Shown: in pieces, positions 1-34,924 of the stretch
Layout: each line of letters opens with the position of its first letter
Numbering within the stretch: the first letter of the stretch is position 1
Virus record (IMG/VR): IMGVR_UViG_3300042691_031810
Coordinates: 1 to 34,924 of that record
Reading direction: 5' to 3' (one strand)
Length of the DNA: 34,924 nucleotides
Origin: a virus
Position numbers and translations under genes: made by a program
Notes under the pieces: generated by a model
The model's database searches: none
What the model saw: only the letters and a program-made list of their open reading frames with translations
What the model was told of the DNA's origin: nothing

Positions 1-179
1 TTCATCCTAAACATGATGTTGGTGTAATTGCACAAGAAATAGAAAAAGTGTTACCTGAAGTTGTCGTTACGCGAGATGATGGATATAAGGCTGTAAATTA
101 TGAAAAAATAGTAACTCTTTTGATTGAAGGTATTAAAGAGCTTAATCAAGAAATAAAGGAATTGAAGAGTGGAAAATAA
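1..179 (+). CDS. C-terminal end of a tail fibre/spike with S74-type chaperone domain (partial)
   Basis: Only the last 58 codons are in the window; the reading frame begins at base 3 and stops with TAA at 177-179. The visible residues include VGVIAQEIEKVLPEVV, then a YEKIVTLLIEGIKEL helix and a charged coiled-coil end. This is the hallmark of the C-terminal intramolecular chaperone (Peptidase_S74, endosialidase type), which helps fibre trimers fold and often cleaves itself off. The Ser-Asp pair that performs the cleavage would lie upstream of the window, so activity cannot be judged. It precedes the large adhesin gene by 19 bases, which fits a tail-fibre locus. Confidence 0.8.
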   Translation, partial: HPKHDVGVIAQEIEKVLPEVVVTRDDGYKAVNYEKIVTLLIEGIKELNQEIKELKSGK

Positions 180-198
180 AGTTATAATCTAACTTATA

Positions 199-3100
199 AT
201 GGCATCACAAGGATTTAATAGTAGTACCACATGGACCGTACCATCAAATGTTACTCAAGTAACTATTGAATGTTGGGGAGCGGGTGGTGGTGGTGGATCA
301 TCTACTACAACAAATGAACCTGGTGGTGGTGGAGGAGGAGGTAGTTATGCCAAATCTATTATAGCCGTAACATCTGGTCAGATATACACTATAACCGTTG
401 GATTAGGCGGAGCACAAGGTACAGGCGGTGGTAATGGAGGTGATGGTGATTCATCCTCCGTTACTAGGAGTGGAACAACACATGCTTTAGCGGAGGGAGG
501 TATAGGTGGAGGAGGTACTGCCGGAGCCGGTGGATCAGGAGGAGGAGCAGGAAACACTTACAATACAGATTTTTATTATGGTGGGCCAGGGGATGCTGGA
601 AATGGCGGTACAGATGTAGGTGGTGGTGGTGGTGGTGGTGCCGGAAACGCAAGTAATGGTGGTGCCGCGAGTGGTCAATCAGGTGGTGCAGGTGGTACAG
701 GAAACCCTGGTGGTGGTGGTGGAAATGGTGGAAATGGAGGAAATAGTGGTGCAGTAGGTGCAAACGGATCTTTGACAGGTGGCGGCGGTGGCGGTGCAGG
801 TGGTAACGGAGGTAATGGAGGTAGCGGAAGAAATGGATATGTGCTATTAACATGGGAAGAACAACCCACTCCTAGTATTACTCCAAGTAATTCAATAACA
901 CCATCTATCACACCTAGCGTTAGTAAAACACCCAGTGTTACACCAACTCGTACCCCTTCAGTTACACCCTCACCTGTTTGTTCAGCTCCAACTCTTACTG
1001 GCACAGTTAAATTAACTGGAACAATAGTAAGAGTTCAAAACACCTCAGGTCCAAATTGTAGTAATGCAACCGTAGAGTGGTCAACTGATGGTGTAAATTA
1101 TTTTGATTCTCAATTTTTTGCAAGTTGCCAAGCAAACTATGATATCACAACAGGATACTCAACGGGTACAATTTATTTTAGAGCATTTCAAGTTTGTTCT
1201 ATAGGTGGAACATCTGGATATTCAAATGTAGTAACATACACATATCCAACTCCAACTCCAAGTATTACCCCATCTATCACTCCATCCAATTCCATAACTC
1301 CAAGTAATAGTGTTACTCCATCTGTATCAAGAACTCCATCTGTTACAATTACTCCAAGTAGAAGTGTTACACCATCAAATTCTATTACTCCAAGTAATAG
1401 TATTACTCCATCAAATTCTATCACTCCATCTGTATCAAGAACTCCATCTGTTACAATTACTCCAAGTAGAAGTACAACTCCATCAATCACTCCATCAAAT
1501 TCTATTACTCCAAGTAATAGTATTACTCCATCAAATTCTATTACTCCATCTGTATCAAGAACCCCATCAATCACTCCGAGTAATAGTATTACTCCATCTG
1601 TAACACGAACTCCATCTGTTACAACTACCCCATCACCAACCCCATCACCATCAGACCCGCTAGGGTGTAGAGATTGTGTATACTTTGATATTGATGATGG
1701 AGCTGGTACTGGTCCGTTTACTGTCTCATGGACTAACTGCTATAATCAAAATGAAAACCAAAGTGTAGGTATAGGTGCTGGTCAAGTAATTTGCCCTGCT
1801 AATTGTATCAAAGAAGGTACACTAACCTGTAATGTTCCTGCTGCATTAGTGAATGTATCATACGGTGTTAATTGTTATCCACCATCTCAGACTCCATCAC
1901 CCTCTAAATCTACAACTCCTTCAATCACTCCAAGTAATTCAATCACTCCTTCAAATTCAATTACTCCGAGTAATTCTATCACTCCATCCGTAACAAGAAC
2001 ACCTTCAAACTCTATTACTCCAAGTAATAGTATTACTCCTTCTGTATCAACCACTCCTTCAATTACTCCATCAAATTCAATCACTCCCTCAAATTCAATC
2101 ACACCAAGTGTTACAAAAACTCCATCTATTACACCAAGTAATAGTATCACTCCATCTGTTACCCGAACCCCATCTGTTACAACTACCCCATCACCAACCC
2201 CATCTCCATCAGACCCCGCTGGATGTAGAGATTGTGTATACTTTGATGTAGATCCAGGTGGTGGAGGTGCTGGCCCATATACTATACAATGGACTAACTG
2301 TTACGGTCAAACTGAGAATACAAGTGTAAGTATAGGTATTGGTCAAGTTCTATGTCCAGCTAATTGTATTCAAGAGGGTACACTAACACTTCCAAGCAAT
2401 CCATCTTATTTAGTAAATGTATCATATGGTGTTAATTGTTACCCACCATCTCAGACTCCGTCGCCAAGTGTTAGTCAAACACCATCTATTACTCCGAGTA
2501 ATAGTGTTACACCTTCGATTACACCATCAAATTCCATAACTCCGAGTAATAGTATCACTCCTTCTGTTACCCGAACTCCATCTGTAACAAGAACACCTTC
2601 AAACACTATTACTCCCAGCCCATCCACCTCACCTGTTTGTTCTGCTCCAACTCTTACTGGCACAGTTAAATTAACTGGAACAATAGTAAGAGTTCAAAAC
2701 ACCTCAGGCCCAAATTGTAGTAATGCAACCGTAGAGTGGTCAACTGATGGTGTAAATTATTTTGATTCTCAGTTTTTTGCAAGTTGTCAGGCAAACTATG
2801 ATATCACAACAGGATACTCAACGGGTACAATTTATTTTAGAGCATTTCAAGTATGTTCTATAGGAGGAACTTCGGAATATTCAAATGTAGTAACATACAC
2901 ATATCCAACTCCAACTCCAAGTATTACCCCATCTTTTACACCATCAAATTCTATTACTCCAAGTAATTCAATTACTCCATCGAATTCAATAACTCCTTCA
3001 AAATCTGTTACACCAAGTGTATCAATTACTCCAAGTAATTCAATTACTCCAAGTATTACAAAAACACCATCAATTACTCCAAGTGTATCAATTACTCCAA

Positions 3101-3489
3101 GTGTATCAATTACTCCAAGTTATTCAAAAACTCCAACACCATCACCAACTCCACAGCAAGGTTTACTTGGTAGCCCAAATCCCATAAGTTTAGGTGGTAA
3201 TGTAACAGGACAATCTATAGCAAAAGAGTTAGGATTGAATCCATTTGCTCAGATAAGTTTAAATGATGCTGCAGTTAGAGAATTAGCAAAAAAACAAACC
3301 GCTAATTCTCAAATAGAAATGCCTACTGATTTTTGGGATAAGATATATTTTGAATGTGTTGCCAATTCATTTGCGTATGAGGAATGTGTTGGACAGGATA
3401 AGTATGTATACAAGTACACAGGTGCTTATACCAATTCAGGGTGTACGACAATTTTAGATTACATCGTAACAAATGGATGTGTGCAATAA
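199..3489 (+). CDS. Mucin-like modular adhesin: Gly-rich domain, Pro/Thr/Ser stalks and Cys modules
   Basis: A 1096-residue virion surface protein, probably a host-binding fibre. Residues 1 to about 219 form a glycine-rich domain that opens with a WTVPSNVTQVTIECWGAGGGGG-type signature seen in phage tail and surface proteins. Five stalks of the hexad T-P-S-x-S-[IV] follow (roughly residues 222-258, 352-485, 566-672, 754-812 and 903-985). Between them lie two cysteine modules in the order A, B, B, A: A starts at Cys261 and Cys814 and has four Cys; B starts near residues 488 and 674 and has six to seven Cys. The last 100 residues are a separate domain with four Cys. There is no signal peptide. 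No Shine-Dalgarno precedes the start. The binding target is unknown. The neighbouring glycosyltransferases make the Thr/Ser/Pro stalks a plausible glycosylation substrate (inference). Confidence 0.75.
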   Translation: MASQGFNSSTTWTVPSNVTQVTIECWGAGGGGGSSTTTNEPGGGGGGGSYAKSIIAVTSGQIYTITVGLGGAQGTGGGNGGDGDSSSVTRSGTTHALAEGGIGGGGTAGAGGSGGGAGNTYNTDFYYGGPGDAGNGGTDVGGGGGGGAGNASNGGAASGQSGGAGGTGNPGGGGGNGGNGGNSGAVGANGSLTGGGGGGAGGNGGNGGSGRNGYVLLTWEEQPTPSITPSNSITPSITPSVSKTPSVTPTRTPSVTPSPVCSAPTLTGTVKLTGTIVRVQNTSGPNCSNATVEWSTDGVNYFDSQFFASCQANYDITTGYSTGTIYFRAFQVCSIGGTSGYSNVVTYTYPTPTPSITPSITPSNSITPSNSVTPSVSRTPSVTITPSRSVTPSNSITPSNSITPSNSITPSVSRTPSVTITPSRSTTPSITPSNSITPSNSITPSNSITPSVSRTPSITPSNSITPSVTRTPSVTTTPSPTPSPSDPLGCRDCVYFDIDDGAGTGPFTVSWTNCYNQNENQSVGIGAGQVICPANCIKEGTLTCNVPAALVNVSYGVNCYPPSQTPSPSKSTTPSITPSNSITPSNSITPSNSITPSVTRTPSNSITPSNSITPSVSTTPSITPSNSITPSNSITPSVTKTPSITPSNSITPSVTRTPSVTTTPSPTPSPSDPAGCRDCVYFDVDPGGGGAGPYTIQWTNCYGQTENTSVSIGIGQVLCPANCIQEGTLTLPSNPSYLVNVSYGVNCYPPSQTPSPSVSQTPSITPSNSVTPSITPSNSITPSNSITPSVTRTPSVTRTPSNTITPSPSTSPVCSAPTLTGTVKLTGTIVRVQNTSGPNCSNATVEWSTDGVNYFDSQFFASCQANYDITTGYSTGTIYFRAFQVCSIGGTSEYSNVVTYTYPTPTPSITPSFTPSNSITPSNSITPSNSITPSKSVTPSVSITPSNSITPSITKTPSITPSVSITPSVSITPSYSKTPTPSPTPQQGLLGSPNPISLGGNVTGQSIAKELGLNPFAQISLNDAAVRELAKKQTANSQIEMPTDFWDKIYFECVANSFAYEECVGQDKYVYKYTGAYTNSGCTTILDYIVTNGCVQ
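971..1275 (+). repeat. Direct repeat A, copy 1 (Cys module A1)
   Basis: This 305-base segment recurs at 2630-2934 with a constant offset of 1659 bases, no gaps and only about ten substitutions, most of them silent. It encodes the four-cysteine module A (CSAPTLTGTVKL at its start, TYPTPTPS at its end). The near identity at DNA level points to recent duplication or ongoing gene conversion. Confidence 0.92.
1612..1905 (+). repeat. Diverged direct repeat B, copy 1 (Cys module B1)
   Basis: Encodes GCRDCVYFD... CPANCI... GVNCYPPSQTPSPS. It pairs with 2170-2469 at an initial offset of 558 bases. Copy 2 is two codons longer. The two are clearly homologous but far more diverged than the A copies, so the B duplication is older or under diversifying pressure. 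Confidence 0.88.
2170..2469 (+). repeat. Diverged direct repeat B, copy 2 (Cys module B2)
   Basis: Second B module. Compared with copy 1 it has a Gly-rich insertion after the first Cys pair, and lacks the extra Cys found in copy 1 at GTLTC. The ends, including the flanking CCATCTGTTACAACTACCCC stretch and the CYPPSQTPSPS end, are the best conserved parts. Confidence 0.88.
2630..2934 (+). repeat. Direct repeat A, copy 2 (Cys module A2)
   Basis: Second copy of the 305-base segment at 971-1275. The main coding change is Gly to Glu in the GGTS[GE]YSN stretch near its end. Recombination between the two copies would delete or duplicate 1659 bases (553 codons) in frame, removing both B modules. Confidence 0.92.
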
Positions 3490-3531
3490 GTAAAAACACC
3501 ATTTGAAATTGAATTTGTTTTTTTGAAACTT

Positions 3532-3541
3532 TATATATATA
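3532..3541 (+). promoter_or_regulatory. Putative late promoter variant (TATATATATA) before the glycosyltransferase cassette
   Basis: The sequence TATATATATACTTAA differs at one base from TATATTTATACTTAA found before the scaffold gene at 22640. It ends 12 bases before the ATG of the first glycosyltransferase. AAAGG at 3545-3549 is one of the few Shine-Dalgarno-like stretches in the window. Promoter role is inferred from recurrence only. Confidence 0.4.
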
Positions 3542-3553
3542 CTTAAAGGTTAT

Positions 3554-4810
3554 ATGGAAAAAATATTTGTTTCAATAGCATCCTACAGAGATCCAGAACT
3601 ACTTCCCACATTAAAAAATCTCTTAGCTAATTGTAAAAATCCTGAAAATTTAACTATTTGCATCGGATGGCAACATTCAGAAGAGGATACATGGGATACA
3701 TTAGATGATTACATAAATGATAATAGATTTATTATTATTGATATACCATATCAAGATGCAAAAGGAGTGTGTTGGATGAGGGCTGAGATACAAAAACGAA
3801 TTACGAATGAAACTTACTATTTACAATTAGATTCACATCATAGATTTGTTAAAGAGTGGGATGTTCATTTAAAAGATTGGTTAAATTATTTAAAATGCAC
3901 AAATTCAAACAAACCAATAATATCAAGTTATCTACCATCTTATTTTCCTGATAAAGATCCAGATGGAAGATTAGATGAAGTTTGGGGATTAAATGTTCAA
4001 AGATTTATGCCTCAAGGTGTTTTATTTTTAGAACCACATGGCATAAATAATTGGAAAGAATTAAAGCAACCCTTTTTAAGTAGATTTCTATCTGCTCACA
4101 TGATTTTTTCAGAGATAAGTTTTCCAAAAGAAGTACCATATGATGCAGATCTTTATTTTCATGGTGAAGAATCATCTCTAGCTGCGAGAGCATTTACTTT
4201 TGGATATGATTTATATTCACCTCATTTTCCAATTATATGGCATGAATATACAAGAGAAGGAAAACGAAAACATTGGGATGATAATTCATGGGCAGATTTA
4301 GACAAAGAATCATTTGCCAAATATAGAAAAATGATGGGGGTTGATAACCCCGAATGCAGTATGTGTGATAGAGCTAAAATTAATCCAACTTACTTTGGAA
4401 GACAGAGAAGTTTTGATGAGTATGAAAAATATGTTGGAATAAAGTTTGCAACAAGACAAATACATGAAGAAACTTTGAGAAATGAATTTCCTCCACTAAA
4501 AAATGATTTTGAATCAGGGTTAACAAACAAACAAAAATATTGTATAGATGTATATAAAGGTGATTTACCAGAAAATGATTACATATCATTTGCTGTAGCT
4601 TTATTAGATGAAAATGGAAATGATATTTTTCGTAAAGATGCCGATGAAATAGAGATTAATAATCTTATGAATCAGAAAAAAGATGATAAGTTTATACATA
4701 TATGGAGAGAATATCAATCTGTAAAAAAACCTTATGCATGGAGAGTGTGGCCCAATTCAAAATCAAAAGGATGGTGTAACAAAATAGAAAGTATAATAAG
4801 TTATGAATAA
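3554..4810 (+). CDS. GlcNAc-transferase-like glycosyltransferase (Skp1 GnT / PF11397 type)
   Basis: A 418-residue soluble GT-A enzyme expected to transfer a sugar from a nucleotide donor. The N-terminus FVSIASYRDPELLPTL, the substrate-side KGVCWMRAEIQ stretch and the metal-binding QLDSHHRF (residues 91-98) match the GlcNAc family that includes Skp1 GlcNAc-transferase, which acts on a protein hydroxyproline. Further conserved-looking stretches are HGEESSLAARAF and the C-terminal region. It is the first gene of the five-gene sugar cassette and overlaps the next by eight bases (ATGAATAA). It is paralogous to its neighbour at 4803. The acceptor (virion protein, host surface glycan or other) cannot be told from sequence. 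The start is the only ATG that keeps the whole first beta strand. Confidence 0.8.
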   Translation: MEKIFVSIASYRDPELLPTLKNLLANCKNPENLTICIGWQHSEEDTWDTLDDYINDNRFIIIDIPYQDAKGVCWMRAEIQKRITNETYYLQLDSHHRFVKEWDVHLKDWLNYLKCTNSNKPIISSYLPSYFPDKDPDGRLDEVWGLNVQRFMPQGVLFLEPHGINNWKELKQPFLSRFLSAHMIFSEISFPKEVPYDADLYFHGEESSLAARAFTFGYDLYSPHFPIIWHEYTREGKRKHWDDNSWADLDKESFAKYRKMMGVDNPECSMCDRAKINPTYFGRQRSFDEYEKYVGIKFATRQIHEETLRNEFPPLKNDFESGLTNKQKYCIDVYKGDLPENDYISFAVALLDENGNDIFRKDADEIEINNLMNQKKDDKFIHIWREYQSVKKPYAWRVWPNSKSKGWCNKIESIISYE

Positions 4811-6077
4811 AAAGAAACCAACGATATTACTACATCTACCTGCGTACAGAGATCCTGAACTCATTCCTACTATTAAGGATGCGTTAGATAAAGCTAAATA
4901 TCCTAAACGAATTCATTTTGGAATATGCCGTCAATATCACCCCGATGATAAATTTGACGACCTTACCGAGTATAAGTCAGACAAACGATTTAAGATATAT
5001 GAATGTTTGTACACAGAAGCAAAAGGATTACCTTGGGCTCGTTCAATAATAAATGAACAATTACTAACTGATGAAGATTACATTTGCCAATTAGACTCAC
5101 ATCATAGATTTGCTGAAGATTGGGATGAAACCCTAATTCAAATGCATCTTGAACTTGAAAACAAAGGTGTAAAAAAACCTATAATTGCCGGATACTCTCC
5201 CTTGTATAATCCATTTAACGATCCAGCGGGAAGATCAATGGAACCGTGGCAATCTCAATTTGTGTGCTTTTATCCACATGGTACAATTTTTATTAGGCCA
5301 GGGCTCTTACATGGATATGAAACCATGACAGAACCACCTCGTTCAAGATTTCTTTGTGGCCATTTTGATTTCGCAAGAAGTGAATGGGCGAGAGAAATAA
5401 AGCACGATCCAAACATATACTTTGCAGGTGAAGAAATAAATTTAACGGTTAGATCGTACACACATGGTTACGATTTTTTCCATCCACATAAAATAGTAGT
5501 TTGGCATTCTACTATGAGAGAAGAAAGAGCAGGTAGATTAAAATGGGATGATGATGCTAAGTTAGGAGTGAATTGGTGGGAGAAACAAGAGCATGCTAGA
5601 AAAAGAATTAGAGTAATGCTTGGGTCTGAAGAAGATTCAAATGTTGATTTAACTGGATATGATATCGGAAAGGTTAGAAGTGTTAGAGATTATGAAAAGT
5701 ATGCTGGAGTACACTTTAAAAGAAAAGCAGTGCAAAAGTATACTTTAGATAATAATTATCCACCAAATCCTTATATTGAAAACGATGAAATTTGGGAGCA
5801 ATCATTTATGAAATCCTTTTACTATTTAGTTAATGTATCTAAGAATGATTTCCCACGCGATAATTATAAGCATATATTAGTAGCGTTTGATGATGAAAAT
5901 GGTATGGCCATTCACCAAACATTTATTGCAGATAATAGATTAGAAAACTTTAATAAACTTGGAACACACATTCATTATGAAGAATACTTCTTAACAAATA
6001 AAACGCCAAAAAGGGTTGTATATTGGGGATATACTGAAACCGATGGATGGGTTGAAAGAGTTGAGCAAATTTTATAA
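4803..6077 (+). CDS. Second GlcNAc-transferase-like glycosyltransferase (PF11397 type)
   Basis: A 424-residue paralogue of the preceding gene with the same framework: LHLPAYRDPELIPTI at the N-terminus, KGLPWARSIINEQ, then CQLDSHHRF with the DSHHRF metal-binding motif at residues 98-103, and AGEEINLTVRSYTHGYDFF further on. The start overlaps the end of the upstream gene by the eight bases ATGAATAA, so translation is probably coupled. The C-terminal 100 residues (VSKNDFPRDNYKHILVAF) correspond to VYKGDLPENDYISFAVAL in the upstream protein, showing that both domains were duplicated together. Donor and acceptor are unknown; two divergent copies suggest different linkages or acceptors. Confidence 0.8.
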   Translation: MNKKKPTILLHLPAYRDPELIPTIKDALDKAKYPKRIHFGICRQYHPDDKFDDLTEYKSDKRFKIYECLYTEAKGLPWARSIINEQLLTDEDYICQLDSHHRFAEDWDETLIQMHLELENKGVKKPIIAGYSPLYNPFNDPAGRSMEPWQSQFVCFYPHGTIFIRPGLLHGYETMTEPPRSRFLCGHFDFARSEWAREIKHDPNIYFAGEEINLTVRSYTHGYDFFHPHKIVVWHSTMREERAGRLKWDDDAKLGVNWWEKQEHARKRIRVMLGSEEDSNVDLTGYDIGKVRSVRDYEKYAGVHFKRKAVQKYTLDNNYPPNPYIENDEIWEQSFMKSFYYLVNVSKNDFPRDNYKHILVAFDDENGMAIHQTFIADNRLENFNKLGTHIHYEEYFLTNKTPKRVVYWGYTETDGWVERVEQIL

Positions 6078-6089
6078 ATTACAAAAACT

Positions 6090-7916
6090 ATGAAGATACT
6101 AGTAACACAATTCTATACAAATAATCTTTTGTACGGAAAATACACAGAAGAAGTTAACAGAAAATATTGTGAAAAACATGGATATGAATATTTTGTTGAA
6201 AAAGATTCTGATAAAATAAATCTTTTTTGTCAAGAGCAAGGAATAGCAAGACAATGGTATAAAGTAAAACTTATACAAAACATCTTGAATGAAAGTACAA
6301 AAACATTTTTTGGATTAGGAGCAGGAAAACCTAAATATGATTGGATTCTATTTTTAGATGCTGACGCAATGATTTCAAATCACGATAAACGAATAGAAGA
6401 TTATATAGATGATACTAAAAATTTAATTGTGGCAACTGAAACTGGGCATCATAGTGTAACAAATACAGGAGTGTTACTTGTAAAAAATGATGATTGGTCT
6501 AAACAATTTTTTAGTGAGTGGTGGGATAGTAAAAATTGGATTACAGGAAAACATGCCACAGAGTTGTTAGATTGGGCAGGAGGTGGTGATTCGGCTGATA
6601 ATGCAGGTGTATTCAAAAGTGGATTGTGGCATGAACAAACTTGTCTTTCTGTATTGTATACTCAAAACAAAGAATTAAAAAATAGATTAAAGTTTGTAAA
6701 CGCCGAAGAGTTTAATTCTGTTGTCTTCAAGCAAGATGCTTTTATATTCCACGCGTATGGATATGGACACAATAGATACAGAGATATTGATTCCATCTAT
6801 GAAGCAAAGATAGCCATCAAGGAGGAAACGAACAAGATAGTTATTGTTTACTTTGTTTATTGTGTAAATAATTATTTAGAAATTGCCAAGAAAGATTTTG
6901 ATAGAATGGTTAATAGTGGGTTGTATGGTGCGTGCGATACTATGTATGTTGTATGCTCAATACCTAATGTAAGTGAAACAGATGATAATACTAAAATATA
7001 TCAAGAAATATCTAAAATATATGATGGTAACGAGAAAGTAAAAATAGAAAAACGATATGGTAACAGATTTGAACACTATGGAATAGTTAGGGCGTGGATA
7101 GAATCACACAAATCAGATGGATATCTTTTATATTGTCACGCAAAAGGAGTTGCAAATGTTCCAACTGATAGTACCCCTCATTCAGAATGGAAGAAATTGG
7201 GTGATGCATCATTTATTGAAATGCTACAATACTTTATTATAGATAACTATAAAGCTTGTATTGATAAATTACAGCATTACGACCAAGTAAATGTATCTGA
7301 TAGTTATAGTAGAGGATGGCCATCAGGAAATTTTTGGTGGTGTAGAATGGATTATCTAAGAAAAATAAACTTTCCATTTGAAAGTACCTATGATAGATGG
7401 GCATCTGAAGCATGGATTAACTTTAGAAGTAAAAAATACTCAACTTTTCAATTGTATGATAGATTCTATTTCAGAGATAAATTTACCTTTATACCGGAGG
7501 ATTCATACAAAAACATAGAATCAATGAAGGATAAGAAAATAGATTTACTATACGCAAAATACATGGTATTATTAGAACCTGAAAATGAAAATGACCGAAA
7601 TCGTCCTACTGAGACATATGAAGTGGATTGTACAGATTTTATTAGGAAAAATTTGAATGATAATGACCAAAAGGGGTTTAATGGAATAATAGTTTCACAT
7701 ACAGGTACACTTGGCCCAAATGTAATAAAAGATCCTTTGTATGGTGTAAAAAAAGTGTTGGTTACGGAATTCAAAGTGATAGGAGATGATACTATTTATA
7801 GAATAACAACAGATGAAGGGGATTTGTTGGAGTATAGAATAGATACATATAAATCAATAGGATATGATTTTGAATACCCTGATAAAAAAGTAAGAGAAAT
7901 ACTAAAAAATGAATAA
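6090..7916 (+). CDS. Two-domain glycosyltransferase (GT34-like N-terminus, second GT-like domain)
   Basis: 608 residues. The N-terminal 235 residues resemble the galactosyl transferase GMA12/MNN10 group: MKILVTQFYTNN, an ARQWYKVKLIQNIL helix, then WILFLDADAMISN with a DAD motif at 90-92 and a TNTGVLLVKN strand. A second domain (about 245-500) begins KIVIVYFVYCVNNY and contains YCHAKGV (HAKG at 350-353), SGNFWWCRMDYL and RWASEAWINF; this set recurs in viral and bacterial sugar-transfer proteins. About 100 C-terminal residues (508-608) form a separate, beta-rich segment of unknown role. It lies 12 bases downstream of the previous GT gene and overlaps the next by eight bases. Probably a bifunctional enzyme adding two sugars in sequence (inference). 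Confidence 0.68.
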   Translation: MKILVTQFYTNNLLYGKYTEEVNRKYCEKHGYEYFVEKDSDKINLFCQEQGIARQWYKVKLIQNILNESTKTFFGLGAGKPKYDWILFLDADAMISNHDKRIEDYIDDTKNLIVATETGHHSVTNTGVLLVKNDDWSKQFFSEWWDSKNWITGKHATELLDWAGGGDSADNAGVFKSGLWHEQTCLSVLYTQNKELKNRLKFVNAEEFNSVVFKQDAFIFHAYGYGHNRYRDIDSIYEAKIAIKEETNKIVIVYFVYCVNNYLEIAKKDFDRMVNSGLYGACDTMYVVCSIPNVSETDDNTKIYQEISKIYDGNEKVKIEKRYGNRFEHYGIVRAWIESHKSDGYLLYCHAKGVANVPTDSTPHSEWKKLGDASFIEMLQYFIIDNYKACIDKLQHYDQVNVSDSYSRGWPSGNFWWCRMDYLRKINFPFESTYDRWASEAWINFRSKKYSTFQLYDRFYFRDKFTFIPEDSYKNIESMKDKKIDLLYAKYMVLLEPENENDRNRPTETYEVDCTDFIRKNLNDNDQKGFNGIIVSHTGTLGPNVIKDPLYGVKKVLVTEFKVIGDDTIYRITTDEGDLLEYRIDTYKSIGYDFEYPDKKVREILKNE

Positions 7917-8994
7917 TCAAGATTTGATAATTGTAACTTTTGGATTTGGCCCAACATATAGAGATAGGGTAAAGTATCAAATAAATGAAGCATCAACTAG
8001 ATTTGGATACGATAAAGTTATGAAGTATTTTATTTTAACCGATAGAGTTGAAGATTTTATTGGATTAGATAAAAATGTGCAGGATTTGATAGTTGATGTT
8101 GTTGATATTGAAGAATGTAGAAAAGATGATGAGTTCTCTAAATTGTATGAACCGCTACCTGAAGAAAAAATAGATGATGAATTATACGCTACACAACTTA
8201 GATATAATAGTGATGTCAAAAAATTATTATTTAGTTATGGGCTAAAACGATATGCTCTAAAAGCATTAGCTCAACGCGGTATAACTAAATTTCTATATAT
8301 GGATGCAGATATTAAATTACATTATGACCATATAGTTGAGGGTAAAAAAACAGAAGAAGAATTTTGGGGAGAATTTGATATCCCAGTTAATTGCATAAAA
8401 GGGTGTGGAACTGAGACATTAAAGTTTACTCAACTGGATAAAAATAACGATATGCAGTTCATCTATAGTAAAACTGCCGGCTCACATGATAGCGTGCGTG
8501 CATTGCAAGCTTCTTCAATAGTAATGTATAAGTATTTCGAAGAATTAGGACAATTAGAAAAATTTATAATACCATTAGAGCTCACAATTATAGAAGGGCC
8601 GGTGAGAATTTTTAACTTTGAAAGTGTGAGTAAATTAGAAAGTTATTTTAATACATTGAATTCCGTATCTCGCCTATTCTTACAAAATGGACAGTTATAC
8701 TCTACAAATTTATGTGGTGGTTATATTCTATGTGATTATTTACCTCTATCAGTAGCCAATTCTCTAGAAAATATACAAGTTCAACACTTACCTGGCCACT
8801 TATTTGAATACAGAAACTTTTTTGAAGATCGGTTTTGGGGAACACAATGGTATGAAAACCATGAGTGCGATAGTGAAACAACATATTTAATATCAACAAA
8901 AAGTAAAAAAGAATTTCTAAAAAAGAACGAGAAAATGATAGAATGTATGAAAAAAAGGAATCAATGGCCGTATGTTAGTTGGAGTTGTATTTAA
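7909..8994 (+). CDS. Putative glycosyltransferase with DAD motif
   Basis: 361 residues. The N-terminus DLIIVTFGFGPTYRDRV and the central KFLYMDADIKLHYD stretch (DAD at 132-134) have the layout of GT-A fold enzymes such as GT8 and relatives. Later stretches (SSIVMYKYFEELGQ, LCGGYILCDYLPLS, QHLPGHLFEYRNFF) look conserved but I cannot tie them to a named family. The start overlaps the upstream stop by ATGAATAA, identical to the 4803 junction. A sugar-transfer role rests on the DAD motif and on its place in the cassette; the substrate is unknown. Confidence 0.5.
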   Translation: MNNQDLIIVTFGFGPTYRDRVKYQINEASTRFGYDKVMKYFILTDRVEDFIGLDKNVQDLIVDVVDIEECRKDDEFSKLYEPLPEEKIDDELYATQLRYNSDVKKLLFSYGLKRYALKALAQRGITKFLYMDADIKLHYDHIVEGKKTEEEFWGEFDIPVNCIKGCGTETLKFTQLDKNNDMQFIYSKTAGSHDSVRALQASSIVMYKYFEELGQLEKFIIPLELTIIEGPVRIFNFESVSKLESYFNTLNSVSRLFLQNGQLYSTNLCGGYILCDYLPLSVANSLENIQVQHLPGHLFEYRNFFEDRFWGTQWYENHECDSETTYLISTKSKKEFLKKNEKMIECMKKRNQWPYVSWSCI

Positions 8995-9012
8995 TAAATT
9001 AAAAAAGAACAC

Positions 9013-11379
9013 ATGAATACATTATTTGAATTAGTAAACAAATATGGGAGTGATAAAAATTTAAGTCAGTACACTAAGACATACGAAAAATTATTTACCC
9101 CAATTAAAGAAAAAGTTTTAAGCCTATTAGAAGTTGGAGTAGGGACCTTAGACCCTTCAGTACCAAGTACTTTTGCTGGAAATGTAGGTCACTATAAACA
9201 TTACACACCAGGAGGTTCTTTACGAGTGTGGAGAGATTTTTTTCCACACGCTAAAATATATGGAGTTGATATAGCAAAAGATTGTTTGATTAAAGAAGAA
9301 AGAATAAAAACATTTTTGTTCGATTCCAGCAACCATGAGTTATGTGCTAATCACTTAACAAATTTAGAATTTGATATTATTATAGATGATGGATGCCATG
9401 ACCCGGCTTATCAAATTAAAACTCTTAGAAATCTGTTTCCACTATTGAATCAAAATGGATACTATATTATTGAAGATATAGGTGGATATGCTCCATCAGA
9501 TGGAACAGAGAAAAAAGAGTTGTTGATACATTATTTGCAAGAATTTAATGAATTAACTCAAGGATGTGATGTAACAAATTGTGGTAATCACATAGTAATA
9601 AAGAAAACCAAAGAAGAAAAAAATACACCTATTGAAAATAATATCTATAGTGTAGATAGTATACCACCAAATTCATCAAAAAAAGATTTTACTCTAGTGA
9701 CTGGATTGTGGAATATCGGCAGAAACTCCAGAGATTTTGAAACACATTATTTACCTAATTTTGATGCATTTTTGAAAATAGATGCACCAATGGTAGTATT
9801 TGTTCCATCCGAATTGAAGAAGTTTGTAGAACAAAGAAGATCCACAGAAAACACTCACATAATTTGCTTTGAGTTAGATGATGTGAAAAGATTGTATTCA
9901 CCATTTTGGAATAAAACGCAAGAAATAAGGACTAATCCAAATTGGTACAATCTAACAGGGGAACATGGGTGGTTAAAGGGAAGTCCACAGGCCTCATTAG
10001 AATGGTACAATCCAATTGTACAATCTAAAATGTTTCTTCTACATGATGCAGTAGTATATAATCCATTTGATACGGATTATTTCTTTTGGTTAGATGCTGG
10101 TATAACAAATACAATTCCTCAAGATCATTTGGTGTATAAAAAAGCTTTAGATAACATAACTAGTGTTTCAAACCCCTTTCTATTTATAAGTTATCCATAT
10201 GAATCATCTGGTGAAATTCATGGATTCAAATTTGATAAAATGAATGAATTGGCTAGAGAAAAAGTAACCTATGTTTGTAGAGGTGGTCTTTTTGGTGGGC
10301 ATAAGTATCAAATAAGAGAAGCTAATGCTACATATTATAGTCTATTAATGAAAACACTTAGTAATGGACTTATGGGTACGGAAGAAAGTATTTTTACAAT
10401 TATGTCATACACCGAACCACATTTATATAGACGGTATATGATTGATGGTAATGGGTTGATATCTAAATTTACTCAGGCATTAATTGATAATAATGTTGTG
10501 TTGGAAGAAATTTCTGAGAAACAATTAAAACGAACACTCAAAGTAACTGATAATGATATTGAAAAAGTTAAAACGAATCTCTATATATTGACATTTAATT
10601 TTCCTGAACAACTTTCTCATACTATTGAATCAATGAAAAAAGTATCAGAGTGGTTAAACAAACCTAAGTTAGTTTTATTGGATAATTCAACTGATGAGAT
10701 AGCAAAAGAACAAAACAAAAAGATAGCAGATGAATATAACTTTGAATACATTCATTTGGGTAAAAACACAGGTATATGTGGAGGTAGACAATATGCGGCT
10801 GAACACTTCCATGAATCGGATGCGGATTTTATGTTCTTTTTTGAAGATGACATGACATCAAACCCACCAGAACGAGATGGAGAGTTTTGTAGAAATGGAT
10901 TTAGAAAATTCATTCCAAACCTGTATAATATAGTACATAAGATAATGATAAAAGAGGAGTTTGATTTTCTAAAACTATCATATACAGAAGTTTTTATGGA
11001 TAATAACATACAAGTATCATGGTATAATGTACCACAAGATATCAGAACTAGAGATTGGCCAAGTTATGACAAGTTACCATTCACAGGATTAGATCCAAAT
11101 GCACCAAGAACACAATTTAATACGATTGAAGTTTTAGATGGTGTAAGTTATGTTACAGGTGATATTTACTATGCAAACTGGCCTATGATTGTAAGTAAAA
11201 ACGGAAACAAAAAGATGTTTATTGATACTAAATGGGCGCATCCATATGAGCAAACATGGATGAGTTATATGTATCAGGAAACAAAAAAAGGAAACCTCAG
11301 GCCTGCATTATTACTTGCTAGCCCAATAAATCACGATAGAATAGCCCACTACAAGCCCGAAGAAAGAAGAGAAAACTAA
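9013..11379 (+). CDS. Trifunctional fusion: SAM methyltransferase, HtrL/YibB-type GT, GT2-like domain
   Basis: 788 residues with three domains. Residues 1-200: class I methyltransferase of the sugar O-methyltransferase / CmcI-like type, with YGSDKN near the start, SAM loop LLEVGVGT (38-45), IYGVDIAKD and FDIIIDDGCHDP, then GYYIIEDIGG. Residues about 222-500: HtrL/YibB (WlaTC) family, with TLVTGLWNIGR, a long acidic loop, FFWLDAGI (D361) and a GGLFGGHKYQI stretch. Residues about 521-788: GT2-like, with NLYILTFNFPEQLSHTI, LGKNTGICGGRQYA and the metal motif EDDM (611-614). The likely job is building and O-methylating a short glycan. Last gene of the sugar cassette; 23 bases separate it from the next gene, including a TATTTATA motif. 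Domain boundaries are approximate. Confidence 0.72.
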   Translation: MNTLFELVNKYGSDKNLSQYTKTYEKLFTPIKEKVLSLLEVGVGTLDPSVPSTFAGNVGHYKHYTPGGSLRVWRDFFPHAKIYGVDIAKDCLIKEERIKTFLFDSSNHELCANHLTNLEFDIIIDDGCHDPAYQIKTLRNLFPLLNQNGYYIIEDIGGYAPSDGTEKKELLIHYLQEFNELTQGCDVTNCGNHIVIKKTKEEKNTPIENNIYSVDSIPPNSSKKDFTLVTGLWNIGRNSRDFETHYLPNFDAFLKIDAPMVVFVPSELKKFVEQRRSTENTHIICFELDDVKRLYSPFWNKTQEIRTNPNWYNLTGEHGWLKGSPQASLEWYNPIVQSKMFLLHDAVVYNPFDTDYFFWLDAGITNTIPQDHLVYKKALDNITSVSNPFLFISYPYESSGEIHGFKFDKMNELAREKVTYVCRGGLFGGHKYQIREANATYYSLLMKTLSNGLMGTEESIFTIMSYTEPHLYRRYMIDGNGLISKFTQALIDNNVVLEEISEKQLKRTLKVTDNDIEKVKTNLYILTFNFPEQLSHTIESMKKVSEWLNKPKLVLLDNSTDEIAKEQNKKIADEYNFEYIHLGKNTGICGGRQYAAEHFHESDADFMFFFEDDMTSNPPERDGEFCRNGFRKFIPNLYNIVHKIMIKEEFDFLKLSYTEVFMDNNIQVSWYNVPQDIRTRDWPSYDKLPFTGLDPNAPRTQFNTIEVLDGVSYVTGDIYYANWPMIVSKNGNKKMFIDTKWAHPYEQTWMSYMYQETKKGNLRPALLLASPINHDRIAHYKPEERREN

Positions 11380-11389
11380 CAGATACGAG

Positions 11390-11397
11390 TATTTATA
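11390..11397 (+). promoter_or_regulatory. TATTTATA motif, putative late promoter or start-site element
   Basis: Contains the last eight bases of the recurrent TATATTTATA motif but lies only five bases before the ATG at 11403. If it is a -10 element the transcript would be nearly leaderless. It may instead act in translation. Confidence 0.35.
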
Positions 11398-11402
11398 TAT
11401 GT

Positions 11403-13262
11403 ATGAACAATTTAGTACGCTATCTTGTAGAAAGTATCTTACTTGAAGAGGTAAAAGATGTGGTTGTGGTTTATGCAGGTAGGTTTCAACCATTTCACAA
11501 GGGTCATTATGCCACTTATCAACATTTGGTAAAGAAATTCGGAAAGGATAGTGTATATATTGGTACATCAAATACAACCGATGCCAAAAAATCACCATTT
11601 AATTTCAAAGAAAAGAAATTGATAATGACAAAGATGTTTGGAATCCCATCAAATCAAATAGTGATGGTAAAGAACCCCTACAGACCAATAGAAGTACTTA
11701 ATGGCATAAAGAAAGATACGGCATTCATAACGGTAGTAGGGGCAAAGGATAAAAACAGATTAGCAGGTGGTAAGTATTTTTCTCAATACAAAGGAGTAGC
11801 CGATAAAGGATACGAAGATGCCGGGTATTACTATATAGCACCACCCCAACCAAACGCAGTTAGTGGAACTGATGTCCGAAATTGGTTAAGTAACGGAACA
11901 ACTGATGAAAAGAAAAGTAATTTTATGAAGGCATATCCTAAATTTGATGCCTCTATTTTCAAACTAATAACCGATAAACTTGCAACCTTAAAAACTGAAA
12001 GTGTAAAAAGAAGAACTATAGATGATATACTTAATGAAGTTGTAAAGAATAAACGCATTATTTCAGAAGGTGGTGCGTACGGCCATATGGCGCATCCTTT
12101 TGATTTGGAGATGAACCTTACATTTGGTGATTTGAAAAATATAGTGAAGAAGGCACTCAATGGAGAATTAGAATTAGCGAGAGAGAAAACAGATGGTCAA
12201 GCATTGGCAGTTAGTTGGGTTAAAGGTAGATTAGTTGCTGCGCGAAACAAATCACATTTAAGGAATAAAGGTGAGGGTGCAATGGATATTACTCAAGTGG
12301 CAACTAAATTCGCAAATAGAGGTGGGTTAACTGATGCATACAACTTTGCAATGAAAGATTTAGAATCTGCTATCGGTGGATTATCGGATGCACAAAAGAA
12401 ACTCATCTTTAAGGATGGAGCGTGTTTTATGAATTTGGAAGTGATATACCCCGAATCAGTAAATGTTATTCCTTATGGTCAACCTCTATTAGTATTTCAT
12501 GGAACATTTGAATATGATATGGATGGTAATATAATAGGAGAGAATCAAAAATCAGCATCTATACTTGCAGGTATGATAAAACAGATTAATGCAGAAGTTC
12601 AATCTAAGTATACTATACAAGGCCCTCCTGTTCAAACTCTTCCAAAAAACCAAAACCTTATTAAGAAACAAACTAAGTATTTTGGTATGATATCCAAATT
12701 ACAAAAAGAATTTGGATTGACAGATTCATCTAATGTCGCAGATTATCATCAAGCATGGTGGGAAGATTTTGTAGAAAAAAATGCTAAAGGATTAGATACC
12801 CACTCAAAAATTGGATTAGTAAAGAGATGGGCGTTTGATGATAAGTCTTTCCGAATAGCAGGAATACAAGATAATAAGATACGAAAATGGGCAGAGGGAG
12901 TAGACAAAAAAGATAAAGATAAGATACGAAAGGATAACCTAATAAAGTTTGAAGAGATATTTTTAGGTGTAGGTGCAGATGTACTTCAGTTTATGAAATC
13001 AGTTTTAACCGTAGACCCTGATTCTGCGGCTAAATCTATGAAGAAAGAATTGGATACTGCGATAAAACAAATCCAAGCAAATGGGACACCTGAACAAATT
13101 AGGAAATTAGAAATTGAACTAAAGAGATTACACAAGTTAGGAGGGTTTAATAAAATTGTGCCAGCCGAGGGTATAGTTTTTGTTTACAATGGAAACACCT
13201 ACAAGTTGACTGGAGCATTTGCACCATTGAATCAAATATTGGGGGTATTCAAGTTTGGTTAA
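11403..13262 (+). CDS. HxGH nucleotidyltransferase fused to a polynucleotide-ligase-like domain
   Basis: 619 residues. After a leader-like N-terminus (MNNLVRYLVESILLEE), residues 20-195 form a cytidylyltransferase/NMN-adenylyltransferase fold: VVVYAGRFQPFHKGH with HKGH at 32-35, and a C-terminal SGTDVRNWL that resembles the ISxTxxR motif. From about residue 225 the protein carries the ordered motifs of covalent nucleotidyltransferases: motif I EKTDG (Lys262), a glutamate in FMNLEVIY (Glu346) as motif III, motif IV EGIVF (589-593) and motif V YKLTG (Lys601). I recall similar C-terminal domains in marine T4-like phages as DUF6267. Possible roles are nucleic-acid end repair or NAD/RNA metabolism; neither is proven. 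The leader suggests packaging into the capsid (inference). Confidence 0.65.
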   Translation: MNNLVRYLVESILLEEVKDVVVVYAGRFQPFHKGHYATYQHLVKKFGKDSVYIGTSNTTDAKKSPFNFKEKKLIMTKMFGIPSNQIVMVKNPYRPIEVLNGIKKDTAFITVVGAKDKNRLAGGKYFSQYKGVADKGYEDAGYYYIAPPQPNAVSGTDVRNWLSNGTTDEKKSNFMKAYPKFDASIFKLITDKLATLKTESVKRRTIDDILNEVVKNKRIISEGGAYGHMAHPFDLEMNLTFGDLKNIVKKALNGELELAREKTDGQALAVSWVKGRLVAARNKSHLRNKGEGAMDITQVATKFANRGGLTDAYNFAMKDLESAIGGLSDAQKKLIFKDGACFMNLEVIYPESVNVIPYGQPLLVFHGTFEYDMDGNIIGENQKSASILAGMIKQINAEVQSKYTIQGPPVQTLPKNQNLIKKQTKYFGMISKLQKEFGLTDSSNVADYHQAWWEDFVEKNAKGLDTHSKIGLVKRWAFDDKSFRIAGIQDNKIRKWAEGVDKKDKDKIRKDNLIKFEEIFLGVGADVLQFMKSVLTVDPDSAAKSMKKELDTAIKQIQANGTPEQIRKLEIELKRLHKLGGFNKIVPAEGIVFVYNGNTYKLTGAFAPLNQILGVFKFG

Positions 13263-13278
13263 TAACCATAATTGATTT

Positions 13279-14103
13279 ATGAAACTAAATGAGTGCATTA
13301 TTGTATCTAAAGAAATTGATAATAAGTTTATACTAGCTAAGAATCGTGACAGGACTTATAAACCTACACTTCGTATTGTTAGAGAGATTTTGAATGGCAT
13401 TGAAGTTGCCTATTTACATGATACTAAAACCGATTGGAGTGAAGGATTAAACTCAAATGGAATTGGAGCAATAAATTCTGCTTTGATGGTTGGTGCAGAT
13501 GAAGACGAGTTGAAGTTGATAAAGAAAAGTGGTAAAAAGAGTTTAGATGGGCAAAAGATGAGACATATTATGGCTCAACATACCCTCCGTGCGGCTTTAA
13601 TCGCAGCAGTTGTTTTCAAAGGAAATAATAGATATGGTATCAAGGGTCATACATTTATTGCATCTCCAAAAACACTTATTAGTTTAGAAAATATAAGAGA
13701 TATTGATAAACCAATTATCAAAATTGAAAATAGAGAGCACCCTCTAGTTAGAACAAATCACGGCCAAGTATATACAACTGCTGGATATACCAAAGGTAAA
13801 GATTATTTATCATCTAGATTGCGGAAGATTAGTGCCGAAAAAGTAGTTGATAAAGTAAGTGATTGGACAAAAATAGGAGCTGCATTACGAAAGAACTTTT
13901 ACGATTCCGATAAGGAATTCTTTAATATGAGTAGAGAAACTGATAAGATGTCTACAACCTCACATACAATACTTAATCTTACAGATAAGATACTTATGGT
14001 AGAGTACTATGAAGATAGAATTGATAAATTTGAAGGAATAGTTAATAAATTACCCCAAGGATATACCCCAACTATAAAAGTAGTGATTAAAAAACTTGTT
14101 TAA
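13279..14103 (+). CDS. Putative Ntn-type hydrolase / acyltransferase-like protein
   Basis: 274 residues. The N-terminus NECIIVSKEIDNKFILAKNRDR and the following WSEGLNSNGIGAINSAL resemble the start of N-terminal-nucleophile amidohydrolases of the C45/acyltransferase or choloylglycine type, where a Cys exposed by self-cleavage attacks the amide; here that would be Cys6, with NRDR at 22-25. A later VRTNHGQVYTTAGYTKG matches the usual TNH segment of that group. If so the enzyme would hydrolyse or transfer an acyl amide; the substrate is unknown. The residues before Cys6 (L-N-E) also fit the gp21 protease rule L-x-E. It stands alone between the ligase-like fusion and a Cys-rich protein, with 16 and 28 base gaps. 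Confidence 0.5.
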   Translation: MKLNECIIVSKEIDNKFILAKNRDRTYKPTLRIVREILNGIEVAYLHDTKTDWSEGLNSNGIGAINSALMVGADEDELKLIKKSGKKSLDGQKMRHIMAQHTLRAALIAAVVFKGNNRYGIKGHTFIASPKTLISLENIRDIDKPIIKIENREHPLVRTNHGQVYTTAGYTKGKDYLSSRLRKISAEKVVDKVSDWTKIGAALRKNFYDSDKEFFNMSRETDKMSTTSHTILNLTDKILMVEYYEDRIDKFEGIVNKLPQGYTPTIKVVIKKLV

Positions 14104-14131
14104 TTGAAAAATAAATAGTAAATAGATAGTT

Positions 14132-14809
14132 ATGGCAAAAAAAGAATTCAAGAGGTCTTTGATGCACAAGACCCGTAAAGAACTTGCAGATTTCATATTA
14201 AAAGGTGATGAAATCGCACAAAAATCGTGGGGATATGAAGGTGAATCTAAACGGAGAAAAGTGGGTGATGTATGGGAAGATGAATTTTGGAGATACGAAC
14301 AGATGGAAGGATTTGTATCCAAAACAGGTAAAAACCATGAGATATATCAAGATATACGGAATTATCTAAAATCCAAGTCGGAATGTCAAAACTCAGAATG
14401 TGAAAAGCAAAAGTTCGGCCCAACAGATAGAATGATAATTTCTCAAACAGGATATTGTGTTGATTGTTTGGCAAAGTTTGAAGTAGATATTAAGTTAGAG
14501 GGTTTATGGGAATCTTATGAAAAATGGAGAATGATGCGTAAAGCAATAGCAGTAGCCGAAGATGCAAAGAAACAAATAGAACAAGGTATAAAAGATTTGA
14601 AACCACATTATGAATTTGTTCAGGAGAATGGTACAATTGAAAAATGGACTCTTCCTAAACCAATGGATGAAATGAAAAAAGAAATGGAAGAAGAAATACA
14701 AAATATAGATAACGGATTAACAGAATTGAGGGAAGATATTGTTACACATGAATCTATACTAAAACAGTCAAATAATTCATACATCAAACAATTAATTAGT
14801 CAAAAATAA
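14132..14809 (+). CDS. Cys-rich, coiled-coil protein of unknown function upstream of terminase
   Basis: 225 residues, not recognised. It has a possible zinc site formed by Cys85, Cys90, Cys109 and Cys112 (C-x4-C-x18-C-x2-C), and a charged helical C-terminal half (about 130-220) likely to form a coiled coil. The N-terminus is basic (KKEFKRSLMHKTRKEL). The small terminase subunit is expected near here in T4-like genomes and no other candidate is visible, but the protein does not look like T4 gp16, so I do not assign that role. No Shine-Dalgarno; the start context is gatagttATG. Confidence 0.6.
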   Translation: MAKKEFKRSLMHKTRKELADFILKGDEIAQKSWGYEGESKRRKVGDVWEDEFWRYEQMEGFVSKTGKNHEIYQDIRNYLKSKSECQNSECEKQKFGPTDRMIISQTGYCVDCLAKFEVDIKLEGLWESYEKWRMMRKAIAVAEDAKKQIEQGIKDLKPHYEFVQENGTIEKWTLPKPMDEMKKEMEEEIQNIDNGLTELREDIVTHESILKQSNNSYIKQLISQK

Positions 14810-14822
14810 AATAGTTTATAAA

Positions 14823-15437
14823 ATGGAAAAACAAATAAATGGATGGTTCGCTTATAGGGGAGTAACATTAATGCAACATGAAAATGTAGCAATTCCTTTT
14901 CATTCATTACTACAACAAGTTAAACCAAAGAGAATTCTAGAGATTGGTACATCACATGGTGCTTTAACTCTTCTTATGCGAGATTTATTAGATGAACTTG
15001 AACTTTATGAGACGCAAATTAAATCTTATGATGTATTTTCTATCAGTCAAGAGTATGTAGCAAACATGCCCGTAAAAGGAAAAAGTATAGAATTTGTCAT
15101 TAAAAATATTTTTAATGATGTATACGATGCACTTAAAGATAAAGAGATTGGTGATTACATACAATCACCTGGAACTACTTTAGTTCTATGTGATGGTGGC
15201 TCCAAAAAAAATGAGTTTAAAATCATTTCACCTTATCTTAAACAGGGTGATATTATTATGGCGCATGATTATGCACCAAATCAAGATTATTTTGAAAATA
15301 ATGTAAAAGATAAAATTTGGAATTGGTGGGAAATACAGGATTCTGATATAGAATCGGCTGTTATAGAAAACAATTTGAAACCATACATGGAAAAAGAATT
15401 TAGAGATGTGGTATGGGTCTGTAAGATAAAAGAATAA
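14823..15437 (+). CDS. Small class I SAM methyltransferase (CmcI / Methyltransf_24-like)
   Basis: 204 residues with a Rossmann methyltransferase layout: RILEIGTSHGALTLLM (SAM loop EIGTSHG around residues 39-45), an acidic strand end IKSYDVFS, TTLVLCDGGSKKNEF, and GDIIMAHDYAPN (metal-binding-like HD). This fits the cephalosporin hydroxylase / sugar methyltransferase group. The substrate is unknown; a sugar on the phage or host surface would suit the upstream cassette (inference). It lies 13 bases after the Cys-rich gene and one base before the terminase start, so it is probably co-transcribed with terL. Confidence 0.62.
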   Translation: MEKQINGWFAYRGVTLMQHENVAIPFHSLLQQVKPKRILEIGTSHGALTLLMRDLLDELELYETQIKSYDVFSISQEYVANMPVKGKSIEFVIKNIFNDVYDALKDKEIGDYIQSPGTTLVLCDGGSKKNEFKIISPYLKQGDIIMAHDYAPNQDYFENNVKDKIWNWWEIQDSDIESAVIENNLKPYMEKEFRDVVWVCKIKE

Positions 15438-15438
15438 A

Positions 15439-17037
15439 ATGGAAACCCAAAATAAGACACTCAAAGATGTAATCAAAGATGAATACAAAAAGTGTGCGGT
15501 AGACCCGATACACTTTATGAAAAAATATTGTAAGATTCAACATCCTACCAAAGGTAAGATGCGATTTGAGTTATTTCCATTCCAAGAAAAGACATTAGAA
15601 GAATTTAATAAGAACCGATACAACATAGTTCTAAAATCTCGTCAGACAGGTATATCAACTCTTACTGCAGGGTTTGCGTTATGGCAGATGACATTTAATA
15701 GTGATTTCAATGTTCTTGTTATCGCAATCAAACAGGAAGTTGCAAAAAACTTGGTTACCAAAGTACGAGTTATGTATGATGGATTACCAAGTTGGTTGAA
15801 AGTAAACGAGGTGGAAGACAATAAACTCTCACTCCGATTAGCAAATGGTTCACAGATTAAAGCAATCGCGGCATCTCCCGATGCAGGTCGTTCTGAAGCA
15901 CTTTCACTTCTTGTGATTGATGAAGCTGCCTTCATTGATGATATTGATGAGATATGGACATCTGCAACTCCCGCTCTATCAACAGGTGGTAGTTGTATTG
16001 CACTTTCTACTCCTAATGGTGTAGGTAATTGGTTTCATAAACAATGGATGGGCGCAGAAGAAGGTGATAATGAATTCAAACCAATCAAACTACATTGGAC
16101 AGTTCACCCTGAGAGAAATCAAAAATGGAGAGATGAACAAACAATAGTATTGGGTGAGAAATTAGCAGCACAGGAATGTGATTGTGATTTCGTATCATCA
16201 GGTAATACCGTTATTGAAGCTCAGTATCTATTGTGGTATAAAGAAACATTTGTAAAAGACCCGATTGAAAAAACAGGGTTTGATGGAAATTATTGGAAGT
16301 GGGAGTACCCTGATTATGCAAAATCATACATGGTATCTGCCGATGTGGCTCGTGGAGATGGTGGAGATTATTCAGCATTTCATGTGTTTGATATTGTAAA
16401 CAATGTTCAGGTTGCAGAGTATAGAGGTAAAATGGATACCAAAGATTTCGGAAACTTCTTAGTAGGAGTTGCATCTGAATGGAATAATGCATTATTAGTA
16501 ATTGAAAACGCAAATGTGGGTTGGGCAGTTATTCAACAATGTATAGATAGAGGATATCCAAATCTCTATTACCAATCTCAAGATTACAAATATGTTGATA
16601 TAGAAAGACAATATAGTAATAAGTTGAGAGCAGAAGAGAAACGAGAGGTTGCAGGGTTTACAACATCGGTACGAACTCGTCCACTTATCATTTCAAAATT
16701 AGATGAGTATTTTAAGAATAAAGCTATGGTAATACAATCCATTCGGTTGATTGATGAATTGTTTACCTTTATTTGGAGTGGTAGTAGAGCTGAAGCGTTA
16801 AAGGGGTATAATGATGATTTGGTAATGTCATTCAGTATCGGATTATGGGTAAGGGATACTGCATTAAGGTTGAGACAGGAAAGAATGGATTTGGCAAAAC
16901 AATCTATGGATTCATTTGCAGTTACAGGATTTTCTATGGGAAATAGGAATACATATCTTAATTCAAAACTTAAACAAGACCCATATAAGGTACAAATGGG
17001 TAAGGATAGTGAGGATATTAAATGGTTATTAGGTTAA
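15439..17037 (+). CDS. terL: Large terminase subunit (T4 gp17-like)
   Basis: 532 residues; the motor and nuclease that packages DNA into proheads. ATPase domain: adenine-binding FPFQ (46-49), Walker A variant KSRQTGIST (66-74), Walker B LLVIDEAAF with Asp161 and catalytic Glu162, and coupling motif ALSTP. Nuclease domain: VSADVARGDGGDYSAF (Asp302), VIENANVG (Glu356) and YNDDLVMSF (Asp459/Asp460), the three acidic positions of the RNase H-like fold. T4 gp17 is 610 residues, so this one is somewhat shorter but complete. The gene starts one base after the methyltransferase stop. The next genes encode a capsid-associated protein and the portal instead of the sheath and tube found in T4. Confidence 0.95.
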   Translation: METQNKTLKDVIKDEYKKCAVDPIHFMKKYCKIQHPTKGKMRFELFPFQEKTLEEFNKNRYNIVLKSRQTGISTLTAGFALWQMTFNSDFNVLVIAIKQEVAKNLVTKVRVMYDGLPSWLKVNEVEDNKLSLRLANGSQIKAIAASPDAGRSEALSLLVIDEAAFIDDIDEIWTSATPALSTGGSCIALSTPNGVGNWFHKQWMGAEEGDNEFKPIKLHWTVHPERNQKWRDEQTIVLGEKLAAQECDCDFVSSGNTVIEAQYLLWYKETFVKDPIEKTGFDGNYWKWEYPDYAKSYMVSADVARGDGGDYSAFHVFDIVNNVQVAEYRGKMDTKDFGNFLVGVASEWNNALLVIENANVGWAVIQQCIDRGYPNLYYQSQDYKYVDIERQYSNKLRAEEKREVAGFTTSVRTRPLIISKLDEYFKNKAMVIQSIRLIDELFTFIWSGSRAEALKGYNDDLVMSFSIGLWVRDTALRLRQERMDLAKQSMDSFAVTGFSMGNRNTYLNSKLKQDPYKVQMGKDSEDIKWLLG

Positions 17038-17041
17038 TCCA

Positions 17042-17049
17042 TATTTATA
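17042..17049 (+). promoter_or_regulatory. TATTTATA motif, putative late promoter or start-site element
   Basis: Last eight bases of the recurrent motif, only three bases before the ATG at 17053. As a promoter it would give a leaderless or truncated message, so its role is less certain than at the sites further upstream of their genes. Confidence 0.35.
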
Positions 17050-17052
17050 GTT

Positions 17053-17601
17053 ATGAAACTTCTTACGGAATCGAAAACTATTAATGAGGGATTAGTTTAC
17101 CATAAAAATACAGGTACACCCTTACATGAATCAATCTATAGATATGGTTCTAAAATGTATTTTGGAATGTTCTATGAAGCAAGAAAATTATTCAAAGAGG
17201 GTAAATTATTAACCGAAAACGCTCAAGACCTGTGGTTTTTAACTGAAACTGATTTGGGGGAATCTGCCGTTTATAAAGGAAAGCAGATTTGGTTAGACTT
17301 TCCATACATCAACGAAGCTGAATATGATGGAAAAGAAGTGGAACTAAACCAACCTAAAAAAGGTGGTTCTAAGAAGTATTATGTTTATGTAAAGGATGGG
17401 GATAAGGTAAAAAAAGTTGAGTGGGGTGATACTACCGGTCTAAAAACTAAAATAGGTAACCTAGATGCAAGTAAAGCATTTGCAGCTAGACATAAATGTG
17501 ATACCGAAAAAGATAAAACTTCCGCAAATTGGTGGGCATGTAACCTACCTAAATACGCAAAACAACTTGGATTATCAGAACCTGCATATCGTTATTGGTA
17601 A
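17053..17601 (+). CDS. Probable prohead-associated protein with DUF5872-like C-terminal domain
   Basis: 182 residues. The C-terminal 85 residues (YYVYVKDGDKVKKVEWGD, then ARHKCD and WWAC) match a small domain of unknown function that I recall as DUF5872, common beside marine phage head genes. The N-terminal half begins MKLLTESKTINEG and is dotted with prohead-protease-like sites L/I-x-E (LLTE, FLTE, YINE before AEYDG). FLTE is the same sequence that precedes the cleaved bond in T4 gp23. I infer that the N-terminal half is a targeting/propeptide region and the C-terminal domain is retained in the capsid. Cys149 and Cys163 could bind metal with nearby His147. Confidence 0.6.
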   Translation: MKLLTESKTINEGLVYHKNTGTPLHESIYRYGSKMYFGMFYEARKLFKEGKLLTENAQDLWFLTETDLGESAVYKGKQIWLDFPYINEAEYDGKEVELNQPKKGGSKKYYVYVKDGDKVKKVEWGDTTGLKTKIGNLDASKAFAARHKCDTEKDKTSANWWACNLPKYAKQLGLSEPAYRYW

Positions 17602-17622
17602 TATGAAAAATTATTTGTATAT

Positions 17623-17892
17623 ATGGAAGAGAGATATGTTGATGTCATTATTGATGAATACAATAAGTACAGGATATTTACAAGTACAATTGATAGTGAT
17701 GAACTTTTGTGGCATCAAGACAAACGGGAAAGGGTTATTAGAATCTTTAGTGGTAGAGATTGGCAACTTCAATTTGATGACCAATTACCATTTACCTTGG
17801 AAGAGGGAAAGGATTACAAGATACCCGACCACACTTACCATAGGGTAATAAAAGGTAAAGATGATTTGATTATAAAGATAACTGAAAAATAA
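17623..17892 (+). CDS. Small cupin-like protein next to portal
   Basis: 89 residues, compact and beta-rich. The order ELLWHQDKRERVIRIFSG, WQLQFDD, FTLEEGKDYKIPDHTYHRVIKG, DLIIKI is typical of a single-domain cupin barrel: His/acidic residues in the first half, and G-x-x-Y-x-I-P with His-Arg-Val in the second. No enzymatic function can be assigned. It overlaps nothing; the stop is directly followed by the portal ATG (TAAATG), so the two are almost certainly translated from one message. An alternative frame opening at 17465 overlaps the upstream gene and has no recognisable features. Confidence 0.6.
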   Translation: MEERYVDVIIDEYNKYRIFTSTIDSDELLWHQDKRERVIRIFSGRDWQLQFDDQLPFTLEEGKDYKIPDHTYHRVIKGKDDLIIKITEK

Positions 17893-19764
17893 ATGGCAGA
17901 AGAAGTAAAAACAAACGGGTTCTTTGAGAGATTAAGAAAATTATTCTCTACCAAAGTAATCATTGCTAGGGATGAAAATGGTAATAGAAAAGTAGTAGAC
18001 CATGAACAACAACAGCAACTTTCTAACCTCAAATCCTTAAAAGATAGATTTTATCGTCTTCAGACAGGGTACAAGTACGAAAACTTTACCACTCAATTAT
18101 CCTATTCAACAATTCGTAGAGAGTTATTTTTGGATTACGATGCGATGGATAACGATCCAATCATTGCCTCTGCCTTAGATATTTATGCAGATGAGTGTAC
18201 AACTAAAAATGAGTATGGTGATATCCTAACTATTCGTACACAAAATCAGGAAGTTAAAGAAGCATTACACAATCTATTTTATGACATTCTGAATGTGGAA
18301 TTTAATTTGTGGCCTTGGGCTCGTAACCTATGTAAATACGGAGACCTGTTCCTTGTTTTAGAAATTGTAGAAGGAGAAGGAGTAGTTGGAATACATCCTC
18401 AATCTGTTTACCATGTAACTAGAACTGAAGGCCCATACGACCCATCTCGTGTTAATAAAAAAGAACCTGGCATCAAATTTACAATTGATCCCGATTATTT
18501 GGGTAAACATGAATATGATAACTATGAAGTTGCTCACTTCCGTCTTTATTCCGATACCAACTATCTACCGTATGGTAAGGCAATGTTGGAGAACGCAAGA
18601 CGATTATGGAAACAAATAACTCTTATGGAAGATGCGATGATGATTCATCGTATTATGAGAGCACCTGAAAAGAGAATATTTAAGATTGATATTGGTAATA
18701 TTCCTCCGCAGGAAGTTGATAACTATATGCAGAGGATTATCAATAAAATTAAAAAGACTCCGTTCGTAGACCAAAATACAGGAGATTATAACCTCAAGTA
18801 TAACATGATGAACATTACTGAGGATTTCTTCATGCCAGTTCGTGGTGGTGATAGTGGAACTTCAATTGATACTTTAGCTGGATTGCAATACGCTGCAATT
18901 GAAGATTTGGATTACTTGAAAGCAAAGATGTTTGCTGCTCTAAAAATACCAAAAGCATTCTTGGGATACGAGGAAGATATTAATGGCAAAGCAACATTGG
19001 CAGCCGAAGATATTCGTTTTGCTAGAACCGTACAAAGAATCCAACGAGTAATGATATCTGAACTTTCACAGATTGCAATGGTACATTTACTTGCAAACGG
19101 ATTCAAGGGTATGGATGTAGTTGATTTTGAATTAGAACTAACTAACCCATCAACTATATATGAACAGGAAAAGGTAAACCTATGGTCTCAAAAGGTTACA
19201 CTTGCAAAGGATATAAAAGATTTGAAACTTCTATCATCTGATTTCATTTATAATGAGATATTCCAATTATCTCAAGAGCAAATTGATAAACACCGTCAGG
19301 ATGTTGTACTTGATACATTTGATACCAACCGATTAACAAAGATAGAGAATGAAGGTGTAGACCCTTATGAAGAATCAAATCCTCAACCTGAAGAAGGTGG
19401 TGCACCTGCTGAAGGAGAAGCAGCACCTGAGGGAGAACCCGAAATGGAAGAATCAGTTGATGGAAGGATAGAAACATCTGCTGAAAATGGTGAATTAGGT
19501 GGAAGACCTAAGACAGCGGGTAATAGAGGTAGTGATGAAAACGCATTTGGAAGAGACCCATTAGGAAAAGCAGATGTAACCAGAAACTTCGGAAGAGAAA
19601 CTCGTAACGCTAGATTAGCTACAAGGTTAAAGGATATATCAAGCAAAGAAAAAGCCCTCCGTGATAATCTCAGGAAACGGATAAGAAAAGAGAGACTTTT
19701 TGAATCCCAAAATACGGATACAGGTTCGTTATTGGATGATAAGAACATATTACCTGACGAATAG
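17893..19764 (+). CDS. gp20: Portal vertex protein (T4 gp20-like)
   Basis: 623 residues; forms the dodecameric ring at the head vertex through which DNA passes and which nucleates prohead assembly. Recognisable gp20 stretches: LDYDAMDNDPIIASALDIYADE, IMRAPEKRIFKIDIGNIPP, MNITEDFFMPVRGGDSGT followed by IDTLAGLQ, and FAALKIPKAFLGYEED. T4 gp20 is 524 residues; the extra length is mainly a C-terminal tail (about 490-623) that is Glu/Pro/Ala-rich and then strongly basic (KALRDNLRKRIRKERLFES), with low complexity. The basic tail could touch DNA or scaffold (inference). The start follows the upstream stop with no gap. Confidence 0.93.
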   Translation: MAEEVKTNGFFERLRKLFSTKVIIARDENGNRKVVDHEQQQQLSNLKSLKDRFYRLQTGYKYENFTTQLSYSTIRRELFLDYDAMDNDPIIASALDIYADECTTKNEYGDILTIRTQNQEVKEALHNLFYDILNVEFNLWPWARNLCKYGDLFLVLEIVEGEGVVGIHPQSVYHVTRTEGPYDPSRVNKKEPGIKFTIDPDYLGKHEYDNYEVAHFRLYSDTNYLPYGKAMLENARRLWKQITLMEDAMMIHRIMRAPEKRIFKIDIGNIPPQEVDNYMQRIINKIKKTPFVDQNTGDYNLKYNMMNITEDFFMPVRGGDSGTSIDTLAGLQYAAIEDLDYLKAKMFAALKIPKAFLGYEEDINGKATLAAEDIRFARTVQRIQRVMISELSQIAMVHLLANGFKGMDVVDFELELTNPSTIYEQEKVNLWSQKVTLAKDIKDLKLLSSDFIYNEIFQLSQEQIDKHRQDVVLDTFDTNRLTKIENEGVDPYEESNPQPEEGGAPAEGEAAPEGEPEMEESVDGRIETSAENGELGGRPKTAGNRGSDENAFGRDPLGKADVTRNFGRETRNARLATRLKDISSKEKALRDNLRKRIRKERLFESQNTDTGSLLDDKNILPDE

Positions 19765-19784
19765 TGTGTTTTATTAGGGTGTAA

Positions 19785-19794
19785 TATATTTATA
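19785..19794 (+). promoter_or_regulatory. Putative late promoter TATATTTATA before the 19839 gene
   Basis: Exact copy of the ten-base motif, 44 bases before the ATG at 19839, inside the 74-base gap after the portal gene. No -35-like element is evident. Confidence 0.55.
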
Positions 19795-19838
19795 GTAGTA
19801 GATATATAGATTTATAGTTCGGACATAAAAATATCGCG

Positions 19839-20717
19839 ATGAAAGTTAAACATAGTAAGTTTAGAAATACGGCCATACTATTTGAATTGTTGGTCAAACA
19901 GATAACACATGAGGTGTTATCTAATTCCTCTAAACCTATTTCCGAGCAAATAATCAAAGAGTTTTTTAACTCCAAAAGAGAACTATCTAAGGAGTTGAAG
20001 TTGTACAATCAAATAGTAAAAGAAAAATACTCTAAGGTTGATGATGCTAAGTTGTTTCTTGAAGAAGTAATTTCTGAAAGAAAGAAGTTAGATGAAAACA
20101 AACTCAATAGAGAAAAGTACAATCTTATCAAAACTATAAAGGAATCTTATGATTTGCAGAAATTTCTATCATCAAATCTACAAAACTACCGAATTCTTGC
20201 ATCAATATATAAAGTTTTTGAAGCAAAGACCAAAGGTAGAACTGGTGAAATTCGTGAGTACATAGATGCTAACAATTTGGTACTTGAGCATATAACGGTA
20301 AAGCGTAGTTCAACTCCTAAAAAAGATGCTATCTACGAAGTATTCAAAACTCAATCTGAAGATATTCGCTTGTTAACATACAAATTGATGTTAGAAAACT
20401 TTAACAAGAAATACTCTACTCTAAATGATGAGCAGAAAAACTTGTTAAGGGAGTTTATCTATAATGTATCAAATACATCAACTTTCCCAGCTTATGTTAA
20501 AGAACAGGTAAAGAAAGTTCTTATAGAACTTGTAACCATATCTAAGATAGTAGATGATAAAGTTACCAAAATAAAAATTGCAGAGGTAGTGAAGTTGTTG
20601 AAGACAGGTAATATCTTAAAAGAAAATCAGGAAAAACAAGTTTCATTACTTATGTTATCTTACGAACTATTAAAAGAAATCAATCATGTCAAGTCCAATA
20701 GAAAGATTAAGAAGTAA
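19839..20717 (+). CDS. Conserved-looking helical protein between portal and protease, unknown function
   Basis: 292 residues, nearly all alpha-helical by composition, rich in Lys, Glu, Leu and Ile. It begins MKVKHSKFRNTAILFELLVKQIT, a start I recall from proteins of marine T4-like phages in the same place, but no function is known to me. Location between gp20 and gp21 is where T4 has its small prohead core genes 67 and 68, so a core or assembly role is reasonable (inference from position). It has its own upstream TATATTTATA motif and its last 32 bases overlap the next gene. Confidence 0.65.
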   Translation: MKVKHSKFRNTAILFELLVKQITHEVLSNSSKPISEQIIKEFFNSKRELSKELKLYNQIVKEKYSKVDDAKLFLEEVISERKKLDENKLNREKYNLIKTIKESYDLQKFLSSNLQNYRILASIYKVFEAKTKGRTGEIREYIDANNLVLEHITVKRSSTPKKDAIYEVFKTQSEDIRLLTYKLMLENFNKKYSTLNDEQKNLLREFIYNVSNTSTFPAYVKEQVKKVLIELVTISKIVDDKVTKIKIAEVVKLLKTGNILKENQEKQVSLLMLSYELLKEINHVKSNRKIKK

Positions 20718-21135
20718 GATTAGTGAAATTGTTAAAGAAGAGTTAACTCCTAAAAAGAAACTAAAGAAGGAGGCATCCGTAACTGCTAATGTGGCAGGTT
20801 ATGATACCCCTCGCGCATTTAATCCCGATGGTTCTCATACCAAAGGATATGTAAAAAGAATGGCAGGTGTTGCTGGATATTCTTCGGTAAACGAAAACAG
20901 ATTCCATCAATTGCGAAAGAATGAGAATACACCAAATCAAAAAATTGGTATTGGTATTCGTGAGATGAGAAAACAAATCACCGAGATAGAGAAATTTTTG
21001 GAATGGTATGGTAGAATTAAGAATGAAAATGGAATGAAGGGTGATGATTTTTGGAAAAGAACAAACAAGCATATTTATAAGATAAAAGAGAGGTTACAAG
21101 GTATAAGAGAAAAGATTAACAAACTATATAAGTAA
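20686..21135 (+). CDS. Small prohead-region protein with leader-like N-terminus
   Basis: 149 residues, not recognised. It opens with the amphipathic stretch IERLRSKISEIVKEEL, one of several similar leaders in this window, followed by a Gly/Asn/Pro-rich segment (AGYDTPRAFNPDG) and a helical C-terminus (IREMRKQITEIEKFLEWYGR). The start lies 32 bases inside the previous gene in another frame; the leader similarity supports this start over the later Met in VKRMAGVAGY. Possibly an internal head protein cleaved after IVKE (inference). Confidence 0.65.
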   Translation: MSSPIERLRSKISEIVKEELTPKKKLKKEASVTANVAGYDTPRAFNPDGSHTKGYVKRMAGVAGYSSVNENRFHQLRKNENTPNQKIGIGIREMRKQITEIEKFLEWYGRIKNENGMKGDDFWKRTNKHIYKIKERLQGIREKINKLYK

Positions 21136-21141
21136 ACTAAT

Positions 21142-21573
21142 ATGAAAATCACCCGCGAACAACTCCAATCTATTGTGAAAGAGGTAATGCAAGAAGAAAG
21201 CGATTACCAAGATTATTTCAAGGCAATGCTTTCTAAGCATGGTGTAAAATCTCCTGCCGAATTCAAATCTGATGAAGAGCGTAAAGATTTCTTTAATAAG
21301 GTAGAAGCTGGTTGGGATGGTGTGAACGAAAGAATTAAAGAAATTCGCACAGAACAAGCTAAAAGAGTTGAGGCTTTAAAATTAAAAGAAGCAGAAGAGG
21401 CAGAGAGATTACAAAAAGAAGCCGAAGAAAAAGCTCAACAACTAAAAGAGTTGAATGATAAAATTGATAATGCTATTGAAACATTAGAAGCACTTCGCCC
21501 AGCAGTACAGGAGGAAGTTCCTCCTATGCAACAATCAGAAGTTCCATTTCAGGAATACAAAAAGAAAAAGTAA
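21142..21573 (+). CDS. Small coiled-coil protein with leader-like N-terminus upstream of the protease
   Basis: 143 residues. The leader MKITREQLQSIVKEVMQEE parallels those at 20686 and 22193. The middle (DEERKDFFNKVEAGWDGV) may be a small helical domain; residues about 75-125 are an Ala/Glu/Lys-rich coiled coil; the end is basic (EYKKKK). Charge pattern and place suggest a prohead core or internal protein, similar in style to T4 gp67/gp68, without detectable sequence identity by eye. It starts six bases after the upstream stop and ends 18 bases before the protease gene. Confidence 0.62.
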   Translation: MKITREQLQSIVKEVMQEESDYQDYFKAMLSKHGVKSPAEFKSDEERKDFFNKVEAGWDGVNERIKEIRTEQAKRVEALKLKEAEEAERLQKEAEEKAQQLKELNDKIDNAIETLEALRPAVQEEVPPMQQSEVPFQEYKKKK

Positions 21574-21591
21574 TTTCTGATTCCAATTCTT

Positions 21592-22191
21592 ATGAAAACA
21601 CTTTTAGTAGAAACAAGACTTTTTGAGGGTAAATTACAAGAGAACGAAAATGGTGTTGTTCTTGTCAAAGGTGTACTACAAAGAGCAGATGCACAAAACC
21701 AAAATGGTAGAGTGTATCCTAAAGAGATTCTTGCAAGAGAAGTAAAAAAATACCAACAACTCATTAAGGAAAAAAGAGCGTTAGGTGAATTAGACCACCC
21801 TGATAGTTCTGTAATCAATCTTAAAAATGTTTCTCATAATATAAGAGAGTGTCATTGGGAAGGTGATGATGTGGTAGGTGTTGTAGAGATATTACCTACA
21901 CCATCTGGTAACATCTTGAAAGAATTATTGAAGTGTGGAATTCTATTGGGTATATCTTCTCGTGGTATGGGTTCAGTAGAAAACATCGGAGAAGGAAAAG
22001 TACAAGTAGGCGAAGATTTTGAATTGTTAGGTTGGGATTTTGTATCTAACCCTTCAACTCAAGGTGCATTTATGGAAACTCTTAATGAATCCGTAAGGAA
22101 AGATGTTCGCAAACAAATCGGAACAGATGTATGTGGTGAGTGGTGCAAAACACAACACCTTATCAGAGAAATTATAAGTGAATTAAACTAG
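21592..22191 (+). CDS. gp21: Prohead core protease (T4 gp21-like)
   Basis: 199 residues; serine protease that matures the prohead by cutting after (L/I)-x-E. Catalytic signatures: RALGELDHPDSS with His69 and LGISSRGMGSV with the active Ser at 122/123; the GWDFVSNPSTQGAF segment follows, as in gp21. T4 gp21 is 212 residues, so this is full length. The C-terminus HLIREIISELN looks like the leader motif of its neighbours, as expected if the protease is tethered and released by its own cleavage (inference). It is placed between core-like proteins and the scaffold, as in T4. Confidence 0.92.
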   Translation: MKTLLVETRLFEGKLQENENGVVLVKGVLQRADAQNQNGRVYPKEILAREVKKYQQLIKEKRALGELDHPDSSVINLKNVSHNIRECHWEGDDVVGVVEILPTPSGNILKELLKCGILLGISSRGMGSVENIGEGKVQVGEDFELLGWDFVSNPSTQGAFMETLNESVRKDVRKQIGTDVCGEWCKTQHLIREIISELN

Positions 22192-22192
22192 C

Positions 22193-22366
22193 ATGAAACT
22201 AACTCAATTACAATTGAGAACTCTTATCAGAGAAGAAATAAAGAAATTACGCGAGAATCTAATGGTAGCATGTCGTAATTGTGGGTGGAAGTGGAAATTT
22301 AAAGAAGGTGGAAACGACCCCTATATATGTCATCATTGTGGAGGGCATGGTGTACTCATAAAATAA
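22193..22366 (+). CDS. 57-residue zinc-ribbon microprotein with capsid-leader-like N-terminus
   Basis: Short frame with ATG at 22193 and TAA at 22364-22366, one base after the protease stop. The first 21 residues (MKLTQLQLRTLIREEIKKLR) are an amphipathic helix like the leaders at 20686 and 21142. The rest is a compact treble: ACRNCGWKWKF, then YICHHCGGHG, giving C-x2-C (residues 27 and 30) and C-x2-C (46 and 49), a zinc-ribbon pattern. I recall very similar small Cys domains in other marine phages. It could bind zinc and nucleic acid or protein inside the head; function is unknown. Confidence 0.75.
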   Translation: MKLTQLQLRTLIREEIKKLRENLMVACRNCGWKWKFKEGGNDPYICHHCGGHGVLIK

Positions 22367-22387
22367 TCAAACTAAACCAAACAAGTT

Positions 22388-22585
22388 ATGTTAATAGTGA
22401 AAGTAAACGGGAATATAGAAAAGGCATTGAAAACTTTGAAAAACAAAGTTATCAAAACACAACAAGTACAAGAGTTACAACGCAGAACTGAATATGTAAA
22501 ACCATCGGTAAAGCGTAGAACTGAAATCAAAGATGCAATCTACCGACAGAAAAAGAGGTCTGAAGCAGAAAAAGATTTCAACTAA
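22388..22585 (+). CDS. rpsU: Phage-encoded ribosomal protein bS21
   Basis: 65 residues. The sequence follows Bacteroidota-type bS21: MLIVKVNGNIEKALKTLKNK at the start, VQELQRRTEYVKPSV in the middle (usual form ELRxRxxFxKPSV) and KRRTEIKDAIYRQKKR at the end. Cellular bS21 binds the 30S platform near the 3' end of 16S rRNA. In Flavobacterium, bS21 with bS18 and bS6 holds the anti-Shine-Dalgarno tail, with Tyr54 as contact; Tyr52 here aligns with that residue after a two-residue deletion near the N-terminus. S21 genes are known from some other phages, such as pelagiphage and large phages. It sits after the zinc-ribbon gene and is followed directly by a terminator, so it is made with the core genes, not as an isolated insertion. 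Confidence 0.88.
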   Translation: MLIVKVNGNIEKALKTLKNKVIKTQQVQELQRRTEYVKPSVKRRTEIKDAIYRQKKRSEAEKDFN

Positions 22586-22588
22586 TTC

Positions 22589-22616
22589 AAAAGGAGAGAA
22601 TAAAAACTCTCCTTTT
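22589..22616 (+). terminator. Rho-independent terminator after bS21
   Basis: Stem AAAAGGAGAG (22589-22598) pairs with CTCTCCTTTT (22607-22616) around the eight-base loop AATAAAAA, followed by further T residues to 22619. It separates the portal-protease-bS21 unit from the scaffold-capsid unit and lies 23 bases before the next promoter motif. Confidence 0.88.
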
Positions 22617-22639
22617 TTTATTCGTTTTATCATAAACCC

Positions 22640-22649
22640 TATATTTATA
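22640..22649 (+). promoter_or_regulatory. Putative late promoter TATATTTATA for scaffold and capsid genes
   Basis: Exact motif followed by CTTAA, 104 bases before the scaffold ATG and immediately after a strong terminator. This is the clearest case for the motif acting as a forward promoter, since transcription of the capsid genes must restart here. Confidence 0.65.
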
Positions 22650-22665
22650 CTTAATTGATTGGAAT

Positions 22666-22688
22666 ACTCTATCAATCTTATATAGAGT
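22666..22688 (+). other. Leader hairpin in the scaffold 5' untranslated region
   Basis: Perfect seven-base stem ACTCTAT (22666-22672) with ATAGAGT (22682-22688) around a nine-base loop. It would lie near the 5' end of a transcript starting at the 22640 motif and might stabilise the abundant capsid mRNA (inference). Confidence 0.45.
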
Positions 22689-22753
22689 TCGATATAATCA
22701 AGTAATCTTATTCGGGCACAAAATCTATTAGCCTGAGCAAATCATAGAAGAAT

Positions 22754-23935
22754 ATGACAAGCAAACTATTAAAAGAAGCAATTGCTGATGCAAAGGCCGT
22801 TAGAGAAACCGCTCTTGCAAATGCAAAAATCGCTCTTGAAGAGGCTTTCACTCCTAAACTTCAATCTATGCTTTCTAGAAAACTAAAAGAAGAATTAGAA
22901 GGCGATGAATTAGAAGAAGAGGAAGAAGTTTCTGTAAAAGAGAACGCAGTATCTTCTGATATCGGTAAGGGTGATAACAAACAACCTGCCGCTAAAGCTT
23001 TCGATTCTGCAGCCGATTCTGATGAGCTAGGAAAAGCAGGTGTTAAAAAACAAACCGCTGCTTCTGGTGAAGAAGATGAAAATTTAGAGGTAGTAGCAGA
23101 AGGTGAAGAACTTGAAGAAGATGATGTTACTGGTGCAACCCCTGACTCTGGAATTAATGAAGAGGAAGAGGAAGTAAAAGAAGGTGAAGAACTTGCTAAA
23201 GAAGGCGAGGAAGAAGTAGCCAACGAAGGTGATGATCACGATATCGAATTGAGTGAAATCATTGCTGAATTGGAAGACGAACTTGCTAAAGAAGGTGAGG
23301 AAGAAGTAGCCAAAGAAGGTGAAGAGCACACTTATGAAGGTGAAGAACCTACTTATGAGGGTGAAGAAGTAGCCAAAGAAGGTGAAGAACTTGCTAAAGA
23401 AGGTGATGAACTTGATTTAGATGAAATCCTAAGAGAAATGGGATACGGTGACGCACCTGCAGCTGAAGTTGAAGAAGGTGAGGAGTTAGAAATCGACCTT
23501 GCAAAAGAAGGTGAAGATGCTACTGCTGATGTTGACGCACTTCAGAAAGAAGTTGAGGAAAAAGAAGAGGAATTAAAAGAAGCATACAAAGTTATCAAGT
23601 CTCTAAAAGGTACAATCAATGAGGTTAACCTTTTGAACGCGAAACTTCTTTATGTTAACAAACTATTCCGTTCTTATAACTTAACCAACGAACAGAAGTC
23701 TAAAATCGTTGAGACTTTAGACAGAACAAAGAATGTAAGAGAAGTTAAATTGGTTTACTCTACCATCGCCGAATCTTTCAGAGCAGGTGCTGGTGTATCA
23801 AGAAAACCTGTTACTAAACTTACCGAAAGTTATGCATCAAAACCAGCTAAATCTACTGCCCCTGCTAAGAAAGTAATTTCTGAAAGCGCAAACATGGCAA
23901 ACAGATTCAAAAAACTTGCTGGTATCAACAAATAA
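22754..23935 (+). CDS. gp22: Prohead scaffold (core) protein, T4 gp22-like, with acidic repeats
   Basis: 393 residues; forms the internal core on which the capsid shell assembles and is degraded by gp21. The N-terminal 65 residues are helical (AIADAKAVRETALANAKIAL). Residues about 55-260 are extremely Glu-rich with repeated [LV]AKEGEE units; one repeat of more than 30 bases recurs 90 bases apart (near 23191 and 23281). The C-terminal part has the stretch recognisable in marine T4-like scaffolds, INEVNLLNAKLLYVNKLFR, followed by LDRTKNVREVKLVYSTI and NRFKKLAGINK. T4 gp22 is 269 residues; the acidic repeats account for the extra length. Directly upstream of gp23 as in T4. Confidence 0.85.
   Translation: MTSKLLKEAIADAKAVRETALANAKIALEEAFTPKLQSMLSRKLKEELEGDELEEEEEVSVKENAVSSDIGKGDNKQPAAKAFDSAADSDELGKAGVKKQTAASGEEDENLEVVAEGEELEEDDVTGATPDSGINEEEEEVKEGEELAKEGEEEVANEGDDHDIELSEIIAELEDELAKEGEEEVAKEGEEHTYEGEEPTYEGEEVAKEGEELAKEGDELDLDEILREMGYGDAPAAEVEEGEELEIDLAKEGEDATADVDALQKEVEEKEEELKEAYKVIKSLKGTINEVNLLNAKLLYVNKLFRSYNLTNEQKSKIVETLDRTKNVREVKLVYSTIAESFRAGAGVSRKPVTKLTESYASKPAKSTAPAKKVISESANMANRFKKLAGINK
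23187..23415 (+). repeat. Acidic AKEGEE repeats in the scaffold gene
   Basis: Several copies of a unit encoding [LV]AKEGEE, interspersed with TYEGEE variants. The stretch ACTTGCTAAAGAAGG.GAGG continuing into GAAGTAGCC occurs at about 23191 and again at 23281. Degenerate tandem expansion in a charged, probably unstructured region. Confidence 0.8.
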
Positions 23936-23953
23936 ACTAAACAAAAAAACACA

Positions 23954-25573
23954 ATGGCAAATTTCAATGTAAAATCATTGCTTGAGGCAAAAAATCCTCA
24001 ATCCATTATGTTGGAGCAAACTCGTGGACTTAAGAAGAAGTGGGATAAAACCGGCTTACTTGAAGGTCTAAGAGAAAGAGAACAACATTCAATGGCGGTT
24101 CTTTTAGAGAACCAAGCTCAGCAACTTCTTGCTGAAGCATCTCAGACCAACGCAAACGGTCAGGGTTCTGAAGAATGGTCTGGTGTAGCACTTCCACTTG
24201 TAAGAAGAATCTTCGGTGAAATCGCTGCTAAAGAGTTCGTTAGCGTACAGCCTATGAACTTACCTTCAGGTCTTATTTTCTTCATGGACTTTAAGTATGG
24301 TAACACTAAAGGTGATAAGACAGCTCTTAGCTCACTTTATGGTGGTACTGGTGCTAAGTTCGGTAGAACTGATGCAGTTTCTGGTGGTCTTTATGGTAAT
24401 GGTACTTATGGATACTCACTACCTTCTCAGTCTATCGTTACTAACATTCAGCCTACTAGCGTTACTTCTGCTTCTTGGGCAGATGCTGGTTTCCGTCCTG
24501 AGTATTCTGCATCTATCGCAGGTGCAAACTCTCAGTTGAGAAAAGTTGTAGTTCCAGCTGCTATGATTACTGGTTCAGATATTGAAGCAGTTAAATCATT
24601 CATCGTAAACTGCACTGGATTCGTTCAAAACTTGAATGAATTTGCAACTCATGATTATGCAGGTAGTAACTTTACTTTCATTGTATCTTCATCTGCTGCG
24701 TTTACTCAACTATCATCTGTAAGATATAGTGTACAACCTTCTGCATTTACAAGAGGTGATTTTGAAGACCAGAATCCTATCGTTGATGGTGGTGCTGGTG
24801 CATCTACAGGAACTAACTTGAATATTCCTGAAATTGACCTTGAGTTGAAGAGTGAATCCATCGTTGCCAAGACTCGTAAGTTAAAGGCAGTGTGGACTCC
24901 TGAATTAGCGCAAGACTTGAACGCATATCACTCAATTGATGCTGAAGCTGAATTAACTTCAATGTTAAGTGAGTATATCTCATTGGAAATTGACCTTGAG
25001 ATTCTTGATATGTTACAAGTTAACGCTCTAACTACGGATTACTGGTCTGCAACCGTAGGTGAAGAATACAACCCTAGCACAGGTGCATGGGCTGGTGGTT
25101 CTTCATCATTGGCTTACCAGAAGGCAACTTGGTTCCAGACTCTTGGTGTGAAAATTAACAAAGTTTCCAACAAGATTCACCAGTTGACCATGAGAGGAGG
25201 TGCAAACTTTATCGTAGCTTCTCCTGATGTGTGTACGATTCTTGAGTCTATCCCTGGCTTCCATGTGAATGCTGAGAAGGATGCACTTCAGTTCGCAGCA
25301 GGTGTATCAGTAGTAGGTAGTATTTCTAACCGCTACACAGTTTATAAGAACCCTTACATGACCCACAATCAAATCTTGTTGGGTTACAAAGGTGCTAACT
25401 TCTTAGAGACTGGTGCAGTTTATGCTCCTTATGTACCTCTAATTATGACACCTCTTGTCTATGACCCTGATAACTTCACTCCTAGACGCGGTGTTATGAC
25501 TCGTTACGCTAAGAAGATGGTAAGACCTGAATTCTATGGTCGCATCTTCGTTAAGGATTTGAACTTAATCTAA
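23954..25573 (+). CDS. gp23: Major capsid protein (T4 gp23-like)
   Basis: 539 residues (T4 gp23 is 521). Clear gp23 landmarks: FVSVQPMNLPSGLIFFMDFKYG, SIVAKTRKLKAVWTPELAQDLNAYH with the D-A-E-A-EL-S stretch after it, FIVASPDVCTILES, ILLGYKGANFLETGAVYAPYVPL and FTPRRGVMTRYAKK. The N-terminal 61 residues are a propeptide; LLAE ending at Glu61 followed by Ala62 fits the gp21 rule and mirrors the FLTE-A cleavage in T4. Codon use looks more optimised than in the neighbouring genes (more ctt, gct, ggt, cgt and ttc), as expected for the most abundant virion protein. Followed by a strong terminator. Confidence 0.96.
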   Translation: MANFNVKSLLEAKNPQSIMLEQTRGLKKKWDKTGLLEGLREREQHSMAVLLENQAQQLLAEASQTNANGQGSEEWSGVALPLVRRIFGEIAAKEFVSVQPMNLPSGLIFFMDFKYGNTKGDKTALSSLYGGTGAKFGRTDAVSGGLYGNGTYGYSLPSQSIVTNIQPTSVTSASWADAGFRPEYSASIAGANSQLRKVVVPAAMITGSDIEAVKSFIVNCTGFVQNLNEFATHDYAGSNFTFIVSSSAAFTQLSSVRYSVQPSAFTRGDFEDQNPIVDGGAGASTGTNLNIPEIDLELKSESIVAKTRKLKAVWTPELAQDLNAYHSIDAEAELTSMLSEYISLEIDLEILDMLQVNALTTDYWSATVGEEYNPSTGAWAGGSSSLAYQKATWFQTLGVKINKVSNKIHQLTMRGGANFIVASPDVCTILESIPGFHVNAEKDALQFAAGVSVVGSISNRYTVYKNPYMTHNQILLGYKGANFLETGAVYAPYVPLIMTPLVYDPDNFTPRRGVMTRYAKKMVRPEFYGRIFVKDLNLI

Positions 25574-25596
25574 TCCTAGCGTAGCTGGTTAATAGT

Positions 25597-25630
25597 AAAA
25601 AGGGGAGAGCAATCTCCCCTTTTTCTTTTT
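25597..25630 (+). terminator. Strong rho-independent terminator after the major capsid gene
   Basis: Twelve-base perfect stem AAAAAGGGGAGA / TCTCCCCTTTTT (25597-25608 with 25613-25624) closed by the stable GNRA tetraloop GCAA, then C and a T run to 25630. Six bases later the next TATATTTATA motif begins. Confidence 0.93.
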
Positions 25631-25635
25631 TATTC

Positions 25636-25645
25636 TATATTTATA
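25636..25645 (+). promoter_or_regulatory. Putative late promoter TATATTTATA before the ferritin-like gene
   Basis: Exact motif directly after the capsid terminator and 17 bases before the ATG at 25663. AAAGGAAA downstream (25645-25652) is weakly Shine-Dalgarno-like but is placed 10 or more bases from the start. Confidence 0.6.
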
Positions 25646-25662
25646 AAGGAAACACAAATCGT

Positions 25663-26019
25663 ATGGAAGATATCTTATCAGTTTTATTTCATTCAAGAAC
25701 ACAGAGTCATGTATTCCACTTAGGAACTGATTCTTACTCACAACATATTGCATTACAAAAATACTATGATGGTATAGTTGATATTGTTGATGGATTAGCT
25801 GAAAGTTGGCAGGGGAAATATGGAAAAATCCAATTTAAGGCTATTGGTGGTCTTGAACAAAATGAAGGTTTAGAATCTGTAATATCTTATTTTGAAAAGA
25901 TTCTCAAAATTGTGGTAGAAAAAAGAAAAGATATCAAAGAATCATATATACAAAATCAAATAGATAATGTAGAACAACTTATCTATTCCACTCTATATCT
26001 TTTAAAGGAACTAAAGTAA
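25663..26019 (+). CDS. Small ferritin/Dps-like four-helix protein
   Basis: 118 residues, all helical. The segment SHVFHLGTDSYSQHIALQKYYDGIVDIVDGLAESW has the His-x-x-His, His, and Tyr/Asp-rich spacing of Dps and ferritin-like helices (compare the HWNVxGxxFxxLHxxxDxxYxxxxxxxDxxAE pattern of Dps). I recall this phage family as DUF5856. Iron binding is possible but the protein is shorter than Dps (about 160) and I cannot confirm every ligand. It has its own promoter motif and lies between two terminator/promoter boundaries, so it is expressed as a separate unit. Confidence 0.55.
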   Translation: MEDILSVLFHSRTQSHVFHLGTDSYSQHIALQKYYDGIVDIVDGLAESWQGKYGKIQFKAIGGLEQNEGLESVISYFEKILKIVVEKRKDIKESYIQNQIDNVEQLIYSTLYLLKELK

Positions 26020-26041
26020 AAGGTTTATTCTAACGATTCTT

Positions 26042-26051
26042 TATATTTATA
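26042..26051 (+). promoter_or_regulatory. Putative late promoter TATATTTATA before the neck genes
   Basis: Exact motif followed by CTAAAG, 15 bases before the ATG at 26067. It would drive the three neck/tail genes 26067, 27226 and 27683, which are separated by single bases. Confidence 0.58.
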
Positions 26052-26066
26052 CTAAAGAATTGTCAG

Positions 26067-27224
26067 ATGTCAGTAGATTCCTCAATCAATCATTATCCCG
26101 GTTCATCCTCATTTAATGTAGGTGATACCCCTTTTAATATCTATGATAATGACCCTATATTCTCAGATGATGCACCAAAAGTAGCAGTATGGTGTGCTAG
26201 AAGATTAGGATATCCAATTATAGATGTAGAACTTATTGATGAACAATTTTATGCTTGCTTTGAAGAGGCAGTATCTGAATACGCTGCACAAGTAAACCAA
26301 TTCAACATCCGAAACAATCTTACTATCCTTCAAGGTCAAGATAATAAAGAAGATTACTCACAAAAACTTGTTGATGGAAGTTTTCTACCTAACATCGTTC
26401 GTATGAGTGATGCTTATGGAACACTAAGTGGTGTTGGTGGTAATGTGGATATTAAGAGTGGTAGTATCAACTTAATAACAGGACAACAAGATTACGATTT
26501 AAAAGAGTTGGTATCCGATGTATATGAGAGTGGTTCAAGAATAGATGTGGTTAGGGTATACTTTGAAAACAAACCAGCTATTTCAAGATTCTTTGATCCA
26601 TACTCTGTTAGTGGTATGGGTACACTTAACATTACACAGGAGTTTGGGTTTAGTTCATTCTCTACTGCCACTAAGTTTGTATTGATGCCATTCTACGAGG
26701 ATATTCTTCGTATGCAAGCAATTGAATTCAACGATCAAATTCGTAAATCGGCACATACATTTAATATTGTTAATAACAAACTAAGTATATTCCCGTTACC
26801 TGTAGCGGATAGTAAACTATTTTTTGAATATTTTGTAAGAGATGAATTTGAAAAGAACTCTGCTTATATCAAACCAAATAAGGTATCAGATTATTCAAAC
26901 ATCAAATACAACTTTATTCCTTATCGTAAAATAAATGATGTAGGTAGACAGTGGATTAGAAAATACACTCTTGCACTTGCAAAAGAATTGTTAGGTGCAA
27001 TTCGTGAAAAGTACAACACTATTCCGATACCCGGTGGTGAAACAACTTTAGATGGTGGACAATTAAGAGCAGAGGCTACAACAGAAAAGGAAAATCTAAT
27101 CACTGCCTTGAGAGAAAACCTAGCAGAACTATCAAGACCAAAGCAGTTTGAATATAAAGCTGCTGAGGCAAATCAACACATGGAAATGTTACAGAAAGTT
27201 CCTTTATTAATTTATATAGGATAA
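26067..27224 (+). CDS. Probable neck / head-completion protein (T4 gp13 position)
   Basis: 385 residues. The segment VAVWCARRLGYPIIDVELIDEQFYACFEEAVSEY is a helical start resembling head-tail connector proteins that dock on the portal; the centre is beta-rich (FVLMPFYEDILRM; IFPLPVADSKLFFEYFVRDEF) and the C-terminus is a long helix bundle. T4 gp13 is 309 residues and follows gp23 in the late order; the present gene is followed by a short neck-like and a gp15-like gene, so gp13-like adaptor is the best guess from position and length. Sequence likeness to T4 gp13 itself is not visible by eye. Confidence 0.5.
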   Translation: MSVDSSINHYPGSSSFNVGDTPFNIYDNDPIFSDDAPKVAVWCARRLGYPIIDVELIDEQFYACFEEAVSEYAAQVNQFNIRNNLTILQGQDNKEDYSQKLVDGSFLPNIVRMSDAYGTLSGVGGNVDIKSGSINLITGQQDYDLKELVSDVYESGSRIDVVRVYFENKPAISRFFDPYSVSGMGTLNITQEFGFSSFSTATKFVLMPFYEDILRMQAIEFNDQIRKSAHTFNIVNNKLSIFPLPVADSKLFFEYFVRDEFEKNSAYIKPNKVSDYSNIKYNFIPYRKINDVGRQWIRKYTLALAKELLGAIREKYNTIPIPGGETTLDGGQLRAEATTEKENLITALRENLAELSRPKQFEYKAAEANQHMEMLQKVPLLIYIG

Positions 27225-27225
27225 C

Positions 27226-27681
27226 ATGCCAAGATTTAACTCACCAAGAGATGTAGGTTTTTTCCGACAGATATCAAGTGAATTAGTTGATGATGTTGTT
27301 GAAACACCTGTAGTATTCTACAAATTAAATGTTGCAGAAACATCTTATAATTTGTATGGTGAATCTTTATCAAAACAATGGTATAAGGGATATGAGACAT
27401 TTTGTTTGATTGAAAGACAAGATACTGTCACTAACTATGAATTCTTCGGTTCTGATACTGCAAGAAGTGTTAACTTTAGATTTAATAGACATACTTTAGA
27501 GAAAGGAGATTTCTATCCTGAGATTGGTGATTTGATATATCTTGATGATGTATACTATGAAATATCAAATGTAAGAGTGGATCAATGGGTTGGTGGATTG
27601 AACACCAATAAATTCTCAATTATATGTGAAACATTTATGACAAGAAAGAGTGCCGTAGATTTAGACACTATGGTAAGATAA
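27226..27681 (+). CDS. Probable neck / head-closure protein (T4 gp14 position)
   Basis: 151 residues, mostly beta. Segments VVFYKLNVAETSYNLYGES, WYKGYETFCLIER and KGDFYPEIGDLIYLDDVYYEI read like a small beta-barrel connector protein. It sits one base after the gp13-position gene and one base before the gp15-like gene, so it occupies the gp14 place, though T4 gp14 is longer (256). AGGAT shortly before the start is one of the rare Shine-Dalgarno-like sequences in the window. Confidence 0.5.
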   Translation: MPRFNSPRDVGFFRQISSELVDDVVETPVVFYKLNVAETSYNLYGESLSKQWYKGYETFCLIERQDTVTNYEFFGSDTARSVNFRFNRHTLEKGDFYPEIGDLIYLDDVYYEISNVRVDQWVGGLNTNKFSIICETFMTRKSAVDLDTMVR

Positions 27682-27682
27682 T

Positions 27683-28495
27683 ATGAACGGACACGATTAC
27701 AACAACGAAAAGTTTAACAGAATAGTAAAGCAATCCGATAAGGAAATGATTGGTATTTCTTTGATGGATATTGATACTGTCGTTGCCAAATACATGGAAG
27801 AATCTGTTATTCCTGAGTTGGAACAAAATGGTAAGAAGATAAAAGTTCCTATCATATATGGTAATGCTGAGAGATGGAAAAACGCTCAACGAGATGGATA
27901 CCTTCGTGATAAAGAGGGTAGGATTCAGATACCACTTGTAATGTTCAAGAGAAATAGTATCGCAAAAAACGAAAATGTAAAGTTTCTAAAAGAAGAGGCA
28001 GTTACTTACCCAACTGTAAAAAAATACTCAAAGAAAAACACATACGATAGATTTTCGTTGTTGAACCCCAATTTTGCACAAAGGTATGAAACATTTGATG
28101 TGAGAATGCCGGAATATGTAAATTTGAGTTACGAAGTTGTTGTTTGGACTAACTATACTGAGCATAATAATACGATTGTAGAGAAATTCAGTTATTCTGC
28201 AGATCAATATTGGGGAGAAAAGGATAAATCAGATAGATACAAATTTAGAACCACAATAGATAGTTTTGATACTACTCAAGAGGTAACTGCAGGAAATGAG
28301 AGAGTGATAAAAACTACATTCACCATAGTAGTTTATGCATACATCTTACCTAAAGAAATTGGAAGTGTACCCACTACATTGAAAGGAATAACAAATAGGA
28401 CAGTTGTAGTAACGAGAGAATCGGTTGAAAAAATAGAAAATAGAAAAGATTTTGATAATATATCGGGAGAAAGATATATTGATAAGTGGTCTTAA
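27683..28495 (+). CDS. gp15: Tail terminator / sheath stabiliser (T4 gp15-like)
   Basis: 270 residues, matching T4 gp15 (272). Layout agrees with gp15: KKIKVPIIYGNAERW near residue 50 (T4 VPITYASKEHF), a PLVMF strand, then MPEYVNLSYEVVVWTNYTEHNNTIVEKF (T4 has a Y-E-L-S-I-F-T-R-Y stretch followed by IVEQILPYF), and a late TTFTIVVYAYILP strand. Gp15 caps the finished tail and joins it to the neck. Its presence supports a contractile tail although sheath and tube genes lie outside the window. Confidence 0.72.
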   Translation: MNGHDYNNEKFNRIVKQSDKEMIGISLMDIDTVVAKYMEESVIPELEQNGKKIKVPIIYGNAERWKNAQRDGYLRDKEGRIQIPLVMFKRNSIAKNENVKFLKEEAVTYPTVKKYSKKNTYDRFSLLNPNFAQRYETFDVRMPEYVNLSYEVVVWTNYTEHNNTIVEKFSYSADQYWGEKDKSDRYKFRTTIDSFDTTQEVTAGNERVIKTTFTIVVYAYILPKEIGSVPTTLKGITNRTVVVTRESVEKIENRKDFDNISGERYIDKWS

Positions 28496-28516
28496 TAACG
28501 ATTTAGTAGAGAAATT

Positions 28517-28526
28517 TATATTTATA
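28517..28526 (+). promoter_or_regulatory. Putative late promoter TATATTTATA before the fibre locus
   Basis: Exact motif 41 bases before the ATG at 28568. Just downstream, TGTAGG (28530-28535) and CCTACA (28542-28547) form a six-base hairpin around AGTGTA, near the expected 5' end of the message. Confidence 0.58.
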
Positions 28527-28529
28527 GAT

Positions 28530-28547
28530 TGTAGGAGTGTACCTACA
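28530..28547 (+). other. Leader hairpin near predicted transcript start
   Basis: TGTAGG-AGTGTA-CCTACA, a perfect six-base stem four bases downstream of the promoter motif. It may protect the 5' end of the mRNA; no T run follows, so it is not a terminator. Confidence 0.4.
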
Positions 28548-28567
28548 CCATACTAAAAACTATAAAT

Positions 28568-28957
28568 ATGCCAGCAGGTAAGTATTCTTTTTCTATAGAT
28601 CAAGGTTCAACTTTTACAATAGGTGTACAATACTTGGATTCAAATGAAGTTCCTATTGATTTGACTGGGTATCATGGTAGGATGCAAATCCGTTCAGATT
28701 ATGCAGATAACACAAATACACTTTATGTAACTGTGAGTTCATCTTTTGATACCGATGGCACCGGCCTTAATTTTAATGGATTGTATGGTAATCAACCTTT
28801 AACATCGGGTAGTATTGGTATAACCATCTCAGCAGATAAAACTACATCAATGAGTTTTGATGAAGGTTATTATGATTTAGAATTATATAGCGGTAGCTTT
28901 GTTACAAGAATATTAGAAGGGATAGTATTAATTAACAAGGAAGTAACAAGAGTTTAA
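28568..28957 (+). CDS. Baseplate/fibre-associated Ig-like virion protein (BppU N-terminal-like)
   Basis: 129 residues, all beta. FSIDQGSTFTIGVQYLDSNEVPIDLTGYHGRMQIRS is the start of a small Ig-like domain found in phage baseplate upper proteins and fibre attachment proteins (GxTFxxxxxxxDxxGxPxDLTGxxxxxxxR), followed by SGSIGITISADKTTSM and YYDLELYSG. It probably anchors fibres or decorates the tail. It opens the fibre locus and is two bases from the next gene. The start ATG overlaps TATAAATATG, which I do not read as a promoter because it touches the start codon. Confidence 0.6.
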   Translation: MPAGKYSFSIDQGSTFTIGVQYLDSNEVPIDLTGYHGRMQIRSDYADNTNTLYVTVSSSFDTDGTGLNFNGLYGNQPLTSGSIGITISADKTTSMSFDEGYYDLELYSGSFVTRILEGIVLINKEVTRV

Positions 28958-28959
28958 CG

Positions 28960-29610
28960 ATGACTAAAGTAAGCGTAAATTCCGATCAAACTATTGTAAC
29001 CGTCACCGCATCCGACCAAAATAGGGTGGTTAAAGTTTTAACTGCTGGGCCCAAGGGTGATAAAGGTATAGATGGTGCAGCTTTTACCGGTACACTAACA
29101 GGTTCATTGAAAGTATCGGGTAGTATTATATTAGATGGATTTTTTAGTGCCAGTTCTCAAGTTATTGCTCAATCCTTTACAGGTTCATTATTTGGAACTG
29201 CAAGTTGGGCTAACAACACATTCACGGCATCTCATGCCTTAACCGCTTCCTATGCACTAAATGGTGGTACAGGTGCAGGGTTTCCATATACAGGAAGTGC
29301 AGGTATAACAGGTTCACTATATGTCGTAGGCCCAGCAAATGTAATTAGTATTCCTACTTATCAATCTGATGATTTTTTTTTAATAAGAAATAATACGACA
29401 ACATTTAAAGTAACAGATTCAATTGGAATACAAATAACATCATCTACAGAAATACCTCTTCAAATTAGTAATCAAAATAATCAAAGTTTGTTTTATGTAT
29501 CACAAAGTGGTATGATTGTGTTATCTACCTCATCGGTGGCGTTATCAGACCCTGCGCCAATCGGAGGAATATATTTTACATCTACTGATTTTTTTGTTGG
29601 TTTATCTTAA
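28960..29610 (+). CDS. Short tail fibre protein with collagen-like GPKGDKG segment
   Basis: 216 residues. An N-terminal beta segment (VSVNSDQTIVTVTASDQNRVVKV) leads into AGPKGDKGIDGA, a short collagen-like G-x-y stretch, then the fibre motifs GSLFGTASWANN, ASHALTASYALNGG and GSAGITGSLYVVG that recur in all fibre genes to the right. The C-terminal half (about 120-216) is a beta-rich head with no family I recognise. A trimeric fibre or fibre adaptor is likely. Confidence 0.65.
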   Translation: MTKVSVNSDQTIVTVTASDQNRVVKVLTAGPKGDKGIDGAAFTGTLTGSLKVSGSIILDGFFSASSQVIAQSFTGSLFGTASWANNTFTASHALTASYALNGGTGAGFPYTGSAGITGSLYVVGPANVISIPTYQSDDFFLIRNNTTTFKVTDSIGIQITSSTEIPLQISNQNNQSLFYVSQSGMIVLSTSSVALSDPAPIGGIYFTSTDFFVGLS

Positions 29611-29615
29611 ATTAA

Positions 29616-29625
29616 TATATTTATA
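29616..29625 (+). promoter_or_regulatory. Putative late promoter TATATTTATA before the 29653 fibre gene
   Basis: Exact motif in the 42-base gap between two fibre genes, 27 bases before the ATG at 29653. Confidence 0.55.
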
Positions 29626-29652
29626 GTCAAATAACCTTTAAATAGTAAAATT

Positions 29653-30984
29653 ATGGCAGTTTGGAAAAAAGTAATAGTATCGGGCTCAAACGCACATCTA
29701 AATCAAGTAACCGCAAGTATATTTAGTGGTTCACAATTCTCTGGCTCATTCTTCGGAAATGGTTCAGGATTAACTGGAGTAACCGCCACTCCAACTTTCC
29801 CAACGACTACTAAAACTGATTTAGCGACAACTGATAAGTTTTTTGTAAACGATGATGCAGGTAACGCAACATCGGGTAACAAACAAATCACTTATGCTAA
29901 CTTAGTATTGGATTTGGCAGGTAGTGGTGCAGGAACAAGTAACCTTACCACAACCGATACCGGAGATAGTTTAGCACTTACTTCAACTATTTCAGGTTTA
30001 ACCTCCGTTCAAGCAACAAGTGTAACTGCTTCTATATTCTCATCATCTTTAGCAGCAGGTGGTACAACTACATTTATAGGTACTGCATCTTTTGCGGTTG
30101 GTTCAACAAACGCAACGAACGCAGCTAATATTGCTGTAACTGATACTTCTGCAGGTGTCGGTCCTTACTATATCACATTCGTAGATGCAACATCAGGAAA
30201 TGAAACACTAAGAGTTGATAGTAGTACATTAACATACAACGCAACAACTAATGCAATAACAGCAACTGCTTCTTTTGCGGGAACTGCTTCTTGGGCTAAT
30301 GGTGCGGCGTATAGTTCATTGACTGGTATTCCAAGTGGTATTGTATCAGGTTCTTCATTAGATTCACCTGCTCAAGGTGAAGTAAGATTAACTACTAACG
30401 GAGTTCAGGGTTCTACAATTGATTTAGGATTACAAACAACTGATTCTCCTACTTTTGCGGGGGCAACAATTAGTACTAACGCATTAGCAGTAAACAACAC
30501 AAATGGTATTACCACTAACGCTGCTACATTCCCGATTGCACCATCTGCTACGACAATCAATATTGGTACAACAACCAATACCGCAATTAATATTGGTACA
30601 ACTGCAACGACAGTTACTATACCAGGTAACCTTAATGTTCAAGGTGCAACTACAATCATAAGTTCAAGTAACTTAACCGTATCAGATAAGTTTGTATTTA
30701 TTTCATCTGGTTCAACATCTGCTACTAACGAAGGTGGTATAATTGTATCAAACGCATCTAACTCTTCGGGTTCAGCCTTCTATTACGAAGGCTCTAACAC
30801 TAGATGGGCGTTAGCCCCTGCAGTTGGTGCTACTGATTCAGGCGCTACACCAAACAGCTTTATAGTATCCGTATCAGGTTCAACTGCTGATCCTACAGGT
30901 AACCCTACATATGGTGGAAGTGCAACTGGATATGGTAACTTATATGTCAATACAACCACAGAAGATATTTGGATTTTCGTTTAA
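29653..30984 (+). CDS. Tail fibre protein
   Basis: 443 residues, rich in Thr, Ser, Ala and Gly with regular beta-strand repeats. The start MAVWKKVIVSGSNAHLNQVTAS matches the fibre gene at 31509, so the two share an attachment segment. Typical fibre stretches follow: GNGSGLTGVTAT, ASFAGTASWANG, INIGTTTNTAINIG and NLNVQGATTIISSSNLTVSDKFVFISSGS, ending in a WALAP / NLYVNTTTEDIWIFV C-terminal domain. No catalytic residues or chaperone domain are visible. Probably one of several exchangeable fibres or fibre segments. Confidence 0.72.
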   Translation: MAVWKKVIVSGSNAHLNQVTASIFSGSQFSGSFFGNGSGLTGVTATPTFPTTTKTDLATTDKFFVNDDAGNATSGNKQITYANLVLDLAGSGAGTSNLTTTDTGDSLALTSTISGLTSVQATSVTASIFSSSLAAGGTTTFIGTASFAVGSTNATNAANIAVTDTSAGVGPYYITFVDATSGNETLRVDSSTLTYNATTNAITATASFAGTASWANGAAYSSLTGIPSGIVSGSSLDSPAQGEVRLTTNGVQGSTIDLGLQTTDSPTFAGATISTNALAVNNTNGITTNAATFPIAPSATTINIGTTTNTAINIGTTATTVTIPGNLNVQGATTIISSSNLTVSDKFVFISSGSTSATNEGGIIVSNASNSSGSAFYYEGSNTRWALAPAVGATDSGATPNSFIVSVSGSTADPTGNPTYGGSATGYGNLYVNTTTEDIWIFV

Positions 30985-31002
30985 TTTTTTATAATATAAG
31001 TT

Positions 31003-31215
31003 ATGAATAGTTTTTTAGCAGCAATTTCTTCAAAACAAAAGGAGAAAGAACAAACTAAACAATTAAATATCACAGATGAATTAACAAAAGAAGAAATTCA
31101 ATTGTTAGTTGAAACAATGAAAAACTCAACATTTAGAGGTGAGTATGTTGAATTGTTTTATAGTACCGTGATAAAACTTCAAAATCAATATATTAAGTTA
31201 CAACAAAAAGAATAA
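31003..31215 (+). CDS. Small helical protein in the fibre locus, unknown function
   Basis: 70 residues. After a charged linker comes LTKEEIQLLVETMKNSTFRGEYVELFYSTVIKLQNQY, a helical pattern that I recall in small proteins beside fibre genes of marine phages. It resembles the next gene in layout (LT/FT-x-E-E/S-L-Q opening and KLQ near the end). It may be a fibre assembly factor or a regulatory protein. The start context is ataagttATG, shared with the next gene. Confidence 0.6.
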   Translation: MNSFLAAISSKQKEKEQTKQLNITDELTKEEIQLLVETMKNSTFRGEYVELFYSTVIKLQNQYIKLQQKE

Positions 31216-31221
31216 TAAGTT

Positions 31222-31404
31222 ATGGATTTATTTTCTGTGGATTTTACTGAATCAGAACTTCAAGTAATCCGTCAATCATTAGATGTCATTCAACTAAATG
31301 GTAAGGATGCAAAATTTGTTGCAAATCTACAAACCAAATTAGAGCAAACTTTAACGGAAATTAGTGAGAAAGTAAGATCTTCAAAAATACAGAAGGTCAA
31401 ATAA
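31222..31404 (+). CDS. Small helical protein, probable paralogue of its upstream neighbour
   Basis: 60 residues: FTESELQVIRQSLDVIQLNGKDAKFVANLQTKLEQTL and a basic end (RSSKIQKVK). The order of hydrophobic and Gly positions follows the 31003 protein, suggesting a tandem duplication. Six bases separate the genes. Function is unknown. Confidence 0.6.
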   Translation: MDLFSVDFTESELQVIRQSLDVIQLNGKDAKFVANLQTKLEQTLTEISEKVRSSKIQKVK

Positions 31405-31412
31405 TATTTCTC

Positions 31413-31422
31413 TATATTTATA
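31413..31422 (+). promoter_or_regulatory. Putative late promoter TATATTTATA before the 31509 fibre gene
   Basis: Exact motif 86 bases before the ATG at 31509. The leader it would produce is the most G+C-rich intergenic stretch of this locus. Confidence 0.57.
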
Positions 31423-31437
31423 TAAGATTATCATTGG

Positions 31438-31478
31438 CCCGAAAGGGAAGTGGACGCACACACGGCATAAGTATGTGT
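31438..31478 (+). other. Structured 5' leader of the 31509 fibre gene
   Basis: CCC-GAAA-GGG (31438-31447) is a GNRA-capped mini-hairpin that can be extended weakly by CATT/AGTG, and ACACA (31458-31462) can pair with TGTGT (31474-31478). The full leader runs to 31508. It is not coding in any frame that I can support. It may be a small regulatory leader; no known riboswitch is recognised. Confidence 0.35.
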
Positions 31479-31508
31479 AACCAACCATGGTAACTAAAAA
31501 GACATACT

Positions 31509-32318
31509 ATGCCAGCTTGGAAGAAGGTCATTACATCGGGATCTAATGCTAGCCTTAATCAGGTAACTGCATCGTTTATATCCGCGTCACGAATTACAGG
31601 TAGTTTATTTGGAAGTTCATCGTATTCGTTAACTTCCTCATATGCATTAAATGGTGGTGTAACCCAAATAGTAGCTGGTACTAATATTAGTATATCTCCT
31701 ACAGATGGATTAGGAGCAGTAACAATAAATTCTACAGGTGGAAGTGGTGTAGGTGCGGTTGCTAAATTAACACAAACCACACCCGCAACCGTTTGGGCAT
31801 TTGCACATAATTTAGGAGAAAGATATCCTGTTGTAAATGTTTATGATTCAGCTGGTGATGCTCTTGTGCCGGGTAGGATTGAAACAATTGATTCTAATAA
31901 TCTTAATGTTCATTTTACAATTGCCACTTCAGGTACGGCAGTTGCAGTAGTTGGTGGCACTGCCCCTACTACAGCTTCTTATTCAAATACATTTGTAGTA
32001 TCATCAAGTTTACTTGCATCGCAACAAAACTTTGATGTAGATACAGGAACAGAGGTAGTGGCAACTATAAACACAGGTAGCTATTCTGCAGCATTTTTTG
32101 ATTACTTCGCAAATGATGGAACAAATTATAGAGCAGGAACTGTCATGTCAGTATGGAATACAACGGGAACAATTAAATATACTGATAACTCAACGGAAGA
32201 TATAGGAAATACTTCAGGTGTTACTCTATCAGTTGTGGGAAATGGAAGTAATGCAGAATTAAGAGCAACTGTTACAACAAACAATTGGAATATAAAGGCA
32301 TTTGTTAGAGCAATATAA
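31509..32318 (+). CDS. Tail fibre protein, paralogue of the 29653 product at its N-terminus
   Basis: 269 residues. The first 35 residues (MPAWKKVITSGSNASLNQVTAS, then ITGSLFGSSSYSLTSSYALNGG) copy the attachment segment of the 29653 fibre, followed by a VTQIVAGTNISISP strand repeat, a middle domain (VWAFAHNLGERYPVVNVYDSAGDALVPGRIE) reminiscent of small fibre head domains, and a C-terminal beta domain ending NWNIKAFVRAI. It sits 15 bases before the next fibre gene. Confidence 0.7.
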   Translation: MPAWKKVITSGSNASLNQVTASFISASRITGSLFGSSSYSLTSSYALNGGVTQIVAGTNISISPTDGLGAVTINSTGGSGVGAVAKLTQTTPATVWAFAHNLGERYPVVNVYDSAGDALVPGRIETIDSNNLNVHFTIATSGTAVAVVGGTAPTTASYSNTFVVSSSLLASQQNFDVDTGTEVVATINTGSYSAAFFDYFANDGTNYRAGTVMSVWNTTGTIKYTDNSTEDIGNTSGVTLSVVGNGSNAELRATVTTNNWNIKAFVRAI

Positions 32319-32333
32319 TTATAGATAAATCGT

Positions 32334-34924
32334 ATGAGAATTTATGATCCGAAATTAACAGGTAGTATAGAGTTCCAAAATCCAGTAGTAGGAGGAATTA
32401 CCGCTAGTTTATTTGGAAGTTCATCATACGCCCTAACTGCCTCTTATGCACTAAATGGTGGAGGTGGAGGTGGAACACCTGGTGGAAGTAATACACAACT
32501 ACAATACAATAATAGTAATACATTTGGTGGTGTTCCCGTAGCAACTTATGATGGAACGACACTACGATTAACAGGTTCTTTTTCAGGATCATTAAGTGGA
32601 ACAAGTAGCTGGGCTGTAACTAGTTCTAATGCACTAACCGCTTCTTATGTAAATCCTTTAATACAAAATGTAATCCTAACCGGTTCACTTTTAGTTACAC
32701 AATCTTATATATCAACTGTAGATTGGATTGATTTTACAAATGATGTTGTATCTTCACATCTTGAAGGAAGAATCAGTTGGGATGTAGATAGAAAGACATT
32801 ACAAATAGATACTGAGACCGCTAACTTTTCTATCTCAGCAGGGCATGTAAATGTATTAAGAGGAAGAAACACTAACGCATATACTTTAAATGCAGGAAGC
32901 GTTGTTTATATTAGTGGAAACTCCGGACAATTTGCAACATTCAACACCGCAAGTTATGAAAACGAAAACGATTCGGCATATACAATAGGAATAATCCCAC
33001 AGGCAATAACATCAAACCAATATGGTTACGCAGTTATTCAGGGTGAAATTACTGGTATAAACACAAATGCCTATGCACCAGGAACATTACTATATCTTTC
33101 ATCTTCAGGACAATATTCCGATACTAAACCCGTTGCACCATACCACACCGTAAGATTGGGACAAGTAATTGTTCAGTCAACAAGTGGTATTCTTCAAGTA
33201 AAAGTAGATAATGGCTACGAAACCGATGAATTGCATGACGTTGTTTTAGCAAATACAAGCTCTGGAGATTTGTTTGTTAAGAGTGGTAGCATTTGGATTA
33301 ATTCAAAACAACTTACGGGTTCATACGGATTAACAGGTTCGTTAACTGCCATCAATGGTGGATTTACAGGTAGTCTATTAGGAACTGCAACTACGGCATC
33401 TTATGTCCGAAATCTTTATATTAGTTCATCCGAAATCGCAAACGCATCACCCGCAATAAATGAATTATGGCACGATGCAGCAAATGGAAAAACTTACATA
33501 CGATATAAAAGTGGAAGTAATGAAATATGGTTGTTGCAAAGTGACCCAACAATAGATGTAACAACCTCTCTACAAACTCTACAAGAAGTAACCGATTTAG
33601 GTTCAACGACAGATAATGTTGTAATAATAACAAACACAACTAATGCTACGGATTCAGGTTCGGGTGCTCTAATCGTAAGTGGTGGTGCCGGATTCAGAGG
33701 AGATGTTTGGGGAAAGAAATTTTATGGTGATGGAAGTGGTTTGACAGGTATAACAGCAACCTATACCGAAACCGATACTTTACAAACGGTAACCACAAGA
33801 GGAAATGAAACATCCACTTCGTTGTTTATTAAGAGTACACAAAATTCAACAGCAATAGGAATCGGAGCGTTAAGAGTATCAGGTGGTCTTTCTGTAGAAT
33901 TAGATATTAATGCAAGAAACATAACATCAAGTTTATTTGGAACAAGTAGTTGGTCTATAAATTCAACAACTGCTAGTTTTGTTGCAACATCAAGTTGGGC
34001 AAACAATTCAATAACAGCAAGTTATGTAACGGGTTCTATATTTACATCTGTTAATCCTGTACTATCTGCATCCTACGCCCTAACCGCTTCTTATGCTCTT
34101 AATGGTGGGGGTGGTGGTTCGGGAGTAAATGTGCAGGATGAAGGTGGTGCATCATTTTCATCAACTACATTAAACTTTGTAGGAGCGGGCGTAACTGCTG
34201 CTAATGCCGGTGGTGGGACAGCAACTATCACAATTCCTGGTGGAGGTGGAGATGCTTTTCCATATAGTGGTTCGGCACAAATAACAGGTAGTTTAGGTGT
34301 TACTGGTTCTGCAATAATAAGTGGTAGTAGTGTATGGTTAATTGGAAATACTTTTATTACAGGAACTTTAATTGTATCAGGAACACAAGCAAGTGATATA
34401 ATTGCAGTAGGAAATTTAGTTACATCGGGTACACTTTTCGTAACTGCATCAGCTACCAATTTAGCAGTACACACACAGGGAGATATAGTAGCATCAGGAA
34501 GTATATATTTATCGGCATCATACGGCCCTACTGCAATACGAAGTATAGGAAATAATTACTTTACAGGTTCAGTAATCATATCAAGTTCAGGAGTATCAAA
34601 TGAGAAAGAATTAATAGTGAGAGGTGAAGCTGAATTCACAGGTTCTATACGATCAACAAACGGTGTAATAGCACAATCATTCACCGGTTCATTATTTGGA
34701 ACTGCGAGCTGGGCAACAAATGTAGTAAACGCAGGTGGTGGTGGAGGAAACACTTTCGCAACATTCTCAGTAGCTGGTCAATCAAATGTAACTGCAAGTG
34801 TTACAAGTGATACTTTGACTTTGGTTGCGGGTAGTGGTATTACTATTACTACAGATGCAACTGCGGAATCAATAACATTTAATTCCACCAACACTAATAA
34901 CTTTACAAGAGGTATAACTATTGC
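32334..34924 (+). CDS. Long tail fibre protein, open at the right edge (partial)
   Basis: The frame opens with ATG at 32334 and stays open for 863 codons to the window end. MRIYDPKLTGSIEFQNPV is followed by repeated fibre motifs: SLFGSSSYALTASYALNGGGGGG, SGSLSGTSSWAVTSSNALTASYV, SLLGTATTASYV, SLFGTSSWSINS, ALTASYALNGGGGG and SLFGTASWATNV. A compact domain at about residues 165-300 (LNAGSVVYISGNSGQF ... APGTLLYLSSSGQYSDTKPVAPYHTVRLGQVIV) is a known type of phage fibre module. Another repeated segment reads GDGSGLTGITAT. The C-terminus, possibly with a chaperone domain, is outside the window. Confidence 0.78.
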   Translation, partial: MRIYDPKLTGSIEFQNPVVGGITASLFGSSSYALTASYALNGGGGGGTPGGSNTQLQYNNSNTFGGVPVATYDGTTLRLTGSFSGSLSGTSSWAVTSSNALTASYVNPLIQNVILTGSLLVTQSYISTVDWIDFTNDVVSSHLEGRISWDVDRKTLQIDTETANFSISAGHVNVLRGRNTNAYTLNAGSVVYISGNSGQFATFNTASYENENDSAYTIGIIPQAITSNQYGYAVIQGEITGINTNAYAPGTLLYLSSSGQYSDTKPVAPYHTVRLGQVIVQSTSGILQVKVDNGYETDELHDVVLANTSSGDLFVKSGSIWINSKQLTGSYGLTGSLTAINGGFTGSLLGTATTASYVRNLYISSSEIANASPAINELWHDAANGKTYIRYKSGSNEIWLLQSDPTIDVTTSLQTLQEVTDLGSTTDNVVIITNTTNATDSGSGALIVSGGAGFRGDVWGKKFYGDGSGLTGITATYTETDTLQTVTTRGNETSTSLFIKSTQNSTAIGIGALRVSGGLSVELDINARNITSSLFGTSSWSINSTTASFVATSSWANNSITASYVTGSIFTSVNPVLSASYALTASYALNGGGGGSGVNVQDEGGASFSSTTLNFVGAGVTAANAGGGTATITIPGGGGDAFPYSGSAQITGSLGVTGSAIISGSSVWLIGNTFITGTLIVSGTQASDIIAVGNLVTSGTLFVTASATNLAVHTQGDIVASGSIYLSASYGPTAIRSIGNNYFTGSVIISSSGVSNEKELIVRGEAEFTGSIRSTNGVIAQSFTGSLFGTASWATNVVNAGGGGGNTFATFSVAGQSNVTASVTSDTLTLVAGSGITITTDATAESITFNSTNTNNFTRGITI

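Follow-up and report, generated by a model that had tools for sequence, protein, structure and literature searches.

A likely capsid-targeting system of interchangeable docking leaders in Far-T4 phages of the immuto group

Introduction

In phage T4, the capsid-targeting (CTS) peptide docks to the core and gp21 cleaves after L/I-x-E; with Asp at the cut position the peptide still targets but is no longer processed (PMC9026906). Phage P1 uses the N-terminal 30 residues of DarB to direct the protein into the head (PMC9024508), and in the giant phages SPN3US and phiKZ propeptides are cleaved after Glu (A-x-E in SPN3US), with gp53 and gp54 having a common N-terminal 15 residues (PMC5694885).

A first-pass annotation of a 34,924-base viral fragment (the whole stretch of DNA analysed here, referred to as the window) had proposed that five otherwise unrelated products share one leader of the T4 kind, which would sort them into the head. 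Here, we find that the leader system is real and widespread, that it consists of at least four non-homologous classes instead of the single common leader proposed, and that, unlike the T4 CTS, from which it also differs in sequence, it offers several addresses that are interchangeable. The leader peptides were not found in our literature search, and as far as that search shows the system is undescribed.

Results

The window is an IMG/VR fragment that encodes gp21 (PF03420), gp23 (PF07068), a phage S21 and a gp22-like protein, and its terminase was named from position and from the immuto counterpart. The best matches of gp23 are an uncultured phage (LR756508, 54%), immuto (51%), Mel-JY01 (49%) and Rhodothermus RM378 (37%), with T4-type proteins below 30%. 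Among named phages, those closest to the window are an uncultured 484-kb phage, Flavobacterium phage immuto and Microcystis phage Mel-JY01, with Rhodothermus phage RM378 next, which places the window phage in the Far-T4 group: it is an immuto-type myovirus with a gp23 closest to that group. Environmental members of Far-T4 have been linked to Bacteroidetes hosts (PMC7198788). The head genes and the peptides of interest in them are as follows.

17893..19764, + strand: portal (gp20) homologue, from position; the immuto counterpart is annotated Gp20
19839..20717, + strand: conserved protein in the portal-gp21 interval, at the place of T4 gp67/gp68 (T4 synteny 20-67-68-21-22-23; 77 distinct homologues)
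21592..22191, + strand: gp21 prohead protease (PF03420, 1.2e-28; phrog_207, 1e-52)
22153..22188, + strand: gp21 C-terminal peptide QHLIREIISELN, conserved in close relatives; likeness to class A p ~0.05
22754..23935, + strand: gp22-like scaffold, preceding gp23; homologues in 23/23 leader phages examined
23903..23932, + strand: scaffold C-terminal peptide RFKKLAGINK, counterpart of the class C core RMQKLAGI (23/23 scaffolds; PSSM tail p 0.006)
23954..25573, + strand: gp23 major capsid protein (PF07068, 2.7e-77), with a predicted propeptide of residues 1-61 ending in LLAE before A

The S21 gene (ribosomal protein S21) lies within this cluster (22388-22585) and is near gp21 in Mel-JY01 too. Elsewhere in the window, positions 199-3489 encode a 1,096-residue protein that is glycine-rich at its N-terminus and contains long TPSNSITPS repeats, and 3' of it are five genes (3554-11379) that by eye resemble glycosyltransferases or methyltransferases.

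The five products singled out by the first-pass annotation begin with the following peptides, all of which are present at the genes to which they had been assigned.

22193..22258, + strand: class A leader MKLTQLQLRTLIREEIKKLREN on a zinc-ribbon protein (22193-22366); A2 HMM iE 8.6e-6; two [LI]xE sites (IRE before E, LRE before N)
21142..21198, + strand: class A-like leader MKITREQLQSIVKEVMQEE; the protein behind it is charged and coiled-coil-like; orthologues MKISRNRLKEIVREVMVEESEYQ; no strict [LI]xE in the window copy
20686..20742, + strand: class A-like leader MSSPIERLRSKISEIVKEE; the protein behind it is conserved and contains TTGNVAGYxTPxAF; the immuto orthologue gp072 starts MKKSQIVKAVQEVLEEMSTTGAVGGY
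11403..11450, + strand: leader-like N-terminal extension MNNLVRYLVESILLEE on an NMN adenylyltransferase-like enzyme; Mel-JY01 orthologue MGKLINILLSE; alone not significant
17053..17073, + strand: class D-like leader MKLLTES on a phrog_7595 protein; orthologues MIKLLNLL, MIKLRELL, MIRLQEIV; alone not significant

The N-termini of 20686, 21142 and 22193 are alike beyond chance: their pairwise scores sum to 92, which is the 38th highest value among the 4,960 triples of window N-termini and was equalled by none of 3,000 composition-preserving shuffles (mean, 51). The likeness is weaker in the five-gene set that includes 11403 and 17053 (p ~0.011). With a class A profile built without window sequences, 22193 was the sole significant match (iE 8.6e-6), 20686 (0.33) and 21142 (0.29) were below threshold although N-terminal, and 11403 and 17053 were not recognised. 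The original observation is clear for 22193 and weaker for 20686 and 21142, while the looser likeness noted for 11403 and 17053 is backed by their orthologues and not by the profile, so that these two may be counted as leader proteins through orthologues only. A strict [LI]xE is present in every one of these leaders except that of 21142, which has V-K-E and M-Q-E instead. In a position-free search in which no start codon was required, the 22193 core QLxxLIREEIK was found 24 further times, in 22 IMG/VR stretches (2.9 million viral contigs), and 22 of these occurrences begin 4-6 residues past the first ATG of the frame.

Alignments of the 11403 product with solved NMNATs start at residue 21-25 of the query and residue 6-10 of the solved chain, so that the window protein has about 12-19 extra N-terminal residues. 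The NMN adenylyltransferase-like domain of this protein (11403-13262) is fused to a segment containing a KTDG motif, which we take to resemble RNA/DNA ligase nucleotidyltransferases; its AF2 model is poor (mean pLDDT, 48). The low-confidence model of 20686 (mean pLDDT, 53) has a helix at residues 4-20 followed by a low-confidence stretch. The short zinc ribbon of 22193-22366 (CxxCGWxW..GG.D.Y.CHxCG) moves between a tiny leader protein and larger NMNAT-like or other proteins (L420, L425, L115 and L299, in addition to the window).

Across related phages we found four leader classes, with the consensus sequences MKxSQLRQIIKEEI..VLNE (class A), NFDLKKFLvENKLT.NS (B), EQF.RMQKLAGIITE (C) and MIKLxxLLKE (D). 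As a degenerate DNA pattern, class A occurs in 108 IMG/VR stretches, and the class B and C patterns have at least 120 IMG/VR matches each. Changing Glu to Asp in the class A pattern, or swapping Gln and Leu as a scrambled control, gave 0 IMG/VR stretches in both cases. In cellular genomes (257 Gb; 84,980 species genomes), class A was found on only 2 contigs, both from one metagenomic bin, and among named phages classes B and C occur in immuto only. Among the matches listed, and with no start codon required, the motif is N-terminal in about 130 of 139 cases for class B and 108 of 128 for class C; the corresponding HMM matches are N-terminal in 192 of 201 (A) and 148 of 156 (B). Classes A to D together comprise 680 leader proteins in 286 body clusters among the matches listed, counts that should be read as orders of magnitude since clustering was by single linkage and some contigs are near-duplicates. 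A short N-terminal peptide common to unrelated proteins, as in T4, is thus what we find, and the claim that the leaders are N-terminal modules is borne out by these clusters.

Class B leaders are also seen inside longer frames, mostly with their own Met and often after L-x-E-N or similar (L205, L208, L214, L262, L264, L288, L294 and L297). These may be genes fused via lost stops, perhaps polyproteins for gp21 to separate. The class C peptide is found at the C-terminus of non-scaffold proteins (L331, L384, L386, L409, L427 and others), some of which also begin with an A- or D-like leader, an arrangement like that of T4 Alt, which is cut at both ends.

The leader class differs between homologous bodies in 18 families, as judged by stringent body alignments among the matches listed. 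Bodies behind leaders of different classes are 81% identical over 142 residues (A in L145, C in L429), 81% over 62 (A in L382, D in L420), 75% over 108 (B in L228, D in L423) and 61% over 224 (C in L145, A in L337). Since unrelated leaders substitute for each other on the same body, they most likely do the same job. Most of the bodies gave no match, and PADLOC, Pfam and PHROGs were little informative on cargo. The domains that could be recognised include an NT5C nucleotidase, a zeta-toxin-like kinase, a phage metallopeptidase and several DUFs; in immuto gp087, MKKVMGNLADLLLEESDF stands ahead of the NT5C nucleotidase domain. The window adds the NMN adenylyltransferase-like enzyme, the zinc ribbon and the two proteins at the T4 gp67/gp68 place. 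A lone TerL match in the cargo set was a false leader call. One body, of the YHFT type, is found behind A and D leaders alike. Three leader proteins have a YHFT/YHYT body start (L129:10751-11170, L198:6442-6981 and L198:8784-9209) that recalls ADP-ribosyltransferase folds; one such enzyme, Alt, is injected by T4.

The leaders go together with a T4-type head. Among leader contigs above 60 kb, gp21 is present in 23 of 28 and gp23 in the same 23, the others being without both, and all 11 leader contigs of at least 126 kb have the two genes; the window, too, has a gp21-type protease and a gp23 capsid in the same phage. The C-terminus of the gp22-like scaffold is of the KLAGI type in 23 of 23 cases, mostly R[FMW][KQR][KR]LAG[IL], which is the core of class C. 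Against a class C PSSM, 79% of the scaffold C-termini score above the 99th percentile of about 3,750 background termini (tail p 0.006), and in 54 of 57 scaffolds an [ILV]xE stands shortly upstream of the KLAGI-type peptide. In gp23, E61 is invariant in 54 homologues, with V, L or I at P3 and mostly A or S at P1', the context to be expected if gp21 cleaves there. A second [LI]xE follows the class A core in 78% of cases against 18% in the background, mostly at one fixed offset, while [LI]xD follows it in 5%. By class, 93-100% of leaders contain [LI]xE, with window 21142 as an exception; these per-class counts are partly circular because the class seeds contain Glu, a restriction from which the second-site and regional tests are exempt.

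Two further likenesses that were convincing by eye, that of class A to the gp21 C-terminus and that of class B to the gp23 N-terminus, were dropped when the PSSM test gave p ~0.05 for the former and no significance for the latter; class D and the gp23 N-terminus were not significantly alike by PSSM either. The gp21 ending HLIREIISELN, to which the first-pass annotation had drawn attention, is real and kept as REI(I/S)(T/S)ELN in close relatives, although its likeness to class A is not significant. The comparison that the annotation drew with T4 holds for the joint presence of gp21 and gp23 and for the [LI]xE end, and fails at the level of sequence: with classes A, B and D, the N-terminus of T4 ipII scores no better than background termini (p 0.5-0.9).

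For immuto, whose genome is complete, the whole gene set could be considered. An early [LI]xE[ASGTN] (residues 3-25) is present in 12 of 24 genes of the head cluster (107-131 kb) versus 12 of 185 others (p 3e-7). Leaders are repeated within the genome: NFDLKKFLVENKLT on four proteins, EQF.RMQ.LAGIITES on two and KSQLRxIIKE-like peptides on several. Profiles built without immuto matched 13 of its 228 proteins, 12 N-terminally (11 convincing; the match at 65686 is marginal) and one, the scaffold, C-terminally. Run on the whole proteome, the class C HMM built in this way picked out the scaffold, at its C-terminus, and leaders at the N-terminus of two proteins. A virion proteome of immuto was not found in our literature search.

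Discussion

Our results suggest that Far-T4 phages of the immuto group, that of the window included, use interchangeable docking leaders of classes A to D for capsid targeting in the way that T4 uses its CTS, and we consider this likely. The leaders would be short docking peptides, N-terminal and sometimes C-terminal, by which a protein docks on the prohead scaffold core during assembly; gp21 would cleave after [L/I]-x-E and release the body within the head, and many bodies would probably be ejected along with the DNA. The identity of class C with the scaffold C-terminal peptide indicates that it probably occupies the site normally binding the scaffold C-terminus. The modules and their position, the swapping, the phage specificity, the co-occurrence with gp21 and gp23, the gp21 motif and the identity of class C with the scaffold C-terminus are read directly from the sequences. 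The single leader of the interpretation first put forward has been given up, and there is no detectable sequence match to the T4 CTS; core binding, cleavage, packaging and injection are the steps that we infer.

It is conceivable, if unlikely, that the leader proteins are internal parts of the prohead core with the function of T4 gp67/gp68, cut up and expelled with no delivery to the host. The products of 20686 and 21142 are conserved and lie between portal and gp21, where T4 has gp67/gp68, and because of this location these two may be core components and not injected cargo. However, 286 highly variable body clusters (among the matches listed) are not expected of a scaffold, nor are nucleotidase, kinase and metallopeptidase domains. 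The leaders could also dock to another part of the virion, such as the tail tube, baseplate or portal neck, making their carriers virion components and not head cargo. In the 9-kb stretch L122, eight genes whose bodies differ have class A leaders and are interspersed with genes of the tail tube and baseplate type, which means that gene location is no proof of head delivery. Nevertheless, the identity of class C with the scaffold C-terminus, the [LI]xE with Glu and not Asp, and the enrichment in the immuto head cluster all argue against such docking, and we regard it as improbable.

A role of the leaders in translation or mRNA (as a start region), or their spread as selfish DNA with no part in protein sorting, is very improbable. 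Leader codon identity is 0.71 versus the 0.56 predicted from codon usage, which indicates that part of the likeness is due to recent spread at the DNA level, as modules would spread; yet the protein motif is kept despite synonymous changes, class C is also C-terminal, leaders occur within fused proteins and four unrelated sequences are interchangeable. Coincidence among amphipathic, Lys/Glu-rich N-termini of AT-rich phages, which the sub-threshold scores of 20686 and 21142 and the unrecognised 11403 and 17053 taken alone would allow, is scarcely credible and is refuted for the leader classes by the matched control patterns (0 versus 108 class A stretches).

Beyond targeting as such, there is about an even chance that the leaders form a multi-address prohead sorting code, in which each of several unrelated leaders docks on its own face of the scaffold core, at least one of them as a copy of the scaffold C-terminus, and cargos are reassigned between addresses, giving these abundant aquatic viruses a large and fast-changing injected arsenal. 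If targeting is as proposed, hundreds of "hypothetical proteins" of widespread aquatic phages become a testable list of packaged and probably injected effectors that can be recognised by sequence, the leaders are tags ready for use in loading phage heads with proteins, and the system offers a model of the copying and exchange of scaffold-binding peptides.

Among known systems, the giant phages SPN3US and phiKZ resemble the Far-T4 leaders in cleavage after Glu and in the N-terminus common to gp53 and gp54, and they differ in propeptides that are mostly much longer, in the motif and in that this N-terminus is common to paralogues only. In P1, as here, an N-terminal peptide directs a protein into the head, but that study reported no consensus among Dar N-termini (PMC9024508), and P1 seems to be without a separate scaffold. 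The T4 CTS of IPI, IPII, IPIII and Alt is alike in being a short N-terminal leader on differing proteins, in the presence of gp21, gp22 and gp23 in the same phage and in the Glu-ended L/I-x-E site (PMC9026906, PMC3012670). It is one family, whereas the Far-T4 leaders are several non-homologous classes that are swapped between homologous cargos, are carried by more proteins in each genome (about 11 in immuto), are also found at C-termini, include one class that equals the scaffold C-terminus and have no sequence match to the T4 peptide.

Follow-up and report, generated by a model that had tools for sequence, protein, structure and literature searches.

A phage bS21 gene at the end of a prohead gene unit as a probable host-matched substitute keeping ribosomes bS21-replete

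A 34,924-nt stretch of viral DNA (IMG/VR record IMGVR_UViG_3300042691_031810, positions 1 to 34,924; hereafter the window) carries, at the end of a unit of prohead genes, a gene for ribosomal protein bS21. On balance we favour the view that its product acts as a late, host-matched substitute that would keep the ribosomes of the infected cell bS21-replete, rather than retuning them towards leaders without a Shine–Dalgarno (SD) sequence. The host of the phage is probably a member of the Bacteroidota. Phage bS21 genes beside capsid genes have already been published; new here are the counts of residue 54 against SD use, the finding of SD-less sister phages that do not have the tyrosine, and the contrast between the leaders of host rpsU and of phage bS21. 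These comparisons make the purpose for which phages carry bS21 accessible to simple tests.

The first-pass annotation had read the 65-residue product (MLIVKVNGNIEKALKTLKNKVIKTQQVQELQRRTEYVKPSVKRRTEIKDAIYRQKKRSEAEKDFN) of the plus-strand ORF 22388–22585 as bS21 and had called for a profile search. When run, this search gave matches above cut-off to both PF01165 (residues 4–54, E 4.2e-13, scoring 49.2 bits where the cut-off is 27) and TIGR00030 (residues 4–57, 39.4 bits against 28.95), and PHROG 21469 ('ribosomal protein S21') was matched as well. The best solved relative was bS21 of the Flavobacterium johnsoniae ribosome (7JIL chain z, E 5.9e-9), a member of the same family with 42% identity over the aligned part. 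Stops interrupt the reverse strand across the ORF. The closest relative, from locus L002, is 91% identical with a dN of 0.063 and a dS of 0.756 (dN/dS ~0.08), indicating that the gene is maintained under purifying selection. Judged by these profile and alignment matches, the ORF is a genuine bS21 gene.

The gene closes a unit spanning 19839–22585 in a T4-like head region, and the prohead core and major capsid genes belong to the next unit, past a terminator-like hairpin (-12.8 kcal/mol, z -4.7; Table 1). This placement, as described in the first-pass annotation, was borne out by PHROG matches for the portal, protease and major head protein and by the hairpin itself. The prohead core gene gave no family match and is named from its position. 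The motif TATATTTATA occurs seven times on the plus strand between 199 and 32318 (at 19785, 22640, 25636, 26042, 28517, 29616 and 31413), and all seven sites are intergenic, with 4.1% of the bases being intergenic (p ~2e-10). Similar ATATTTATA sites are intergenic in sister and marine relatives. We infer that TATATTTATA is a candidate late promoter. The late expression proposed earlier for bS21 is plausible from the location, from this candidate motif and from metatranscriptomes of related phages, in which bS21 is transcribed late with the capsid genes (Chen et al. 2022, PMC9723584); the timing in the window phage is predicted from these. Searches of the window for tRNAs and Rfam families found nothing. 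The 57-aa protein encoded between the protease and bS21 carries two CxxC pairs, resembles neighbouring prohead-region products in its N-terminal stretch (MKLTQLQLRTLIREEIKKL), and is possibly an internal head protein. Its gene was found at this place only in the window and L002 and is absent there in the sisters, and we rejected it as a general partner of bS21.

Table 1. Features of the head region of the window and of its bS21 gene
Feature	Position	Strand	Evidence or remark
Large terminase subunit	15439..17037	+	homologue of the terminase annotated in immuto and Mel-JY01
Portal protein	17893..19764	+	phrog_213 1e-64
TATATTTATA, candidate late promoter for the bS21-ending unit	19785..19794	+	
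First gene of the bS21-ending unit, 292 aa, no assigned function	19839..20717	+	kept in relatives
149-aa head-region protein	20686..21135	+	conserved
143-aa head-region protein	21142..21573	+	conserved, weak scaffold-like match
Prohead (head maturation) protease	21592..22191	+	phrog_207 1e-52
Zinc-ribbon-like 57-aa protein, between protease and bS21	22193..22366	+	CxxC..CxxC, weak zinc-ribbon matches
bS21 spacer/leader, 21 nt, no SD	22367..22387	+	ASD duplex +0.7 kcal/mol
bS21 (rpsU-like) gene, 65 aa, ATG start	22388..22585	+	PF01165, TIGR00030, 7JIL bS21, dN/dS
Tyr52 codon, equivalent to F. johnsoniae bS21 Tyr54	22541..22543	+	alignments
Intrinsic terminator-like hairpin with T-run, closing the bS21 unit	22589..22616	+	present in L002 too
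TATATTTATA, candidate late promoter for the prohead core–MCP unit	22640..22649	+	
Probable prohead core/scaffold gene (next unit)	22754..23935	+	position, conservation between bS21 and MCP
Major capsid protein (MCP)	23954..25573	+	phrog_138 5e-72; a further terminator-like site comes after it

Chen et al. (2022, PMC9723584) described bS21 in the head region of Bacteroidetes phages, with an aromatic residue 54 and late expression, and hypothesized that it replaces host bS21. The window resembles their jumbo-phage clades a–e in having bS21 beside the terminase, portal, protease and MCP genes, an aromatic residue 54, SD-less genes and a phage-type N-terminal helix: Asn19, Val21, Ile22 and Gln26 stand opposite Arg21, Phe23, Asp24 and Thr28 of F. 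johnsoniae, at the divergence sites of that study (which prints Asp25; the Asp is residue 24 in F. johnsoniae-type sequences). However, bS21 of clades a–e lies antisense between the portal and protease genes, whereas that of the window is in sense orientation between the protease and prohead core genes. Antisense placement was also found for almost all loci with recognizable head genes among the 80 viral loci closest by bS21, from which the window and L002 differ. The two genes flanking the antisense bS21 gene in L005, taken as a stand-in for Chen-type phages, have no homologue in the window or its sisters, and the portal proteins of the two groups lie far apart on the tree. By gene order and portal phylogeny, the window is a lineage separate from the phages of Chen et al. 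At the antisense loci (L005, L053, L010 and others), a promoter-like TATATTTG/ATATTTnTAA box ends ~6 nt before the ATG, often with GTCAAAA ~30 nt upstream (within 60 nt before bS21), which suggests that their 5' leader is very short or absent.

The sense placement is conserved among the loci found via the protease of the window, directly after the protease in the freshwater sisters (L083–L099) and, in marine loci, a few kb further on, immediately ahead of the core gene. The bS21 proteins of SD-using marine relatives (L103, L106, L113 and others) are extended at the C terminus by a long basic stretch, to ~100 residues. Microcystis phage Mel-JY01 (RpsU, PP395634) likewise has bS21 in sense orientation between the protease and prohead core genes of a related T4-like head module, but it has a cyanobacterial host, uses SDs and carries Lys in place of the Tyr. 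Phages with bS21 in this conserved late head module have different kinds of host, as judged by SD use and one cyanophage isolate. The capsid protein of Flavobacterium phage immuto is 50.6% identical to the MCP of the window; no bS21 was detected in the interval of immuto equivalent to that of the window, and its gp069, considered as a hidden bS21, was rejected because it had no Pfam match. In the tree of host and phage copies called for beforehand, the hosts formed one group (support 93, not starred) and most phage copies another. A topology test over 64 columns rejected neither a grouping of the window bS21 with its syntenic sisters (p-AU 0.608) nor one with the hosts (p-AU 0.464), so that the 65-residue tree leaves both in-place descent and replacement as its origin.

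We examined Tyr52, which the first-pass annotation had equated with Tyr54 of the Flavobacterium protein. The two residues do stand opposite each other in alignments including 7JIL chain z, giving the window protein the aromatic residue 54 of the Bacteroidia type; the function of Tyr54 in F. johnsoniae bS21 has been published (McNutt et al. 2023, PMC9976891). Residue 54 was then surveyed in 143 distinct viral bS21 sequences. Loci with at least five genes were scored for SD use, a locus being classed as SD-rich when at least 30% of its genes had a duplex with the anti-SD (ASD) of -5 kcal/mol or below. None of the 64 loci with Tyr or His at this position was SD-rich, compared with 44 of the 68 with Arg, Lys, Met or Asn. 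A portal tree of 40 representatives contained just two changes of SD use and four of aromatic state; with so few independent changes and clustered sampling, no significance can be claimed for the association, and we gave up a statistical argument linking residue 54 to SD use because independent-pair tests had no power despite these counts. On the simplest reading, each phage bS21 is suited to the ribosomes of the host, reflecting host matching and not causation. In this sense, phage copies agree with the way in which translation of the phage's own genes starts.

The nearest same-locus relatives of the window, L083–L099, are SD-less yet have Arg, Lys or His at the Tyr position. Together with immuto, in which no bS21 was detected, they indicate that neither the tyrosine nor bS21 is required for SD-less phages; the tyrosine therefore loses the key role first given to it, and we rejected it as sole proof of a function in SD-less translation. 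The accompanying proposal, that the phage copy makes ribosomes favour SD-less leaders, likewise found no support in that form, since Bacteroidia ribosomes already ignore SDs via the equivalent tyrosine of their own bS21. A Tyr-bearing phage copy thus preserves the existing mode.

The leader analysis took genes from a simple longest-ATG caller and paired their leaders with one fixed ASD tail, ACCTCCTTTCT, which was read from three Flavobacteriaceae genomes. About one of the 28 window genes had an ASD duplex at or below -5 kcal/mol, whereas a mock control region lying further upstream gave 25%, in agreement with the earlier remark that the genes around bS21 mostly lack SDs. F. johnsoniae rpsU is autoregulated via an exceptionally strong SD that is read best by ribosomes lacking bS21 (McNutt et al. 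2023, PMC9976891). An SD of the strength seen in autoregulated Bacteroidota rpsU (below -13 kcal/mol) is not present before the window bS21 gene. Among the Flavobacteriaceae hosts fetched, 34 of 35 rpsU leaders reached -13 kcal/mol or below, whereas none of the leaders of 75 distinct aromatic phage bS21 genes did, and 73 of these were weaker than -8 kcal/mol. Phage copies thus differ from Flavobacteriaceae rpsU exactly in the element that drives host autoregulation, and the aromatic copies should escape it because 73 of the 75 have no such SD. This contrast counts only if the host is a flavobacterium, because a strong SD is mostly missing from rpsU of Prolixibacteraceae (two of 24 at -8 kcal/mol or below) and Saprospiraceae (none of four). 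The two remaining aromatic phage copies have a moderate SD (-12.1 kcal/mol in L251 and -11.2 kcal/mol in L276); in L251 (LR756501, 10001–10201), a 735-kb phage and the largest phage record, the SD is aaaggagg. The sole host exception, L223, is an extra paralogue that lacks an SD and carries His at position 54. It belongs to Muricauda sp. CP2A (L223, L408, L409 and L410), whose genome has three bS21 genes, one canonical and two divergent with phage-like KKS motifs. Autoregulation and a promoter are not mentioned in the main text of Chen et al. (2022, PMC9723584), nor are phage leaders in that of McNutt et al. (2023, PMC9976891), although the latter discusses phages; other literature may cover them.

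We propose that bS21 shares a late transcript with the prohead genes, on a unit extending approximately between the 19785 motif and the terminator ending at 22616, and that the phage protein would enter ribosomes instead of, or besides, host bS21. Its host-type C-terminal helix, including Tyr52, would leave the 16S 3' tail sequestered so that SD-less initiation continues, and with its own leader lacking an SD its synthesis would be independent of SD-reading ribosomes depleted of bS21. In a flavobacterial host, phage bS21 filling vacant sites may hold off host rpsU and lead to a gradual phage takeover. Such an escape from the feedback, if real, would give a virus a definite molecular means of changing the ribosome make-up of its host. 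The likely benefit would be bS21-replete, competent ribosomes during the burst of capsid-protein synthesis, and the phage-type N-terminal helix might also confer a preference for phage mRNA. Since Bacteroidia ribosomes already work SD-less, there is no need to push them towards such leaders. A precedent for incorporation comes from another phage with a host of a different phylum: bS21 of Pelagibacter phage HTVC008M was shown to enter E. coli 70S ribosomes, which became nearly inactive (Mizuno et al. 2019, PMC6375957), a result that fits a need for host matching. The pelagiphage Mosig, a relative of HTVC008M, uses SDs, has Asn at the Tyr position and carries bS21 outside the head region. We counted the conserved place of the gene in SD-less freshwater relatives, SD-using marine relatives and Mel-JY01 for our proposal, and the rpsU genes of Prolixibacteraceae and Saprospiraceae that are not SD-led, together with the two SD-bearing aromatic phage copies, against it.

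Several other readings were weighed against the host-matched substitute. The strongest, which we nevertheless hold to be improbable, is that the phage copy simply offsets a late loss or shortage of host bS21, a matter of gene dosage with selectivity unchanged. The host-matched C-terminal type and the SD-less leader fit this, as does the strong requirement of SD-less mRNAs for bS21 in F. johnsoniae (McNutt et al. 2023, PMC9976891), but this does not account for the N-terminal helix being changed consistently to the phage type; the reading also overlaps with the mechanism that we favour and is inseparable from it by sequence. Those same changes (Asn19, Val21, Ile22 and Gln26) and the separation of most phage copies from the Bacteroidota host group speak for a specialized ribosome, in which an altered N-terminal helix would cause phage mRNAs to be preferred over those of the host. 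This published hypothesis, close to the first-pass annotation, seems to us unlikely: the leaders of the window and of Flavobacteriaceae hosts are alike SD-less and A-rich, and no obvious feature that could discriminate between them was found. Equally unlikely, in our estimate, is a takeover switch that breaks the host feedback, in which SD-less phage bS21 would fill vacant 30S subunits, silence SD-driven host rpsU and leave ribosomes irreversibly phage-marked late in infection; the Tyr-less versions of the sisters could then leave the 16S tail partly free.

A role outside the ribosome, with bS21 packaged with the DNA or aiding head assembly, has in its favour the prohead-unit position in many relatives and the idea of virion delivery raised by Chen et al. 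(2022, PMC9723584). We consider it very improbable given the full bS21 family match, the host-type residues and the purifying selection; unlike the neighbouring products, the protein also showed, by eye, no basic/acidic N-terminal stretch of the prohead type. That the gene is a non-functional hitchhiker captured from a host, as its shortness and its optional presence in related phages (none detected in immuto) might hint, is scarcely credible in view of the low dN/dS against L002 and a place conserved over deep phage divergence.

Upstream of the head region, the window contains a run of glycosyltransferase-type genes at 3554–11379 (GlcNAc transferase PF11397, Glyco_transf_34, and HtrL_YibB with GT2), followed by a protein (11403–13262) that begins with an NMN adenylyltransferase-like domain. 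The large protein encoded at 199–3489 has a glycine-rich domain and many SITPSNSITPS-type repeats, and is possibly a tail or surface adhesin.
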